Positions 1 to 64,000 of a DNA stretch of 64,000 nucleotides are shown here, one piece after another. Positions within the stretch are counted from its first letter, which is position 1, and the number at the start of each line of letters is the position of its first letter. The notes beneath the pieces are model-generated. The model made no database searches and was not told where the DNA came from. It was given only the letters and a program-made list of their open reading frames with translations. The position numbers were made by a program, and so were the translations under genes. This stretch comes from Fibrobacter succinogenes (GTDB lineage: Bacteria > Fibrobacterota > Fibrobacteria > Fibrobacterales > Fibrobacteraceae): NCBI GenBank assembly GCA_902762305.1, contig CACWNW010000010.1, positions 1-64,000 on the forward strand, given 5' to 3'.

Positions 1-1263
1 ACCCGCTACGACATGGAAATGATCCGCGAGACCGGCATGTGCAGCGGCATCGAGAACTATTCCCGCATTATCGAGGACCGCGCCCCGGGTACGCGCCCGT
101 TCACGCTCATCGACTACTTCGGCGACGACTGGCTCCTGATGGTGGACGAATCCCACGTGAGCATCCCGCAGGTGGGCGGCATGGCCGAGGGCGATAAGAG
201 CCGCAAGACCACACTGGTGCAGTACGGGTTCCGCCTCCCCTGCGCACTCGACAACCGCCCGATGAACTTCGCCGAATTCGAGTACATGTACCCGAAGCAG
301 GTGCTTTTCGTGTCTGCGACTCCCGGCGATTACGAACTGAAAAAGACAGGCGGCGTAGTTACCGAACAAATTAACAGGCCGACCGGACTCTTGGACCCAA
401 AAATCGAGATGTTCCCCATCAAGGGCCAGATGGACGTATTGCTGTACCGCATCGAGGAAGTCGTCAAGAACGGCGACCGCGTACTCGTCACGACGCTTAC
501 CAAGAAGATGGCGCAGGACCTTACCGACTTCTTCGTGGAAGCGGGCATCCGAGCGCGTTACCTGCACAGCGACATCAAGACGCTGGAACGCCACGAGCTC
601 ATCCGCGGGCTTCGCACCGGAGAATTCGACGTTCTCGTGGGCATCAACCTGCTGCGCGAAGGCCTCGACCTGCCCGAAGTGAGCATGGTCGCGATTCTCG
701 ATGCCGACAAGGAAGGATTCCTGCGCAACTACCGCAGCTTAATCCAGACGATGGGCCGCGCGAGCCGCAACGTGAACGGTACCGTGCTCCTGTTCGCCGA
801 CAACATGACCGACAGTCTGGAAAAGGCAGTCACCGAAACCGCCCGCCGCCGCAGCGTGCAGGAAGAATTCAACAAGGAACACGGCATCACGCCGAAGTCG
901 GTAACGCGCAAGCTCGAAGACGACCTGAGGATCAACGACCCGCTCGGCGATATCGGCGACGATTCCGTCGACGAGGACTGGGAAGACGAACCTTCGACAG
1001 GCTCAGAGAACCTCGGCATCCGCCCGATGGAACCGCTGCAGCCCTCGAGCAAGACCAAGAAGAAGGCCTCCCGCTACTCCAAGCGCGCGGACAGTGTCAT
1101 TCTGAGCGGAGCACGTAGTGCGAAGTCGAAGAATCCAGACCCGCAATCCAATTCCACGCAAGCCAAGATCGAAGATCTCGAACGCCAGATGAAGGAAGCC
1201 GCCGCCCGCCTCGACTTCGAAGAAGCGGCCCGCCTCCGCGATATCATCCGCGGCATGAAATAA
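1..1263 (+). CDS. uvrB: Excinuclease ABC subunit B, C-terminal part (5' end outside window)
   Basis: UvrB is the helicase-like damage-verification subunit of nucleotide excision repair, acting with UvrA and UvrC. The reading frame is open from base 1, so the gene is partial at its 5' end. Visible family features are the [20 protein letters not shown] segment, the helicase C-terminal part with [14 protein letters not shown] and GRASRN, and a C-terminal UVR motif ([21 protein letters not shown]) that in the family contacts UvrC. The linker before the UVR motif is odd: bases 991-1008 and 1095-1144 match dispersed intergenic repeat families yet are read in frame. The stop at 1261-1263 is followed by a gene-free stretch before the cellulase. 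Assignment is very secure. Confidence 0.97.
1095..1144 (+). repeat. Dispersed repeat copy inside uvrB
   Basis: By eye about 41 of 49 bases match the intergenic copy at 8802-8850 (tgtcatcctgagcgaagc type). Here it is translated in frame as part of the UvrB linker. A second repeat-like piece (ccttcgacaggctcagaga) lies at 991-1009 in the same linker. Confidence 0.7.
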
Positions 1264-1476
1264 GCCCCTTTTACCGCATTCGCCCGACCCCGCCGTGAGG
1301 CCCGTCACACCGTCGCTGTCATAAGGTGACGCGCATCACCTCGTTCACCTCGAAAGTAAAGTTTTGTTTACATTTGTTGAACAGATAAAAACGCTATTAT
1401 CGGGCGCATCCACATTTTGCTTTATATAGGCTCCCTACAAATCTATTTTCAAAAAAACAACTCGCAAGGAGCTTTT

Positions 1477-3564
1477 ATGACCCGTATTGGAATGTTTGGA
1501 ATCATTTGCAGCACAGCACTTTTCGCCACGACAAGCGCGTTCGCCTTGCCGAAGGCTACCGAGATTTACCCCAAGATGGGACTCGGCTACAACATCGGCA
1601 ACACGATGGAAGTGCCCAAGAATCCGACCGACTGGGGAAACCCCTTCCCGGACGCAGCCTACGTGAAGGCCATCAAGGACGCCGGATTCAACACTGTGCG
1701 CATCCCCTGTGCATGGGACAGTCACGCCAGCAACGGCACCATCAACGCCAGCTGGCTTGATTCCGTCAAGACAGTCGTAGACCTCGTCATCAACAACGGC
1801 ATGTACGCCATCTTGAACAGCCACTGGGATGGAGGCTGGCTCGAAGACCATGTTTTTGACGGCGAGGGCTACGACAAGACCGGACTTGTGAACAGTTCCG
1901 CGAACTCAGTCGCCGCCAAGCAGGAAAGCTACTGGAAGCAGATCGCCACCAAATTCGCGGCCTACGACGAACACCTGATTTTCGCCTCCGCCAACGAACC
2001 CGGCGTGAACGACCCGTGGAACGGCGGTGCAGACAACGGCCAGTGGGCATTCGACGAGAACCGCATGAAGGTCCTCAAGCAGTTCCACGAAGCATGCCTC
2101 AAGGCAGTGCGTAGCACCGGCGGAAACAACGCCACGCGTATCGTGGTCGTGCAGTCCCCGCGTACCGAAATCGACAAGGCCCCGCTCCTTTCCGCGCAGT
2201 ACCCGACCGACCCGGCCGGCGAAGGCTACACCATGGCCGAAGTCCACTTCTACCCCTACCAATTCTCGCTCATGACCGGCGGCGACGAAGACTGGGGCAA
2301 GATGTTCTACTACTGGGAAGACAAAACCCCGGGCAACGACGCCGCGCACACCTGCTCCGGTACGGCCCTCGGTTCCAAGAAATCCATCGACAACCTTTTC
2401 AGCGGGCTCAAGAGCCGCTTCTACGACAAGGGCATCCCCGTCGTGATCGGTGAAATGGGTGCAGTGAAGCGCCTGTCCGCCCTTTCTGGCGACAACCTCA
2501 AGAAGCACCTCGAAGCGCGTGCCGCATGGTACGGCTACACGGTCGCCGCCGCCAAGAAGAACGGGCTCGTCCCCTGCGTGTGGGACACCGGTGACGAAGG
2601 CGACGGGAACTTCACCATCATCCGCCGCCAGGTGGACAAGTTCGGCGGCAACGTGGGCGACATTACCGACGTCGAGACGCTCAACGCCATGCGCGAAGCC
2701 TACGGCCAGGCAGCGCTCCCGGGCAACACCATCGATTCCACCGTCAACGAAAGCCTTTCCACCGACAACAAGGCCCTGCACATCATCTACAAGACCAAGC
2801 AGGCAGACTCTTCCGAAGCCGGCACGATGCGCATCGACCTGAAAACCGCGAACGCCGACTGGAGCCAGTATGTCGCCATCTCGTTCGATATGCGCGTGGA
2901 AGGTGAAGTCGCCGGCCCGTGCCTCGACCAGACGCGCGAAGGCTGCGGCGATTACGGCTGGGCAAGCGTTTCTCTCTTCAACATGTCCGGGGAATGGGAC
3001 TGGAAGGAAGTCTCCCTCGGCAACGTCAGCGACCTCGGCACCTTCACCAACTACAAGATTGAATTCGGCGACGAAGACGGCCAGCTCGCCCTCACCGCCC
3101 CGAACGACGTGAAGTCCATCGGCATCAACCTGTACGGAACGCAGTTCACCGGCGACATGTACCTCGACAACATGCTCCTGTGGAAGGCCGACGGTACCGT
3201 CGATACGCTGGAAAGCTTCAACAAGAAGAAACCTTCCCTGCAGGGTATCGCCACCGGCGAACTCATCCAGGCGAACACCAAGGGCGAATGGATATCCGCC
3301 ATCAAGCCCGCCTATGTCGCCGCCACCAGCAAGATGCTCGTGAACGTGCAGCCGGGCATGGTGACCGCCAGGTTCAGCGCCGCGAAGACGGCCCCGGCAA
3401 AAGCGATGCTCATGAACAGCATAGGCCAGGTGGTCGCCCAGCAGAACTTCACCGCCAGCAGGGGCGCAAACACTGTCGAACTGAGCAGCAGCTACCGCGG
3501 CCCCGCGATGCTCGTCGTAAGGCAGGGCAGCCAGCAGCTCGTGCAGAAGATTATGCTGAAGTAA
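1477..3564 (+). CDS. Secreted GH5-family endoglucanase (cellulase)
   Basis: This 695-residue protein is predicted to be exported and to cleave beta-1,4-glucan. The start is ATG 1477, preceded by AAGGAG at 1466-1471, although the frame is open further upstream. Residues 1-23 form a signal peptide ending in SAFA. The catalytic domain (about 28-440) has GYNIGNT, NSHWDGGW, the ANEP motif with the presumed acid/base Glu174, EVHFYPYQF, and VIGEMGA with the presumed nucleophile Glu326. Residues about 450-600 look like a beta-sandwich carbohydrate-binding module (DMYLDNMLLW). The last 70 or so residues (MLMNSIGQVVAQ to QKIMLK) resemble a type IX secretion sorting domain. It is a single-gene unit followed by strong hairpins. 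Exact GH5 subfamily and substrate are not resolved. Confidence 0.93.
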   Translation: MTRIGMFGIICSTALFATTSAFALPKATEIYPKMGLGYNIGNTMEVPKNPTDWGNPFPDAAYVKAIKDAGFNTVRIPCAWDSHASNGTINASWLDSVKTVVDLVINNGMYAILNSHWDGGWLEDHVFDGEGYDKTGLVNSSANSVAAKQESYWKQIATKFAAYDEHLIFASANEPGVNDPWNGGADNGQWAFDENRMKVLKQFHEACLKAVRSTGGNNATRIVVVQSPRTEIDKAPLLSAQYPTDPAGEGYTMAEVHFYPYQFSLMTGGDEDWGKMFYYWEDKTPGNDAAHTCSGTALGSKKSIDNLFSGLKSRFYDKGIPVVIGEMGAVKRLSALSGDNLKKHLEARAAWYGYTVAAAKKNGLVPCVWDTGDEGDGNFTIIRRQVDKFGGNVGDITDVETLNAMREAYGQAALPGNTIDSTVNESLSTDNKALHIIYKTKQADSSEAGTMRIDLKTANADWSQYVAISFDMRVEGEVAGPCLDQTREGCGDYGWASVSLFNMSGEWDWKEVSLGNVSDLGTFTNYKIEFGDEDGQLALTAPNDVKSIGINLYGTQFTGDMYLDNMLLWKADGTVDTLESFNKKKPSLQGIATGELIQANTKGEWISAIKPAYVAATSKMLVNVQPGMVTARFSAAKTAPAKAMLMNSIGQVVAQQNFTASRGANTVELSSSYRGPAMLVVRQGSQQLVQKIMLK

Positions 3565-3600
3565 AAAATACCCGGCACTGCTGAGGTGTCTCTGCCGGGG

Positions 3601-3660
3601 AACACACCTAAGGGTGTGTGGAAGTCCCCCGCGGCATTCGCCGCGGGGGATGTTTCTTTA
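3601..3660 (+). terminator. Double hairpin terminator after the GH5 gene
   Basis: A small hairpin (acacacc/ggtgtgt, 3602-3619) is followed by a 10-bp stem, tccccgcgg-type arms at 3625-3634 and 3641-3650, and then a T-rich tract. It lies between convergent genes and ends the GH5 transcript. Confidence 0.8.
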
Positions 3661-3674
3661 TTGTGCGGGAATCC

Positions 3675-5246
3675 CTAATCGCGATACGTTCCGAGGGCCT
3701 TTATATTGAACCCGCCCACGTAGCCAGTTTTATTGAACACGTCCACGTTGCCAGCTTCATCTTCTATAACGAACCTGATCGAGACAACACGTTTGACAAC
3801 CTCTTCACCCGATATTCTGTATTTTTCAGGATCAGGCAACTTATCCAAATTAATCGGGGTGAATTCATTCCACTTAAAGCATTTTGTCGTTTGCGCGGAA
3901 GATTTCGGCAATACCACCGCCGGCCATTTATAGATATCCAGGTTCTCATTCTCCAGAACATAATCCTGCGATACCCCGTTAAAACCTTCATCCAACGTAA
4001 TCGGGTCCAAATCCAGCGTCATGGAATAATCCGACTGATACGTGACACAGATTCCGCCCCAATTCGATATATCGACGGGCATGCCCACGCCAGAATCGTT
4101 ATGGGCCAGATCGAACCCAAACAACACGAACGGTTTAGTGGTTAGTTCTCCCTGGTCCAACACGACATTGTGACAGCACATGCCATCGCACGCATCGATA
4201 ATATCGTCGAAAGGCGTAGTTCCGTCATACAGGTCACTTAAATACCAATCAAAATAAGATTTACCTCCGTTAACTCGATCCGTATACTCGAACCATTCCC
4301 CATTCTGCAAATGGCTCCAGGAAGAATTCGCATAAAGCGCAGTCTTGACAAATCCATCCTTGGCCGGGCCATCCCACAGATCTCGTGGATAATCGGAACT
4401 GGTCAACACGGCTGCCGAAAAACTTGAAGAGTACTCGGAATAAGTCCCTATAGACTTGATATTGAATTTATATTCTCCCGCACGGCCCGAAAATACGAAC
4501 TTGAATCCAACCAGCTGCTTTGCCGCCTTTACGCCAGCATCGGTCTTCCAGTATTCCGGTGTGTCTTGCAACCATTGGGGAACCCTGACGGAGCTCCATT
4601 TTCTGCACTCCGTAATGGGTTCGCCATCCCTTGAGTAATACATGTTTACACGGGGATAGTCGAAGACATAATCTTTGTCAAGGAAATCTAGCGAGTCCGC
4701 AACCACAAATTGCAACGTCGGCGAAAGATCCGACGTATACGTCATGCAAATGCCGTCCCAATCAGAGACATCGACGGGAACGGGATTACCCGCGTCATCC
4801 TTCGCAAGCGTAAAGCGGACACCCACAAACGGATCGGCAACGTCCCCCCAGTAGTCACCCAGAACGACCGTTCCGCAAATGCCATTGCACGAATCAATAA
4901 TGGTCTGTTCATCCTCCGGGCCAATCAAATCCGTCGGCCAAATCACAAACGAGGAACCTCCATTTCCGGAATCCGTTTCCAGCTTCCAATGGCCATCCGG
5001 TTTCGCATTCACGGACAACATGGGCGCATAGCGATTGGCATTAATGGAGAACGTGCCCGCACTCGGGTTCCACAAATCACCTATTCCCGAATCGAACGAT
5101 CCCGAAGAAGATCTCGCCACCGAACTCGACGATGTCAACGCCATCGTATTCGGCTCCGTCGACGTTCCCGCAAGCCCATTTTCTTCCGAGCACGCCACCA
5201 AGGCTAACGCCACGGCTCCGCACGCCAAATAAACATTACGCTTCAT
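3675..5246 (-). CDS. Lipoprotein with two tandem beta-type domains, paired with TIGR02147 gene 1
   Basis: The 523-residue product starts at ATG 5246, preceded on its strand by GGGGAGG. It overlaps the end of the upstream TIGR02147 gene by 11 nt, so translation is probably coupled. The N-terminus is a lipoprotein signal with lipobox LVAC (Cys19), then SEENGLAGTSTEPN and a Ser-rich linker. The body contains two diverged copies of one domain of roughly 220 residues, marked by DVSDWDGICMTYTSDLSPTL versus DISNWGGICVTYQSDYSMTL, and by CNGICGTVVL versus CDGMCCHNVVL. Both copies end in similar KFNIKSIGTY/GFNIKALGTY strands. The fold may be a galactose-binding-like sandwich. I do not recognise a named family; outer-membrane or surface location is inferred. 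Confidence 0.75.
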   Translation of the reverse strand: MKRNVYLACGAVALALVACSEENGLAGTSTEPNTMALTSSSSVARSSSGSFDSGIGDLWNPSAGTFSINANRYAPMLSVNAKPDGHWKLETDSGNGGSSFVIWPTDLIGPEDEQTIIDSCNGICGTVVLGDYWGDVADPFVGVRFTLAKDDAGNPVPVDVSDWDGICMTYTSDLSPTLQFVVADSLDFLDKDYVFDYPRVNMYYSRDGEPITECRKWSSVRVPQWLQDTPEYWKTDAGVKAAKQLVGFKFVFSGRAGEYKFNIKSIGTYSEYSSSFSAAVLTSSDYPRDLWDGPAKDGFVKTALYANSSWSHLQNGEWFEYTDRVNGGKSYFDWYLSDLYDGTTPFDDIIDACDGMCCHNVVLDQGELTTKPFVLFGFDLAHNDSGVGMPVDISNWGGICVTYQSDYSMTLDLDPITLDEGFNGVSQDYVLENENLDIYKWPAVVLPKSSAQTTKCFKWNEFTPINLDKLPDPEKYRISGEEVVKRVVSIRFVIEDEAGNVDVFNKTGYVGGFNIKALGTYRD

Positions 5247-6081
5247 TTTTTTCCTCCCCTTTTTTTTCAACCTCTTTTGTAAGAGGGAATAACTGTAAAT
5301 TCAACCTGTAAACCTGCCTGATATCGGTACACGATTCTGCAATCGCGACAATCCGCTTGCGGCATTCCGCCAGTTCAAGAGCAATCCGTTCGTAGGCAGC
5401 ACGGTCGACGCCCAGCGTGATGCCGGTGATGTCGCGCTCATCGGCAGTAAACTTGTCCAGCGCATCAATCGCGAGCCGTCCCATTTCGCGGTGCATGGAA
5501 CGTATAGCGAGCGGAAGCCCCTCCTTAGACCCCATTACGGACTTTTCCGTCTGTACATAGGCATCCTCCCCCACTTTCTTGAGAAGTCCCGCCCGCTCTA
5601 GGAACGCAATCGATTTACGAACTTCCAGTGCCGATACCTCTTGGCAACACACCTTTGCCATCTCCCCCGGCATAGAGCCCTGCATTATCGGAGCCAGTTC
5701 GCGTACCACCGGATTCTTCCAGCTCTCGTAATATTCAAAAGCCTCCTTGTCTATCACGCGAACCTTATGATCGAGTGCTATCGATTGCATCTGTTCCAAA
5801 AAAACTTTCTTGGCGGCATCCTTCTTGGCGTTGCCGAACTGGACCATCGCCTCGAAGTACGCCACCTCGTGACCCACAAGCCCCACCGCCGCGGCCACGC
5901 GCCCCATTGTCACCTTGCTCAAATTAGTCTTGCCTTCACAAACCATCTTGAGATAAGAAGGCGAAGAAAACCCCGCAATCTTCGCAAACTCGCGCCATGA
6001 AAAAGCAGAAGTCCTCTTGCGCTCTTCATAGTAGTCGCTCAAGAAAGCGTGGTAGTCTTGATATTCAACAATCGTCTTCAT
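5236..6081 (-). CDS. TIGR02147/DUF4423 family putative regulator 1
   Basis: This 281-residue protein belongs to the TIGR02147 family, heavily expanded in Fibrobacter and of unproven function. ATG 6081 (MKTIVEYQDY) is chosen because the family begins at this point, although the frame extends upstream. Residues about 20-75 look like a helix-turn-helix (SWREFAKIAGFSSPSYLKMV, then LSKVTMGRVAAAVGL). The middle has YYESWKNPVVRELAPIM and the end has VYRLNLQLFPLTK, both recurring in the other copies. No signal peptide or membrane segment is seen, so it is likely cytosolic. It is followed by the lipoprotein at 3675-5246 with an 11-nt overlap. DNA binding and autoregulation are inferences. Confidence 0.85.
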   Translation of the reverse strand: MKTIVEYQDYHAFLSDYYEERKRTSAFSWREFAKIAGFSSPSYLKMVCEGKTNLSKVTMGRVAAAVGLVGHEVAYFEAMVQFGNAKKDAAKKVFLEQMQSIALDHKVRVIDKEAFEYYESWKNPVVRELAPIMQGSMPGEMAKVCCQEVSALEVRKSIAFLERAGLLKKVGEDAYVQTEKSVMGSKEGLPLAIRSMHREMGRLAIDALDKFTADERDITGITLGVDRAAYERIALELAECRKRIVAIAESCTDIRQVYRLNLQLFPLTKEVEKKGEEKNEA

Positions 6082-6192
6082 ACAAATGAATATACAGTCA
6101 AAAAATTTAAAAGTCAATAGTTTATAGAACATTTTTTCATTATTTTTCGTAATTTCCGCATTTTTCTTTAGTTAAAAAACGATTTTATTTCT

Positions 6193-6217
6193 TATATAGT
6201 ACACTTCGTACTATATA
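6193..6217. promoter_or_regulatory. Perfect inverted repeat upstream of TIGR02147 gene 1
   Basis: Ten-base arms (tatatagtac / gtactatata) surround a 5-base centre. The site lies 112 bp or more upstream of ATG 6081, between two divergently oriented signals: the maeB terminator and the TIGR02147 promoter region. It could be an operator for the HTH-bearing neighbour or simply a second hairpin of the terminator region. Confidence 0.45.
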
Positions 6218-6220
6218 CGA

Positions 6221-6245
6221 AAAAGGCCCGCTTACGCGAGCCTTC
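6221..6245 (-). terminator. Terminator of maeB
   Basis: On the minus strand an AAGGCTCGC-GTAA-GCGGGCCTT hairpin is followed by a T-run. It lies about 85 bp past the maeB stop. Confidence 0.75.
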
Positions 6246-6327
6246 CGACTGTAGCTGTTTGCGGCGTTCACCTCATAGAGGACAACTCTACTAAGGTGTT
6301 AAAGCACCAAGTATCGTTTAACTCGTC

Positions 6328-8652
6328 TTACCACATCTTGTCGAATTTCTTGCGGCTCTTTTCCTCGTCCTTCTTTTCCTGGACAATCGCGTCGATGACG
6401 GCGGCGACAGTCAGGTTGAAGATATCGTGCACGGAGGCGTCGGAGTCGGTGAAATGCACCGGCTTGTTCAAGCCCATCTGCACGGGACCGATGGATTCGC
6501 CCACGCCCATTTCGAGGAGCATCTTGCAAGTGGTGTTCGCAGAAGAGAGGCACGGGAAGATGAGCGTATTGACCGTCTGGCCCTTGAGCTTGTTGAAGGG
6601 GTACTTCGTGTCGCGCAATTCCTTGTCGAGCGCCACGTTCACCTGCATTTCGCCGTCGAGCACGTAGTCCGGGAACTGTTCGTGAATCATCTTCACGGCG
6701 TCGCGGGCCTTGTTGGCGGTACCGCGAGCGGATTCCTTGTCAGAGCCAAAATTCGCGTAGCTGAGCATCGCCATCACCGGTTCGTGAGCGAAGAAGCGCA
6801 CGGCGTCGTGCGTGAGTTTCGCGATATCCACGAGCGTTTCGGCATCGGGGTCGCGGTTCACGAGCGTATCGGCCAGGAAGAACGTCCCCTTGCGGGTGCT
6901 GAGGATGTGCATGGCACCGAAGTGTTTGTATTCCTCGCGGATGCCGATGATTTCCTTCGCGAGTTCGATGGTCTCGGAGTACTTGGAGTAACCGCCGGTA
7001 ATGAGCGCGTCGGCATCCCCGAGCTTCACCATCATCATGCCGTAATGGTTCGGTTCGAACATGTCGTCGCGGGCCTCTTCGAAGGTCACGCCGTTGCGGC
7101 CGTTCTCTTCGGCATAGATTTCGGCATACTTGCGGCGGCGTTCGAATTCTTCCGGCGAACGCGGGTTCACAATCTTGATGCCCGTAAGGTCGAGCTGTTC
7201 CTTGCTCGCCATCATCTGGATGCGTTCGGCGTTGCCCAACAGAATCGGGTGCGCAATACCTTCGACCTTCGCCTGGACGGCGGCCTTGAGCATGTTGAGG
7301 TTTCCGCCTTCGGCAAACACCACGCGTTTCGGGTTGCTGCGGGCGGTATCACTGAACTGACGGATGAGCTTGTTGTCGTAACCCATCATGTCACGGAGCT
7401 TGTCGTAGTAGGCATCCCAGTCGGTAATCGGCTTGCGGGCCACGCCACTTTCGATAGCGGCCTTCGCCACAGCGATGGAGACTTCCGTGAGCAGGCGCGG
7501 GTCAAGCGGCTTCGGAATCAAGTATTCCTTGCCGAACGTAAAACGCTGGGCGTTGTACGCGATATTCACCACATCCGGAACCGGCTTGTGGGCGAGCGTC
7601 GCAATGGCGCGGACGGCGGCATGCTTCATGTGTTCGTTGATGCAGGTCGCGCGCACGTCGAGGGCGCCACGGAAAATGTAGGGGAAACCGATGACGTTGT
7701 TCACCTGGTTCGGGTAGTCGCTGCGGCCCGTCGCAAAAATCAAGTCGCCGCGGCTCGCCATGGCCTCTTCGTAGCTGATTTCGGGAGTCGGGTTCGCGAG
7801 CGCGAAGACGATCGGCTGGTCGGCCATGCTGCGGACCATTTCGCGAGTAAGGATGTTGCCCTTCGAAAGTCCCACGAACACGTCGGCGCCCTTCATGGCG
7901 TCTTCGAGCGTCTCGATGTCGGTGCGGTCGGTCGCAAAGAAGGCCTTCGCCTCGGTAAGGCCCTTGCGGTCCTTGCGAATGACGCCCTTGCTGTCGCACA
8001 TGACCAGGTTCTCTTTCTTGAGACCGAGCGACAGGTAGAGTCGCGTGCAGGCGCAAGCGGCTGCACCCGCACCGTTCACCACCATCTTCACGTCGCGAAT
8101 GCTCTTGCCCGCGACCTCGATGGCGTTCAGGAGGCCCGCCGAAGAAATGATAGCCGTACCGTGCTGGTCATCGTGCATCACCGGGATGTCAAGTTCGGCC
8201 TTCAGGGTGTCTTCGATTTCAAAGCATTCCGGAGCCTTGATGTCTTCCAGGTTGATACCGCCGAACGTCGGGGCGATACCCTTCACGATCTCGATAAACT
8301 TCTTCGGATCCTTCTCGTTGATTTCGATGTCGAACACGTCGATACCGGCATAAATCTTGAACAGGAGCGCCTTGCCTTCCATAACCGGCTTACCGGCGAG
8401 GGCACCGATATCACCGAGGCCGAGCACTGCCGTTCCGTTGGAAATCACGGCAACGAGGTTTCCCTTGCCCGTGTATTCGTAAGCGAGGTTATTGTCCTTC
8501 TCGATTTCCAAACAAGGGGCGGCAACGCCCGGAGTGTAAGCAAGCCCCAAGTCCGTCTGCGTGCTGTGCGGCTTGGTCGGCACGATTTCGATCTTGCCGG
8601 GCTTTCCCATGGAGTGGTATTCGAGGGCCTTTTCTTTCAAATCCTTGCTCAT
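6328..8652 (-). CDS. maeB: NADP-dependent malic enzyme with C-terminal phosphotransacetylase-like domain
   Basis: MaeB-type malic enzymes convert malate to pyruvate and CO2 with NADP reduction. The 774-residue length is that of the long MaeB class. The start ATG 8652 ([20 protein letters not shown]) has an upstream AAGGAG; the frame runs further upstream without support. The malic enzyme half (residues 1 to about 430) shows [33 protein letters not shown], the metal-site DIEINEKDP and the HDDQHGTA segment. The second half (about 430-774) resembles phosphate acetyltransferase ([28 protein letters not shown]), which in this class is usually regulatory. It is a monocistronic gene with its own terminator. 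Confidence 0.95.
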
Positions 8653-8801
8653 CTTGGCTCCTTGACTTTTTGGGGCCAAATATAGAAAAAAGTTTACAAA
8701 AGGCCAAGGGTGCGCAAATTGGCCATTTTTCGCCCATTTGGAGCGAAAAAACACCCTTCTTTTTCAAGAAAACAATAGTTGGGCGTTCCCCGGCTCGCAT
8801 G

Positions 8802-8850
8802 TGTCATCCTGAGCGAAGCCCATAGGGCGAAGTCGAAGGAGCCAGACCCC
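8802..8850. repeat. Dispersed intergenic repeat (tgtcatcctgagcgaagc type)
   Basis: This is the intergenic copy of the repeat also found in frame inside uvrB at 1095-1144. It is followed at 8889-8905 by a perfect gccttgc-cct-gcaaggc hairpin and at about 8910-8940 by further self-complementary sequence. No coding signal is seen in 8653-8978. Confidence 0.65.
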
Positions 8851-8978
8851 AGTTGTTTTGAAGGTCGCCGGGTCGGGCTATACTCGCCTTGCCCTGCAAG
8901 GCTCACCGAGCCTCGCTACGCGAGTCTCGGCACTAGCGTGTAACTATCCCTAACGCGAATGCAAGGGGAAAAACTCTA

Positions 8979-9007
8979 TTGACTTTCCTAGATGATTATT
9001 GTATATT
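8979..9007 (+). promoter_or_regulatory. Consensus-like sigma-70 promoter
   Basis: TTGACT at 8979-8984 and TATATT at 9002-9007 are separated by exactly 17 nt. It drives the short leader transcript that ends in the hairpin at 9069-9106. Confidence 0.7.
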
Positions 9008-9012
9008 ATTTC

Positions 9013-9106
9013 TTGATGACAGGGTGGCAGACCAGCCCACCTAAGATAAAAAAGAAAGGTCTAGGATGAGCCGTATTTCATTTAATATGAAATACGGCTT
9101 TTTTTT
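9013..9106 (+). ncRNA. Small RNA or attenuated leader
   Basis: A transcript of about 90 nt is predicted between the promoter at 8979-9007 and an intrinsic terminator (13-bp perfect stem 9069-9081/9087-9099 and eight T). Within it AGACC and GGTCT (9029-9033/9058-9062) can pair. A 17-codon reading frame (MTGWQTSPPKIKKKGLG) starts at ATG 9016, almost at the predicted 5' end, so it might instead be a leaderless leader peptide. No known RNA family is recognised. Confidence 0.5.
9069..9106 (+). terminator. Strong intrinsic terminator
   Basis: agccgtatttcat and atgaaatacggct form a perfect 13-bp stem with a 5-nt loop, followed by an uninterrupted T-run. Confidence 0.85.
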
Positions 9107-9124
9107 GTTTAAAGGAAATAAAAC

Positions 9125-9241
9125 ATGAAGCTCGCACAAACTGTCTTTCTAAAACAATTGATACTATTACGTATCGAATTTCTGCGATTCTTCCTTAGAA
9201 AGCAATTCCTAGCGCAGAAATCTTTCTGGAACCTTTTCTAA
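9125..9241 (+). CDS. Short ORF of 38 residues downstream of the leader, possibly a remnant
   Basis: ATG 9125 follows an AAAGGA ribosome-binding-like sequence and reads MKLAQTVFLKQLILLRIEFL and on to a stop at 9239-9241. The composition is hydrophobic and basic. It runs antisense into the last 33 bases of the LlaJI-type nuclease gene. It could be the 5' stump of a transposase or host gene cut by insertion of the restriction island, or a small peptide gene under the upstream attenuator. No function can be assigned. Confidence 0.3.
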   Translation: MKLAQTVFLKQLILLRIEFLRFFLRKQFLAQKSFWNLF

Positions 9242-10606
9242 GATTACATTACTCAAATCAGCCATATCGTCATCAGAATGAAAAGGATGTCTTTGCATAA
9301 TAGAACGAACGTCTAATAATATTCCATAAATACGATCGTATGACTTTTCCATTGATGTATTTAACCGCCACTCACATTTGGCATAACCAAAATTTTCAAG
9401 ACAATAAGATTTGCCGTCATTTTCATTCGCCGCATATGGTAATATGAATGCGTTGAAAACATTATCTCTGTCAGCATTCCGTTTATCATCTTGAGCAGAA
9501 CCATTCGACACGACAGAGGATTTTTCATTATTCTGCCCACGCAATATTGTCTCAACAAATTCAGCATATGCAATTTGCTTGAGAATCGATTCCGACCCAG
9601 GAAGAGTTTTTGGATCGCGAGCGCCCGACTTATTTTTCCCGTCATCACCATACTGGTAGTATTTAGCGTCTAGTACAAAAATTTTCTTGTTTCCTTTTAA
9701 TTCCATTATTGCATCAGGACGCAACGAGGTTTGCTTCGCCTCACATGACTTGTCATTAGCATTTCCAATTGCTTCGTTTTTTTCGAAAATAGACCACGAG
9801 CATTTTGGATAATATTTATTCTTTTCTTTTATTCCAAAAACATGATCAATCAATTTTTCCCATACATACTCGAAATCCTTCGTTCCAAAGTTCGTCTTAC
9901 AATCATCCGATTTTATTCCATGGGATTGAATGATGTCTAGCATGTTTTTGAACAATAGCAAATGCTTTTCATTGAAAGTTTTTTCAATCTTTGAACGAAT
10001 GACTGCCGAAAATACAGCCGCGTTGAAAGGAATCGTCGGCTTTTCTGGTTGTGAATAGCCCAAAAGACTTATTAATTTTTCATAAGCCTCATAAACACAA
10101 AACTTATGTATTTGTGTTATCAACTCATTTTCGTTATTCGATGATTTTTTCGTTATAAAATTGAAATAGACGGCGCTCTCATGCGGATAATTACCAGCAA
10201 TTTTCGGACGCACTCGTTTAATCGTTTTTGACCAATTAATCTTTCCCCCATCCGCTTTTTTGTAAACTGATTCTTTTTCAACATAATAACCATTATCCAA
10301 AAAAAAGCTAAAAACATGAATGTAAGCAAGTATAGGCAATTGCACACTTTCATCTTTTATAGAACTTTCTTTCTCAACTTCATTACATTTTTTCGCAAAT
10401 CTTGAAAGCACCTTTACCAAATTCAAAATATCTTTTCTAAAAAATTTCTCATCAGCAGACTCCGGCACTGAATAACCGAAGGGGAAAAATACCTTAATAT
10501 TTCCCTTATCATAACGAATGCCAACAAATCCATCTGATTGCTTGGTTCCATAAACACAAGCTTCTGAAAGAGGTAAACATTCTTTTTTCAAATTAGATTT
10601 GCTCAT
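9209..10606 (-). CDS. LlaJI-family restriction endonuclease subunit
   Basis: The 465-residue product is the likely nuclease partner of the McrB-like protein encoded 12 nt upstream. It resembles the LlaJI/YdjA restriction endonuclease family, whose R2-type subunit works with a McrB-like NTPase. A PD-(D/E)xK-type core is visible near residue 300: LRPDAIMELKG, then a strand with FVLDAKYYQYG giving Asp-x-Lys. The N-terminal half is charged and rich in Lys, Asn and Ser. The start is ATG 10606. Composition is clearly AT-rich compared with maeB upstream and the AGCS gene downstream, which fits acquisition by transfer. Substrate site is unknown. Confidence 0.8.
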   Translation of the reverse strand: MSKSNLKKECLPLSEACVYGTKQSDGFVGIRYDKGNIKVFFPFGYSVPESADEKFFRKDILNLVKVLSRFAKKCNEVEKESSIKDESVQLPILAYIHVFSFFLDNGYYVEKESVYKKADGGKINWSKTIKRVRPKIAGNYPHESAVYFNFITKKSSNNENELITQIHKFCVYEAYEKLISLLGYSQPEKPTIPFNAAVFSAVIRSKIEKTFNEKHLLLFKNMLDIIQSHGIKSDDCKTNFGTKDFEYVWEKLIDHVFGIKEKNKYYPKCSWSIFEKNEAIGNANDKSCEAKQTSLRPDAIMELKGNKKIFVLDAKYYQYGDDGKNKSGARDPKTLPGSESILKQIAYAEFVETILRGQNNEKSSVVSNGSAQDDKRNADRDNVFNAFILPYAANENDGKSYCLENFGYAKCEWRLNTSMEKSYDRIYGILLDVRSIMQRHPFHSDDDMADLSNVILEKVPERFLR

Positions 10607-10618
10607 TTAAAAAATATT

Positions 10619-12463
10619 CTACACTTCATCACTAGAAGAACTCGAAGATTTTGGCGGTTGCAAATCACTTATGGACGTATCCGTAAAAACATCAAATCCT
10701 TGCTCATTAAATTTTTCAACAAGTTCTTCTAAAGTTCTAATTTCTCCAAAATGATCAGAACGGCTAAATTTGAACGCATCATCCCAAAGATACTTGAGCA
10801 CCTTTTCGGCAAAATTATCCGATTTTACATAGAACCAGCCTCCAAGTCTCTTGTCTTCCATACTCGAAAGCCCATTTTCCAGCGCAGATTCCATAATGAC
10901 TTCATTTATCGCCTTGCGGAAGTCGCCCCATTTAACATTAGTATCAACAAGAATGTTTTTTCCATCCTTATCTTTTGCATTACGTTTAATCGTTTGGTTG
11001 TACTGGTCAGCAGAAGCGCCCGTATTTTCCAATTCGCTCGATATCTGCTTCATTGTCCAGCGGCGCTGAAACGCATTATCCAGCGTAAACACATTTTGGT
11101 CGCTTGTATTCATAGTCGCATAGATAGACAAATTTGGAGGAAGTCTAATTCCACAATACGACGAGAAATGCAAACCAATGGAAGGAATCTTTATTGCAGC
11201 CTGTGGGTCATCAGCGAAATCACTATCGTATTCAACACCAGGCTCTTTTTCCGTGACAGACGATTCTCCACCCTGTAAAATATATTCATTTAGTTCGTCA
11301 TTATTAATAGGGTATCGACTCCACCCTTCAGAATAACCATAATTTTCATTACAAACTTCTTCAGTTTTCGAAGTTTCTCCTGTTACGTATCTATCTAACA
11401 ATTGGAATGTTTCGCCAAAAATAGCAGCAGCATTTCCACGGTTGATTTCTTCGATGACAAGGAAATAAGGTTTCTGAGGATTTAAATAAGCACTGCGAAT
11501 AATTCTTGCAAATGGTCCTGGTTTAAATTCATACTTAAATTCGCCAGCACTATTCTTCTTGGGCATTATTTGACCAATAAAATCAGTATAGCAATAGTCA
11601 GGATGAAATACAGTACGGATTACCTGCTTAGCACATACCAATTTATCATTATCATCTTTATTTGCGTTATATGCCGCTATGCGATTATTTATTTCCACAT
11701 CAACAGAATGGCTCTTGCCACTACCCGGAACACCGTAGTAGATGATTTGGGAGGGGGAGAATGGAGATTGTTTTGACGCAACAACTTTCTTTTTATCTTT
11801 TTGTTCAGTAGCGTCGCATTCAGCATTTAACTCTTCATTGGGATGCTGTTCCTTCCACAACTTTTCAAACTCATCATTTCTTGCATCTTTATTTTTGTAT
11901 TTTCTTTCTTCATCGCTAATTTTTATTCCGTACAAATGAAGTTCATCTTCATTTAAAATTTTCATTTTCAGGATGGCCCAACTTGATTTCCGTCCATAAA
12001 TATTTGAAATGGCTTCAATACAATTTTTATTTACTTCTCTCCCTTGATATGTCAAGTTTTTACTAAACTTCAATTGCCTTCTTTCAAAATGTATATTAGG
12101 TTCACCTTTGTTATTTTTTCGTCTTAAATCTTTTGTTATGTACATCAACAGTTTCTGACCCGTCAATTTTTTTCCGTTTAAATAGACTTTAGGAAATAGT
12201 GATGTTAAAACAAATTCTTTATCATCGTAATCATCAAAATGTTGAAGTTTTCCGCCTTTACCTAGACCAACCATAACCTCATTTTCATCTTGAATTTTGT
12301 AATAAACCATTGCGGTTAGAATCTCGTCTATTCCAGCCTCGGTAAATGTATGCTTTTCACTCTGACCGACTTCCATTCCCCAATCAGGATTTGATCGGAA
12401 GTCATTAATTGACGGAGTCCAAACAGAAACATTGTTTGTGAATGCAGTATTTTTTAATTTCAT
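10619..12463 (-). CDS. McrB-like AAA+ restriction subunit
   Basis: This 614-residue AAA+ GTPase/ATPase of the McrB branch is predicted to drive DNA translocation for the LlaJI-type nuclease encoded next. ATG 12463 overlaps the methyltransferase stop by one base (TAATG) and follows GGAGG, so it is preferred over the ATG at 12478. The N-terminal 200 or so residues have no recognised fold and may bind target DNA. The AAA core has Walker A YYGVPGSGKS, a Walker B-like FLVIEEINRGNAAAIFGE, and the McrB signature ATMNTSDQN...LDNAFQRRW. The C-terminus is a short Ser-rich tail. Low GC matches its two operon partners. Confidence 0.88.
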   Translation of the reverse strand: MKLKNTAFTNNVSVWTPSINDFRSNPDWGMEVGQSEKHTFTEAGIDEILTAMVYYKIQDENEVMVGLGKGGKLQHFDDYDDKEFVLTSLFPKVYLNGKKLTGQKLLMYITKDLRRKNNKGEPNIHFERRQLKFSKNLTYQGREVNKNCIEAISNIYGRKSSWAILKMKILNEDELHLYGIKISDEERKYKNKDARNDEFEKLWKEQHPNEELNAECDATEQKDKKKVVASKQSPFSPSQIIYYGVPGSGKSHSVDVEINNRIAAYNANKDDNDKLVCAKQVIRTVFHPDYCYTDFIGQIMPKKNSAGEFKYEFKPGPFARIIRSAYLNPQKPYFLVIEEINRGNAAAIFGETFQLLDRYVTGETSKTEEVCNENYGYSEGWSRYPINNDELNEYILQGGESSVTEKEPGVEYDSDFADDPQAAIKIPSIGLHFSSYCGIRLPPNLSIYATMNTSDQNVFTLDNAFQRRWTMKQISSELENTGASADQYNQTIKRNAKDKDGKNILVDTNVKWGDFRKAINEVIMESALENGLSSMEDKRLGGWFYVKSDNFAEKVLKYLWDDAFKFSRSDHFGEIRTLEELVEKFNEQGFDVFTDTSISDLQPPKSSSSSSDEV

Positions 12464-13521
12464 TATAATTGCCTCCATATATGGGTTAGAAGGATTCCGA
12501 CAATGTTTACGTCCCAGCCGTTGCCTGCTCTTTTAGACAATTGGGAATATGATTGTCCGTCAAAGTTGATTTCGCAAATCTTTTTATCGCGAGAAATGTC
12601 AAATCCCATAAGGCGAAATTGTTCGTGAACGGACATCTTTCGAACAATTTCCTTGCCTTTGTCTTTGCCAGACTTCTTGGGAGGTTCAATAACACGAAGA
12701 CTATTATGTTCAGGCTGAGTAATTGTTATGCTGTACCCATCTTTCTTGATTTTCTTGTTATACACATCAAAACACAAAGGCGTTTTTACGACAAAAGAAT
12801 CAATATGATGTTTCTCCTTCAAATGAGCAATTTGTTCATCTGACAGATAAAGAAATTTTTCAGGGGAATTGTCCAAGAAATCTGCCATTTTCAAATCACT
12901 TTGGATTTCTGGAGGCTTTATTTCAAAGTTTTCCGGTAATCCACCTAATCGAGCGAACATCCAAAGGCGCTCTCTATTTTGCGGAACCCCATAATCCTTC
13001 GAGTTCAGAACAACCTTTGCCAATGTGTTTTCTTCCGTCGTGCCATATCCCATTTCAATCAAGTCTTTTACAAGTTGATCGTGGATGGGCTTAAACTTTC
13101 CAGAAGTAAAGCCTTTAACATTTTCCAAAAGGATATAATTCGGCTTTTTTACTCGACATATTCGAATGATATGTCCAAGCATTGCCCCTCGACCATAGGG
13201 ATCTTCGGTTCCCAATTGCATTCCTGCGGAAGAGAATGGCTGGCAAGGAAAACCGCCTGTAAACAAATCAAAATCAGGCAATTCATTAGGGTCAATCTGT
13301 GTGATGTCGCCCCAATTCTTTATAGGGTTTCCTTTCACGTCACGATGATTCGCATCAAATAACTTCGAAGCGTATTTATCGAACTCTGAATAACCAACAA
13401 CAGTGTAATCAAAATTCGTCAAAGCTTTTTTTGCTCTTTTCAATCCAAAGGATGCTCCGCCATAACCAGCAAAGCCTTCAAAAACTCTGAGTACATTCTT
13501 CTTCTGTCGAGTCTGGGCCAT
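12463..13521 (-). CDS. DNA (cytosine-5-)-methyltransferase
   Basis: The 352-residue C5-cytosine methyltransferase should protect host DNA from the nuclease encoded downstream. Motif I is VFEGFAGYGGASFG, motif IV is GFPCQPFSSAG with the catalytic Cys in PC, motif VI is ILLENVKGF, motif VIII is QNRERLW, and motif X is GNGWDVNIVG. All key motifs appear intact. ATG 13521 follows a GGAG. It is the first gene of a three-gene operon with one-base overlap to the McrB-like gene. LlaJI and BsuMI systems usually have two methyltransferases; only one is seen here. Recognition sequence cannot be read from the sequence. Confidence 0.95.
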   Translation of the reverse strand: MAQTRQKKNVLRVFEGFAGYGGASFGLKRAKKALTNFDYTVVGYSEFDKYASKLFDANHRDVKGNPIKNWGDITQIDPNELPDFDLFTGGFPCQPFSSAGMQLGTEDPYGRGAMLGHIIRICRVKKPNYILLENVKGFTSGKFKPIHDQLVKDLIEMGYGTTEENTLAKVVLNSKDYGVPQNRERLWMFARLGGLPENFEIKPPEIQSDLKMADFLDNSPEKFLYLSDEQIAHLKEKHHIDSFVVKTPLCFDVYNKKIKKDGYSITITQPEHNSLRVIEPPKKSGKDKGKEIVRKMSVHEQFRLMGFDISRDKKICEINFDGQSYSQLSKRAGNGWDVNIVGILLTHIWRQL

Positions 13522-13537
13522 ATCGCTCCGTGTTGAA

Positions 13538-13553
13538 AGTGAACGAGTTCACT
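13538..13553. promoter_or_regulatory. Palindrome in front of the methyltransferase gene
   Basis: agtgaa-cgag-ttcact is a perfect 6-bp inverted repeat 17 bp upstream of ATG 13521, a position suited to an operator or a leader hairpin. Confidence 0.35.
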
Positions 13554-13600
13554 CTCGTAGGAGCGATGCTTCGGGCCTAGTTTCAGGAGCCGCTTAGCGG

Positions 13601-13637
13601 GTAAAAGAAAAGGCGGGGAGCATTGCTACTCCTCGCC
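13601..13637 (-). terminator. Minus-strand hairpin with T-rich tail
   Basis: ggcggggag (13612-13620) and ctcctcgcc (13629-13637) form a 9-bp stem with one mismatch; on the minus strand it is followed by TTTTCTTTT. It would end a transcript coming from the 13.7-14.1 kb repeat region before the methyltransferase gene. Confidence 0.55.
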
Positions 13638-13768
13638 TGAAAGCGTGACATTTTCAAAAAGAACACAACGACCCGCGATGGCGCTCCACGCGCCACCATC
13701 CCGAGCGGATACAATACGCCCAGGATACAATACACCCGTGGCCTTCACGGGCGGTAGCGAGTAATTGT

Positions 13769-14111
13769 CTTATTCTTATAACCGTGAAAGTGTCTAGTTT
13801 TCAAGAGAAGAACAAGAGCGATACTCAACAAGCATTCGCTCCCATTCTTACGGGCACTTCCATGCATTTTTCTGGATACAAAAAAGGCGTGAAGTTGCCT
13901 GCACTTACCTCTTGAAGGCCTAGACTGCCCGGTTACAATAAGCACAAACAACTCACGCCCCAAAAGGCCGCATGCAACCAGGTCTATTGTCAAAAAAACA
14001 ATAAACCATGTAACAAAACGATGCGGCAAGCCAAGCCTGTCGCAGACGTGAGCGTTCGCCTTATTCTCCGCAACCATGAAAGTGTCTAGTTTTCAAGAGG
14101 AGAACAAGAGC
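13769..14111. repeat. Two direct repeat copies with structured sequence between them
   Basis: A roughly 51-bp sequence occurs at 13769-13819 and again at 14060-14111 with few differences. Each copy on the plus strand can be read from GTG 13784 or ATG 14076 as (M/V)KVSSFQE(K/E)NKS. Between them lies a hairpin with ggcgtgaagttg (13886-13897) pairing with caactcacgcc (13949-13959), which on the minus strand is followed by a T-run, and another possible stem ccgcat/atgcgg (13968-13973/14020-14025) around attgt/acaat. I cannot identify a known RNA family or gene in 13554-14265. Confidence 0.55.
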
Positions 14112-14265
14112 AAAAACTCTATTTGTCTTGAAATATAGATTATTCCGCTGTCAAAAGGTGTCGCCGCAACCGCGATGCCATAAAAAAACGCAAAATTGCC
14201 GATTTTGACCACCTGCGGGGGTCGATTCACCTCAAAAGCGCCATTTTTTCACAATTTTCGTCGAT

Positions 14266-14280
14266 TGTCATAATATGACA
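14266..14280. promoter_or_regulatory. Perfect palindrome upstream of the ORF6N gene
   Basis: tgtcata-a-tatgaca is a perfect 7+1+7 inverted repeat 76-90 bp upstream of ATG 14356, with a TATATT at 14292-14297 just after it. It is a candidate operator. Confidence 0.45.
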
Positions 14281-14310
14281 GCCAAGGAATGTATATTTTG
14301 CACGTGAGCA

Positions 14311-14348
14311 AAAAAGACCCGCAATTTCAAGCTTGTTTGCGGGCAGGA
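14311..14348 (+). repeat. Direct repeat flanking the ORF6N gene, left copy
   Basis: The 38-bp sequence starting aaaaagacccgcaatttcaa recurs at 15313-15350 with four mismatches. In this copy cccgcaa and ttgcggg also form a hairpin, and its end merges with the AGGAGG ribosome site of the ORF6N gene. Confidence 0.7.
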
Positions 14349-14355
14349 GGTATAG

Positions 14356-15294
14356 ATGAAAAAGCAAGAGGTTTTGCCGGCGAATGCTGACGAAAAGCCC
14401 GATTTTTCCCTGATAAACGAAAATTTCCTGAAGTCCCGGATTTACACGATTCGCGGAGTCAAGGTGATGCTCGATGCCGATTTGGCGGAGATTTACGGGT
14501 ACACGACCAAGCGATTCAATGAACAGGTGAAGAACAATATCGAAAAATTTGACGAAGATTTTCGTTTTCAATTAACGTCTGATGAGGTGATTACATGTTC
14601 AAGGTCGAAAAAATCGGCCTTGAACAAAGGCGGTCGCGGATCAAACATTAAATACAATCCTTTCGCCTTTACCGAGCAGGGCATTTATATGCTCATGACG
14701 GTTCTCAAGGGCGAGCGAGCCATCGCCCAAAGCAAGGCCCTCATTCGTCTTTTCAAGCAGATGAAGGACTATATCGTTGCCGAAAACCAGCAGTTGCTCG
14801 GAAACGCCGGTATCGCAGAATTCGCCGTGCAGACAGTTCAAAACACATGCGAAATAGCGTCCGTTTCCACAAGGGTCGAAACTATTTCCGGAGAAGTCCA
14901 CGACATGCGAGAAGATCTCGGCAAGATGAATCTTGACCTTCAGAAGGTCATGGAAAATTTCATCGATCCGACGACTTACAAGCATTTTCTGATTCTTGAC
15001 GGACAAAAACTTGAGTCCGATGTCGCCTTTACCAAGATTTACGGCATGGCGAAAAAGTCAATCATTATTATAGATAACTACGTGGGCGTGAAAACGCTGG
15101 ACTTGTTGCGCGGAATTGCGAAAAATGCGAGCGTACGTATTTTCAGTGAGGAATTGAACGGCAGGATTACCCCAGAAATAAAGGCAGATTACGAAAAGGC
15201 TAGACCCGATGTTTCCTTGAAAATCGAATGTCCGGAAATGTACCACCCCATAGTGGAGGAAATGTGGATGGTGTCGGCGGAGAGTGAATTTTAA
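14356..15294 (+). CDS. ORF6N-domain DNA-binding protein (phage antirepressor type)
   Basis: The 312-residue protein begins with an ORF6N domain: SRIYTIRGVKVMLDADLAEIYGYTTKRFNEQVKNN, and RFQLTSDEV, then FAFTEQGIYMLMTVLKGERA. Such domains occur in phage antirepressors and mobile-element regulators and bind DNA. A helical connector (about 150-210) leads to a C-terminal domain (about 215-312) with KSIIIIDNYVGVKTLDLLRG, found in many ORF6N proteins of unknown role. The start ATG 14356 has AGGAGG 6 nt upstream. The gene stands alone and is bounded by 38-bp direct repeats, next to the restriction-modification operon. Role in phage or island control is inferred. Confidence 0.85.
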   Translation: MKKQEVLPANADEKPDFSLINENFLKSRIYTIRGVKVMLDADLAEIYGYTTKRFNEQVKNNIEKFDEDFRFQLTSDEVITCSRSKKSALNKGGRGSNIKYNPFAFTEQGIYMLMTVLKGERAIAQSKALIRLFKQMKDYIVAENQQLLGNAGIAEFAVQTVQNTCEIASVSTRVETISGEVHDMREDLGKMNLDLQKVMENFIDPTTYKHFLILDGQKLESDVAFTKIYGMAKKSIIIIDNYVGVKTLDLLRGIAKNASVRIFSEELNGRITPEIKADYEKARPDVSLKIECPEMYHPIVEEMWMVSAESEF

Positions 15295-15312
15295 TTATGG
15301 CGAGTTCGCCAT

Positions 15313-15350
15313 AAAAAGACCCGCAATTTCAAGTATGTTTGCGTACAGGA
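15313..15350 (+). repeat. Direct repeat flanking the ORF6N gene, right copy
   Basis: Matches 14311-14348 at 34 of 38 positions; the hairpin arms of the left copy are degraded here. It begins 19 bp after the ORF6N stop. Confidence 0.7.
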
Positions 15351-15539
15351 AAACGCCACCCCCGCCCCTTTGTAGCACCTTTTCCGGCAAAAAACAGACA
15401 CAACACCAGCCACCGTCCAAAATTTTCCTATCTTTTTGCCTATCAAAGAGTTACAGGCACCCGACCTTTTGGTAAAAATTCCCGCCTGCGCGGGGATGAC
15501 ATGCTAGGGAGCGGTGCCGTTAAAAAAAAGGGAGTAAAA

Positions 15540-16973
15540 ATGGAAGCCTTTAACGCTTTTCTCGATACCATCGACGGTTACGTGTGGGGCATTCCCCTCA
15601 TCGGCATCGTCCTCTTCGTAGGCATCCTGCTCACGAGCCGCCTCGGCGTCTTGCAGGTGACAAACCTCGGCAACGCGCTGCGCTACATGCTCCACAGCGA
15701 AAAGGAAGGCGAAGGCGAAGTCTCGAGCTTTGCGGCGCTCTGCACGGCTCTTGCGGCCACCGTCGGCACGGGTAACATCGTGGGTGTCGCGACCGCCATC
15801 GGTACCGGCGGCCCGGGCGCGCTCTTCTGGATGGAAGTCGCCGCCTTCTTCGGCATGGCCACCAAGTACGCCGAAGGCTTGCTCGCGGTCAAATACCGCA
15901 AGGTCGACAACGACGGCAAGGTTCTGGGCGGCCCCTTCTACTACATCGAAACAGGTATCAAGGAGCGCTTCGGGCTCAACTTCAAGTGGCTCGCCGTATT
16001 GTTCGCCGTGTTCGGCGTGCTCGCGGGCCTGCTCGGCATCGGCACCATCACGCAGGTGAACGGCATTACCTCGGCGGTCGCAACGGTCATCCCCACCGGT
16101 GAATTCGTGAACATCGCCGGCAACTCGGTCTCTTACTCCACGGCCATTGCGGGCCTGCTCTGCGCGGCGTTCACAGCCTGCGTCATCATCGGCGGGCTCA
16201 AGCGCATCGCGAAGGTCGCACTCTACATTGTGCCGTTCATGGCCATCTTCTACATCATCTTCTGCCTGCTTATCCTGGGTTTCAACTTCTCGAACATCTC
16301 GACCGCCATCGAGACCATCATCCGCGCGGCATTCAACCCGAGCGCAGTCACCGGCGGCGTGGTGGGCACCATCTTTATCGCCATGCAGAAGGGTATCGCC
16401 CGCGGTATCTTCAGTAACGAGGCGGGCCTCGGCTCGGCCCCGATCGCTGCCGCAGCGGCCAAGACCAAGGAACCTGTTCGCCAGGGTCTCGTGTGCATGA
16501 CGGGCACCTTCATCGACACCATCGTCATCTGCTCCATGACGGGCCTTGCCATCGTGGTGACAGGCGCATGGACTCCGGAACTCGGGCTCCAGGGCGTGAA
16601 CATCACCATGGAAGCGTTCACCCGCGGGCTTTCGAACCTCCCCGCCGGCGCAAGCATCGCACCCTACGTCCTTACCGTGGCGCTCGTGTTCTTCGCGTTC
16701 ACTACCGTCCTCGGCTGGGCTTACTACTCCGAACGCTGTCTGGAATACCTTATCGGACGCGGCAAGAAAAACGCCATCCTCGCCTTCCGCTGGCTCTACG
16801 TGGCCGCCGTGTTCATCGGCCCCTACCTCACCGTCAGTGCGGTGTGGACCAGCGCCGACATCTTCAACGGGCTTATGGCCTTCCCGAACCTCGTGGCGCT
16901 GATTTTGCTCTCTGGCATTGTCGCCCGCGAGACGAAGAAGTTTTTCGTGAAGCTCGAGAAGGAGAAGAACTAG
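15540..16973 (+). CDS. Alanine/glycine:cation symporter (AGCS) family protein
   Basis: This 477-residue inner-membrane protein is predicted to take up alanine or glycine with sodium. ATG 15540 has AAGGGAG upstream; the frame extends further but without a signal. The family signatures are clear: ATVGTGNIVGVATAIGTGGPGALFWM near residue 75, GGPFYYIETGI, and SNEAGLGSAPIAAAAAKT near residue 300, along with roughly ten hydrophobic segments. It appears monocistronic. The upstream 15351-15539 stretch has a short cccgcctgcgcgggg hairpin of a dispersed-repeat kind. Substrate preference is not resolved. Confidence 0.93.
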   Translation: MEAFNAFLDTIDGYVWGIPLIGIVLFVGILLTSRLGVLQVTNLGNALRYMLHSEKEGEGEVSSFAALCTALAATVGTGNIVGVATAIGTGGPGALFWMEVAAFFGMATKYAEGLLAVKYRKVDNDGKVLGGPFYYIETGIKERFGLNFKWLAVLFAVFGVLAGLLGIGTITQVNGITSAVATVIPTGEFVNIAGNSVSYSTAIAGLLCAAFTACVIIGGLKRIAKVALYIVPFMAIFYIIFCLLILGFNFSNISTAIETIIRAAFNPSAVTGGVVGTIFIAMQKGIARGIFSNEAGLGSAPIAAAAAKTKEPVRQGLVCMTGTFIDTIVICSMTGLAIVVTGAWTPELGLQGVNITMEAFTRGLSNLPAGASIAPYVLTVALVFFAFTTVLGWAYYSERCLEYLIGRGKKNAILAFRWLYVAAVFIGPYLTVSAVWTSADIFNGLMAFPNLVALILLSGIVARETKKFFVKLEKEKN

Positions 16974-17000
16974 TATTCATCAGTCCGTTGCGTTTAATTT

Positions 17001-17498
17001 ATGCTGCTCTCTGACGAAGAAATCGAAGCGTATGAGAAGGAAGTCGAAAGGCTGCCCCTTGGCGAACTGAAAAGACGTCTCAAGGAGCTCCCTGAAGACC
17101 CTGAAGACATACGCAAGGAACTCCTCGAATTCCAAATCGAAGACGTACTCAAAGCGAACAAGGGAAAATTGATTGAGCACCTAGAGCAAAAGTACAAGCG
17201 CTCCAAGCACAAACTAACCACCACTCTCAGGGGATTCGCTCTCTTCCTTCTTGTATCGGGATTCTTCTACTACTATGTAGTCGGAGAGACCGCTCAGTTG
17301 TACACAGGCATATTTACACTTTGTGCGTGTTGGCTATTCGGCCTTTCCGCCATAATCGACCGGCGCTTCAAATTCTACATGGACCTTTACCACAGGGACG
17401 CCGACCCCACCATGTACTGGCTGAACGTGGGCGCGACATTTGTTCTAGGCGTGATGGCCTTCGCCATCGGGCTCATGAACCATCTCAAAATTTGCTAG
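17001..17498 (+). CDS. Small membrane protein with N-terminal charged helix
   Basis: The 165-residue product starts MLLSDEEIEAYEKEVERLPL. Residues 1-70 are strongly charged and helical, probably coiled. Three or so hydrophobic segments follow: about 75-95 (ALFLLVSGFFYYYVV), about 100-115 (IFTLCACWLFGLSAI), and about 140-160 (VGATFVLGVMAFAIGLM). No family is recognised. It lies 27 bp after the AGCS gene on the same strand and overlaps the convergent gene by 4 bp at its 3' end. Confidence 0.65.
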   Translation: MLLSDEEIEAYEKEVERLPLGELKRRLKELPEDPEDIRKELLEFQIEDVLKANKGKLIEHLEQKYKRSKHKLTTTLRGFALFLLVSGFFYYYVVGETAQLYTGIFTLCACWLFGLSAIIDRRFKFYMDLYHRDADPTMYWLNVGATFVLGVMAFAIGLMNHLKIC

Positions 17499-18712
17499 TC
17501 GCTTTCATTCGGCAGGCCGCCGAGCATCTCGCAGAGTTCAGGACCGATAACGCCATCCTGCATCGTCGTCGAGAGGATGCGCTGTTCCAATTCACTAGGC
17601 GGGTCCATGGGGCCCGCATTTTTATTTGCAGCTACGGCTTCGCGACCCGCGCCGTCCTTGCCATAAACTGCACCGCCTTCTTGCAAAAGCAATTCACCGA
17701 GGGCGGCATGCAGGGCGAGCGACGCATCGATGTACTTGAGATGCGTCGGTTCTTCCAGAATAAAATTCAGCGGTTTCTTTTCGGCGAGCACGCGACTTGC
17801 CGGAATGCCCAGACCATATTCGTCCTCAACGCCCATGTTGGCGAGCACCGCACTCGAGGCCAGCAAGGCTTCCACGATTTGCGGGCGGTCGAGCGCACCC
17901 TTCACGCCGGTCGCCGTCACCACGAAGTCGGCACCGCGCACGAGCGACGCGACCGCATCCAAATCGTTGCAGTCCGTGACCGGCACGCCGTTTGCATCCA
18001 AGAACGCGCAGGAACCGCGCGAGCAGTCCGTCACCACATGGACATCGGCTCTGGAACGCAGCAGTTGCAGTACGATACCCTGCCCCACCTTGCCGCTCCC
18101 GAACACGACAAACTTTTTGCCGGCGCCGTCGCGACCCGAATCTAAGCAGAAATCATACCCGAGCTGAGCGAGTGCGCGCACGTAACCCTCCCCCGTTCCG
18201 AGGCAAGTCTCGATGCGTTTCACTATCCCGCTGTCGGCCACATAAACCGGATGTTCGCACTTCTCGTAAAACTGCACGCCGCTGCGCGTGAGCTCCACAA
18301 ACCCGAATCGCGGATGGCACGCCGAAAACTGGCCCGCGCAATCCAGAATCAGGTCGAACCCGCGGCCGGCCGCCTCCATCTCAAGCGCCTCTTGCACCCC
18401 GATTACAGGAATTCCGGTCCCGCGCAAGACTTCCACGATACCCGGGTCGCAGGGCATCTCGGCACCCGCATTAGAGGCATCGGCACCCGCGCCCTCATGG
18501 CCCGAATCCAAGCCTGCCACACCCACGACGAGATCCGCACCGCCCGCGATAAGCGCGCGGTACTGCAAGAGCGTGTTCCTAAAGACTGGTGTCGCCACCA
18601 ATACACGGAGAGCCCGAAATGGCCTCGTACCCGACCATTCATGGGCCAAGGCTAAAAGAGCCGGGTATTCCCGCTCCTCGTAGGCGTCGTTCACAATCTC
18701 GTCGAAAATCAT
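17495..18712 (-). CDS. S-adenosylhomocysteine hydrolase-like NAD-binding protein
   Basis: The 405-residue protein starts at ATG 18712 (MIFDEIVNDAYEERE), since the longer frame adds an unlikely leader. Residues about 215-330 resemble the NAD-binding domain of adenosylhomocysteinase: KFVVFGSGKVGQGIVLQLLR (Gly-x-Gly-x-x-Gly), GADFVVTATGVKGAL, and AVLANMGVEDEYG where true SAHH has a G-H-x-x-x-E motif. A terminal segment with HLKYIDASLALHAALGELL is also SAHH-like. The N-terminal part is short and does not show the SAHH substrate motifs, so it may be a divergent enzyme rather than a functional SAHH. It is convergent with the small membrane protein gene. Confidence 0.65.
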   Translation of the reverse strand: MIFDEIVNDAYEEREYPALLALAHEWSGTRPFRALRVLVATPVFRNTLLQYRALIAGGADLVVGVAGLDSGHEGAGADASNAGAEMPCDPGIVEVLRGTGIPVIGVQEALEMEAAGRGFDLILDCAGQFSACHPRFGFVELTRSGVQFYEKCEHPVYVADSGIVKRIETCLGTGEGYVRALAQLGYDFCLDSGRDGAGKKFVVFGSGKVGQGIVLQLLRSRADVHVVTDCSRGSCAFLDANGVPVTDCNDLDAVASLVRGADFVVTATGVKGALDRPQIVEALLASSAVLANMGVEDEYGLGIPASRVLAEKKPLNFILEEPTHLKYIDASLALHAALGELLLQEGGAVYGKDGAGREAVAANKNAGPMDPPSELEQRILSTTMQDGVIGPELCEMLGGLPNESD

Positions 18713-18932
18713 AACCCCAATATAGCTAAATCCGGCCCCCATCGAAAACGCGGGACGAACCTCCCGCACACCCTGTAAACTTTTAACAACACTTGTGAAA
18801 ATTGCGTTTTTTGCTCAAAAATGGCCATTTTTGTGTTGCAAAGTTATACAACAAAAACACCCCCCCCTACATACACTCTGTAGGCCATTTATATAGATTT
18901 GTGATAGAAAACATATTATGGAGTGCATTCTT

Positions 18933-20273
18933 ATGAAAAAAATGATCTTTGCAGCTTCTGCGGTTGGACTGTTCGCGGTGGGTTCCGCGTTCGCTCAGAC
19001 CGCCGAAATTGGCACATGGGCAGGCTTCCGCAAGGGCGCCGCATCCTTCACATTTGACGACGGTGCGCCGAGCCACGTGACCGATGCTGGTCCGATGTTC
19101 AAGAAGTATGGCTACAAGGCTACCTTCAACGTGGTGGTAAACTGGAACCCCAACTGGAGCGGATTCCAGGGCCTGGCCGACGAAGGACACGAAATCGCAA
19201 GCCACAGTAACAGCCACGGCAATAACATGAGCGGCGAAGAAGCCTCTTCGAAAAAGACCATCGAAGGCAAAATCAAGCAGAAATACGGCATCATCACAGT
19301 CGCCTACCCGAACTGCAACGTGCCTAACGAAAGCGCCGTTCTCCAGAACTACATCGTGGGCCGTATCTGCAACGGCAGCTGGAAGGGCATGGCCGATGAA
19401 ATGGGCAAGGACGGTCCCTCCAACTGGGCTCAGGTTCCTGCCACCATGACCGGTGCCGAAGGCCAGCTCAAGAGCACGAACGACTTTACCGGCAGAATGC
19501 AGAAAGTCATCCAGAGCAACGGCTGGGCCGCATTCCTCACCCATGGTTTCCAGGGCAAGCAAAACGGCAACGCCAACTACTCGCCGACGGATATCAACGC
19601 CATCGATGGAGCCCTCAAGTGGGCCCAGCAGAACGATAAGGACATCTGGGTCGCCCCGATGGGCCACGTTGCCATGTACCTCAAGGAACGCAAAGCCTCC
19701 AAGGTTGAAGCCAGCGGCAGCGGCACCATCACGGTTAAGCTCACGCACAACATCGCCGACAAAGTTTCTAAGTACGACTACCCGCTTTCCATCCGCGTCA
19801 AGTACGACGGCTCCAAGGCCGAAGTGACGCAGGCCGGCGCAAAGCTTGAATCCAAGATCGATGGCGGCTATGTCTACTTCGACGCCGTGCCGAACGCAGG
19901 CGACATCGTCATCTCCGGCGGTGCCGCACCGGCATCCTCCAGCAGCATCGCTTCGTCCAGCAGCGCCGTTTCTTCCTCCAGCATCGTTCCGCCTGCATCG
20001 AGCAGCAGCGTCGTCGTTCCGCCTTCTTCTTCGTCGTCGACCATCGCTCTGCCGGTTGAACAGGCAAACCTCGCCACTGTCGCCGTCTACAAGACTTCCG
20101 ACAACTACATCGAAGTTTCTGGCGCCCAGGGCTTGGCAATCACGGTCTACAACCACATGGGCCAGGTCGTCCGCACCACCAGGGGCCTCGGGCTCGTACA
20201 GAAAGTCTTCACCGGCGCGAAGGGCATGTACCTCGTGAAGGTCGGCAGCAGAACGTTCAAGGTTTCTCTCTAA
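18933..20273 (+). CDS. Secreted polysaccharide deacetylase (NodB/CE4-like) with sorting domain
   Basis: This 446-residue exported protein is predicted to remove acetyl groups from a glycan such as xylan or chitin. ATG 18933 is preferred over ATG 18918 because GGAG lies just upstream of it. A signal peptide ends at about residue 21 (GSAFA). The NodB domain has SFTFDDG with Asp42-Asp43 and the metal-binding HSNSH (His91 and His95), giving the Asp-His-His pattern. A Ser-rich linker at about 330-375 follows. The last 70 residues (VYNHMGQVVR...GMYLVKVGSRTFKV) resemble a type IX sorting domain. It ends in a strong terminator. Substrate is uncertain. Confidence 0.9.
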   Translation: MKKMIFAASAVGLFAVGSAFAQTAEIGTWAGFRKGAASFTFDDGAPSHVTDAGPMFKKYGYKATFNVVVNWNPNWSGFQGLADEGHEIASHSNSHGNNMSGEEASSKKTIEGKIKQKYGIITVAYPNCNVPNESAVLQNYIVGRICNGSWKGMADEMGKDGPSNWAQVPATMTGAEGQLKSTNDFTGRMQKVIQSNGWAAFLTHGFQGKQNGNANYSPTDINAIDGALKWAQQNDKDIWVAPMGHVAMYLKERKASKVEASGSGTITVKLTHNIADKVSKYDYPLSIRVKYDGSKAEVTQAGAKLESKIDGGYVYFDAVPNAGDIVISGGAAPASSSSIASSSSAVSSSSIVPPASSSSVVVPPSSSSSTIALPVEQANLATVAVYKTSDNYIEVSGAQGLAITVYNHMGQVVRTTRGLGLVQKVFTGAKGMYLVKVGSRTFKVSL

Positions 20274-20290
20274 CAAACCATACAACTCAA

Positions 20291-20320
20291 AAACGGCGCT
20301 CTTCGGAGTGCCGTTTTTTT
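20291..20320 (+). terminator. Terminator of the deacetylase gene
   Basis: aacggc and gccgtt arms around gctcttcggagt, followed by a run of T. Confidence 0.85.
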
Positions 20321-20476
20321 TGAAGTGCAAAATTGACAAGACAAGAATAATTTTGTAGTTTATGACTTTGTACGTTATTTTGATTCTGTAAGCTTCCCCA
20401 TAATTAGGACTGTTCATAACTAGACAAAAGGCAATTCCGCCTGCGTCAAAATGCTACCTTTGGTAGCAGAACAGCC

Positions 20477-20743
20477 ATGAAGAAACTGACTCATTCCGAA
20501 TCGGAAATCGTCAAAAGCGTAAACGAACTTGAAGCCGGAGTGTCTGCGGACGAAATCTGCAGGCGACTCAATGTTTCCAGAGCCACGCTCTATCAATGGA
20601 AAACGGAAGTACGGCGATCTCGAGGTTAGCCAGCTTAAGAAACTGAAGGAACTCGAAGAAGAGAACGCCAAGCTCAAGAAGATGTACGCCAATCTCGCCC
20701 TGGACAACGAAATTCTCCGCGAGGTTATCGAAAAAAAACTCTA
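20477..20743 (+). pseudogene. IS3-family OrfA, frameshifted
   Basis: The first part from ATG 20477 (MKKLTHSESEIVKSVNELEA) gives the HTH (SADEICRRLNVSRATLYQWK). After about 20600 the family sequence continues in another frame as KYGDLEVSQLKKLKELEEEN with the leucine-zipper-like stretch, ending REVIEKKL. A small indel near 20600 breaks the gene. Confidence 0.8.
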
Positions 20744-20759
20744 GAGCCGAATGTCGCAT

Positions 20760-21253
20760 TGGCCATGCTTGCATGAGCCAATATGACTGAGGCGAATTGA
20801 GTTTCTGCAAAACTCTAGCGCCCGAATGGTACTACGAATCAACCAAGGACGATTCCGAAGTCGAGGCTGCGATACGGCAGAAGGCCGAGGCTGCCAACGA
20901 TGGCATCTCGCTTGATTCGATTCATGGAGGAAATCATTTGGGAGAAAGGCAAGCCGACCAACATTCGCTGCGATAACGGTCCGGAATTCATTTCGCATGA
21001 ATTTCAAGATTGGTGCGATGGAAACGGAATCAAAATTTTGTACACGCAGCCCGGGTGTCCGACACAGAACAGCTATATCGAACGGTTTAACGGATCGTAC
21101 CGAAGGGCTGTTCTTGACGCCTACATTTTCAGGACTTTAGATGATGTCAGGGAAATTACCGAAAAGTGGACGGATTACTACAACAACGAAAGACCCCACG
21201 ACTCCTTAAACAACCTCACTCCAATGGAGTATCGGTTGATGAGAACAGGGTGA
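20760..21253 (+). pseudogene. IS3-family OrfB (DDE integrase) remnant with internal deletion
   Basis: The first remnant (LAPEWYYESTKDDSEVEAAI region) covers the N-terminal helices. It jumps at about 20898 to the late integrase core: IRCDNGPEFISHEFQDW with the second Asp, and NSYIERFNGSYRRAVLDAYI with the Glu, then RPHDSLNNLTPMEYR. The region with the first Asp is missing, so the transposase is not functional. Confidence 0.85.
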
Positions 21254-21312
21254 TTTTGTATACTTTAAAGCAGTCCTAAAAATGGGTAGCTGACAATTAT
21301 GGGGAAGCTTAC

Positions 21313-21576
21313 ACATCTTTGACTAATATTGGCGGAAATGTTTGGGAATTAGATATGTATTTCGATAGACATATTCTTTACTCCAAGGAATCCGTAACAG
21401 AAGGAAATATTGGTTTGCATTTGATCGATTGGAGTGATTTTGATAAAATCGTCTGTGGAATAGCTTTGTTAGATTCCGACGGAAATGTGATATATGGTCA
21501 GGTTCCATCTATTGAAACGTGTGAATCATATGATGGTCCAAATTTACTCTCGAATCAGTATGCATGGAGTTTTTAA
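21313..21576 (+). pseudogene. C-terminal gene fragment cut by the IS element
   Basis: An open frame enters from the IS right end and reads TSLTNIGGNVWELDMYFDRH and on to a stop at 21574-21576. No start codon with a ribosome site is found, and the frame continues back into the IS, so this looks like the 3' stump of a gene. Its stop is one base before the start of the next lipoprotein gene, suggesting they once formed one operon. AT-rich composition differs from the main genome. Confidence 0.5.
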
Positions 21577-21577
21577 A

Positions 21578-22858
21578 ATGAAAAGAATCCTCACCTTGTT
21601 GTTAGCCGTATTTGTATTTTTCGCATGTACTGGTGATACGGGAACGAACTCTAAAAATGAGAATACGTCTTCCAACGTCGTCGGATGGCGAGGTGCCGGC
21701 TTTACTCCCGTGATTTCTCTTGAACGAGGAGGTGGTCTCCAAAAAGTGATTCATTCAGGAAATTGGCTGGTCTTGATGGATGCGTGGACAAGTCCTATAG
21801 AAGGAAAATCAGGAATGTGGACTACTTTGACTTATTCTCCGCGTCTTTTCATATCCAAAATAGGGACTAACGTATGGGATACCCTTGTGCCACCGGTATC
21901 GGCAAATATCAATAATACAAGCCTTTACGCTGATTCCACTGGCATTTATATAGGAACGTCTATGACGGGACAGCTTTTGATGTATAATCCAGAAAAAGGA
22001 GAATGGAGTGAATTGAACGTTATAAAAAAAGATAATTCAGCATGGTCATCTGTCATTGGAATTCAAAAATTTAAAGGGAAGTTGATTGTTAGTATTGGTA
22101 CCTATCCAGATACCTTAAATACAAAAATTGTTGAGGCAAGTATTCTTTTGCAAAAAGATACCGGATGGTTAAACTTGCCGACACCTCCAATACGTTATGA
22201 TATATATAGCGATAATACTGTACCTCTACAATTCCCGTCTTCAGTAGAAATGGGTGGCTCCTTATATGTAGGAACAATGGATGGAGTCTGGGAATTGAAT
22301 GCCGCCACTCTTTCATGGACGGAATTGCCCAAATTTCCAAAGATGAAATGGAATTCCAATTATCGCGATGTCTATGTGGTTGAGGATCTTATTGTCTACA
22401 AGGGTTCTCTGATTGCAGTTGATGGAACGAATGATCGTGTCTATCAATGGGATGGCTCGAATAATTGGCTTGCTCTAGACAGCATGATTCTCCCCACTAT
22501 AATAAGAAATGGGGATTCGTCTTATAACATATACAGAAGTTCACTGCGTGATATAAAGGATTTGGCTACCGATGGAAAGCATCTCTTTATTTCTGGAAAC
22601 GCATCTTATCCAAAGGTCTATATGGGTGATTATGGTGAACCATACGGAAATGTACCTAAGGGATGGCGGGCAATGATGCTTGGCTGGTGCATCGAAAAAA
22701 AAGGATGTGTTTCCAAGGATGCTACATATAGTTTAGATATTATCGGAGACACCATCTATGCCGCCGCATGGGAGGGACTATTCAAAATGCCTTTAGGTGA
22801 TTTAGATTCTGCCATAGCAGGACAGTCTGATTTTAAGGGCTTTGAAACCTACCAATAG
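21578..22858 (+). CDS. Lipoprotein with propeller-like repeats
   Basis: The 426-residue product starts at ATG 21578, one base after the preceding stop. The signal peptide has lipobox FFAC (Cys16-17 region: LLLAVFVFFACTGDTG). The mature part lacks the Gly-x-x-Ser-Glu motif of the TIGR02147-linked lipoproteins. Its body has recurrent segments such as LLMYNPEKGEWSEL, VWELNAATLSWTEL, VYQWDGSNNWLAL and LYVGTMDGVWEL, resembling Kelch or sorting-like beta-propeller blades. Low GC, and proximity to an IS remnant, suggest transfer. Function unknown. Confidence 0.75.
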   Translation: MKRILTLLLAVFVFFACTGDTGTNSKNENTSSNVVGWRGAGFTPVISLERGGGLQKVIHSGNWLVLMDAWTSPIEGKSGMWTTLTYSPRLFISKIGTNVWDTLVPPVSANINNTSLYADSTGIYIGTSMTGQLLMYNPEKGEWSELNVIKKDNSAWSSVIGIQKFKGKLIVSIGTYPDTLNTKIVEASILLQKDTGWLNLPTPPIRYDIYSDNTVPLQFPSSVEMGGSLYVGTMDGVWELNAATLSWTELPKFPKMKWNSNYRDVYVVEDLIVYKGSLIAVDGTNDRVYQWDGSNNWLALDSMILPTIIRNGDSSYNIYRSSLRDIKDLATDGKHLFISGNASYPKVYMGDYGEPYGNVPKGWRAMMLGWCIEKKGCVSKDATYSLDIIGDTIYAAAWEGLFKMPLGDLDSAIAGQSDFKGFETYQ

Positions 22859-22894
22859 TTTTTTGTTAGGTAAGGCAAAAGCACACATATAAGA

Positions 22895-22925
22895 AACGCC
22901 CGGCAGAGCCGAGCGTTCCTTTTGA
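22895..22925. terminator. Hairpin after the propeller-like lipoprotein gene
   Basis: aacgcccggc-aga-gccgagcgtt forms a near-perfect stem followed by CCTTTT on the plus strand. Confidence 0.65.
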
Positions 22926-22940
22926 GGAGCAAAACGATTA

Positions 22941-23044
22941 AGCGTTTGGAGCGGCTCTCCCTAAACCAACCCCTTAACTCTGAAGTGTGATAGTGTCTTC
23001 GCCGGCCACTTTCGCGACTAGTTGAAGACGCCACTCCAAACGCT
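22941..23044. ncRNA. Possible structured RNA
   Basis: agcgtttggag (22941-22951) pairs exactly with ctccaaacgct (23034-23044), and inside it gtcttc (22995-23000) pairs with gaagac (23024-23029). The nested stems in a 400-bp gene-free stretch suggest an RNA or a decayed element. Strand and family are unknown, and an 88-codon minus-strand frame across it lacks any family signal. Nothing else is recognised in 22925-23228. Confidence 0.3.
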
Positions 23045-23228
23045 GCACACTTGCACCGGAGCCGTAGACAAGTTCGATGCAAATTATCAAGGAACAAGAA
23101 CCCCTTGCGATACAAGCAATTTATGTTTTTTCCTAGGCTTGAGCGGCTTTTTTATGCGAAGGTGTGGACAAAAATGTCAACATCCCCGTAAAAAACACTG
23201 GAGAACGGCGCTGAAAATTTGAAAAATT

Positions 23229-23244
23229 ATAGATAAGAATCTAT
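23229..23244. promoter_or_regulatory. Inverted repeat upstream of TIGR02147 gene 2
   Basis: atagat-aaga-atctat is a perfect 6-bp inverted repeat 22-37 bp upstream of ATG 23266. It is AT-rich and could be chance or an operator. Confidence 0.3.
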
Positions 23245-23265
23245 TTTTATAACCGGAAAGCAGCC

Positions 23266-24111
23266 ATGTTCTCGAAAAGCAAAATAAACGTTTACGACTT
23301 CTCCGACTACCGCAAGTTCATGCAGACGTTCTACGAACTCGAAAAGTCGCTGGACCCGACGTTCAGCTACCGCGTCTTCGCGGCCGCAGTCGACATGGAC
23401 GCGAGCCTCCTCGTGAAAATCCTGCAGGGCAAGCGGCACGTCTCTTCAAAGTGCATCGAGTCGTTCGTGCGCTTTTTCCGGTTCAAGGAAGCGAAGGCGG
23501 AATATTTCCGCGAGATGGTCGCCTACGGCAAGGCGAAAAACGACGAGCAGGTCCGCAAGCATTTCGAGACGCTCCAGAAGATGCGCCCCGCCGCATGCCG
23601 CGAACTCGACGAAGCGCGCTACCGCTATTTCCAGCAGTGGTACTACCCGATGATCCGCTCGGCGCTGGACGTATTCGACTACCGCGGGCCCGATGACGCC
23701 GCCGCGCTCGGGGATTCCTGCATCCCGAAACTCACCGCGGCCCAGGTCCAGAACGCGGTAGAATCCCTTCAGCAGCTAGAGCTGGTCCACACGCGCAAGG
23801 ACGGGAGAACTGTCCCCACCGAGGCGCACCTGAAAACGATGGAGCACTGGCTGAGCGCCTCCATCAGCGACTACCAGAAAAGCATCGCAGAACTCGCCCG
23901 CGACTCGATTGCGAACACGCCGAAAGAAAAGCGCGACATCAGCACGCTCACCATGGCGCTCGATTCCAGCCAGATAGAGAAAATCCGCGAGATTCTAGCC
24001 GACACGCGCAAGGCAATCGTGAGGGTGGTGAACGCGATGCCCTCGCAGGTCTGCGACAGCGTCTACCAGTTGAATTTCCAGTTGTTCCCGATGATGAGAA
24101 AGGAAGATTGA
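23266..24111 (+). CDS. TIGR02147/DUF4423 family putative regulator 2
   Basis: This 281-residue protein has the family layout: an N-terminal VYDFSDYRKFMQTFYE, an HTH-like block (FSYRVFAAAVDMDASLLVKI, then HVSSKCIESFVRFFRFKE), a middle YRYFQQWYYPMIRSALDVF, and a C-terminal SVYQLNFQLFPM. It is more diverged from copies 1 and 3 than those are from each other. Its TGA stop shares one base with the ATG of the lipoprotein gene that follows. No export signal. Transcriptional control of that operon is an inference. Confidence 0.85.
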   Translation: MFSKSKINVYDFSDYRKFMQTFYELEKSLDPTFSYRVFAAAVDMDASLLVKILQGKRHVSSKCIESFVRFFRFKEAKAEYFREMVAYGKAKNDEQVRKHFETLQKMRPAACRELDEARYRYFQQWYYPMIRSALDVFDYRGPDDAAALGDSCIPKLTAAQVQNAVESLQQLELVHTRKDGRTVPTEAHLKTMEHWLSASISDYQKSIAELARDSIANTPKEKRDISTLTMALDSSQIEKIREILADTRKAIVRVVNAMPSQVCDSVYQLNFQLFPMMRKED

Positions 24112-25325
24112 TGAAAAAGTTCTTGGAGTTACTGTCTTGCATCGCGTTTGCCGTAGGCTGCACGGATCCCGGGCACGGCACGGCGGGCGCCACAAGCGAG
24201 ACGACGAACGGGATTGCCGTCATTGCGTTTGACGGCACCCACAAGCCGATACCGCAGGCGCGCGTTACCTTGTATAGGCACCCTGATGCAGGTTCGAACA
24301 AAAGTTCGTCCGATGAAACAATTCAAGACGTAACGGCGTTCCTTCCTTCCTATGTCTCTGCGGTAGAAACCGCCACTGCGGATGATTCCGGAATGGTGCA
24401 GTTCGAAACACGGGTAGACCAGTGCCAGAATGCAAGGTGCTTTGTCGAGGGAATCGCCGGCGAGGACTCCTCGCTCATGGTGTGGGCGAAACTCACTGCA
24501 GCAGATTCTACGACGAATGAAATTGAGCTCCTGCCGTCCGTTTCGCTTACGGTGCGCACCGGGGCTGCTGACTCGGCTGTTGCAAATTCGTTCGGCTCAG
24601 TCTTGCTTAACGCTTCCCCCTACTATGCAAGGCAAGAAGGGAACGAGTTTGTGTTCCCGCATGTCCCGTCAGGGAAATATACTGTCGTTATGTGGGGAGA
24701 GCCTGTCGCCAATGTTTCGCTTGATGCGGGAGCTTCCGTCGACACGCTCATGCGCATCCAGGAATTGACCCGCGAATACGTCTTCGAGGATTTCGATGAC
24801 GGAGACAGTCTGAACAACCTGGCGAAGGACTACCCGAATTACGGCTGGTACTTCATGCCGCACAAGGGAGCTTCATTCGAAAGTCCTAATTATACAGACG
24901 GCTTTGCGGGGGCGCTGGTAGACGATGGTGCCCGCGGGAAGTACCTCTCGCTGAAATACACCATCGAAGATTCGGGCTACGTGATGCTCGGAACGCACCT
25001 CGGGCTCGATTCCGGCTACTTTGACCTGAGTTCGCTCTCCGCAATCCGAATAAAAGTCCGCGGGGACTGCCTGTTCGCCGTTGCGCTTGAACACTACCGC
25101 GAAATCGAGAACAACAACTACAACAAGGCACTTTGGTTTGCGAAGGCGGGCGAAGAATGGACCGAACTGGTCTTGCGCCCCGGTAAGGAAACGCTGGACG
25201 CAAAGAATTACCAGGTCGCGTGGGACGAAATCTCGAACGAGATCGGCATATTCAGCATCTTCATATATAACGGTTCCCGCCTAGAAATCGACGAGATCGT
25301 GTTCGAGGGAATCTCGGGACTATAA
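24111..25325 (+). CDS. Lipoprotein with carboxypeptidase-like and galactose-binding-like domains, paired with TIGR02147 gene 2
   Basis: The 404-residue product begins MKKFLELLSCIAFAVGC, with a lipobox ending at Cys17, then TDPGHGTAGATSETTNG. Residues about 28-95 read like a carboxypeptidase-regulatory beta-sandwich (GIAVIAFDGTHKPIPQARVTLY). From about 220 a CBM11/CIA30-like galactose-binding fold is likely: YVFEDFDDGDSLNNLAKDY, LSSLSAIRIKVRGD, WTELVLRPGKETLD, SRLEIDEIVFEG. It starts on the last base of the TIGR02147 stop. Surface carbohydrate binding or sensing is an inference. Confidence 0.75.
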   Translation: MKKFLELLSCIAFAVGCTDPGHGTAGATSETTNGIAVIAFDGTHKPIPQARVTLYRHPDAGSNKSSSDETIQDVTAFLPSYVSAVETATADDSGMVQFETRVDQCQNARCFVEGIAGEDSSLMVWAKLTAADSTTNEIELLPSVSLTVRTGAADSAVANSFGSVLLNASPYYARQEGNEFVFPHVPSGKYTVVMWGEPVANVSLDAGASVDTLMRIQELTREYVFEDFDDGDSLNNLAKDYPNYGWYFMPHKGASFESPNYTDGFAGALVDDGARGKYLSLKYTIEDSGYVMLGTHLGLDSGYFDLSSLSAIRIKVRGDCLFAVALEHYREIENNNYNKALWFAKAGEEWTELVLRPGKETLDAKNYQVAWDEISNEIGIFSIFIYNGSRLEIDEIVFEGISGL

Positions 25326-25359
25326 AAAATCTTACTACTAACGTCATGCCGCAGGCGCG

Positions 25360-25418
25360 CCTCGGGCGCGACAAGAGCATCCATGGACACACTTGTCGCT
25401 TCGCGACTGCGGTGTGAC
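25360..25418 (+). repeat. 59-bp dispersed repeat, left copy
   Basis: Identical over 59 bases to 28090-28148. It contains gcgacaag and cttgtcgc arms (8-bp perfect stem). The two copies, in the same orientation, bracket the TIGR02147 gene 3 operon. Confidence 0.8.
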
Positions 25419-25459
25419 AAGGGAATCAAGGCTGCGGCGTGACGATGCAGAGCGAAGCC

Positions 25460-27043
25460 TTAGTCTTCGCCATATATGGATATATATTGTTCTTCATCAT
25501 AAATTTCTATATACCTTTCTTTTCCGCCATACAATTCTAGCAGCCTATCTTTTTCAAACGTCTCAAACCATTCTTCATAATGGCGCGACCTAAGAGTATA
25601 AGTCCATTCGCCATACGGCTCTATTCTTTCAAGGCTTTCCGGCTTATCGCAATTCCATTTATCGCTCACATAAGTCTTTTTTACAATGGGGCGGTCTAGG
25701 ACATCCCAGTATGGGGAAGCCACTGTCAAAATCGTAAAATAGTGGACAGAAGTATCTTCCGGGCAATTTCCGCTTTTCACGATATCCGTCACGTATATCC
25801 CGCTCTCGTCAGTTTTGCTCACCAAGTGCCCCTTTGCACCAACATCCTTTATGACAATGATGTAGAATATTTTTGGGGGATTCCATTTAAAACTTTCCAA
25901 TCCCCCCGGATATGTCGCCACCGTAGGGAAAAACGCCTCCACTAGCGAATCAGGCAATACATAAACACCTTCTTTGCGGTAATCGTCTGCGATTTTGGTG
26001 TCGGGCAATGTGTTGTAAGCAAGCCCCCAATCCCTACCAATTTCACGATACTCTCTTTCTTCATACACAAAATGATCACTTTCATCAACCCCGATTGTAC
26101 TATCGATTATCGTGAATTGCCATCTATAAGCCTCCATTATATGCTTTATACTATCACCCCATTCACGCCTCAATATAGATACAGTCCGGACGCTATCTTT
26201 ATATAGGCTGTCAGAATAGGGATCGACATAAACATAGTTTTCATCATCGAAGGGCGCATACTTTATGGAATCATCGAGGCACTGGTTTTTATATTTCTCA
26301 ATATACGAATTCAAGAAATCATCAAGGCTTTTCTCTTCAGGAACAAAAGATGCGCAAGCCACATTCAACGTATTATCGCTACAGCCGTCTCTAAAATCTA
26401 CAAAGAGCCCATTCAATGCACTGCAAGAGTACTTAAACTGGTTTAGGTAATCAAGGCAACTAACACCATACCCATAGAATCCTGCATACAGCGAATTTTC
26501 CACTGTATTCAAGACAACAGGAACGCCATCAACATCAACTATTTTAGTGTTAATAATCGTTTCATTACGGTGATTTGCCAAATAATCATCGGCACATTCT
26601 TCTTCAGAATAGCGACAATCGTGATCATGAATATCGTACGACCTCGCTTGTAGTACACCCTTTTGATCTTTCCCATCTAGTTGCGTATAGGTCACGACAT
26701 CGCAAACCTTACGGTCGTCTTTACTCGGATAACTAAAAATTTGATCGTTCTTCACTTTATATGGGGTCGTGTTAAAATAATCGTGATAATGCAAGAAATA
26801 ACCATAATTACCTATTGAATCAAAGTCAAGAACAGCTTTTAATGAATCAACTTTCGTAGAATCCACCAAAGTGAAGAACGACCTTGCCAGAAAGGCTTTC
26901 TGCTCGTCTGTCAATTTTGCAATGGGCGACGTACTCGGTTCCGTAGTCGCCCCAGAAACCCCCTGATCAACACTCGCATCGTTGTAACAGGCGGCCAAGA
27001 AAGCCGTCACGCTTGCCAAAATAGCCTTGCATATATTCTTCAT
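25460..27043 (-). CDS. Lipoprotein paired with TIGR02147 gene 3
   Basis: The 527-residue product begins MKNICKAILASVTAFLAACY with a lipobox ending at Cys19, then NDASVDQGVSGATTEPS. The rest is rich in Tyr, Asp and Glu, with several Cys pairs (CDVVTYTQL, HDCRYSEEECADDY, CLDYLNQFKYSC, CNVACASF-like), suggesting a disulfide-stabilised exported domain. No known family is recognised. It starts one base after the TIGR02147 stop, and its ribosome site AAGGAGG lies within the end of that gene. The C-terminus is Tyr-rich. Confidence 0.7.
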   Translation of the reverse strand: MKNICKAILASVTAFLAACYNDASVDQGVSGATTEPSTSPIAKLTDEQKAFLARSFFTLVDSTKVDSLKAVLDFDSIGNYGYFLHYHDYFNTTPYKVKNDQIFSYPSKDDRKVCDVVTYTQLDGKDQKGVLQARSYDIHDHDCRYSEEECADDYLANHRNETIINTKIVDVDGVPVVLNTVENSLYAGFYGYGVSCLDYLNQFKYSCSALNGLFVDFRDGCSDNTLNVACASFVPEEKSLDDFLNSYIEKYKNQCLDDSIKYAPFDDENYVYVDPYSDSLYKDSVRTVSILRREWGDSIKHIMEAYRWQFTIIDSTIGVDESDHFVYEEREYREIGRDWGLAYNTLPDTKIADDYRKEGVYVLPDSLVEAFFPTVATYPGGLESFKWNPPKIFYIIVIKDVGAKGHLVSKTDESGIYVTDIVKSGNCPEDTSVHYFTILTVASPYWDVLDRPIVKKTYVSDKWNCDKPESLERIEPYGEWTYTLRSRHYEEWFETFEKDRLLELYGGKERYIEIYDEEQYISIYGED

Positions 27044-27044
27044 T

Positions 27045-27866
27045 TTAAACCTCCTTCCCCTTAGTCAGCGGGAACAGTTGTAAATTCAATCGGTAAACTT
27101 TGTCGTATTCCTTTTCCTTGGCTGCGATGGATACAACCTCCTTCCGCAGCATTTCAAGTTTTTCCACCAGCCACCTATACGTAGGTTCGGACAAGCCCAG
27201 CGTCACGCCTGCAACATGGCGACTTTCCGCCGGAACATTGTCAATCGCCGCAGTCGCAAGTTTTGACATTTGGCGGTTCATAGAGCGCAAAGCCAGCGGA
27301 ATCGCCTCGGAAGAACCCGTCACGACTTTTTCTGTCTGCTCGAAAGCACCCTCGCCAACCTTCCTCAGGAAATCTGCATGCACCAAGAAATCCAGGGACT
27401 GGCGAATATCGGCAGCACTCACCACGGGATAGCAGTTGCGGGCAAGTTCCAGCGGTTTTGCGCCCGGCATAATCGGGGCGAGTTCGCGCATTACGGGATT
27501 CACCCACGACTCAAAATACTTGAACGCCTCCGCATCGACGACACGCAAACGGTTTTCCTTCGCGATTTTCTGCATCTCGTTGAACGCCTGCATTTTCTTC
27601 GCGTCGTCCCGCGCATCGCCAAAACGTTCCATGGCACGGAAATAGTCGCGGTCGGCATCTTCGAGCTCCATGGCATCGGCAACCCCCTCGACTCCCCTCT
27701 TGCTCAAACGGCTTTTGCCTTCACATACAAGCTGCATGTAGTTGGGCGAAGAGAACCCCGCCAGGCGAGAAAACTCGCGCCAAGAGAACACGGAAGAACG
27801 TTTGCGCTCCTCATAATAGTCCTGCATGTATTTTCGATAGTCTTGATATTCAAAAATCGGTTTCAT
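27045..27866 (-). CDS. TIGR02147/DUF4423 family putative regulator 3
   Basis: The 273-residue protein starts at ATG 27866 (MKPIFEYQDYRKYMQDYYEE). It is close to copy 1: both have EYQDY, YYEERKR[ST]S, FSWREF and AGFSSP, YFESWVNPVMRELAPIMPG, and VYRLNLQLFPLTKG. The HTH-like region is at about residues 20-75. It is the first gene of a two-gene operon with the lipoprotein at 25460-27043. No export or membrane features are seen. Confidence 0.85.
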   Translation of the reverse strand: MKPIFEYQDYRKYMQDYYEERKRSSVFSWREFSRLAGFSSPNYMQLVCEGKSRLSKRGVEGVADAMELEDADRDYFRAMERFGDARDDAKKMQAFNEMQKIAKENRLRVVDAEAFKYFESWVNPVMRELAPIMPGAKPLELARNCYPVVSAADIRQSLDFLVHADFLRKVGEGAFEQTEKVVTGSSEAIPLALRSMNRQMSKLATAAIDNVPAESRHVAGVTLGLSEPTYRWLVEKLEMLRKEVVSIAAKEKEYDKVYRLNLQLFPLTKGKEV

Positions 27867-28089
27867 ACCCATAATTTAGGCAGAAACGCGACCAAAGTCA
27901 ATATGTTTTACAATACAAAGTTTGCGTTTTTATGTAGAAATTCACAAAAATTTTAATTGTAATAAAAAAAATATTTTCCATACAATACACGCTGTATCAT
28001 ATGAGAACTAAAGCAAAAATCACCATACACTCATTTGTACGGCATTACAGTTGTATGACAGCGTATTATAGCGTTTATACTACAGCCAT

Positions 28090-28148
28090 GCCTCGGGCGC
28101 GACAAGAGCATCCATGGACACACTTGTCGCTTCGCGACTGCGGTGTGA
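28090..28148 (+). repeat. 59-bp dispersed repeat, right copy
   Basis: Exact match to 25360-25418, including the gcgacaag/cttgtcgc stem. The stretch 27867-28378 holds this copy, the upstream region of TIGR02147 gene 3 and the tandem repeat at 28160-28378; no gene is seen. Confidence 0.8.
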
Positions 28149-28159
28149 CGTCTACCAAT

Positions 28160-28378
28160 TGCCAAAATTCGCCTAGAAACGAGCAAGACAAAGAACGCGA
28201 GCCGAAGCCGTATAAAAATACAGCGAGAGCTCGCGTGATGCAGTATTGCAACGTTTAACAACCATATTCAAAATTCGCCTAGAAACGAGCAAGACGAGGA
28301 ATGTGAACCGAAGCCGTACAATAGTACGGCGAGAAAGTCCACATGACGAAGTATTGCGAAGTTTATAGACGAATTTTC
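28160..28378. repeat. Tandem MITE-like palindromic repeat (two units of about 105 bp)
   Basis: Two imperfect units (about 28162-28257 and 28268-28375) each begin aaaattcgcctagaaacgag and contain an internal gccgta...tacggc hairpin. The end of the second, agtttatagacgaattt, is the near inverse of the start, so the unit has terminal inverted repeats but no coding capacity. This suggests a non-autonomous mobile repeat. Confidence 0.65.
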
Positions 28379-30085
28379 TTACGTCGAGAATTTTTTGTTG
28401 GCATGCGCTTCCACCACGTTCACCACGTAGTCGCCCAGCTTTTCGCAGTCGTTCACAACGTCCATGTAGTGGACGCCCATCTGGTAGCTGTACTTCTGGC
28501 TCTCGATATCGGCGACGTTCTTTTCCTTCAAAAGCTTGCGGTAGTCGTTGATTTCGTTTTCCAGGTTCAACGTACGGTTGGCATCAATCTGGTGATCGGC
28601 AGTAATCACCGCATGCATCTGCGTCAGGGCGTCGTCGCAGAGCTGCATCATGTGCTTGATACGGCCGTACTGTTCTTCGGTAAAGTCGTCCTTGCTCTGG
28701 AACTTGTGGCGGATGGCGCGGGCCATATTGTAGCAGGCATCACCGATACTCTCGATTTCGGAAATCTCCCTGAGCATGGACTGGATGTTCGTCTTACTTT
28801 CCGGGCTCAGGCGGCCTTCGCTCACCTTGTTCAAATAGTTCGCAATCTCGATTTCCATCCGGTCACTGATATCCTCGTACTTCTCGATACGGGCAAACAG
28901 CTTCGCGAAGTCGGCTTCGTCCTTCATCACGAGCAGATCGGGCACAAAGCGGAACATCTTCTGCGTGCGCTCGGCAAACAAGTTGATTTCCTTGCGGGCT
29001 TCAAAGAGCGAAAGTTCCGCGGTACTCATGAGACCACCGCTGATGAACATGATGCGGAAATCCTCGCCGTCTTCCTTTTCCTTGATAATCTTGCAGATGA
29101 GTTTTTCCATCGGCTTGATGAACCAGATGAGGAGCGCCACGTTGCAAAGGTTGAACGCCGTGTGGAACCCGGAGAGCGCGTAAGTCACGCGGACACTCGC
29201 GCGGGCGATTTCTTCCTGCGTCTGCGGGACAAAATTCGGATCGAAGCCCACGATATGGCAGACCATGTTCACGAACGGGTGGAATATGATAAGCACCCAC
29301 ACCACGCCGAACACGTTGAAGAGCATGTGCGCCAGTGCCGCACGCCGTGCCTGCGTACTCGCCGAAAGCGCCGCGAGGTTCGAGGTGACCGTGGTACCGA
29401 TGTTTTCGCCCATCACGAGCGCGATGCCCTGGTAAATCGGGAGCACGCCGCTGCTGCAGAGGAGGAGCGTAATCGCCATGATGGCGGCAGAGGACTGGAC
29501 ACACATCGTGAGGAAGCTACCCAGGAGCAGGAACAAGAGCGTCGAGAAGATTCCCCAGTTGCCGCACGCGGAGAAGAAATCGATGACCGCCTGGTTGTGC
29601 GAAAGGTCCATCGCCACAGCATTCTCGCGAAGCGTCGTGAGGCCCAGGAACATGAAAGCGAAACCGAACACGAATTCACCGAAGCTCTTCACGCTGTTCT
29701 TGCGCACATACGAGAGGATGATGCCGAGGGCGAAGAACGGCCACACGAAGCTGCTCATGTTGAACTGGAACCCGAACACCGACATGATCCACGCCGTAGC
29801 CGTGGTACCGATGTTCGCGCCCATAATAACAGGAATGGCCTGCATAAGAGTAAGCAGGCCAGCATTAACGAAGCTAACGGTCATGACGGTAGTCGCCGTC
29901 GAAGACTGCACCGAGGCCGTGACGAACGTGCCTGTGAGGAGGCCTCCGATACGGTGCTTGGTCATGGTGCCAAGGACTGCGCGGAGGTGTCCGCCGGTGA
30001 GTTTCTGCAAGCCTTCGCTCATCGTCTTCATGCCGAACATGAGCAGCGCGAGGCAACCGATCATTTTAAGAATTGCAAGAATCAT
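28379..30085 (-). CDS. Na/Pi cotransporter family protein with PhoU-like tail (copy 2)
   Basis: The 568-residue protein is a predicted sodium-phosphate cotransporter in the inner membrane. Two Na/Pi repeats are marked by SVQSSTATTVMTVSFVNAG and CVQSSAAIMAITLLL, each with the QSS motif. A PhoU-like helical domain follows at about 350-568 (EISEIESIGDACYNMARAI). The ATG overlaps the sensor kinase stop (ATGA), so it is the last gene of the response regulator-kinase-transporter operon. It is closely similar to the copy at 32325-34031, which has the same length. Confidence 0.92.
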   Translation of the reverse strand: MILAILKMIGCLALLMFGMKTMSEGLQKLTGGHLRAVLGTMTKHRIGGLLTGTFVTASVQSSTATTVMTVSFVNAGLLTLMQAIPVIMGANIGTTATAWIMSVFGFQFNMSSFVWPFFALGIILSYVRKNSVKSFGEFVFGFAFMFLGLTTLRENAVAMDLSHNQAVIDFFSACGNWGIFSTLLFLLLGSFLTMCVQSSAAIMAITLLLCSSGVLPIYQGIALVMGENIGTTVTSNLAALSASTQARRAALAHMLFNVFGVVWVLIIFHPFVNMVCHIVGFDPNFVPQTQEEIARASVRVTYALSGFHTAFNLCNVALLIWFIKPMEKLICKIIKEKEDGEDFRIMFISGGLMSTAELSLFEARKEINLFAERTQKMFRFVPDLLVMKDEADFAKLFARIEKYEDISDRMEIEIANYLNKVSEGRLSPESKTNIQSMLREISEIESIGDACYNMARAIRHKFQSKDDFTEEQYGRIKHMMQLCDDALTQMHAVITADHQIDANRTLNLENEINDYRKLLKEKNVADIESQKYSYQMGVHYMDVVNDCEKLGDYVVNVVEAHANKKFST

Positions 30086-31449
30086 ACTTTAAAACCAATC
30101 CTGACTTCGGTCCCAATCCCTAAGGTCGAATTCAGGTGAATCGTTGCGTGGAGAACTTCCGCTATGTGCTTTACAATCGCAAGCCCGAGCCCCGTTCCGC
30201 CGGTTTCCTTGGAACGGCTCTTGTCTACGCGATAAAAGCGTTCAAAGATACGCGACTGGCTTTCTTCCGGAATTCCGATTCCGGTATCCTTCACCACGAT
30301 GGCGCCCGGTTCCACAACCACAGAAACCTTGCCGCCCGGCTCCGTATAGCGAATGGCGTTATCCACTAAGTTAAAGACCATCTCATAAAGCAGTTTCGAG
30401 TTTCCCTGGATTTCCGCAGCCTTATTGCCTTTCAGCGAAAGAAGCACGGATTTCTTGTTCGCGTTCAGGCTAAGGCTTTCGACACAGCCGTGCGCCACGT
30501 TCCAGAGCTTGACTTTCTCGCTAAGATTGAACAGTTCGCCCTGCTGGCCGTCCAGCTTCGAAAGCGTGATGATGTCGTTCGCGATGGACTGCAGGCGAAG
30601 CGCTTCCTTGTGGATCTTGCCCGCAAACACCTTGACATCTTCAGGTTTCGCTATGCCGTTCTCGATAAGTTCCGCATAGCCCGAAATGGAGGTCAAGGGA
30701 GTCTTCAGCTCGTGCGAAGCATTCGCCGTGAACTCGTCCTTCAGGTGCGTGATCTTCTGCTTTTCATTCGAGAGCTGCTCAATGGTCAATTGCAGCTCAA
30801 GGTCCTGTTTGCGGATGGTATTGACAAGGGGCGCGATTTCCTTGTACACGTTCTCGATGTTCATCAATTCGGGTGTACCCAACTGGTCCACCAGCTTCTG
30901 GAGCGGACTGATGAACGCCCTGCTAAGCCCAATCGCAATCAAGATGGACGCGGCGACAATGGCCGCAAGCAGCACAATGAGGTACGGAACCGTCTTGGAA
31001 AACACCTGCTGCAAGTTCGCCTGGCGCATTCCGAGTCGCAACACGTTGCCATCATTCAGCCGCTTGGCAAAGTAAAACACCTTCGCCTGCAAAGTAGAAG
31101 AATAGCGCAAGTCTTCGCCGACGCCCTTCGCAAAGGCATCAATGACCTCTTCGCGGTCGTTGTGGTTTTCCATCTTGACTGCTTCGGCATCGCTATCGTA
31201 AAGGATTCCGCCCTTAGAATCGATGAGCGTTATGCGGAGATCCTTGCTTGCAAATTTCGCAAGCGTCTGGGGTTCACTACCGAGAGTGTCGATAACGTAA
31301 GCCGTCTCTATCAGGCGCAAGTTCTCGCGCAACTGGCTCTTGAGCTGGCCAGCCATTTCGCCTTCGAAAACCCGCATTGTAAAGTAGACCGCAAACAGGG
31401 CCGCAACCACCCCCATATAGATCAAGCTATACCTTATGCGGCCCTTCAT
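30082..31449 (-). CDS. PhoR-like sensor histidine kinase
   Basis: The 455-residue membrane kinase starts at ATG 31449, overlapping the response regulator stop (ATGA). It has two membrane segments, at about 8-28 (LIYMGVVAALFAVYF) and about 150-175, with an extracytoplasmic region between. The cytoplasmic part carries the H-box FTANASHELKTPLTSISGY, N-box NLVDNAIRY, G1 DTGIGIPEESQSRIFERFYR and G2 GGTGLGLAIVKH. The gene sits between a PhoB-like regulator and a Na/Pi cotransporter, so phosphate control is the likely role, though the input signal cannot be read directly. Confidence 0.9.
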   Translation of the reverse strand: MKGRIRYSLIYMGVVAALFAVYFTMRVFEGEMAGQLKSQLRENLRLIETAYVIDTLGSEPQTLAKFASKDLRITLIDSKGGILYDSDAEAVKMENHNDREEVIDAFAKGVGEDLRYSSTLQAKVFYFAKRLNDGNVLRLGMRQANLQQVFSKTVPYLIVLLAAIVAASILIAIGLSRAFISPLQKLVDQLGTPELMNIENVYKEIAPLVNTIRKQDLELQLTIEQLSNEKQKITHLKDEFTANASHELKTPLTSISGYAELIENGIAKPEDVKVFAGKIHKEALRLQSIANDIITLSKLDGQQGELFNLSEKVKLWNVAHGCVESLSLNANKKSVLLSLKGNKAAEIQGNSKLLYEMVFNLVDNAIRYTEPGGKVSVVVEPGAIVVKDTGIGIPEESQSRIFERFYRVDKSRSKETGGTGLGLAIVKHIAEVLHATIHLNSTLGIGTEVRIGFKV

Positions 31450-32129
31450 TGCGCCTTGTACCCCACATTGCGTACCGTCTGAATAATCGCGCCGCACGCT
31501 CCCAGTTTCTGCCGGAGAGTCTTGATATGCATATCGACCGTCCGCGTGTCCATCTTGAAATCGATGCCCCAGATTTTTTCAAGAATCTGCTGCCTCGAAA
31601 AGACAAGCCCCGGGTCCGACACGAGAAGTTTCAGGAGCTCATATTCCTTGTAGGTCAGTTCCACATTCTCGCCACCGGCGGTAACGGCGCGCTTGCCCTC
31701 GTCAATGAGGACTCCGCCGAGCGACAGGGATTTCTGTTCCCCGAGTTCGGCATTCAGGCGACCCGAGCGGCGGAGCAACGCCTTCACGCGAGAAATAAAT
31801 TCCAGAATACCAAAAGGCTTCGCGATGTAATCATCCGCTCCCGCGTCGAGCCCCTTCACCTTATCGATTTCCGAACCCTTGGCGGTAATCATGATGACAG
31901 GAACGCTCCTGGTATTTTCCTGAGCTCGGAGACGCCTCAATATGCTGAGGCCATCTTCTCCCGGCAACATGATGTCGAGGATAAACAAGTCCGGCACGCA
32001 AGTCTTGACGGCTTCGTCCATGACCTTACCGCAGTCGAAAGCGTTCACATCGAAACCGCTACTCTTAAGTGCGTAAGCTTCCAGTTCGCGAATTTCGGAA
32101 TCGTCTTCAACAATGTAAATCGTATTCAT
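31446..32129 (-). CDS. PhoB/PhoP-like OmpR-family response regulator
   Basis: This 227-residue protein has a receiver domain (IYIVEDDSEIRELE, the phospho-acceptor Asp in LFILDIMLPGEDG, MITAKG, and KPFGILEF) and an OmpR/PhoB-type winged-helix domain (LTYKEYELLKLLVSDPG, DMHIKTLRQKLG, VRNVGYK). It leads an operon with the kinase and a Na/Pi cotransporter. Two TTTACA elements 11 bp apart lie 91 bp upstream, which fits autoregulation by a Pho-type regulator. Confidence 0.92.
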   Translation of the reverse strand: MNTIYIVEDDSEIRELEAYALKSSGFDVNAFDCGKVMDEAVKTCVPDLFILDIMLPGEDGLSILRRLRAQENTRSVPVIMITAKGSEIDKVKGLDAGADDYIAKPFGILEFISRVKALLRRSGRLNAELGEQKSLSLGGVLIDEGKRAVTAGGENVELTYKEYELLKLLVSDPGLVFSRQQILEKIWGIDFKMDTRTVDMHIKTLRQKLGACGAIIQTVRNVGYKAQ

Positions 32130-32219
32130 AGTTTGCGGATTTTCCCATTATCAAGATAAAAAGTCATCATGGTCAATGCAATACTTAAAACAAAGGCTTC
32201 GCAAAGGTTTTATTCGTGC

Positions 32220-32236
32220 TTTACATGGATTTTACA
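32220..32236 (+). promoter_or_regulatory. Pho-box-like direct repeat upstream of the response regulator
   Basis: TTTACA at 32220-32225 and 32231-32236 are spaced 11 bp, matching the TT(A/C/T)ACA-N5-TT(A/C/T)ACA arrangement known for Bacillus PhoP and the 11-bp periodicity of the E. coli PhoB box. The site ends 91 bp from ATG 32129. Confidence 0.55.
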
Positions 32237-32239
32237 AAA

Positions 32240-32268
32240 CAAAAAAACGCCGTACATGAGTACGGCGC
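32240..32268 (-). terminator. Terminator of Na/Pi cotransporter copy 1
   Basis: cgccgtac-atga-gtacggcg is a perfect 8-bp hairpin with a T-run on the minus strand. Confidence 0.85.
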
Positions 32269-32324
32269 ACAAAAAAACTGATGGACGCACTTGTGCTTGC
32301 GCACGGCAGCGCTTCGGTACAACA

Positions 32325-34031
32325 TTAGGTCGAGAACTTCCTGTTGGCATGCGCCTCGACCACGTTCACCACGTAGTCGCCAAGCTTTTCGCAGTCGTTC
32401 ACCACGTCCATGTAGTGCACGCCCATCTGGTAACTGTACTTCTGGTTTTCGATATCGGCGATATTCTTCTCTTTCAGAAGCTTGCGGTAATCGTTGATTT
32501 CGTTTTCCATGTTCAGCGTGTGATTCACATCCACCTGCTGGGCATCGTCAAGCACGGCAATCATGTGTTCGAGAGCCTTGTCGCAAAGGTGCATGATATG
32601 CCTGATGTGTTCGTACTGTTCAGCGGTGAAATCTTCCTTGCTGCGGAACTTGCGGTTGATCGCGCGAGCCATGTTGTAGCAGGAATCGCCGATGCTTTCG
32701 ATTTCAGAAATCTCCCTGAGCATCGCCTGAATGGTGGTCTTACTTTCCGGACTCAGGCGGCCTTCAGAAACCTGGTTCAAGTACTTCGCGATTTCAATTT
32801 CCATGTTGTCGCTGATGCCCTCGTACTTCTCGATGCGGGCGAACAGTTTCACGAAATCGTTCTCTTCCTTCATCTCGAGCAGGTCGGGCACGAAGTTGAA
32901 CATCTTGCGGGTGCGGGTCGCGAACAGGCTGATTTCCTTGCGGGCCTCGAGAAGCGAAAGTTCCGGAGTACCCATCAAGCCAGAGCTGATGAAGTGCAGG
33001 CGGGAATCCTCTTCTTCTTCTGATTTCTTGGGCTTGATGACCTTGCACACGAACTTCTCGATGAACTTGATGAACCAAATCTGCAAGAAGGTATTCGACA
33101 CGTTGAACGCGGAGTGGAACGTCGCGAGCACCACGGAAATCTTCGCGAGGTTCTTCTCGTAACCCGGTTCACCCATGTGAATGTTGAGGTCGAAACCGAC
33201 CACGTGGCAAACGGCAGCGAGGAACCACTTGAGCACGATGATTACCCAGCATACGCCGATGACGTTGATGGTAAAGTGAGCGAGTGCTGCACGGCGGGCC
33301 TGCGTATTGGCGGAGAGCGCCACGATGTTAGCCGTAATCGTAGTACCGATGTTCTCACCGAGCACAAGCATGATGCCCTGGTCGATGTGGAGCACGCCGG
33401 TGGAGCAGAGGATCATCGTGATAGCCATGATGGCGGCAGAGGACTGCACGCACAGGGTAAGCACCGTACCCATCACAAGGAAGAACAGCGAGTTGAAGAA
33501 GTTCGGGTCGCTGAAGCGGGCAAAGAAGGCGCTGATGGAAGCGCTTGCCGCCGGGTCTTGCACCACGGTAAAGCCCGTTTCCTTGAGGGTGGTAAGCCCG
33601 AGGAAGAGGAAGCCGACACCGAACAGAAACTCGCCCAGCACGCGCTTCTTGTTTAGGTACACGAGAATGATGCCGATGAAGAAAGCCGGGTAGACGAAGT
33701 TCGCGATGTTGAACGAGAACCCGAGGCTCATAATCCACGCGGTAACCGTCGTACCGATGTGGGCGCCGAGGATAATCGAAATCGCCTGCACGAGCGTGAG
33801 CAGCCCCGCATTAACAAAAGAGACCGTCATCAACGTGGTGGCGGTCGAACTTTGTACCGAGGCTGTAACGAACATGCCGGTGAGCATACCCGTGAAACGG
33901 TTTGTGGTCATGGTACCGAGCACATGTCTGAGCTGCGGACCAGCCATCTTTTGAAGTGCCTCACTCATGGACTTCATACCGAACATGAGCAGGGCGAGAC
34001 ACCCGAGCATCTTTAAAGCCATCCAAGTCAT
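32325..34031 (-). CDS. Na/Pi cotransporter family protein with PhoU-like tail (copy 1)
   Basis: The 568-residue protein has the same layout as the paralogue at 28379-30085: two Na/Pi repeats (SVQSSTATTLMTVSFVNAG, CVQSSAAIMAITMIL) and a C-terminal PhoU-like helical domain (EISEIESIGDSCYNMARAI). It is a single-gene unit just upstream of the response regulator operon, with its own terminator at 32240-32268 and a Pho-box-like repeat 91 bp upstream of ATG 34031. It likely imports phosphate with sodium; its high similarity to copy 2 points to duplication. Confidence 0.92.
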   Translation of the reverse strand: MTWMALKMLGCLALLMFGMKSMSEALQKMAGPQLRHVLGTMTTNRFTGMLTGMFVTASVQSSTATTLMTVSFVNAGLLTLVQAISIILGAHIGTTVTAWIMSLGFSFNIANFVYPAFFIGIILVYLNKKRVLGEFLFGVGFLFLGLTTLKETGFTVVQDPAASASISAFFARFSDPNFFNSLFFLVMGTVLTLCVQSSAAIMAITMILCSTGVLHIDQGIMLVLGENIGTTITANIVALSANTQARRAALAHFTINVIGVCWVIIVLKWFLAAVCHVVGFDLNIHMGEPGYEKNLAKISVVLATFHSAFNVSNTFLQIWFIKFIEKFVCKVIKPKKSEEEEDSRLHFISSGLMGTPELSLLEARKEISLFATRTRKMFNFVPDLLEMKEENDFVKLFARIEKYEGISDNMEIEIAKYLNQVSEGRLSPESKTTIQAMLREISEIESIGDSCYNMARAINRKFRSKEDFTAEQYEHIRHIMHLCDKALEHMIAVLDDAQQVDVNHTLNMENEINDYRKLLKEKNIADIENQKYSYQMGVHYMDVVNDCEKLGDYVVNVVEAHANRKFST

Positions 34032-34121
34032 AATTATAGGGCCATCCTATGTTGGCGCCATTTACCGGATTTTTACATCCCATGCCACCGGTCCGGGCTA
34101 ATGGCGGTAAATTGTTGTTCT

Positions 34122-34138
34122 TGTAAAGTTGCTGTAAA
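34122..34138 (-). promoter_or_regulatory. Pho-box-like direct repeat upstream of Na/Pi cotransporter copy 1
   Basis: On the minus strand TTTACA-N5-TTTACA (TTTACAGCAACTTTACAAG) has exact 11-bp phasing and lies 91 bp upstream of the start codon, as at the response regulator gene but in the opposite orientation. Confidence 0.6.
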
Positions 34139-34147
34139 ATATAGAAA

Positions 34148-34163
34148 AGCGCCTCGCGGCGCT
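34148..34163 (-). terminator. Second hairpin between the surface protein and Na/Pi genes
   Basis: agcgcc-tcgc-ggcgct stem followed on the minus strand by TTTTC. It would act as a back-up terminator ahead of the Pho box. Confidence 0.45.
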
Positions 34164-34198
34164 AAGAATATTTTTTTGTTATTAGTTACTAGTCTATG

Positions 34199-34226
34199 CA
34201 AAAAAATGCCCGCCCGGAGGCGAGCA
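34199..34226 (-). terminator. Terminator of the GLUG-repeat surface protein gene
   Basis: On the minus strand GCTCGCC-TCCG-GGCGGGC is followed by ATTTTTTT. Confidence 0.8.
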
Positions 34227-34251
34227 TCATTCTAATGGGCGTTCAACGGCT

Positions 34252-37200
34252 CTACCGGATGTTCACGAGAGCCAACCGCTTCCCGCTGCGAACCAGATAG
34301 CGGCCAGCATGCGGAACAGAAAGTTTCACTTCTGCGTTATGGGCGCGGGCAGACACCACCAGGCGACCGCGCAAGTCAAACACGAGCACCGGATAGCCCT
34401 GCTGCAATCTCGATACCGTGATATCGCGTTCATGGACGCCGATATGCAACGGGAGCGGTTTTACCTTCGGCAACACATGAGACGGATCTTCCTTTTCCCC
34501 GCTGCTAGTAGTATCAGCATGTTCTTCGTGACTAGTAGTGTCTGCATGTTGTTCGCTGCTAGTAGTATCGGCATGCTGTTCTTCACCGTTTGTCGTATCG
34601 GGGGCATATACCACATCCAAGAGGTAAGGCACACTATCGGCAAAGCCTTCCTCAAAGAAGTCCTTCACCACGTTCACTTCACATGTCATGGTCGTATCCA
34701 ACGGCAATTTCGGGAGGCAATTCCCGAGCGTCCACAAACCGCTAGCCGCCTCAAGGAAAGCGAGACTACCCTTCATCTCTTCGAAGGATTTTTGCTCGAT
34801 ATCTTCGTAGATATTGCTTTGATCATTCAAAAGTTCCGCAACTGCAGGCGAAGTCAGCTTTTCATCCCCGTAATAAAGGGTACTCACAATGTTACTCTTG
34901 CCATTGATTGCGTAGACAAGCGCACCCACACCGCTTCCAGTAAGCGTATCGGTGAAGCTGTAGCCTTCAAAAAGAGTCAAGAAGGTGGCGCCGCCAATCA
35001 TTCCGCCCGTAAAGCTCGCCTGCGTATTGCCTTCGTTCTTTATGACACCCCTGTTGTAGGCATCCTGGAGCACAATGTTATTTGCATAGCCAATGATGCC
35101 GCCCGCATATGAAGAATCATTCGAAGCCACCACATGAACCGGGCCGTAGTTGAACGACTGTGTAAAGCCTCCCGCATGGTAAAGCATACTGCCCGACGAA
35201 ACAGTCCTGCCGCTGAAGAGCCCCACAAGGCCACCGGCATACGCGCGATTGGCAGAAATCACATGCACGCGGCCCCAGTTGCCCATCTTCGAAAAAGAAC
35301 TGATGGAATCGGCCTTACCGACAATGCCTCCAAGAGCAATGGTATCCGAATCCGCAGAGCCCTGCACCAGGCCAGAATTGAAGTTTTCGCTCAAAGAAGT
35401 GCGCAGAACATACCCAACAATGCCACCGCCAACTACGACAGAATCGCCTTCAACAAGGATCGTACCCGTATTCGAAGCCTTAGAGACGACGTTTAAACCA
35501 TGGCCAAAACCGGTCGCACTACCGACGATGCCACCCGCAACATGCCCCGACACCTTGCCCGAATTGGCCGCACCCGAGACGACGGCTTCGTAAGAGTATG
35601 CGACAAGACCGCCGGCGACACCCAAAGAATAAACCGAGGTGTTCACGTTCTTGAGGTCGAGCATCATTTTGTAATTAAACACGACAAGACCGGCCGCAGC
35701 ATCATCACTGCGGACAAGACTATTGCGGATGGTCACGTTACGCACGTAGCCATCGTTCAGGATAGCAAGACCCGCCGCAGATAAACCGCGATTGTTTTCG
35801 AACCGGCTGTTCGCAATCGTCAAGTTCTGCACAAGTGCATTCGTGTCGAGGCAATGGAACATGGAGCGTTCCATATCAAGGCCATAGACCGTATGACCCT
35901 TGCCGTCAAACTGCAACGAAACACACCGGCCACTCGTATCGGCAGACACCTTGCGCATCATGAGGTGCAAGGAATCTTCACCCATCACGATATCATTCGC
36001 AAGTTCCACCTTGAAGTACTTGCCGTAAAAGATGCGCCCGATTTCCAGGAAGGTACGCATTTCCTCGGCAGTAGAAATCGTAAAGTTCAGCGTATCTTGC
36101 TCAATGCGTGACGGCGGGATGACAAACTCTTCCATATTGAAATAGACAGAATCGTTCTTGTACACGCTATCGAACGTAAGCACCGGATACCCGCCGCGGC
36201 GTACCCACAGTTGGCGATTCGCCGCAGTACCGTTTGCGGTATTCAGCGAGGCGAGCATTTCGTCGCTCTTCAGTTCAGCAGTGGTCTTCTTGCATTCCGG
36301 GCAATCCCCGCGAAGGTCCACATCGCCAATTGCGCTCATGTCGGCAAGCGAAACGTCGAAATACGTGTTGAAAGGCATGGTAATTTCGCGCAAGTACCCG
36401 ACAAGGGCACCAGTCATTTCACCGCCCTCCACGTTTGCAGCCGCACTGTATGCGTTCTTGATGCTATCGGCAAGGTAACCTGACCCCTCTCCAAGAATGC
36501 CGCCCACATACTTGTAGCTGCAGTTCCCCTTCGTCGAAACATTCCCGCGATTATACACATCGCTCACGGTCATCACCACCATGCTTCCGAGAATGCCGCC
36601 CACCTTCAGGTTGGCGTTATCATCCGAGCACTTGGCCTGCACGTCGCCATAATTGAACGACTCGCGCAGTTGCGGGTATTTCGCATTGGGAAACCCGTTC
36701 ATCCAGCCAACAAGGCCACCAGCGTACGTATTGCTGGCCCCTTCGGCATAGACGCTCCCGCGGTTCTTCACCTTCACGAAGCCATCCGGGTTAATTTGCA
36801 TCGGAGCCTTGCCGATAATGCCACCCGCATATACATCTATCATTTCAGCTCCACTGCGCACCTCAATAGATCCGCGGTTCAGCACATTCGTCACGCCGGT
36901 CTTTGCCGTCTGGCCAACAATTCCGCCAACAGGAATAGTTCCACGCACGGTTGTATCTTCAGAAGAAACATTGATGTTTCCTTCGTTCAGCAGGTCGGCA
37001 ACAGCCGTAGAGAAGAAAGAACTGCGGCTCAGATATCCCGTAATGCCACCCACCAATATAAAGTCTTCCATCCGGTCCACGTCGGTAGAAGCCAAAGGCA
37101 ATCTCTTCACCGTAATGTTGCCGTAGTTCTGCAGGTTCTCGGCACCACCCGAGATTTCACCAGCAAGGCCGCCGACAGACATGTTGAAGTGCGTTCCCGT

Positions 37201-37998
37201 CACTTCAATATCACCGCGGTTGACGCAAGATTCCAGCACGGAACCGTTTCGTATCTCAGCATTGCCCGCGATACCGCCGATGAATACCGAAATATCATCG
37301 CCTTTCATATTGTCGGCGAAATAGACTCGTGCCGAATTGGTAGAATTAAACACGCGGCCCACGAGCTGGCCCACGATGCCGCCCACGTACATGCCGCCAC
37401 CGACAGAACCGCCCTCGACGCTGCAGTTGAATATCCCGATGAAAACGTCTTCCGAGGATATGAGCCGCGCAGCGATGCCACCCGCATAGCCTGTCGCAAC
37501 CACATCCGTATTGATGATATTTACATTCAAGGCAAAACCATGCAGATAATCCGCGATTGCCGCGACCTCATATGCCGAATCACTACCGAAGGAGCTGTTC
37601 GCAATGTTCAGATCACGCACCGTACCAGCGCTCTGCCCAACCATTCTGAACAGCGAGTTCTCCGCATTCAGGCCGTAAATCGTATGGTTCTTGCCGTCAA
37701 AGACGCCCATAAAAAGGTCTTGATCTTCATTACGGATCCAGCGCTTGTCACTGAGCTTGGTGGTGTCATCGCCAAAAACGATGTCGTTCTTCAAGTAGGC
37801 GCGCAGATTCTCATTGGCCTTATTTACCGGAACAATGGAATCCAGAAACCCGATAAGTTCTTCTGGGCTAGTAATTTCGTATGTGGTAAGCCCGTCTTCC
37901 GTCACCGCCTCCGGAATTTTCGCAGAACCATTCCATGCGGCAAAGGATGCCTGCGACAAAGCAAGCAGGGCACATAAAGTAAACCATTTTTTGGACAT
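34252..37998 (-). CDS. Large secreted protein with GLUG-type beta-helix repeats and sorting domain
   Basis: The 1248-residue exported protein has AAGGAG before ATG 37998 and a signal peptide ending ALSQASFA at about residue 21. Many short repeats of the GLUG kind follow, such as GGIVGQLVGRVFNS, GGIAGNAEIRNG, GGLAGEISGG and GGIIGYANN, interrupted by NRG-x-I/V elements; these build parallel beta-helices in adhesins. Two large halves are similar, each opening with a DIV(F/M)G(D/E)D segment and a GHTVYGL/NHTIYGL strand. Near the end, a degenerate (E/S)xHADTTS tandem repeat forms a linker, followed by a C-terminal domain (PVLVFDLRGRLVV...GRYLVRSGKR) like type IX sorting domains. Adhesion is inferred. 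Confidence 0.85.
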   Translation of the reverse strand: MSKKWFTLCALLALSQASFAAWNGSAKIPEAVTEDGLTTYEITSPEELIGFLDSIVPVNKANENLRAYLKNDIVFGDDTTKLSDKRWIRNEDQDLFMGVFDGKNHTIYGLNAENSLFRMVGQSAGTVRDLNIANSSFGSDSAYEVAAIADYLHGFALNVNIINTDVVATGYAGGIAARLISSEDVFIGIFNCSVEGGSVGGGMYVGGIVGQLVGRVFNSTNSARVYFADNMKGDDISVFIGGIAGNAEIRNGSVLESCVNRGDIEVTGTHFNMSVGGLAGEISGGAENLQNYGNITVKRLPLASTDVDRMEDFILVGGITGYLSRSSFFSTAVADLLNEGNINVSSEDTTVRGTIPVGGIVGQTAKTGVTNVLNRGSIEVRSGAEMIDVYAGGIIGKAPMQINPDGFVKVKNRGSVYAEGASNTYAGGLVGWMNGFPNAKYPQLRESFNYGDVQAKCSDDNANLKVGGILGSMVVMTVSDVYNRGNVSTKGNCSYKYVGGILGEGSGYLADSIKNAYSAAANVEGGEMTGALVGYLREITMPFNTYFDVSLADMSAIGDVDLRGDCPECKKTTAELKSDEMLASLNTANGTAANRQLWVRRGGYPVLTFDSVYKNDSVYFNMEEFVIPPSRIEQDTLNFTISTAEEMRTFLEIGRIFYGKYFKVELANDIVMGEDSLHLMMRKVSADTSGRCVSLQFDGKGHTVYGLDMERSMFHCLDTNALVQNLTIANSRFENNRGLSAAGLAILNDGYVRNVTIRNSLVRSDDAAAGLVVFNYKMMLDLKNVNTSVYSLGVAGGLVAYSYEAVVSGAANSGKVSGHVAGGIVGSATGFGHGLNVVSKASNTGTILVEGDSVVVGGGIVGYVLRTSLSENFNSGLVQGSADSDTIALGGIVGKADSISSFSKMGNWGRVHVISANRAYAGGLVGLFSGRTVSSGSMLYHAGGFTQSFNYGPVHVVASNDSSYAGGIIGYANNIVLQDAYNRGVIKNEGNTQASFTGGMIGGATFLTLFEGYSFTDTLTGSGVGALVYAINGKSNIVSTLYYGDEKLTSPAVAELLNDQSNIYEDIEQKSFEEMKGSLAFLEAASGLWTLGNCLPKLPLDTTMTCEVNVVKDFFEEGFADSVPYLLDVVYAPDTTNGEEQHADTTSSEQHADTTSHEEHADTTSSGEKEDPSHVLPKVKPLPLHIGVHERDITVSRLQQGYPVLVFDLRGRLVVSARAHNAEVKLSVPHAGRYLVRSGKRLALVNIR

Positions 37999-38063
37999 TG
38001 TCTCTCCTTTCTTAAGGTTTACTTTAAAATATAATATAATTTGTTCTATTTATTACAAACAAC

Positions 38064-38549
38064 CTACAAGCTTCGCACCATGGCGACGGCCTGGGAGGCG
38101 ATTCCTTCACCGCGACCCGTAAAACCGAGCTTTTCGGTCGTGGTGCCCTTGATGCCCACCTGCTTCACGTCGATTCCGAGCACGCGGGCGATGTTGGCCT
38201 TCATAGCATCCTTGTGCGGGTTCACCTTCGGGCGTTCGCACATCACTATGCTGTCGATATTGATAATCTCGTAACCGGCTTTTTTGACTTCCTCGCCCAC
38301 CTTGCGCAGGAGCTCCAGGCTGTCCGCGCCCTTGAACGCCGGATCGGTGTCCGGAAAGTACGTGCCGATATCGCCGAGACCCGCGGCCCCGAGCAACGCA
38401 TCGCTAATCGCATGCAAAAGTACGTCGGCGTCGCTATGGCCGAGTAAACCCTTCTCGTACGGGATATCCACCCCGCCAATAATGCACTTGCGGCCTTCCA
38501 CAAGCTTGTGAACGTCAAAACCAATTCCAGAACGATAAATCTTGTCCAT
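38064..38549 (-). CDS. ispF: 2-C-methyl-D-erythritol 2,4-cyclodiphosphate synthase
   Basis: IspF forms the cyclic diphosphate in the non-mevalonate isoprenoid pathway. The 161-residue length is typical. ATG 38549 ([16 protein letters not shown]) is chosen, with AAGGAA upstream; the longer frame adds an unsupported leader. Key features are GIGFDVH (metal-binding Asp and His), [24 protein letters not shown], and [18 protein letters not shown]. It lies 64 bp after the small zinc-ribbon protein genes on the same strand. Confidence 0.96.
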
Positions 38550-38613
38550 GATAATTCCTTTTTCATTCCCGACGGGGATGTCCGTTTCTGCTAGAAATAT
38601 AGCTTTCTCCATC

Positions 38614-39183
38614 TCACTCGAAATAAAGCTTCATCATCGTTTCGACCACTTCAGGAAAATCCTTGCTATCGACAAGGAAAATTCCCTCGTTCTTGCGAAA
38701 CAGCAAAACTTGGCGGTCGAACCAATCGATTTTCTTTTTTTGCAAGTCAACCTTTTTGAAGGAAAGGACGGTTTTGTCAAAACACGAATACAAGACAAAT
38801 TCATCCTCATGGCATCTTATTTCCCGCACAACATTCGAAGAATAAAAAGCATGGAAAAAAATGATGAAAGATGCCATAAAAAGGGTAAAAACAAAATACA
38901 GGTTACTAGCACTTAACGAGTCCTCAAGGATAATACCACCAATGAGAACGAAAAACAAGAAGCTAGTCACGGAAAAAAAGTAATTGCATACTATCTTAAA
39001 TTTCCCGTCATGTTTTCTCTGTGTCTTATATACGAAGAAAGTCTCCTTTTCTTCCGCCTGCTCGATTTTAGCAGCGGACAATTCCTCCTCCGGCTTCTTT
39101 TCGGGATTCGGCTTCGGAGCGCCGCACCACGGGCACCGAGGCTCGTAGAAATTAAACCGTTCTCCGCATTCCTGACAAATCAT
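38614..39183 (-). CDS. Zinc-ribbon membrane protein, tandem paralogue B
   Basis: The 189-residue protein starts [20 protein letters not shown], a CxxC...CxxC zinc-ribbon-like knuckle, then a charged linker. Two adjacent hydrophobic segments (about 72-92 and 98-115) anchor it in the membrane. A soluble C-terminal domain resembles a PH-like unit ([40 protein letters not shown]). It starts 3 nt after the stop of paralogue A, with similar layout, so the pair arose by duplication. Function unknown. Confidence 0.7.
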
Positions 39184-39186
39184 TTT

Positions 39187-39771
39187 TCACTCACAGTAAA
39201 GTTTCTTCATCTTTTCGGCAACTTCGGGGTAATCGCGTTCATCGACAACATAAATTGCCCCATGCTTGCGGAAAACAAATTTTTTGCGGCCGAAGCCCGC
39301 GGACTTAATCTTATAAAGTTCGCTCCTGTCGAACGAAAATGTCTTCTTGCGATAATAGGTCCATAGCGCAAATTTATCCTTATACCATAAAATCCTGTGC
39401 ACCTGCCTGGACGATTTATAACAGGCATCGAGAAGCAAAAGGATAAAAACAAGCAAAAGAAGAAAGATGGAAATCTTTCCGAATATTTCTTCCGAGGTAA
39501 ACAAGAGAACCATCCACCAAACAAATAAAGCCAGGATACAAATCGCGAGAAATGAGATACGAAATTCCATATCAAGGCCGCTAACATGCAGTCTCAACGG
39601 CTTGTACGTGGTGTAGCCCTTCTTTTCATTCACTATCTTCTTGAAGGCGGATTCCGGCAAATCGAGCTTGGCAGACCGTTTTTTATAAAGCGGGTTCGGA
39701 GCATCGCACCAAGGGCAGCGAGGCTTTTCAACCAGGTAAAGATCTCCACATCTCGAACAATGCATTCCCAT
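39187..39771 (-). CDS. Zinc-ribbon membrane protein, tandem paralogue A
   Basis: ATG 39771 (MGMHCSRCGDLYLVEKPRCP) is preferred because AAGGAA lies upstream; the track-like longer frame begins with GTG. The 194-residue protein has the CxxC...CPWC zinc ribbon, two membrane segments (about 70-90 and 95-115), and a C-terminal domain (DKFALWTYYRKKTFSFDRSE, KHGAIYVVDERDYPEVAEKM) homologous to that of paralogue B. It is the first gene of this small operon. No assigned role. Confidence 0.7.
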   Translation of the reverse strand: MGMHCSRCGDLYLVEKPRCPWCDAPNPLYKKRSAKLDLPESAFKKIVNEKKGYTTYKPLRLHVSGLDMEFRISFLAICILALFVWWMVLLFTSEEIFGKISIFLLLLVFILLLLDACYKSSRQVHRILWYKDKFALWTYYRKKTFSFDRSELYKIKSAGFGRKKFVFRKHGAIYVVDERDYPEVAEKMKKLYCE

Positions 39772-39797
39772 AAAATCCCGTTCCTTCACAAGATAGA

Positions 39798-39831
39798 TAA
39801 AAAAGGAGCCCCGCCGAAATCCGGCAGGGCG
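39798..39831 (-). terminator. Terminator of the nuo operon
   Basis: On the minus strand GCCCTGCCGG-ATTTC-GGCGGGGC is followed by TCCTTTTTTAT, about 30 bp after the nuoN stop. Confidence 0.8.
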
Positions 39832-39858
39832 TTCCCTTTCAGAATCCTTGTTCGAGGT

Positions 39859-41328
39859 TTAGCCGATCAGGGCGAAACCGGGCACGAGGCTCAAGGCGAG
39901 CAGGGCGAGTGCCGCCACCGACACCATGAACTTGAGCATGTAGCCGTAAGGAGAATACGTGCAGGCGCACTTGCATTCGCACTGTTTCTTGCGGGGAGCG
40001 AACAGCACGTAGGCGATACGCAGGTAGTAGACCGCGGCCACCAGCGAGAGCGCGAAGGCGAAAACCGCAATCTTGCCAAGGCCCGCAGAGAACGCGCCCG
40101 TGAAGAGGGCGAACTTCGCGAGGAACCCGGATGCAGGCGGAAGGCCTGCAAGGCTTGCAAGGCAGACCGTGACACCGAGCGCCACGAACGGACGCCTGCG
40201 GCCTGCACCCTGAATATCTTCGAGATTTTCGTTCTTATCTTCCCTGCCGGCAAGGTAGGCGATACCCGTGAGGGCGCCCGCGCTCGCAATCGCGTAGGTG
40301 ACAAGGAAGTAGAACATGGAGCCCAGCTGCACTGTGCCTTCGCCGAGGTAGTTCGGGAGCAACAGGCCGAGCACGATGAAGCCCGCGTTCATCACAGCGG
40401 AGAACGCGATGATGCGACGGATGGATTTCTGGGCAAGGCCGCTGAACGCGCCGATGATAATGGAGAGCACGGCGACGATGGCCACGACATGGTACAGCGA
40501 AGGCCACTGGCCCGCGGCCGTAACAGGTTCGGCCAGGTTCCAGGCAGCGGCAGCACCAGCGCGCGTCACGAGAATGCCAATCCAGAGGGAGCCGAGCGCG
40601 GCAAGCGCACCGACCTTCACGACGGCGGCCATGAAGCCCGTCACCGCGACAGAAGCGCCCGTGTAGACGTCTGCGACCCAGTAATGGACCGGAGCGGCGC
40701 CAGCCTTGAAAAGGAGCCCGAAAACAGTGAGCAGAACGCCCACGGCATAGAGCGAACCGCGGCCTTCAAGAATCGCGGAACTGAAGTGAGTCGTTCCGGT
40801 AGCACCATAAACGAGCGAAACGCCGTAAAGGAAGATGGCGCTGAAGATGGAGCCCGAGACGAAATACTTGAACACGCCTTCGCCCGCATTCTGGTCCTTG
40901 CGGCGGATACCCACGAGGGCATACACCGGGAAGCTCGTAAGTTCCATACCGATAAACAGGGCGAGGAAATCGATAGCCTGCGTCATGAGCACCGCACCAC
41001 ACGAGGCAAGGAGCAACAGCCCGTAGGCTTCACCGCCCTTGTGTTCTTCGTGAGCGAGCGTCCACTGGAGACCGGCAACACCAAGAAGCGCGCACAGCAG
41101 CACCGCAAGCCCAAGCAGGCGGCGCACAGGGTCCATCGCATACAGGTCGTGGCACACGCCCGTATTGACCAGGCAGAACGACGCCATGCCGAAAACCACG
41201 AACACAGAAGCAATCCAAGGGATGACCTTATGCTTGTTTTCGTCCTTGATGAAGGGCTCTACAACGAAGGATGCAAGCGCACCCAGCGCGACCAGGATTA
41301 CCGGGAAAAAGTTGACGATACTAGTCAT
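39859..41328 (-). CDS. nuoN: NADH-quinone oxidoreductase subunit N
   Basis: NuoN is one of the three antiporter-like proton-pumping subunits of complex I. The 489-residue, highly hydrophobic protein has the family segments GLLFKAGAAPVHYWVADVY with the functional Lys, and IIGAFSGLAQKSIRRIIAFSAVMNAG, and GLPPASGFLAKFALF. The start overlaps the 3' end of nuoM by 8 nt. It is the last gene of the operon. Confidence 0.95.
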   Translation of the reverse strand: MTSIVNFFPVILVALGALASFVVEPFIKDENKHKVIPWIASVFVVFGMASFCLVNTGVCHDLYAMDPVRRLLGLAVLLCALLGVAGLQWTLAHEEHKGGEAYGLLLLASCGAVLMTQAIDFLALFIGMELTSFPVYALVGIRRKDQNAGEGVFKYFVSGSIFSAIFLYGVSLVYGATGTTHFSSAILEGRGSLYAVGVLLTVFGLLFKAGAAPVHYWVADVYTGASVAVTGFMAAVVKVGALAALGSLWIGILVTRAGAAAAWNLAEPVTAAGQWPSLYHVVAIVAVLSIIIGAFSGLAQKSIRRIIAFSAVMNAGFIVLGLLLPNYLGEGTVQLGSMFYFLVTYAIASAGALTGIAYLAGREDKNENLEDIQGAGRRRPFVALGVTVCLASLAGLPPASGFLAKFALFTGAFSAGLGKIAVFAFALSLVAAVYYLRIAYVLFAPRKKQCECKCACTYSPYGYMLKFMVSVAALALLALSLVPGFALIG

Positions 41329-43117
41329 TGGAAGCCTCCTCGTTCTTTACGGCCGATTCATCTTGACTTTCCATCGGGACATCGAATTCCTCGTAGCCCT
41401 TGTTAGCGGCGTCGCGGATTCGAGCCTCCTCTTCTTCGCGCTGCTGTTTTTCGGCAGCATATGCGGTGGCCTTTGCCATGTTGGCTTCGGTCTCGATAAC
41501 CTGCTTGATCAGTTCCTTGCGTTCCTCCTCGGAGAAACCTGCCTGAGTCAGCGAGGAATCGAGCTTCGCGATGTCCGCAGAAGAAACGATATGGGATTCG
41601 AGCGGTTCGACGTCTTCTTCGACCTCTTCCTCCTCGACAACTTCTTCAGCAGGAGCTTCGGCCGCAGGCTCTTCCGCGACCTGTTCCGCCACCTCTTCTT
41701 CGTTGAGGTTCAGGGAGTTCGTGATGAAGGACGGGTGGAAACCGAACACCAGGAGGAGCACGAGCATCACGCCGTAGGCAAAACCTTCGAGGTGGCCGGC
41801 ACGTTTGCCCTCAGTGTACTCGCGAGCGGGGTTACCGAAGATGACCTTCTGGATAAAGCGGAGCACGTAGGCCGCCGAAAGAATCATGACAAAACCCATG
41901 ATGCCGGCACATACCGCACTCAGGTCCCAGAGGGAAAGGAGCACGGAGAATTCGCCGATAAAGCCCGCGGTACCCGGAACGGCGAGCGCCATGACGCCCG
42001 CGGCACCGAACAGGAAACTGAATGCGGGATTCTTGTGGGCAAGGCCGCCCATCTCATCGATATTGCGGGTACCCGTCATGCGTTCGGCAACACCAATCAG
42101 GTAGTACTGAACGCCGGCAGAAATACCGTGGGCAACCAGGAGCACGAGAACCGCGGGGAGCATCGCCTCGGAAAGGCTGAACACGCCCGCGACAGCGATA
42201 CCCAAGTGGCTCATGGAGCTAAAGGCAAGGAGCTTCTTGCCGTCGGTCGCACGCAGCGCCATGAACGCGCCGTAGACCGCGGAAGCGAGCCCGAGCCAGA
42301 CCATCGTAGAAACTTCCTGCATGTTGAACGGGAAAATCGGGAGAACCCAGGCGATAAACCCGAACACGCCCGCCTTACTCATCGCACCCGTGAGGATGGC
42401 CGAAAGCGGGGCCGAGGCTTCGGAATATGTGATAGCCTGCCAGCCGTGGAACGGGAAGATCGGGGTCTTCACGATGAAGGCAATCAGGAAGCTCATGAGG
42501 AGAGCAAGCTGCGTCGATTCCGGAACACTCTGGATAGCGACCGCGAGGGACACCAGCAGGGAGTTGTCGGCAATAGTGAGCAGGTACCAGAGAGCGACCA
42601 TCATCGGGGCAGAACCGACGAGCGTGTAAATCGCGAACGTCATCGCAGCCTGCTTGCGCTTCTCGCCGCCGAAACTGGCGATGAGGATTGCAGCCGGAAT
42701 CACCATTGCTTCGAAGAAGAAGAAGAACAGCACGGCGTCTGCGGCAAGGAACGTACCGTTCATCGCACCCATCAAGGCAAAGATGCCGATGGCGAAATTG
42801 CGGTAGTTCGCGCCCAGGATCCCGCGGGCCGATATCAGGGATACCAGCGAGAGCCCGCAAGAAAGGAACACCATCCAGGCGCCAAGGCCGTGGCTGTACA
42901 GGTAGTAGTAAGAGGGGCCCTTGCAGCCGGGAATCTTGAACCATTCCACCGGGGTGGTGGCGGTATTGCCCGAAGCAATCAGTGCCACGGACATGCCCAG
43001 GAACAGAAGCCCAAAGAGGATAGCCATGCGGGTGGCAGCCTTGTAGTCTTCCTTGGAGTTGACGACCATCAAGAGCGCCACGGCAAACGGGGCGAGGACA
43101 AGGAGATGTAACAGCAT
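41321..43117 (-). CDS. nuoM: NADH-quinone oxidoreductase subunit M with long acidic C-terminal tail
   Basis: NuoM is an antiporter-like membrane subunit of complex I. Residues 1 to about 470 match the family (FFFFEAMVIPAAILIASFGGE, FIVKTPIFPFHGWQAITYSEA, FSSMSHLGIAVAGVF). The usual C-terminus is around HPSFITNSLN. Here residues about 472-598 add a tail rich in Glu and Ala, with a likely coiled segment (AGFSEEERKELIKQVIETEA). Such a tail is not normal for NuoM. ATG overlaps the nuoL stop by one base. Confidence 0.95.
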   Translation of the reverse strand: MLLHLLVLAPFAVALLMVVNSKEDYKAATRMAILFGLLFLGMSVALIASGNTATTPVEWFKIPGCKGPSYYYLYSHGLGAWMVFLSCGLSLVSLISARGILGANYRNFAIGIFALMGAMNGTFLAADAVLFFFFFEAMVIPAAILIASFGGEKRKQAAMTFAIYTLVGSAPMMVALWYLLTIADNSLLVSLAVAIQSVPESTQLALLMSFLIAFIVKTPIFPFHGWQAITYSEASAPLSAILTGAMSKAGVFGFIAWVLPIFPFNMQEVSTMVWLGLASAVYGAFMALRATDGKKLLAFSSMSHLGIAVAGVFSLSEAMLPAVLVLLVAHGISAGVQYYLIGVAERMTGTRNIDEMGGLAHKNPAFSFLFGAAGVMALAVPGTAGFIGEFSVLLSLWDLSAVCAGIMGFVMILSAAYVLRFIQKVIFGNPAREYTEGKRAGHLEGFAYGVMLVLLLVFGFHPSFITNSLNLNEEEVAEQVAEEPAAEAPAEEVVEEEEVEEDVEPLESHIVSSADIAKLDSSLTQAGFSEEERKELIKQVIETEANMAKATAYAAEKQQREEEEARIRDAANKGYEEFDVPMESQDESAVKNEEASND

Positions 43118-45144
43118 TAGACCAAACCTCCAGTCAAAAGAACAACAACAACCAGAGCGACGATACCCAGGATGCTAAGCCCAAGCTGCAGACGCACCTT
43201 GCGCACCTGGAAAACCGTAGCGCCGTCACCCAGGATGGTGGCGATGGAACCGAGCGTCCACTGGAACGCCTGCAAGAACGCATCGACGACCTTCTCGCAA
43301 ATCCAGGCGGCCACGTTCACGACCTTCACGAAGAAACCGTGCACGTAATCCCACATGAACGTCCAGCCGGCAGCGTAACCTTCGGGAGCGCTGGAGCCCT
43401 TGGCGGCCGGGATATGGGCATGCATCCAGCCCTTCCAGGCGATGAACATACCAACCACCGCGGCGAGCGTGCCGAGAGCGGCGAAGATAATCGGGTTCAC
43501 ATGTTCCGCAGCGCGCGGGATAAATTCACTCAGCAGGATATCCGGATTGAGCGACCTTGCCGGATCGAAGCTCTGGGCTGCAGCGAGCACCGGAGCAAGA
43601 GAATCGGCGAAGACGCGGACACCCATGTAATCGGCCCAGAGGTAACCGGCGAAAATAGAACCGAACGTCAGCACGATCATCGGGATGAGCATCACGGCCG
43701 GAGCTTCGTGGATATGAGCCTCGTTCTCCTTGCTACCACGGTAGCTACCGAAGAACGTCATGATGATGAGGCGGCCCATGTACACGGCAGTGATGACCGC
43801 GGTAAAGAGGCCGACCACGTAGAAGATCTTGTTCATCGGAACCACAGGGGCAAGCCAGGAACCGGTAATCACCCAGTTGCAGTCCGTGAAGATGCGTTCA
43901 AGGATGAGGTCCTTGGACCAGAAGCCCGCAAATCCCGGGAAGCCGATAATCGCGAGGAACGCGAAAATCATCACGCATGCAGTAACAGGCGTCTTCTTGA
44001 TAAGGCCACCCATATTGCGCATGTCCTGCTCGCCGCCCAGCGCGTGGATAACGGCACCGGCACCGAGGAAGAGGGATGCCTTGAAGAAGGCATGCGTAAA
44101 CACGTGGAAGATGGAGGCATCGAACGCCGATGCGCCCGCGGCCATGAACATGTAGCCGAGCTGGCTAATCGTGGAGTAGGCAAGCACCTTCTTGATATCG
44201 TTCTGGAACAGGCCCGCGAAGGCAGCCCAGAAGGCCGTGAGGGCACCCACCACCAGGATGATGTTCAGCACATCGGGGCAGATGACAAACAGGTTCGAGA
44301 GACGGGCCACCAGGTACACGCCGGAAGTCACCATCGTTGCGGCATGGATGAGGGCCGAAACCGGAGTCGGACCCGCCATGGCATCGGGCAACCAGGTGAG
44401 CAGCGGAATCTGCGCGGACTTACCCGTGCAGCCGACAAAGAACAGGACGCAAGTGATGGTGAGCATCGGCATGATGAGCTCGACGTGACCGCCGGCAATC
44501 AGCATGCTGATGAAATGGTTGAGCATGTCGTAGTTGAGGACGCCCGCACCGCCGAGGGTGACGAGGCTGAGCATACCGAGTAGGAACCCGATATCGCCCA
44601 CGCGGTTCACGATGAACGCCTTGTTCGCAGCCTTGCAGTTCTTGAGGTCCTTGTTCCAGAAGCCGATGAGCAGGTAGGAGCAGAGGCCCACGCCTTCCCA
44701 GCCGAGGAACGTAAGGAGCAGGTTGTCCGAAAGCACGAGCACAATCATGCTGAACAGGAACAGGTTGATGTAGGCGAAGAAGCGGGTGAACCCGCGGTCG
44801 CCGTGCATGTAACCGATGGAGTACAGCGTGATGAGCGTACCGATGCCGGTAACGAACAGCAGCATGATGCGCGAGAGGGCGTCGAACTGGAATCCGATAT
44901 TCACCTTCAGGAGGGGAATGTCAATCCAGTTGCAAATCGTCTCGCGGAATCCGGAAGCGGGCATGTTGACGGCAAGCACCGTCACGCAGGCGAACGAAAT
45001 CGCAGGGAGAATCACGGCGAGCGCGCCGATGAGGTTCTCGGGAGCGCCCTTCTTGTTGCCGGAAGATGTTACGGCAATCGCCCCCAGGATAATTGTTCCC
45101 AGCAGGGGGAAAAGCGGAATTAGCCACAAAGGAATATTCGTCAT
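43117..45144 (-). CDS. nuoL: NADH-quinone oxidoreductase subunit L
   Basis: The 675-residue proton-pumping subunit shows NuoL signatures: SIGYMHGDRGFTRFFAYINL, LTFLGWEGVGLCSYLLIGFW, GKSAQIPLLTWLPDAMAGPT, VSALIHAATMVTSGVYLVAR, and DIKKVLAYSTISQLGYMF. The lateral helix region is at the C-terminus. It starts 3 nt after the nuoK stop and is followed directly by nuoM. Confidence 0.96.
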   Translation of the reverse strand: MTNIPLWLIPLFPLLGTIILGAIAVTSSGNKKGAPENLIGALAVILPAISFACVTVLAVNMPASGFRETICNWIDIPLLKVNIGFQFDALSRIMLLFVTGIGTLITLYSIGYMHGDRGFTRFFAYINLFLFSMIVLVLSDNLLLTFLGWEGVGLCSYLLIGFWNKDLKNCKAANKAFIVNRVGDIGFLLGMLSLVTLGGAGVLNYDMLNHFISMLIAGGHVELIMPMLTITCVLFFVGCTGKSAQIPLLTWLPDAMAGPTPVSALIHAATMVTSGVYLVARLSNLFVICPDVLNIILVVGALTAFWAAFAGLFQNDIKKVLAYSTISQLGYMFMAAGASAFDASIFHVFTHAFFKASLFLGAGAVIHALGGEQDMRNMGGLIKKTPVTACVMIFAFLAIIGFPGFAGFWSKDLILERIFTDCNWVITGSWLAPVVPMNKIFYVVGLFTAVITAVYMGRLIIMTFFGSYRGSKENEAHIHEAPAVMLIPMIVLTFGSIFAGYLWADYMGVRVFADSLAPVLAAAQSFDPARSLNPDILLSEFIPRAAEHVNPIIFAALGTLAAVVGMFIAWKGWMHAHIPAAKGSSAPEGYAAGWTFMWDYVHGFFVKVVNVAAWICEKVVDAFLQAFQWTLGSIATILGDGATVFQVRKVRLQLGLSILGIVALVVVVLLTGGLV

Positions 45145-45147
45145 CGA

Positions 45148-45462
45148 TTAGCCCCTCATGTTGGAATACGAATCCGCATCGATGCTTTCGCGGTTGCGGA
45201 AAATCAGGATGACCATCGCGAACCCGACGCACGCTTCGGCGGCGGCAATGGCGATGGAGAACAGCGGAACAATCTGGCCCGCGACGCTCAATTCGGCAGG
45301 GAGCGTCTTCGCGAAGCCCACGAAGGAAAGGTTCACCGCGTTCAGGGCGAGTTCAACCCCCATGAGCACGAAGATAATGTTCCTGCGCGTGATGGCGACC
45401 AGAATGCCGATGGCAAAAAGCGCAAGGGCAAGAATCTGAATGAAAATGGGTTGGAGTTCCAT
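45148..45462 (-). CDS. nuoK: NADH-quinone oxidoreductase subunit K
   Basis: The 104-residue membrane subunit has three hydrophobic segments and the typical NIIFVLMGVELALNAVNLSFVGF and AAAEACVGFAMVILIFR, with the conserved membrane Glu residues. ATG shares a base with the nuoJ stop. Confidence 0.96.
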   Translation of the reverse strand: MELQPIFIQILALALFAIGILVAITRRNIIFVLMGVELALNAVNLSFVGFAKTLPAELSVAGQIVPLFSIAIAAAEACVGFAMVILIFRNRESIDADSYSNMRG

Positions 45463-46004
45463 CAGTGATTATCCTCCGTATTTTCAGTTTCGATAGACCC
45501 GAGGCGCTTCTTGGCCATGAGCACGGCGGCAACCATGGCGGAAAGCAGCAAGAGGCCGAGGATTTCGAAAAGGATAAAGTAGCCAGGACCGGTCTGCGCC
45601 ACATCGAAAAGCGTCTTGGACGTGAGCGCCACGGAGCCGCGGAGCGCCGTCGTATCGAAGGCGAGCGGGGCACGCACCAGCGCGAAGCCGACAAGGCCGG
45701 CAAGCACGATGACCGAGGGCAAGATAAAGAGCGACACCTTGTCGAACATCGGCGTCTTGGAATCGCGGGCACCGTTCAGCACCATGATGACGAACGTAAC
45801 GAGCATCATGATAGCGCCGGCGTAGACCATGATCTGCACGACACCGAGGAAGGGGCTACCGAGAAGGCCGTAGATGCCGGCCAAGGCAACCATAGTCGTA
45901 ATCAGAGAGAGCGCTCCGTAGAGCGGATGGCGGCTCAGGAGCACGCACACGGCGGCCCCGAGGGCAATCACGGCGAGAATGATGAAATAAATCAGGGCAA
46001 GCAT
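45462..46004 (-). CDS. nuoJ: NADH-quinone oxidoreductase subunit J
   Basis: The 180-residue subunit contains five predicted membrane segments and the family stretch GVVQIMVYAGAIMMLVTFVIMVLN. It shares a single base with the nuoI stop upstream and with the nuoK start downstream, so the three are tightly coupled. Confidence 0.95.
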   Translation of the reverse strand: MLALIYFIILAVIALGAAVCVLLSRHPLYGALSLITTMVALAGIYGLLGSPFLGVVQIMVYAGAIMMLVTFVIMVLNGARDSKTPMFDKVSLFILPSVIVLAGLVGFALVRAPLAFDTTALRGSVALTSKTLFDVAQTGPGYFILFEILGLLLLSAMVAAVLMAKKRLGSIETENTEDNH

Positions 46005-46570
46005 TACTTAACCTCCATTCCCCAGACCTTGCGGGCCTCGGCGTTCTTGGTACCGCCCGGAGCCACCTGGCTCTGTTCGTCGTCGGGGTAATCCTTCGGA
46101 TCCCAGGCGGTAAGGGTTTCGAGAGTCGCCACGAACTCGTCGCGGGAACGGTGCTCGAATACAATCTCCTTCGTATCCATGCGGAGCGCATCCACCGGGC
46201 AGGCTTCCACACACAAGCCGCAGAACACGCAGATCAAGTGGTCGATGTCGAAGCGCTTCACCTTCTTCTCGATGCGCGGGTCGTCACTGCGGGTCGCTTC
46301 GATGTAGATGCAGTGCGCAGGGCATGCCGCGGCGCACATGCCGCAGGCGACGCAACGCGGAGAGCCATCGGGCCTCTTCATCAGGCGGTGCTTCGCGCGG
46401 TAGGTGTTGCGGATCTCGGGCTGGCCTTCCGGGTACGAAATCGTCGGAAGCGTCTCGTAACGGAACAGGCCGCGGGCCGCATGCTTGAGAGTCGTGAACA
46501 AGCCACGCAGGGCTTCGAAAATATAGAGGCGTTCCACAAGGTTCATGGGCCTCTGTCTAATAACGCGCAT
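46004..46570 (-). CDS. nuoI: NADH-quinone oxidoreductase subunit I
   Basis: NuoI carries two [4Fe-4S] clusters (N6a and N6b) linking the peripheral arm to NuoB. The 188-residue protein has both ligand motifs: CVACGMCAAACPAHCI and CVFCGLCVEACPVDAL. The ATG shares one base with the nuoH stop. Confidence 0.97.
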   Translation of the reverse strand: MRVIRQRPMNLVERLYIFEALRGLFTTLKHAARGLFRYETLPTISYPEGQPEIRNTYRAKHRLMKRPDGSPRCVACGMCAAACPAHCIYIEATRSDDPRIEKKVKRFDIDHLICVFCGLCVEACPVDALRMDTKEIVFEHRSRDEFVATLETLTAWDPKDYPDDEQSQVAPGGTKNAEARKVWGMEVK

Positions 46571-47925
46571 TAGTTACCTCCTACAAGCTTCGCGATGACC
46601 GCAGTCACCACAAGGTTGATGAGGGCGATATTCAGAATAATCTTCCAGCCCAGGTTCATCACATGGTCGTAGCGGAAGCGCGGGAGAGTCCAGCGCACCC
46701 AGATCCACACCCAGCAGAACATGACGCTCTTCGCGACAAGCACGAGCAGGTGGATGAGCGCCGTACCGATTGCGGTAGCAAGGCTACCCACGGCAACGCC
46801 GTTCACGACCATATTGGCCGGATTGTAGAAGAACCAGGCAGCCACGCCGAGAATCGCGAGCACGGCAACCGCGGCCCAGGCGATAATCTTGTAGAGCTTG
46901 TATTCCTGGAGGATTTCCAGCTTGTTGCTCTGCTTGGAAACCGCGAGCTTCTTGGAGTAGCGGTGAAGCATGTGCAAGAAGGCGAGAGCGAGGAACACGA
47001 GCACGCCGCAGAGCACCGCAAGCGAGCCGCCCATGTGGGCCTGCATCGTCTCGGTCGTCACGAACGGCACCGAGTAGCCGCCCAGGAAGAGCGTCGCGAT
47101 AAGGAAGCTGTTGATGCAGATGTGCGAGTATTCACCCATGTAGAACAGGCCGAACTGCATGGCGCCGTATTCGGTATGGTAACCGGCGACCAGTTCGGGT
47201 TCGCCTTCGGCGACGTCGAACGGGGCGCGGCCGGTTTCGGCGATGCTAGCAATCAAGAAGCAGAAGAACGCCACCGGCTGGGCAACGATGCCCCACACGT
47301 GATGTTCCTGCCAGTTCACGATATCGGTCAGGTTGAAGGAACCCGCGAGGAGCAGGATGCCCATCATCGAGAGGCCGAGGCACACTTCGTAGCTGATGGT
47401 CATGGAACTCGTACGCAGTGCACCGAGGAAGCTGTACTTGGACTTGGAAGCCCAACCGGCCAATACGGCGCCGTACGCGGAAAGCGACGAGAGGCCGAAC
47501 AGCAGGAGCACGCCCACATCGGAATCGATGATGGAGCCCGCGATACGGACGGTCTGACCGCCCCACTCGAACACCATCGGGCCGAACCACGGAATGACGC
47601 AGGGAGAAAGGAACACGATGGCGAACGGGATTGCCGGAGCCACGTAGTAGAGCACCTTGTTCACGCCCGCGGGAGCGAACATTTCCTTGAAGAACAGCTT
47701 GGTACCGTCGCACATGTTCTGTACGTAACCGAGCAGGCGGATCTTGCCGAAATACGGAATCTTGATGTACGAGCGGTTCGGGCCCTGGCGGTCCTGCATG
47801 AAGCCCGCACCACGGCGTTCCATCGGGATCAAAAGAAGGATGTAGAGGACCGGCACGAAGCAGAAGGCGAACTTCGCTATCGTGATGAGCCATTCAATCC
47901 AGGTTTTGGATTCAATTATATCCAT
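46570..47925 (-). CDS. nuoH: NADH-quinone oxidoreductase subunit H with extra membrane insertion
   Basis: NuoH forms the quinone-site membrane subunit. Family segments include RRGAGFMQDRQGPNR, GWASKSKYSFLGALRTSSMT, ETGRAPFDVAEGEPELVAGY and, near the end, WVRWTLPRFRYDHVMNLGWK. At 451 residues it is about 110 longer than usual. The excess lies between about 300 and 410 and has charged (HRYSKKLAVSKQSNKLEILQ) and hydrophobic parts (IIAWAAVAVLAILGVAAWFF). Otherwise it looks intact. The ATG shares a base with the nuoG stop. Confidence 0.95.
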   Translation of the reverse strand: MDIIESKTWIEWLITIAKFAFCFVPVLYILLLIPMERRGAGFMQDRQGPNRSYIKIPYFGKIRLLGYVQNMCDGTKLFFKEMFAPAGVNKVLYYVAPAIPFAIVFLSPCVIPWFGPMVFEWGGQTVRIAGSIIDSDVGVLLLFGLSSLSAYGAVLAGWASKSKYSFLGALRTSSMTISYEVCLGLSMMGILLLAGSFNLTDIVNWQEHHVWGIVAQPVAFFCFLIASIAETGRAPFDVAEGEPELVAGYHTEYGAMQFGLFYMGEYSHICINSFLIATLFLGGYSVPFVTTETMQAHMGGSLAVLCGVLVFLALAFLHMLHRYSKKLAVSKQSNKLEILQEYKLYKIIAWAAVAVLAILGVAAWFFYNPANMVVNGVAVGSLATAIGTALIHLLVLVAKSVMFCWVWIWVRWTLPRFRYDHVMNLGWKIILNIALINLVVTAVIAKLVGGN

Positions 47926-49517
47926 TATGCTTCACCTCCCTCGAGGAGTTTGCCTGTACTCTTGATTGCATCGTAGGTGAGACCAGCGAGGACCGGCGCA
48001 TACTCGCCCGCCTTCTTGAAGGCTTCGCTTGCGCACTTGAACTCGCTACCCGCCATGTGGGAAACCACCTGGTATGCAGCCCAGAGATTCTCATCGGGGC
48101 AGACCGGGCAGGCGTTCAGTTTCTGCAGGATGTTCAGGCTGTTCACCATCGTGCCCTGGACTTCGCTCCAGTGGCGGATACCGATGGCGATGGTGGCCTT
48201 CTTCACCGTCTCGTCGTCGAACGGAGAGAGAGCCACGCGGCAGTTGATCTTTTCGAGCGTCGCAGCCGCAGCCGGGTCTTCGCCGAAGAGGTTCGCGTTC
48301 ACGGTCAGGAGCGTCTCGAATTCAGAGGCGCGCTTCATGAATTCGGAAACATCGGCAAAGCCGAGGAGCTTCATGCCGGCGCGGTTAGCCACCGGGTCAC
48401 CGCTCTTCGCGATACCGTCGGGAGCGTTCACCTTCAAAAGCGAACCGCCGAAGATTTCGGCGCGGTCACCGAGCGTTTCCTTGAGCAGGCGGAGCGCAGC
48501 GAGGTCTTCCATGGTGCAGGAGCCGCCCGCAACGAGGGCAATCTTCCCTTCACCGAAGGCCATCTTGTGAGCGCCCATCGCCGGGAGCCTGTTCTTGTCG
48601 AATTCCTGGAAAGCGAGACGGCTCGTGTTAGAGAGCCAGCTGCGGTTCACCACCGGGTTGCAGCGCGGCATCACACGGTAGATGTGGCCGTCGGCATAGT
48701 CGAGCCAGATGTTCGCACCGAGGGAATCGTCCATCGAAATCGTCGGCGTGTGGGAAAGGAGCCATACGCGCTTCTGGAAGCGGAAGTATTTCGCGGTCAT
48801 CGCACCCACGGGGCACACGTCCGTCACGCACAGGTCGTATTCATGGTCGAGCTTTTCGCCCGGGAAGGTAGTAATGTAAGTGTGGTCGGCACGGCCGGCG
48901 AGCTGCAGCTGTTCGGAACCGGCGATGCTACGCATAAAGCGCACGCAACGGTCGCACTGCACGCAGCGTTCCTCGTCGAGCAACACGCGGGGGCCAAGGT
49001 CCACATGCTTGCCGCCACGGAGCTGACCCTTCGCATCGATAAACTGGTGCGCGGGATTGCCGTGGTAGTTCTTGCCGTATTCGGGGCGCATGCGGGATTC
49101 GTTCTGGCCCGCTTCCATGTAGTTTTCTTGCAGGGTGCATTCACCGGCCTTGTCGCAAATGGGGCAATCGAGCGGGTGGTTCACCAGCATGAATTCCTGA
49201 GTGGCCTTGCGGGCGTTCTTCACGCGGGCACTGGAGGCCGGCGTGTAGATTTTCATACCCGGAGAAACCGGCGTGTAGCATGCAATCACGAGCATGCGGC
49301 CACGCGGGCCTTCCTGTTCCACCAAGCACTGGCGGCAGTTACCCGATACCGGCAGGTAAGGATGGTAACATACGTGAGGAGTTTCAATCCCGACAGCCTT
49401 GAGGGCCTCGAGCAGGTTCGTATCGCCAGGCACCATCACCGGCTTGTCGTCCACGAAGATTTCCACCTTCGGGCTGTTCTCGGTCGGGAGTTTCGGCATG
49501 TTGTAGTAGTTACTCAT
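47925..49517 (-). CDS. nuoG: NADH-quinone oxidoreductase subunit G
   Basis: NuoG carries several Fe-S clusters in the electron-input arm. ATG 49517 (MSNYYNMPKL) is preferred over the longer frame that overlaps nuoF. The N-terminal ferredoxin-like part has CYHPYLPVSGNCRQC, the next cluster motif is HPLDCPICDKAGEC, followed by ERCVQCDRCVRF and the CPVGAM region. The molybdopterin-like domain is shortened, giving 530 residues, as in other bacterial short-form NuoG. It starts 4 nt after the nuoF stop. Confidence 0.95.
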   Translation of the reverse strand: MSNYYNMPKLPTENSPKVEIFVDDKPVMVPGDTNLLEALKAVGIETPHVCYHPYLPVSGNCRQCLVEQEGPRGRMLVIACYTPVSPGMKIYTPASSARVKNARKATQEFMLVNHPLDCPICDKAGECTLQENYMEAGQNESRMRPEYGKNYHGNPAHQFIDAKGQLRGGKHVDLGPRVLLDEERCVQCDRCVRFMRSIAGSEQLQLAGRADHTYITTFPGEKLDHEYDLCVTDVCPVGAMTAKYFRFQKRVWLLSHTPTISMDDSLGANIWLDYADGHIYRVMPRCNPVVNRSWLSNTSRLAFQEFDKNRLPAMGAHKMAFGEGKIALVAGGSCTMEDLAALRLLKETLGDRAEIFGGSLLKVNAPDGIAKSGDPVANRAGMKLLGFADVSEFMKRASEFETLLTVNANLFGEDPAAAATLEKINCRVALSPFDDETVKKATIAIGIRHWSEVQGTMVNSLNILQKLNACPVCPDENLWAAYQVVSHMAGSEFKCASEAFKKAGEYAPVLAGLTYDAIKSTGKLLEGGEA

Positions 49518-49521
49518 ATTA

Positions 49522-50829
49522 TTACCAGAAAATTCCAGGACGATAGTTATCCTGAACACGCGGCTTGGCGTGGTCGGGGTTCTTTGCGATTAATTCATCG
49601 AAGTCGGCTCTGAACTTTGCGGTGTAGCTGGACACCGGGCCACCGAGCGAAATGGACAACGGGCAAATCGTCACGCCGCCAAAGCCGCCAGACAGGCTCT
49701 GCATCAGTTCCACGTCGCCGTCGTGGCCCTTGCCTTCCACAATCTGGTTCAGGATGCGGTGCAGAAGGCCCGTACCCTCGCGGCACGGAGTGCACTGGCC
49801 GCAGGATTCGTGGCTGTAGAAGTTGCCGAGCACGTTCAGGAGTTCCGCCATGTTGTGCGTATCGTTAATCACGATCATGGCACCCGAACCGAACATAGTC
49901 TTCATCGAGGCGAGGCATTCGTAGTCCATCGTCGCGACGGCGCATTCGCCCGCGTTCAGCGGAGCACAAGAAGAACCGCCCGGCAGCACGGCCTTCAGGT
50001 TCCCGCCAGCGACACCGCCGGCATATTCGTTAATCATCGTCATCATCGGGGTCCCGAGAGGAGCCTCGTACACGCCTGGGTTCTTCACGTCGCCGGAGAT
50101 GCAGAACACCTTCGTGCCGCCGGCACGGGGCGTACCCATCTTGGCGTATTCGCTCGGATCGTGCTGCAGGATCCACGGGAGAGCCATGATGGTCTCGACG
50201 TTGTTCACGCAGGTCGGGGACTTCCAGGCGCCGCTAACCGCCGGGAAAGGAGGTTTGAGGCGGGGCTGACCCTTCTGGCCTTCAAGCGAGTTGATAAGAG
50301 CAGTTTCTTCACCGCAGATGTAGGCACCGGCACCGCGATGCACGAAGATGTCAAAGCTGAACTTCGTGCCGCAAATGTTCTCGCCGAGGTAACCGGCGGC
50401 GTAAGCCTGGTTCAAGGCCTTGTTGATGCTCTCGATGCAGGGCAGGAATTCGCCACGGCAGTAGATGTATGCCGCGCGGGAACCGAGGGCCCATGCCGCA
50501 ATGATCAAGCCTTCGATAAGGCGGTGCGGATCTTCCATCATCAGGAAGTGGTCCTTGAACGTACCGCCTTCGCCTTCGTCAGCGTTCACCACGATGTACA
50601 CGGGCTTGCCGGAATTGCGGGGCACGAAGCTCCACTTCATGCCGGTCGGGAAGCCTGCACCGCCACGACCGCGCAGGTTAGAGCGCTGCACGTAGTCGAT
50701 GAGCTCGAACTGGCTCATGTTGAACAGGCGTTCCGAAATATTCGCGTAGCCGCCCAGCTTCTTGTAGACTTCGATGTCCTGGGCGCCCTTGCCGAAATTC
50801 GCTGTACAAACTTTTACACATTCTGCCAT
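49522..50829 (-). CDS. nuoF: NADH-quinone oxidoreductase subunit F
   Basis: NuoF binds NADH and FMN and carries cluster N3. The 435-residue protein has GRGGAGFPTGMKW (FMN), NADEGEGGTFKD, GAGAYICGEETALINSLEG (NADH), and the [4Fe-4S] motif ESCGQCTPCREG with a downstream Cys. It follows nuoE with a 2-nt gap. Confidence 0.97.
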   Translation of the reverse strand: MAECVKVCTANFGKGAQDIEVYKKLGGYANISERLFNMSQFELIDYVQRSNLRGRGGAGFPTGMKWSFVPRNSGKPVYIVVNADEGEGGTFKDHFLMMEDPHRLIEGLIIAAWALGSRAAYIYCRGEFLPCIESINKALNQAYAAGYLGENICGTKFSFDIFVHRGAGAYICGEETALINSLEGQKGQPRLKPPFPAVSGAWKSPTCVNNVETIMALPWILQHDPSEYAKMGTPRAGGTKVFCISGDVKNPGVYEAPLGTPMMTMINEYAGGVAGGNLKAVLPGGSSCAPLNAGECAVATMDYECLASMKTMFGSGAMIVINDTHNMAELLNVLGNFYSHESCGQCTPCREGTGLLHRILNQIVEGKGHDGDVELMQSLSGGFGGVTICPLSISLGGPVSSYTAKFRADFDELIAKNPDHAKPRVQDNYRPGIFW

Positions 50830-50831
50830 AA

Positions 50832-51893
50832 TTACTTAGCCTCCTCGACCGGAGCCGGCTTCTGGGTGGTCACGGCTTCATTCGAAGGTTTCGCCGTACG
50901 TTCGCCGGAAGTGGCAATCATGCGGTACACGTCGCCGACCTTGCCGGCAGCGTCCACGAAAGCCTTGTCCTTCACGCCGGGTTCACCGACAGCAACCCAA
51001 GAAGAGCCGTTCTTCTTTTCCACCACGATCTTCGTGAACTCGGGAGCGCCCTTCCATGTGAGGGTAGCGCCGCTTTCATCGGCTTCGGCCTTCACGTTCA
51101 AAACCGGAGAAGGAGGAGCGTAGTCGGCAACCTGCGGCTTCGCCGTAGCGCCCGGAGCACCGGGGTGGCCGCAGTGGCCCTTCACGATACCGCCCAGCAC
51201 GTCGTGCTTCGGCATGTCGTTCACATGCGCACGGCACCAGTCGATAATGCGGTCGATGCTCGCTTCGGTAAGAGTCGTGCCGCGCTTCATCTTGAGCTGA
51301 CCATCGACCACGTCGGTGGCGAAGTCATCGTTCACCAGCATCATCGGGCCGTTTCCGCAGCTGCCCAGGCATTCCACCTGGAGCACGGTAAAGAGCCCAT
51401 CGGGAGTGGTCTCGCCCGTCTTCACGCCGAGCTTATTTTCCACATACTTGATGAGCGGCTGCGCACCCTTGATGGCGCAGCTGATGTTGCGGCAGAACTG
51501 CAGCAGGAACTTGCCCTTCGGAGCGTGGTTGTACATCGTGTAGAAAGTCGCGACACCGAGCGCGTGTGCCGGAGCGCAACCGCAAACGTTAGCAGCCCAG
51601 CGGATACCTTCGGTCGGAACCCAGCCGAACACGCCCTGCACGAGCCACAGCACTTCGAGGAGAGCTCCCTGGCCCACCGGGTAGCGGCTGAGCAGGTCGG
51701 CGCAACGTTCCTTGATTTCGGGAGTGTCGAGCTTAGCGAGCACTTCCTTCGGCTCGGGCTGCGGCACGGCCTTGTTCACGTAGCCGAAAGTCTGGCCCGG
51801 ATCCGGAAGCGCGTCGATAGACTGCGTCGGACCGTCGAACTTCAGGCGGTTATTGGAGACAAACTGAACAGCACCAGTAATGTGATCTCTCAT
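50832..51893 (-). CDS. nuoE: NADH-quinone oxidoreductase subunit E with fibronectin-like C-terminal extension
   Basis: The 353-residue protein has the NuoE thioredoxin-like ferredoxin domain with [2Fe-2S] ligands Cys134, Cys139, Cys175 and Cys179 (CRNISC and CLGSC). NuoE is normally about 160-200 residues. Residues about 260-340 form an extra domain resembling fibronectin type III (PPSPVLNVKAEADESGATLT, FTKIVVEKKNGSSWVAVGEP, DVYRMIATSGERTAKPS), reached by a Gly/Pro-rich linker. The gene overlaps the nuoD stop by 4 nt. The core call is very secure; the tail's role is unknown. Confidence 0.95.
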   Translation of the reverse strand: MRDHITGAVQFVSNNRLKFDGPTQSIDALPDPGQTFGYVNKAVPQPEPKEVLAKLDTPEIKERCADLLSRYPVGQGALLEVLWLVQGVFGWVPTEGIRWAANVCGCAPAHALGVATFYTMYNHAPKGKFLLQFCRNISCAIKGAQPLIKYVENKLGVKTGETTPDGLFTVLQVECLGSCGNGPMMLVNDDFATDVVDGQLKMKRGTTLTEASIDRIIDWCRAHVNDMPKHDVLGGIVKGHCGHPGAPGATAKPQVADYAPPSPVLNVKAEADESGATLTWKGAPEFTKIVVEKKNGSSWVAVGEPGVKDKAFVDAAGKVGDVYRMIATSGERTAKPSNEAVTTQKPAPVEEAK

Positions 51894-53083
51894 CGGTCAA
51901 GTTCTCCAGCGATAATGTTGAGGCCCGAAAGTACGGCCATGGAGTCGGCAAGCTGACCACCTTCCACGAGGTCGTGGAATGCGGCAAACTGCGTGAGGCA
52001 AGGCGGACGCACCTTGATGCGGTACGGATGGCCCGAGCCGTCAGAAACAATCGTGAAGCCGAGTTCGCCGTTCGCGCACTCGCTCCCGCAGTAGTATTCG
52101 CCCTCGGGGACGCGGACGCCTTCGTACACGCTCTTGAAGCGACCGATAAGGCCTTCCATATCCTGGTAGGCGAGCTTGTGCGCCGGCACGCGGATGCGTG
52201 GGTCGACGATGTCGACCGGCCCTGGCGTAAGGCGCAACAGGGCCTGGCGCACGATCTTCACGGATTCCTCGATTTCGGCGAGACGCACCTGCAGGCGGTC
52301 GTTGCAGTCGCCCTGCGTGCCCACCACGACTTCCCAGTCGTAGGTCTCGTAATCGTAGTAAGGTTCATCCTTGCGCAAGTCAGAAGCGACACCGCAAGCG
52401 CGCAGGCACGGGCCCGTCCAGCCGTAGCTGATGGCCTTCTCGGCACTGATCTTGCCGATGCCCACGGTACGGTCGAGGAAGATACGGTTCCTATCCAAGC
52501 AGGCGTGCAAATCCTTCAGGGCCTTCTCGGTAGAATCGAGGGCGGCGAGCACGTCGGCCTCAAAGCCTTCGTAGCTGTCGCGGTAGAGGCCGCCGATGCG
52601 GGCATAGCTGTTGGTAAGGCGCGCACCCGTGAGCTTTTCCCAGATGCACATGATTTCTTCACGCGGGTTGAACGCGTACATGAACGGAGTCGTACCGCCC
52701 AGGTCCTGGAAGGCCGCAGCGACGCACACGAAGTGGTCGTTTATACGGGATAGTTCGTTCACAATCACGCGGAGCACCTTGGCGCGTTCCGTGATTTCCA
52801 CGCCGAACATCTTTTCCACCGCACGGCAGAACGCGATGTTGTTCATGATGGCCGAGCAGTAGTTGAGACGGTCGGTATAGGGAATCACCTGCTGCCAGGT
52901 ACCGCGTTCGACCATCTTCTCGAACCCGCGGTGCAGGTAGCCGATTTCTTCCACGCTCGCGACAATAGTTTCGCCATCCATGGCGGCCATGAAGCGCAAG
53001 CATCCGTGCGTAGCCGGGTGGCTCGGGCCCACGTTCAGGGGCATCAAATTCAGCTTTTCGCCATTCTTATCCAATACGATCAT
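51890..53083 (-). CDS. nuoD: NADH-quinone oxidoreductase subunit D
   Basis: The 397-residue peripheral arm subunit contributes to the quinone site. Family features are LNVGPSHPATHGCLRF, GYLHRGFEKM, DRLNYCSAIMNN, and VLRVIVNELSRINDHF, and at the C-terminus the RPPCLTQFAAFHDLVEGG segment. It overlaps the nuoC stop by 4 nt. Confidence 0.97.
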   Translation of the reverse strand: MIVLDKNGEKLNLMPLNVGPSHPATHGCLRFMAAMDGETIVASVEEIGYLHRGFEKMVERGTWQQVIPYTDRLNYCSAIMNNIAFCRAVEKMFGVEITERAKVLRVIVNELSRINDHFVCVAAAFQDLGGTTPFMYAFNPREEIMCIWEKLTGARLTNSYARIGGLYRDSYEGFEADVLAALDSTEKALKDLHACLDRNRIFLDRTVGIGKISAEKAISYGWTGPCLRACGVASDLRKDEPYYDYETYDWEVVVGTQGDCNDRLQVRLAEIEESVKIVRQALLRLTPGPVDIVDPRIRVPAHKLAYQDMEGLIGRFKSVYEGVRVPEGEYYCGSECANGELGFTIVSDGSGHPYRIKVRPPCLTQFAAFHDLVEGGQLADSMAVLSGLNIIAGELDR

Positions 53084-53685
53084 TCTTTGATACTCCCTTC
53101 CAAAAATTCGTTGTCGTTGGTCCCGACTTCCTTGCTACGCTGGACGACCTTGTAGCCGAGGTCTTCCAGGCGCTTCTCGAGGGCCGGGAGCAGGTAATCG
53201 TTGGTGGAGAGCCACTGGCGCTTCTGCGCAGGGTAATCCTTGCGGAGCGGGTGACCGACAAATTCAACGTGGTTCAACAGGCGGCGGAGGTCCGGGTGGC
53301 CATCGAACACAATCCCGAACTGGTCGTAGACTTCGCGTTCGTACCAGTTGGCGTTCGCGTACAGGCCGCACAGCGTAGGCACCTTCAGGCTATTCTCGGA
53401 GACCAGCACCTTAAGACGGAAGCGCAGTCCCGGGTTCGCAATGCTCTTGAAGGAATAAGAAACCGCAAAACGCGGGCCTTCGTGGTTCGGGTAAGTCAGG
53501 TAGTCGATACCCGCGATATCCACGAGCATGTCAAGTTTCACATCGGCATCGTCCTTGAGGAACTGCACCACGTTGCGCAGGTAGCCCGTGCTCACGATAG
53601 CGGTCACGCCCCACTTGTCGAGCGTTTCCCTCTTGGCACCAAATTTCTCTTCCAGGGCGGTGAAGATTTCTTCTGCAGTCTTCAT
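53080..53685 (-). CDS. nuoC: NADH-quinone oxidoreductase subunit C
   Basis: This 201-residue peripheral subunit has the signature ANWYEREVYDQFGIVFDGHPD followed by RRLLNHVEFVGHPLRKDYP. It is a separate gene, not fused to NuoD as in enterobacteria. It starts 3 nt after the nuoB stop. Confidence 0.96.
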   Translation of the reverse strand: MKTAEEIFTALEEKFGAKRETLDKWGVTAIVSTGYLRNVVQFLKDDADVKLDMLVDIAGIDYLTYPNHEGPRFAVSYSFKSIANPGLRFRLKVLVSENSLKVPTLCGLYANANWYEREVYDQFGIVFDGHPDLRRLLNHVEFVGHPLRKDYPAQKRQWLSTNDYLLPALEKRLEDLGYKVVQRSKEVGTNDNEFLEGSIKE

Positions 53686-53688
53686 CTT

Positions 53689-54324
53689 CTACTCCTTCCA
53701 GAACTGAGCTTTTTTCACAAGGTTCTGCTCTTTTTCCTTCACAAAACCCTTGAATTCCGCGACTTTCTCTTGGGCGAATTCCTGGGCGTTGGCCTTGGCC
53801 TCGGCAGTCTTCGCCTTGATCATCTCGAGCTGTTCCTTGACGCGCTCGGCACGCTGCTTCATGTAGGATTCGTCCTTGATCTTCTTCTGAAGGTCGAACA
53901 TCGCATCGAAGAACGCCTCCGGACGGCTGGGGCAGCCGCCGATATACACGTCCACCGGGATGATGTGGTCGATGCCCGGAACCGTGCAGTAGCAGTCATA
54001 GAAACCACCGGAGCAGGCGCAGGCGCCCATCGCAATGACCCAACGCGGTTCAGCCATCTGCTCGTAAATACGCTTCAAGATCGGAGCCTGCTTGTAGGTA
54101 ATCGTACCTGCAACCAGGAGCACGTCGGACTGACGCGGCGTAAAACGCACATATTCTGAACCAATGCGGGAAAGGTCGTAACGGCCCACTTCCGTACTCA
54201 TGAATTCGATAGCGCAACATGCCGTACCATAAGGGAACGGCCAAAGGGAATTGGTCCTGCCCCAGTTGACTATAAAGTCCAGGGACGATGTTATGATGTT
54301 TGGCTTTTCTGCCTCAGCTGTCAT
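53689..54324 (-). CDS. nuoB: NADH-quinone oxidoreductase subunit B
   Basis: NuoB holds cluster N2. ATG 54324 (MTAEAEKPNII) has GAGGT upstream and is preferred. Ligand Cys36 and Cys37 occur in YGTACCAIEF, the third in GACACSGG, and the fourth in GGCPSRPE. Residues after 145 form a long helical, charged tail (KQRAERVKEQLEMIKAKTAE), longer than in E. coli. It is the first gene of the operon, with no nuoA upstream. Confidence 0.96.
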   Translation of the reverse strand: MTAEAEKPNIITSSLDFIVNWGRTNSLWPFPYGTACCAIEFMSTEVGRYDLSRIGSEYVRFTPRQSDVLLVAGTITYKQAPILKRIYEQMAEPRWVIAMGACACSGGFYDCYCTVPGIDHIIPVDVYIGGCPSRPEAFFDAMFDLQKKIKDESYMKQRAERVKEQLEMIKAKTAEAKANAQEFAQEKVAEFKGFVKEKEQNLVKKAQFWKE

Positions 54325-54452
54325 AGAGGTACCTCGTAAAATTCGCGTGTAAAGATAGAAAAAAAACGCCAAAACTCGGGCGAAAATGCACCCAATTGGA
54401 GCATTACAAAACCATCACGATTTTGATACAGAAGCCCGTAATCTAATGACCA

Positions 54453-56396
54453 TCAATGCGTTACGATACGAGTCCGTTCCAGCAGGCTATTGCCGGCATA
54501 GACAAGCACGCTGTAGGCCCCGCGCGGAAGCCCCGAAAGGTCGTGCGTAAGGGACTCACTTGCAAAGCGGAGCACGCAAAGAAGGTTTCCCTGCATGTCG
54601 AACAGGCGCACTATTTTTTCACCCGCGACGCGGGCAAAAACCTCGAGCGTACGGCCCGAAACAGCGACGCGCACCCGCGGGTCTACGGCGGGCGCGGCGG
54701 CAAGCGCAACCACCGCAGAAGACGAAGACTTCACACTACTGGAACTTTCCGCAGACGAGCTCGATTCTTCCGGACATTTTCCGAAGCTGTTGCCGGCATC
54801 GGGCGTGAAGCATGCCCGCTCCTTCCCGTCGAAAACGACATTGTAGATGCCCGAGATGCCCGACTTTCCACCGCCATTGACGAACGCAAAATCCTTGAAG
54901 TTCGCCCCCGACTTCACGATTTCTTTCACCACAACACGCTGGTGGTTCGGATCTTTGTTGATCGAGTTCTGGTCGACATACAGGCTCCGGTCATAATCGA
55001 TATACCAGACAAACATCGCATCCTTATACTTGTCGCTGCCGCCCAGCTTGGAATCGAATTTCTCCGCCGGACGGTACTCCACTATGTAGTATTCGTCGGA
55101 ATGATTCGGGTTCGTGACGGAATACGCCTGCATGTTCTCCAGCTTTTTCAGGCCATAGACAGCATCCTTCCCTGAAATCTCGGTCAGCGAGAGCCAGCCC
55201 ATGGCCTCCCTCTCGAAAGCGGAATAGGCGGCAGGGATATTGCCCGCATTCCAACTCGTGCCGTTATACATCCCGAGCGACATGACGTCGTAATTTTCCG
55301 GCCCGGCAATCATCTGGCCTTCGCTAGTCTTGCTATAATGGTCCATCAGGCCCATCACATGGCTGAACTCGTGCGCGAAAATGCCCATCATGTTAATCTT
55401 TAAATTGCTGCTCCCGTCATCGTACTGCGCGATAAACAAGTACTTGTCGAAAACATACCCGTTGGACTTGTAGGTATACGAAAACGGGTCCGACACCGAG
55501 CCGTTCGCCGACATCTGGTACGCATGTCCCCAAAAGTTCCGGCTCTGCTTGAGCGCATCCTCTTCCATTCCGGGGAACAGGAATATGAACCCGTCCACAT
55601 CCTTGCCGCTCGAACAGTACTTGTCCGCATTCGCCATGAAATCGGCGCGATGCGTCAGGGCTGTCACGCCCGCCGACAAGAAAGCCCCCTCGTCGAAATT
55701 ATTGCCCGACCCGAAACTGGTCAGCGGAACTTCGAGCTGAATCGGGTACACATCGAAATGCGGGTTGAACTTACCGCCCGATGAATACAGGTAGTAATCG
55801 CGGAGGCTGCCGATATTGCCGTGCTTGCTGTAGCCCTCCTGGTTCAGGAAGGCATGGAATTCCGCGGAATCACCATACGCCTTGTCGGTCGTCCCCACAA
55901 GCAGTACCGGAATCCAGCGTTCGCCCGTCACCCACTTCTGGGGCTTGGGCCTCGCCTGCCGCGCAAGTTTACCGTCCTGGTTGTAGGCCATCACGGGAAT
56001 GTGTTCGAAGTTCAATCCTTCCGCGATTTTTTCGGTATCGGGAAATCGCCCCCCGTTCTGTTCCTCGTACTTCTTCAAGGCAGCCTCGCGGTCCAGCCCC
56101 TCGAGGAAATCCACATCGTCCTTGCTGCGATCAACCGCATTTTTCGCGATTACGGAACTCGCCTGTCCCGAACCGTCCACATACACGTAGCTCCCATCAC
56201 CATCACCCGTGACCAGGTAGCCGTCGACAGTTTCTGTATAATGAAAATGTTCGTCACCAAAATGGCGGATAGAAACAGAACTTCCGTCCCTGTTCTGCAC
56301 TGTCTGCACCGACAAACTGGAAGGACGCGCGAAAGGCAGCGCAGCCAAGGCACAGACCAGAACGGCCACTATTTTTTTGCAGGAATTCATCATCAT
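54453..56396 (-). CDS. Secreted M6-family metalloprotease with sorting domain
   Basis: The 647-residue exported protease has the zinc motif HEFSHVMGLMDH (HExxHxxGxxD). The start at ATG 56396 leads into a signal peptide KKIVAVLVCALAALPFA; alternative ATGs lie at 56393 and 56390. Ahead of the active site are the VLLVGTTDKAYGDSAEFH and YYLYSSGGKFNPHFDVYPI segments of M6 peptidases (immune inhibitor A-like). Past about 570 a Ser-rich linker leads to a C-terminal domain (VRLFDMQGNLLCVL...RGAYSVLVYAG) like type IX sorting domains. It follows a TonB-C-like gene by 28 nt. Confidence 0.88.
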   Translation of the reverse strand: MMMNSCKKIVAVLVCALAALPFARPSSLSVQTVQNRDGSSVSIRHFGDEHFHYTETVDGYLVTGDGDGSYVYVDGSGQASSVIAKNAVDRSKDDVDFLEGLDREAALKKYEEQNGGRFPDTEKIAEGLNFEHIPVMAYNQDGKLARQARPKPQKWVTGERWIPVLLVGTTDKAYGDSAEFHAFLNQEGYSKHGNIGSLRDYYLYSSGGKFNPHFDVYPIQLEVPLTSFGSGNNFDEGAFLSAGVTALTHRADFMANADKYCSSGKDVDGFIFLFPGMEEDALKQSRNFWGHAYQMSANGSVSDPFSYTYKSNGYVFDKYLFIAQYDDGSSNLKINMMGIFAHEFSHVMGLMDHYSKTSEGQMIAGPENYDVMSLGMYNGTSWNAGNIPAAYSAFEREAMGWLSLTEISGKDAVYGLKKLENMQAYSVTNPNHSDEYYIVEYRPAEKFDSKLGGSDKYKDAMFVWYIDYDRSLYVDQNSINKDPNHQRVVVKEIVKSGANFKDFAFVNGGGKSGISGIYNVVFDGKERACFTPDAGNSFGKCPEESSSSAESSSSVKSSSSAVVALAAAPAVDPRVRVAVSGRTLEVFARVAGEKIVRLFDMQGNLLCVLRFASESLTHDLSGLPRGAYSVLVYAGNSLLERTRIVTH

Positions 56397-56424
56397 CAAT
56401 ATAAATAAATCCACCCCAAAAGAA

Positions 56425-57141
56425 TCATTCAGAGAATGTAAAAGGTATGGTCACAGTGGTATTACCGCTCGTCACCTTGTTAAACTCCCAAGAAGCGACA
56501 GCGTCCTTGATCTGCTCATCGAATTTGTCGTAGCCGGTCGTGGACGATTCTATGGAAATACTTATCACCTTGCCGTCCGGAGCAATCGTGAACTTCAAGA
56601 CCACACGACCCTGGAACTTCCTTTTTTTCAGATGCTCATTGTAGACGAGACGCAATTCCTTCAAACGCAAGCGTACCACCGCCATAATATCACCAGAAGT
56701 CCGAACACCTTCTGCCCCTTTGTCAACGTTGCGATCGACAACGGACCCGTCGCCGTTAATGCACCGTTCGCTATCGCAAATTCCTCCGGCACGTTTTCCA
56801 GCGTTATTTTTCCCGTTTGCGAATTTTGAATAACATTCATCGAGAGCCGATTTCAAAAAGGAGTTGTATTCCGGAGACTCCCTGTTTTTTTGGTAATCGG
56901 CCTCGTATTTCAAATATTCGGATTCGCCGTATTTCTGCTGCAACCTACCAAGAGCACACCCGCAAACCTGTTCGCTTTCCATCCGCGTACAACTCTTCAT
57001 GAACACGTTTTTCGTTTCCGCTGAATAAACTGTTTTTTCAGGCTTGCTCCCCTGCGTAGCAATAGACGTCACTCCGATTGCAATCAGAGCGACACCCACA
57101 AAAGCAAGCAGTCCAAGCATTATGTTATTGGAATTTCGCAT
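56425..57141 (-). CDS. TonB C-terminal-like (AgmX/PglI-type) membrane-anchored protein
   Basis: The 238-residue product starts at ATG 57141 (MRNSNNIMLGLLAFVGVALI), an inner-membrane anchor. The middle is Cys-rich (SCTRMESEQVCGCALG, ICDSERC). Residues about 140-238 form a TonB-C-like domain (GRVVLKFTIAPDGKVISISI, DKFDEQIKDAVASWEFNKV, TIPFTFSE), commonly labelled AgmX/PglI C-terminal. It is cotranscribed with the M6 protease. Energy transduction or scaffold function is inferred. Confidence 0.75.
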   Translation of the reverse strand: MRNSNNIMLGLLAFVGVALIAIGVTSIATQGSKPEKTVYSAETKNVFMKSCTRMESEQVCGCALGRLQQKYGESEYLKYEADYQKNRESPEYNSFLKSALDECYSKFANGKNNAGKRAGGICDSERCINGDGSVVDRNVDKGAEGVRTSGDIMAVVRLRLKELRLVYNEHLKKRKFQGRVVLKFTIAPDGKVISISIESSTTGYDKFDEQIKDAVASWEFNKVTSGNTTVTIPFTFSE

Positions 57142-57183
57142 AGTCCAAATATACACAAAAACACAGCAAAAACAATGTTCTCA

Positions 57184-57201
57184 AAAAATAGAAGTATTTT
57201 T
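57184..57201. promoter_or_regulatory. Inverted repeat upstream of TIGR02147 gene 4
   Basis: aaaaata-gaag-tattttt is a perfect 7-bp inverted repeat just upstream of a TATATT and the GTG start at 57226. AT-richness makes chance possible. Confidence 0.3.
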
Positions 57202-57225
57202 AACAAAAAATTATATATTTGAGAC

Positions 57226-58050
57226 GTGAGGCAATTTTTAGATATTTATCAGTTTACGCATTTCCGCAAGTTCTTGGAAGAATACCAGGCCGCCCGCGCC
57301 AAGGCGGAGCCCGGCTTTACCCGGACCGAAATCTGCAACCTGCTCGGGCTAGAAAAGAGCCGCAGTTACTTCGCCGATGTTCTCAGGGGCAAGAAGGTCT
57401 CCCCTCGCATGGTGGCCAAGTTCATCGAGATTCTCGAACTCGACAAGAAAGAGGCGAAGTATTTCGAGACGCTGGTGCAGCTCGACCAGGCGAAAAGCGA
57501 TGCCGCCCGCGATGCAGCGATGCAGGAAATTCTGAAGCAGCACCCGAACCCGCAACACATCGTGAACGAGGACGCCTACGAATACTACAGCCGCTGGTAC
57601 AACAGCGCGCTCTTCGCCATCCTCGATGCGATGGACGTGACCGACGACATGGCGCCGGTGCAAAAGCGCATATTCCCGAAGGTCCCGCTCGGCAAGCTCA
57701 AGGAATCGCTAGCCCTGCTGGAGCGGCTCGGGCTTGCCCGCAAGAACGAAGAAGGCTTCTGGAAGCCCACCAAGGAAAGCATCAGCAGCGGGCCGTACAA
57801 CAATGCGGACCTAGTCAAGCAATACCAACTGCAGTGTTTCGAACTCTCGAAGCAAGCGCTGATGACACCCCCGAAGAAGCCGACCGTCATGAGCACGCTC
57901 ACCTTCAGCATCTCGAGCGAGGCATACAAGAAACTCGAGGCGGAACTGCAGGAATTCAAGGCGAAGGCAAGGCGCATCATCGGCGAGGACAAGGAAAAGG
58001 CCGACGGCGTCTACCAGATGAACATCCACCTGTTTTCGAATTTGGAGTGA
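57226..58050 (+). CDS. TIGR02147/DUF4423 family putative regulator 4
   Basis: The 274-residue protein starts with GTG 57226 (MRQFLDIYQFTHFRKFLEEY); there is no clear ribosome site, and a TATATT lies 10 bases upstream, so a leaderless transcript is possible. The HTH-like block (FTRTEICNLLGLEKSRSYFA, then KKVSPRMVAKFIEILELDKK) and C-terminal GVYQMNIHLFSN follow the family pattern. The middle reads YYSRWYNSALFAILDAM. It is followed after 7 nt by a lipoprotein gene. Role inferred from the family. Confidence 0.85.
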   Translation: MRQFLDIYQFTHFRKFLEEYQAARAKAEPGFTRTEICNLLGLEKSRSYFADVLRGKKVSPRMVAKFIEILELDKKEAKYFETLVQLDQAKSDAARDAAMQEILKQHPNPQHIVNEDAYEYYSRWYNSALFAILDAMDVTDDMAPVQKRIFPKVPLGKLKESLALLERLGLARKNEEGFWKPTKESISSGPYNNADLVKQYQLQCFELSKQALMTPPKKPTVMSTLTFSISSEAYKKLEAELQEFKAKARRIIGEDKEKADGVYQMNIHLFSNLE

Positions 58051-58057
58051 CGTGGGA

Positions 58058-59671
58058 ATGATGAAGTTGAAAAGCGTATTCTTTTTTAGCGCGGCGGCAC
58101 TGCTGTCGCTGTTTATGGCGTGCAGCAACGGCGAAGATACCGCGGGCGTCTTGACCGAAACAGAGTCTGGAAAAACGGCAAGCCTCATGGTCCATGTGGA
58201 ACCATCGGCATACACCCTTGTTGATTTCCAGAGCGAAGAAAAAGCGGCCGCGGCCAGCACTCAACTGTACCTCATTCGAACCATCGACAAGCGAAGTGTA
58301 GTCGTCGATTCTGCCGCACTAGACAGCAACGATTGCGCCACAATCAAGGTTCCTCTCGATTCCGATTTCAGCATTATCGCATACAATTCCAAAACCGTCT
58401 CACACCACATCCAGACTGCGATTGTCACCAAGGCAATGCTCGAATTCCGAGATGTCCTTACGGATGAAGGCCTTACCGAAGACACCGTAAACCTAAGCCT
58501 GCAAAGTTCTTCCACCATTCTGCTTTTCGCAAACGCTATCAAGCTTTCCTTGGGCGACTCCGTATGCGTTTCAGGAACCTTCGCCTGCGGAATTTACGAC
58601 CAAGCCGCGCAAGATTCCGGATTCATCACCATCGAAGGCATCCCGGCCCAGACTCCTTACGAAACCTATGTAGATTACAAACAAATCGAGGTCATAAGCA
58701 ACGGTTCCGTCACTACTGATTCTATCGGTTGGAGAGTCTTTCCTGGCGAAACGAGAAACGCCACCAAGGGAATCGTCATCGAAAGTGCAAGGGAAATCAG
58801 CTACACGCTTCCCCAAATTCCCTTATTGGATAGTCTAGGGGACAAGCGCCTTGACTCGTTGATTGCGCCTTTCAGGCGAGCTAAAAACAATTACGACGAT
58901 ATTATCTGCGCCTTCGGGAGTATTTTCGGACATTCTTTCATGGATCCCGAAAAAAGGGAACTTCCTTATAGCGGCATTCAAAAGAGCGCCGATTCCGTCA
59001 CCTACTGGGTCACCTTGCCTCCCCTCGAAGATTCAGTTCAGATAACTTATATCGAAGGCGAAATCAGTCCGCAAATCGATTCACCGTCCGACCGTGTGAA
59101 TCGCTACGGCAATATGAAACCCAACGATTCGCTGGAAGGTGGTTACTGGAAAGGGGATTCATATATCGAGAGCCTTTTTTCCGAAGATTCTAGCATAGCC
59201 ATCAGTTTCTGGATTCAAGCGGACAGTGCCGATTCCAGCAAGATAGACTCTACGGAAGAAGCCTCCGACATCATCCTGTCCGCGACAAACGAAGGCGTCG
59301 GCCTTGAAATCGGACGCTGCACTTCCGACAAGGAAGCGGCCTGCATCAAAATTTACAACGGCATCGATACCGCCTCGACGGATTCCGTCAATTACGGCAA
59401 AGCAAAAATCCTAGACGGACAAAAGCACCACATGTCGCTTGTCATCCACAAAAAACACCTTACCATCGTCATCGACGGCAACACGATTCGCGACACAGAC
59501 CTGAAGCTTTCGCAGCAATTCTACACGCTTCAAAAAATCAAGATCGGGAACTACGCACTCGACAATTTCTTGCTCTATTCCTTCGGCGACTACATCCGCA
59601 AACCCGAAGACAAGGACTGGACCCGCCTCAAGGCATGGCTCATGGCCTTCTACGAATTGCAAAAACAGTAG
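58058..59671 (+). CDS. Lipoprotein with LamG/concanavalin-like domain, paired with TIGR02147 gene 4
   Basis: The 537-residue product starts at ATG 58058 (or 58061), with GGAG about 10 nt upstream. The signal peptide MMKLKSVFFFSAAALLSLFM ends in a MAC lipobox, followed by SNGEDTAGVLTETESGK. A beta-rich region (about 35-330) precedes a C-terminal LamG/ConA-like domain (about 370-537: SIAISFWIQADS, HHMSLVIHKKHLTIVIDGNT, KIKIGNYALDNFLLYSFG). It may bind carbohydrate or peptide at the surface. The start is 7 nt after the TIGR02147 stop. Confidence 0.75.
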   Translation: MMKLKSVFFFSAAALLSLFMACSNGEDTAGVLTETESGKTASLMVHVEPSAYTLVDFQSEEKAAAASTQLYLIRTIDKRSVVVDSAALDSNDCATIKVPLDSDFSIIAYNSKTVSHHIQTAIVTKAMLEFRDVLTDEGLTEDTVNLSLQSSSTILLFANAIKLSLGDSVCVSGTFACGIYDQAAQDSGFITIEGIPAQTPYETYVDYKQIEVISNGSVTTDSIGWRVFPGETRNATKGIVIESAREISYTLPQIPLLDSLGDKRLDSLIAPFRRAKNNYDDIICAFGSIFGHSFMDPEKRELPYSGIQKSADSVTYWVTLPPLEDSVQITYIEGEISPQIDSPSDRVNRYGNMKPNDSLEGGYWKGDSYIESLFSEDSSIAISFWIQADSADSSKIDSTEEASDIILSATNEGVGLEIGRCTSDKEAACIKIYNGIDTASTDSVNYGKAKILDGQKHHMSLVIHKKHLTIVIDGNTIRDTDLKLSQQFYTLQKIKIGNYALDNFLLYSFGDYIRKPEDKDWTRLKAWLMAFYELQKQ

Positions 59672-59710
59672 ACATTCATCACCCGATGTCACCCCGGACA
59701 CTTCATTTGT

Positions 59711-59790
59711 CATTCCCGACTCACGCAATATGTCATCCCCGACTAACGCAATGTGTCATCCCCGACTTGGTCGGGGATCTCCTTTTTTAT
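59711..59790 (+). repeat. Three short tandem units (tgtcatccccgactaacgcaa type) ending in a terminator
   Basis: Units begin near 59709, 59731 and 59754 with cattcccgactcacgcaat/catccccgactaacgcaat. The last ends in ccccgac-ttg-gtcgggg (59759-59776) followed by TCCTTTTTT, forming the terminator of the lipoprotein operon. Confidence 0.7.
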
Positions 59791-59804
59791 TATATTGTTT
59801 TACA

Positions 59805-59996
59805 ATGAAGAAACTCGTTCACGACCGTAAGATCTGCCTCGCCTGCGCGGGCTGCGTGGGCATTTGCCCCAAGATGGCGCTCGACATGTTCGGGCTCGAC
59901 CTGCAGATTGATTCCGAAAAATGCATCAAGTGCGGCATCTGCGTAAAGGGATGCCCCGTCGGTGCGCTAAAGATTACGGAGGTGGACAATGCTTGA
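59805..59996 (+). CDS. 2[4Fe-4S] ferredoxin
   Basis: The 63-residue protein starts at ATG 59805 (MKKLVHDRKICLACAGCVGI). It has two [4Fe-4S] motifs: CLACAGCVGICP and CIKCGICVKGCP. Its end overlaps the start of the reductase gene by 8 nt, indicating that it delivers electrons to that flavoprotein. Confidence 0.9.
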   Translation: MKKLVHDRKICLACAGCVGICPKMALDMFGLDLQIDSEKCIKCGICVKGCPVGALKITEVDNA

Positions 59997-61206
59997 TTCC
60001 CGTTACGATGTCGTGGTGATTGGCGCCGGGCCCGGAGGCTCCGTTGCCGCAAGGAACCTCGCACGGGCGGGGCACAAGGTACTGCTTCTCGAGAAGCGCG
60101 AACGCATCGGCTTCCCGGTGCGCTGCGGGGAGGCGAGCACTACGCTGGCCGACCTCCAGACATTCGGCCCCATCGACGAGAGCTGTATCGAAACAATCAT
60201 CAACGGGCTTTTCATCTATGGCCCGAACGGCGTGAACATCGAAGTCCCGAAACCGAACACGGGCATCATGCTCAACCGCGAAATCTTTGACCCGTGGCTC
60301 GCAAAGCTTGCGGCCGACGACGGCGCCCAGGTAGAGACCTGCGCACGCGTCGAGTTCGTGGGCGATGTCGAAGGCGACACACGCATGGTCCGGGTCGTCC
60401 TCGGGAAGGGCGACGGAAACGGCAGTGTCACCGAGACTGGCACGCAGGAAATCTTCGCGAAGATGGTCATCGCGGCCGACGGCGTAGAAAGCCGCATCGG
60501 GCGCATGGTGGGCCTCGACTGCGGGCAGAACCCGCGCGAGACATGCACCGGCGTAGACATCCAGGTACAGGGGCTCCTCACAAAGCCCGACTACCTCACC
60601 TTCTGGCAGGGCCACGACTTTATCAACGACGGCTACATCTGGAGTTTCCCGAAACAGAAGTCGAACGTCACGAACTTCGGCGCAGGCTTCCTAGCCGCGA
60701 ACAAACACTCGGGCAACATCCTCGAAGTCACGATGGAATGGCTCGAGAAACTCTTCCCGGGGGCAAAAATCAACCACACCGTCGGCGGGCTCGTGCCCGT
60801 TTCCAGCACGCTCAAGAACTACACGCTCGACCGCCTGGCCCTCGTGGGCGACGCCGCCCACCACACCAACCCGCTCACGGGTGGTGGCATCGCTGCCGCG
60901 ATGAGGGCCGGCCGTTTCTGCGCCGAATATGTGGACCAGGGCCTCAAGGCGACCTCCGGCGAAGCTGCCGCACTCAGCCAAAAATTCCTCAAGCAGTACG
61001 AAAAGCGCTGCCACAGCCAATTCGGCAAGACGCACGATTTCGAGTACAAGTTCCGCAGGTTCCTGCTCGCCATCAACCGCGAAGAACAAATCGGGCTCTA
61101 CAAGGTGCTGCAGGGATTCGCCCTGAGCGGGTACAAGAAGAGTGCCTTCCTCAAGACGCCCATCCAGACAATGAAATACCTCGTCAAGTTCGCAAAGTTC
61201 AAGTAA
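59989..61206 (+). CDS. Geranylgeranyl reductase family FAD-dependent oxidoreductase
   Basis: The 405-residue flavoprotein begins with the FAD site VVVIGAGPGGSVAARNLARAG. The motif RCGEAST and the stretch LALVGDAAHHTNPLTGGGIA identify the geranylgeranyl reductase/digeranylgeranylglycerophospholipid reductase type. Such enzymes saturate isoprenoid chains of lipids or quinones. The upstream ferredoxin overlap by 8 nt suggests it is the electron source. In a bacterium with complex I, menaquinone side-chain saturation is a plausible but unproven role. No signal peptide. Confidence 0.88.
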   Translation: MLDSRYDVVVIGAGPGGSVAARNLARAGHKVLLLEKRERIGFPVRCGEASTTLADLQTFGPIDESCIETIINGLFIYGPNGVNIEVPKPNTGIMLNREIFDPWLAKLAADDGAQVETCARVEFVGDVEGDTRMVRVVLGKGDGNGSVTETGTQEIFAKMVIAADGVESRIGRMVGLDCGQNPRETCTGVDIQVQGLLTKPDYLTFWQGHDFINDGYIWSFPKQKSNVTNFGAGFLAANKHSGNILEVTMEWLEKLFPGAKINHTVGGLVPVSSTLKNYTLDRLALVGDAAHHTNPLTGGGIAAAMRAGRFCAEYVDQGLKATSGEAAALSQKFLKQYEKRCHSQFGKTHDFEYKFRRFLLAINREEQIGLYKVLQGFALSGYKKSAFLKTPIQTMKYLVKFAKFK

Positions 61207-61356
61207 ACGGCCTTCGGGCGACCTTCCGTTTGTCGCCAATCACAATAACGGCCCTCTCAACGCCCAAGGTGACGAAAAATATTGCACCTGGCGGTTCCAT
61301 ATGGTATATTCTTTTCAATAACCTATGGATTCTGTCAAACCTCAAAAGAGCCTGTC

Positions 61357-62034
61357 ATGAATAAAAAGAACGGTTTCACCCTCATCGAAATCATGGTGGT
61401 CATCGTCATCATGGGCATTCTTGCTGCAATTGCCGTACCCAAGCTTTTCGGCATGATGGCAAAGGCGAAAGCCTCCGAAATACCCATGGCGGCAGGTTCC
61501 TATATCCACCTGCAAGATGCCTATTTGCACCAAGGGCGCGGCGTAGGCACTTGGGAGGATATCGGCTACAAGTCCCCCGGTAACGGAAAGACCAATTCTT
61601 TTGAATACGGCAACTGCCTCCCAGAAAAGACTTCGAACGAAGAGAATGTCAACAGCTTCATCGGTTGGCATGCAACAAATCTCTCCAGCCTCAACGACTG
61701 CGCCGTACGCAGTTCCTGGGGTATTGTTATCACACCCGACAACCAAAATAGAGCCTATTACAACCAGGTCGTGTCATCAGCGGAATGCGCCATGCTCACC
61801 AACAACTGGGCAATCGGCGATATCAACGGAAGTTCCTGCACTGTGGGAACAACGCAAGTTGCACAGCAAGATTCTGATGGCAACGACTGCGCACCGGGCA
61901 ACGGAAACGGAGCCGGCCTCAAGAACGCATACGGTCAACAGAAAAAATGCAACGATAGCGCCAGCCACCCCGGCAACAGCAACAACGGGAATGGCAACGG
62001 AAACGGGAACGGCAAAAACAAGAACAAGAACTAA
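61357..62034 (+). CDS. Type II/IV pseudopilin-like protein A
   Basis: The 225-residue protein has a class III signal: MNKKNG then FTLIEIMVVIVIMGILAAIA, with mature Phe1 and Glu5. The start ATG 61357 is used, as the longer frame is unsupported. The body has Cys pairs (NCLPEKTSNE, DCAVRSSWGIVITPD, CAMLTNNWAIGD). The C-terminal 60 or so residues are Asn/Gly/Lys-rich (GNSNNGNGNGNGNGKNK). It lies directly upstream of a second pseudopilin with the same layout. Type IV pilus or type II secretion assembly is implied. Confidence 0.88.
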   Translation: MNKKNGFTLIEIMVVIVIMGILAAIAVPKLFGMMAKAKASEIPMAAGSYIHLQDAYLHQGRGVGTWEDIGYKSPGNGKTNSFEYGNCLPEKTSNEENVNSFIGWHATNLSSLNDCAVRSSWGIVITPDNQNRAYYNQVVSSAECAMLTNNWAIGDINGSSCTVGTTQVAQQDSDGNDCAPGNGNGAGLKNAYGQQKKCNDSASHPGNSNNGNGNGNGNGKNKNKN

Positions 62035-62182
62035 TAGCCGTTAAAGCCAAAACAAGACCTTATTCCAACTTGGAGTAAGGCAAAACGGAATATTTTTTCC
62101 GGTCCCCCAGACCCCTTCCCCCCTCAAACATTATATTTTTCTTACAGCCCGCTTTCCGACGGTTTCGGGAAGGAGTTTTCTT

Positions 62183-63433
62183 ATGCTGAAAAAGAACGGT
62201 TTTACACTCATCGAAATAATGGTCGTCATCGTCATCTTGGGCGTACTCGCGGCGGTAGGCGTGCCCAAAATGTTCGGCGTCATCGCGAAGGCCAAGGCAT
62301 CGGAAGTTCCCGTCGCCGCAGGCACCTACATAAGCCTGCAGAACACCTACCTGCACGAAAACAACGGCGTAGGCAGCTGGCAGAATATCGGCTACGGAGC
62401 GCCCGACGGAGGCAAGACCGAATATTTCGAATACAAGGGCTGCATCCAGGGGACAATTCCCTTCTCGGTTGCCGAGCCCGGAATGCCGGGGTGGATCGCG
62501 AGCAACATCACGAGGCTCAATTCCTGCAAAAGCGGAAGCACATGGGCAGTCATCATCGACCCCGCGGGCGAACACGCGATCAGTTACCAGCAGCTCGTTT
62601 CCTCAGAAGACTGCGCCATGCTGACGCACAACTGGGATGTCGGAAGCATAACCGAAGGAATGTGCGAAGCCACGGCCGAACTGCATAAGGCAACCCCCAA
62701 GCCCCCAGAAGACGACCCCGAAGAAGAGGAAGATGACGACAGCTCAGAGCCGGAACCGGGAAGTTCCCCGACCGGGCCCGCCAGCAGTTCCAGCGCCAAG
62801 TCATCGCAGAGCCAGGGCGACTGCGAAGCGCTCTCCAAGGCCATCAAGAACGAGAACGGGAACAAATTCGGCTGGGTATGCGTCTCGGAATGCGGAACGT
62901 TCGCTCCTCCGGGAAAAGCCCGTAACAGCGGGTTTACCGGCAATTACCAAAAAAAGAAGAATTCGTCAACTTGCGAGAAAACGACTCCCGACAATGGTTC
63001 CGGAGAAAGCGGCCAAGACAACAGCAATAACGGCAATTCCTCGGCAGCCCCCCAGAGTTCCGCCTCGAACAGCGGAAGTGCAGCCAATACCGTCGAAAGC
63101 AGCAACAGCGCAAGCGGCGGCAGCGGCAATGGCGGGAACGGCGGCGGCACCGAAGGAAACGGTGGCGGGAACGGTTCGCCCAGCGGGACAAGCAACGCGC
63201 AGCAAAATTACAGCACCACGCAAGTGAACGGGACAAGTTCGAGCACGGCACCGACCATAACGGACCAAAGCGGCAATCCCATTTCTGCAGAGGATTACGA
63301 AAATATTCCCGACGAAGTCTGCACCACGAAGATTACCGGAAAAGGGTGCCAGCACAACAGCACCATTCCCAAATCCGAATGCGAAATATACAACACAAGT
63401 ACCAAGATCTGCACAAAGAAGAAATCTTCTTAA
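62183..63433 (+). CDS. Type II/IV pseudopilin-like protein B with long Ser/Gly/Asn tail
   Basis: The 416-residue protein starts MLKKNG with the cleavage before FTLIEIMVVIVILGVLAAVG. Residues about 30-165 match protein A (IAKAKASEVPVAAGTYISLQ, SSEDCAMLTHNWDVGS). A C-terminal extension of about 240 residues follows: an acidic stretch, a Ser/Gly/Asn-rich repeat (GGSGNGGNGGGTEGNGGG), and a terminal Cys-rich part (CTTKITGKGCQHNSTIPKSE). The extension likely projects from the fibre. AAGGAG precedes ATG 62183. Confidence 0.88.
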   Translation: MLKKNGFTLIEIMVVIVILGVLAAVGVPKMFGVIAKAKASEVPVAAGTYISLQNTYLHENNGVGSWQNIGYGAPDGGKTEYFEYKGCIQGTIPFSVAEPGMPGWIASNITRLNSCKSGSTWAVIIDPAGEHAISYQQLVSSEDCAMLTHNWDVGSITEGMCEATAELHKATPKPPEDDPEEEEDDDSSEPEPGSSPTGPASSSSAKSSQSQGDCEALSKAIKNENGNKFGWVCVSECGTFAPPGKARNSGFTGNYQKKKNSSTCEKTTPDNGSGESGQDNSNNGNSSAAPQSSASNSGSAANTVESSNSASGGSGNGGNGGGTEGNGGGNGSPSGTSNAQQNYSTTQVNGTSSSTAPTITDQSGNPISAEDYENIPDEVCTTKITGKGCQHNSTIPKSECEIYNTSTKICTKKKSS

Positions 63434-63471
63434 GACAAATCTTCCTGTAACAAGCGCCAGGCCGGATTCCG

Positions 63472-64000
63472 CTAAAGCAGTTCTTCCGCGTTCGAACTCG
63501 ACAGCACGCGGTTGTATATGATGCGCTTGCCCTTCGTGCCGTCGGTAGCGCACACATGTTCAAAAGGCGGCTTGAGCATCGAGGCCACGAGATGAGCCGC
63601 GACGGATTCCGCAAACACCGGGCGGATTCTCGCAGGCAGTATCGCCAGATGCCTGCCGAAAATCTTCTGCATAAGTTCTTCGCCGAATCGCTTGTCCTTG
63701 TGCTTGCCGAGCAGTAACGACGGCCGCACGAGCGTGAGCGCCTCGAAGTTCATCATCGTGAGGCCTTCCTCAAGCATTCCCTTCAGGCGGTTGTAGAAGA
63801 ACGGCGAATGCGTATTCGCGCCCTGCGCACTCACGCACAAGAAATGCCTCACGCCCGCCTTCTTCGCGACAGCCGCAAGCGATAGCGGGAGCCTCACATC
63901 GATTTTTTCCTGCGCGGGCTTGCTACCCGCCTGCTTGATGGTCGTGCCGAGGCAGCATATCGCAGCATCAAGGCCCGCAAACTTCTCGCGCAATGTATCC
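63472..64000 (-). CDS. NAD(P)-binding epimerase/NmrA-like protein (5' end outside window)
   Basis: The frame is open to the window edge, so the N-terminal Rossmann start lies beyond base 64000. Visible are DAAICCLGTTIKQAGS, then AGVRHFLCVSAQGANTHSPF and NRLKGMLEEGLTMMNFEALT, and VRPSLLLGKHKDKRFGEELM, a layout found in atypical short-chain reductases such as TIP30/YbjT-like proteins. Substrate unknown. It is convergent with the pilin operon. Confidence 0.75.
   Translation of the reverse strand, partial: DTLREKFAGLDAAICCLGTTIKQAGSKPAQEKIDVRLPLSLAAVAKKAGVRHFLCVSAQGANTHSPFFYNRLKGMLEEGLTMMNFEALTLVRPSLLLGKHKDKRFGEELMQKIFGRHLAILPARIRPVFAESVAAHLVASMLKPPFEHVCATDGTKGKRIIYNRVLSSSNAEELL

Follow-up and report, generated by a model that had tools for sequence, protein, structure and literature searches.

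The window analysed here, 64,000 nt of contig CACWNW010000010.1 (positions 1 to 64,000) from a 3.6 Mb Fibrobacter succinogenes genome, carries four gene pairs in which a gene for a TIGR02147/DUF4423 regulator is followed by a gene for a lipoprotein. An initial annotation had listed these eight open reading frames, and translation returned the same coordinates and the same regulator-to-lipoprotein spacings of −11, −1, +1 and +7 nt. In pair 1, on the reverse strand, the regulator (5236–6081; TIGR02147 310.8 bits, DUF4423 90.5 bits) overlaps by 11 nt the gene of its partner lipoprotein (3675–5246; lipobox LVAC, C19). Pair 2, on the forward strand, consists of a regulator (23266–24111; 231.4 and 111.1 bits) and a partner with a 1-nt overlap (24111–25325; lipobox AVGC, C17). 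Pair 3, again on the reverse strand, has the highest-scoring regulator (27045–27866; TIGR02147 347.4 bits), followed by a lipoprotein with lipobox LAAC and C19 (25460–27043), and in pair 4, on the forward strand, the regulator (57226–58050; TIGR02147 287.6 bits) precedes a lipoprotein with lipobox FMAC and C22 (58058–59671). All four partners, of 404–537 aa, have a signal peptide and a lipobox. The assignment of the regulators to TIGR02147 held, as all four lie over the curated cut-offs of 50 bits for TIGR02147 (full-length) and 30 bits for PF14394 DUF4423, with scores of 231–347 and 78–111 bits. The suggestion of phase-dependent expression was not borne out for phase variation by repeats: tandem repeats are absent within the four gene pairs.

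Elsewhere in the window, genes for a LlaJI-type restriction endonuclease, an AAA protein and a cytosine methyltransferase form a restriction-modification cassette (9209–13521, −) with codon use unlike that of the remaining window. A NADH-quinone oxidoreductase (nuo) operon occupies 39859–53083 (−), and one of its genes (47925–49559) matches the N-terminal half of NuoG only.

TIGR02147 genes are followed by genes for exported proteins

The host genome contains 34 TIGR02147 members, all over the cut-off, of which the window pairs make up four; the DUF4423 count was also 34. The next gene after every one of the 34 lies on the regulator's strand and encodes a protein with a signal peptide and lipobox; the spacing from regulator stop to partner start codon is −26 to +18 nt (the lipoboxes of L044 and L048, both missed by the pattern, were read by eye, and that of L053 lies further in). 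About 0.7 Mb of this genome, from which our comparison lipoproteins were drawn, yielded 540 further gene calls, and 57 of these have a lipobox, so the pairing in this genome is not due to chance.

Counting only genes with enough downstream sequence, we found an exported partner after 39/39 TIGR02147 genes in the same genus and 146/148 in other Fibrobacterota, giving 219/221 for the phylum with the host genome included, and after 95/115 in a cross-phylum scan. The expectation set out in the initial annotation, that a lipobox gene would start within about 20 nt of most TIGR02147 genes, is thus matched by the 34/34 in this genome and the 219/221 in Fibrobacterota. The family was present in all 41 Fibrobacterota genomes searched (2 to 85 matches each) and in Bdellovibrio bacteriovorus (16 matches); a plasmid search gave no match. 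Among 333 pairs the most frequent spacing was −4 nt, and 294 partners had a lipobox Cys with signal peptide, the remainder being mostly SPI-like. Most surveyed partners exceed 200 aa, and they are often 200–1000 aa long. In their bodies we found a CBM_4_9 domain, Fib_succ_major domains and weak matches to LamG or CarboxypepD_reg, among them a LamG-like one at the C-terminal end of the pair 4 partner (Pfam E 1.4e-4, below cut-off), which is consistent with putative surface or carbohydrate-binding roles.

Partners share a tag behind the lipidated cysteine

The lipoproteins had been described as having unrelated bodies. This was correct for most of the protein, but not just past the lipid-anchor cysteine, where the partners have a conserved tag in common. 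Across 319 partners it spans nine residues with the consensus G-[GT]-[GTS]-[TS]-[ED]-[TV]-[GTE]-N-[GPTA], positions 5-6 being chiefly E-T (short form about GxGTETxN[GP]), and starts at a median of 8 residues from the cleavage site. By motif search, the window tags are AGTSTEPNT in pair 1 (5145–5171, −; 7–15 residues past C19), GATSETTNG in pair 2 (24186–24212, +; the most frequent variant of the survey), GATTEPSTS in pair 3 (26927–26953, −; register uncertain by one residue) and GVLTETESG in pair 4 (58145–58171, +). A tag score above 6 bits was reached by 86% of the 319 partners versus 2.7% of body segments. The tag is present in all but a few partners: in some low-scoring ones it lies too near the Cys for scoring (e.g. 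CFTEVGNA, CGTDTGNP), and one partner of the host genome (L040) has no clear tag. Only two of 57 other lipoproteins from the same genome had a clear tag score, one being the second in a TIGR02147 operon and one an orphan.

Bdellovibrionota and other lineages show the same overlap layout with tag forms GTDVGNP and GTETGNP. In Bacteriovoracaceae the tag sits on SPI-like, non-lipidated exported proteins with starts such as AGGVTVGNG, which indicates that it is independent of lipidation. Judged from these sequences, the tag goes with the regulator gene and neither with lipidation nor with a given body. The tag uses the same codons as the bodies, with TCN as well as AGY codons for its serines, which argues for selection on the protein rather than on nucleic acid; an RNA-level origin of the tag was ruled out by this codon use. 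An Rfam search of the window returned no RNA family.

Two further observations concern the distribution of tags. An orphan lipoprotein at L150 (9352–10812, −) carries a tag-like segment (AHGTTEEENAQI) and has no adjoining TIGR02147 gene. At L035 (4830–15273), two adjoining modules each contain two tagged lipoproteins in series, whose tag variant is identical within each module (SEDAG; ASGDMG) and which are also homologous to each other.

Tag positions are conserved at 1.0–2.9 bits and the flanks at 0.1–0.6 bits, and the distance from Cys to tag varies among partners, so there is no apparent cleavage site. This bears on the idea that the tag is cut off and re-imported as a signal of cell density or surface proteolysis, as in PlcR-PapR and the enterococcal pheromones. 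Such peptide sensing would suit a regulator gene that directly precedes the peptide-carrying gene and a short peptide that co-evolves with its regulator (see below), and lipoprotein-derived pheromones exist (PMC4379056). Besides the variable spacing and poorly conserved flanks, however, the location of the tag in the mature part instead of the signal peptide and the large size of the partners, which are not short propeptides, speak against it, and we regard a released peptide as unlikely.

Tag identity rose with regulator identity even where the bodies had no detectable similarity, from 0.26 at 20–25% regulator identity to about 0.5 at 40–60%. Tandem duplicates of pairs exist (contig C14 cluster), and these, with the duplicated lipoproteins of L035, are what would be expected if regulator and lipoprotein were functionally independent and merely co-duplicated. 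Because the pairing is kept across phyla despite unrelated bodies, and tag identity tracks regulator identity where bodies do not match, we consider this explanation very improbable.

Regulator and tag co-evolve residue by residue

We calculated co-variation as mutual information with average-product correction over 286 pairs (effective number 191), numbering regulator residues as in the pair 3 regulator (27045–27866). Couplings with z of 5–7 connected V245 with tag position 3, F118/Y117 with 4, R241 with 5, N197 and G220 with 6, and A188 and H217 with positions 7–9 (strongest A188-tag7 and H217-tag7/8). The N-terminal HTH reached a maximum z of 2.8 with the tag; partner columns flanking the tag reached about 3.5, with flanks and signal peptide near noise. 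The residue rules are chemically sensible: Glu5 of the tag goes with Arg241 in 93% and Asn8 with Arg216 in 99%, Ser4 pairs with Tyr118, Thr4 with Phe118 and Gly3 with Leu245. The coupled positions lie on one face of a predicted helix (227–249; period 3.6, p 0.0006), and tag-coupled regulator positions are also coupled to one another (N197-G220, H217-V234, A188-N197), so that they would behave as one predicted pocket in the DUF4423 domain.

The ten strongest couplings summed to 58.3, versus at most 23.2 after random re-pairing and at most 46.1 after re-pairing within clades. Couplings derived from one half of the clades predicted correlated changes between sister pairs in the other half (partial correlation 0.146 versus 0.001 for rate-matched columns). 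Below 38% identity, C-terminal couplings gave a combined z of 8.6 and HTH couplings 0.5. With a model trained on C-terminal columns, using only regulators that share less than 45% identity with those of the test genome, the true partner had a mean rank of 5.8/29, 4.3/22 and 4.0/23 in three genomes (z 5.9–7.2), but only 12 of 30 in the host genome (z 3.4). Matching is weak within the genus, and the mean rank in the host genome was 12–13 of 30 over both matching tests. A nearest-neighbour predictor on the whole length matched partners equally well, so that matching alone is compatible with shared descent, and the case against mere shared descent comes from the sister-pair and within-clade tests.

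The same distinction applies if a third protein reads the tag for sorting or processing and its correlation with the regulator reflects joint inheritance only. Its position past the Cys resembles that of known lipoprotein sorting signals, and the performance of the nearest-neighbour predictor agrees with this account. The tag is nevertheless absent from 55 of the 57 other lipoproteins, the signal peptide and the segment past the tag, although inherited jointly to the same degree, are only slightly coupled and never comparably to the tag, and the coupling of the tag both exceeds that of within-clade shuffles and holds in independent sister contrasts. A sorting signal therefore seems to us distinctly unlikely.

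The modelled regulator combines a cro/cI-type HTH with a winged helix

The AlphaFold model of the pair 3 regulator (mean pLDDT 88.8) contains an HTH at residues 8–90, a winged helix at 108–183 and two long helices. Residues 8–90 match the HTHs of P22 c2, DdrO and HigA-type proteins (Z 7–9), making this a cro/cI-type HTH, and the regulator profile has weak matches to C.BclI and CI repressors. Among the matches listed in a fold search with the whole regulator there was no full-length relative, only HTH and winged-helix parts; the match to PrgX had a Foldseek probability of only about 0.2. No TPR domain was found in the regulators with Pfam at E up to 1, and the regulator has no membrane segment. 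In an AlphaFold prediction of a read-through fusion of regulator and partner the tag was undocked and disordered (pLDDT ~42), which is only mild negative evidence because just nine aligned rows held both parts and the signal peptide served as linker.

Module promoters carry candidate operators

Upstream of pair 1, promoter alignment revealed a promoter-like TTGACT-17-TATATT preceded by TGTTCTATAAAC (6089–6131, −; a consensus match only), whose −10 box ends 7 nt before the ATG. Many regulator promoters have a −10 box ending 6–11 nt from the ATG, which suggests that many module mRNAs may be near-leaderless. An operator-like palindrome, GTGGACAAAAATGTCAAC, lies upstream of pair 2 (23164–23181, +) and is kept in orthologues, with 0 occurrences expected in the window by chance. 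The genome has three such sites: before 23266, before the closest paralogue (contig C11) and at ~83.5 kb on contig C7. The last (G000:C7:83485–83502) has one mismatch and lies away from any listed TIGR02147 gene. Orthologue-wise footprinting yielded group-specific sites, among them the palindrome GTGGACAAAAATGTC[AC]AC in the orthologous group that includes the window gene at 23266 and TGTTCYC repeats in the promoter of another group, and palindrome discovery across all 34 promoters returned mainly A-tract patterns. The own-promoter palindromes fit local autoregulation by putative binding. Together with the pairing in 34/34 and 219/221 cases and with regulator and tag tracking each other while bodies swap, they bear out the modular regulator/lipoprotein unit that the initial annotation had proposed.

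A shared AT-rich element scored above 20 bits (leave-one-out) in 21/34 regulator promoters and 2/88 other promoters. In many Fibrobacter regulator promoters this element abuts the −35 box, a site used by lambda-type activators. That placement, and the dozens of parallel modules per genome, would suit positive feedback, with each regulator activated by the tagged product of its operon; the modules would then act as bistable switches and produce a combinatorial mosaic at the cell surface. We think this improbable. Two genes outside the TIGR02147 family, L134:1107–3791 (−) and L146:7621–9669 (−), have promoters that score like regulator promoters and are possible trans targets.

A proposed circuit that reads a tag on an unexported precursor

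Our best reading, toward which we lean with modest confidence, is that TIGR02147 proteins regulate their own operons and bind the tag carried by the operon's product. Each would be a one-component DNA-binding protein, with a cro/cI-type HTH, a winged helix and the rest of DUF4423, encoded just before, and usually overlapping, the gene of one exported protein. From the coupling pattern we infer that the DUF4423 domain would directly bind the linear tag in the first residues past the partner's signal peptide. More tentatively, the bound form might be the cytosolic precursor awaiting export, and the regulator might gauge output against export capacity and tune transcription of its own operon through the palindrome in its own promoter. 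Since the regulator has no membrane segment, the tag comes immediately after the signal peptide and no cleavage signature flanks it, the cytosolic precursor would be the simplest site of recognition. The regulation would probably be negative feedback.

Somewhat short of an even chance, in our estimate, is the wider proposal of a new sensor class: transcription factors that read a barcode-like linear tag at the mature N-terminus of a neighbour-encoded exported protein. With a separate tag and operator for every factor, they would form dozens of surface-protein circuits per cell, under separate control and possibly bistable and surface-diversifying.

Large paralogous HTH families adjoining a dedicated partner gene are also found in Streptomyces, where WhiJ-like regulators accompany DUF397 proteins. 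Likened by description, the two arrangements agree in this respect and differ in the partner, since DUF397 proteins are small and cytosolic and the partners here are exported. The RRNPPA systems (PlcR-PapR, Rgg-SHP, PrgX-cCF10; PMC9765709) likewise have a cytosolic HTH regulator, and the modules here would share with them the putative recognition of a neighbour-encoded short peptide and the candidate sites in the regulator's own promoter. Our regulators, in contrast, have a winged helix and DUF4423 with no TPR domain detected, do not come from Firmicutes, and are paired not with a short propeptide gene but with the gene of a large exported protein, where the peptide lies at the start of the mature part with no visible processing site. 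The lipoprotein-derived pheromones cAD1 of Enterococcus and PplA of Listeria (PMC4379056) resemble the tag as a putative regulatory peptide from a lipoprotein gene; they derive from the cleaved signal peptide, whereas the tag lies past the Cys and the regulator is encoded by the preceding gene.

The library entries to which the window regulators belong by score, TIGR02147 (Fsuc_second) and PF14394 (DUF4423), are recorded as a paralog family and a domain of unknown function, with no partner, tag or ligand, and the open-licence papers searched held no description of a TIGR02147/DUF4423 pairing, tag or ligand. Our comparisons of sequence suggest what may be a widespread, undescribed bacterial way of sensing a cell's own exported proteins. 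They offer a candidate function and a testable ligand for a family that ranks among the largest still unexplained in cellulose-degrading rumen bacteria and related organisms, and that is also found in predatory bacteria (Bdellovibrio bacteriovorus). If tag binding is true, these regulators would be a class that monitors individual exported proteins via a linear tag, would explain a possible control of large surface-lipoprotein repertoires, and would provide a wealth of natural receptor-tag pairs that could serve as orthogonal parts.

Variant family members in Bdellovibrionota

A TIGR02147 subfamily of Bdellovibrionota (e.g. L204, L155, L181, L220) has no exported neighbour and often a longer open frame. 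Its members mostly have Lys and Val/Ile at positions 117/118, where partnered regulators are aromatic, and they may lack a partner or have one that acts in trans. Like the L040 partner without a clear tag, this subfamily counts against the tag-binding reading. At L365–L387 (Bdellovibrio, Bacteriovoracaceae), remoter DUF4423 genes precede genes for exported proteins that begin with a GNGG-type sequence (e.g. RGNGGDVVIC), perhaps a distant version of the tag.
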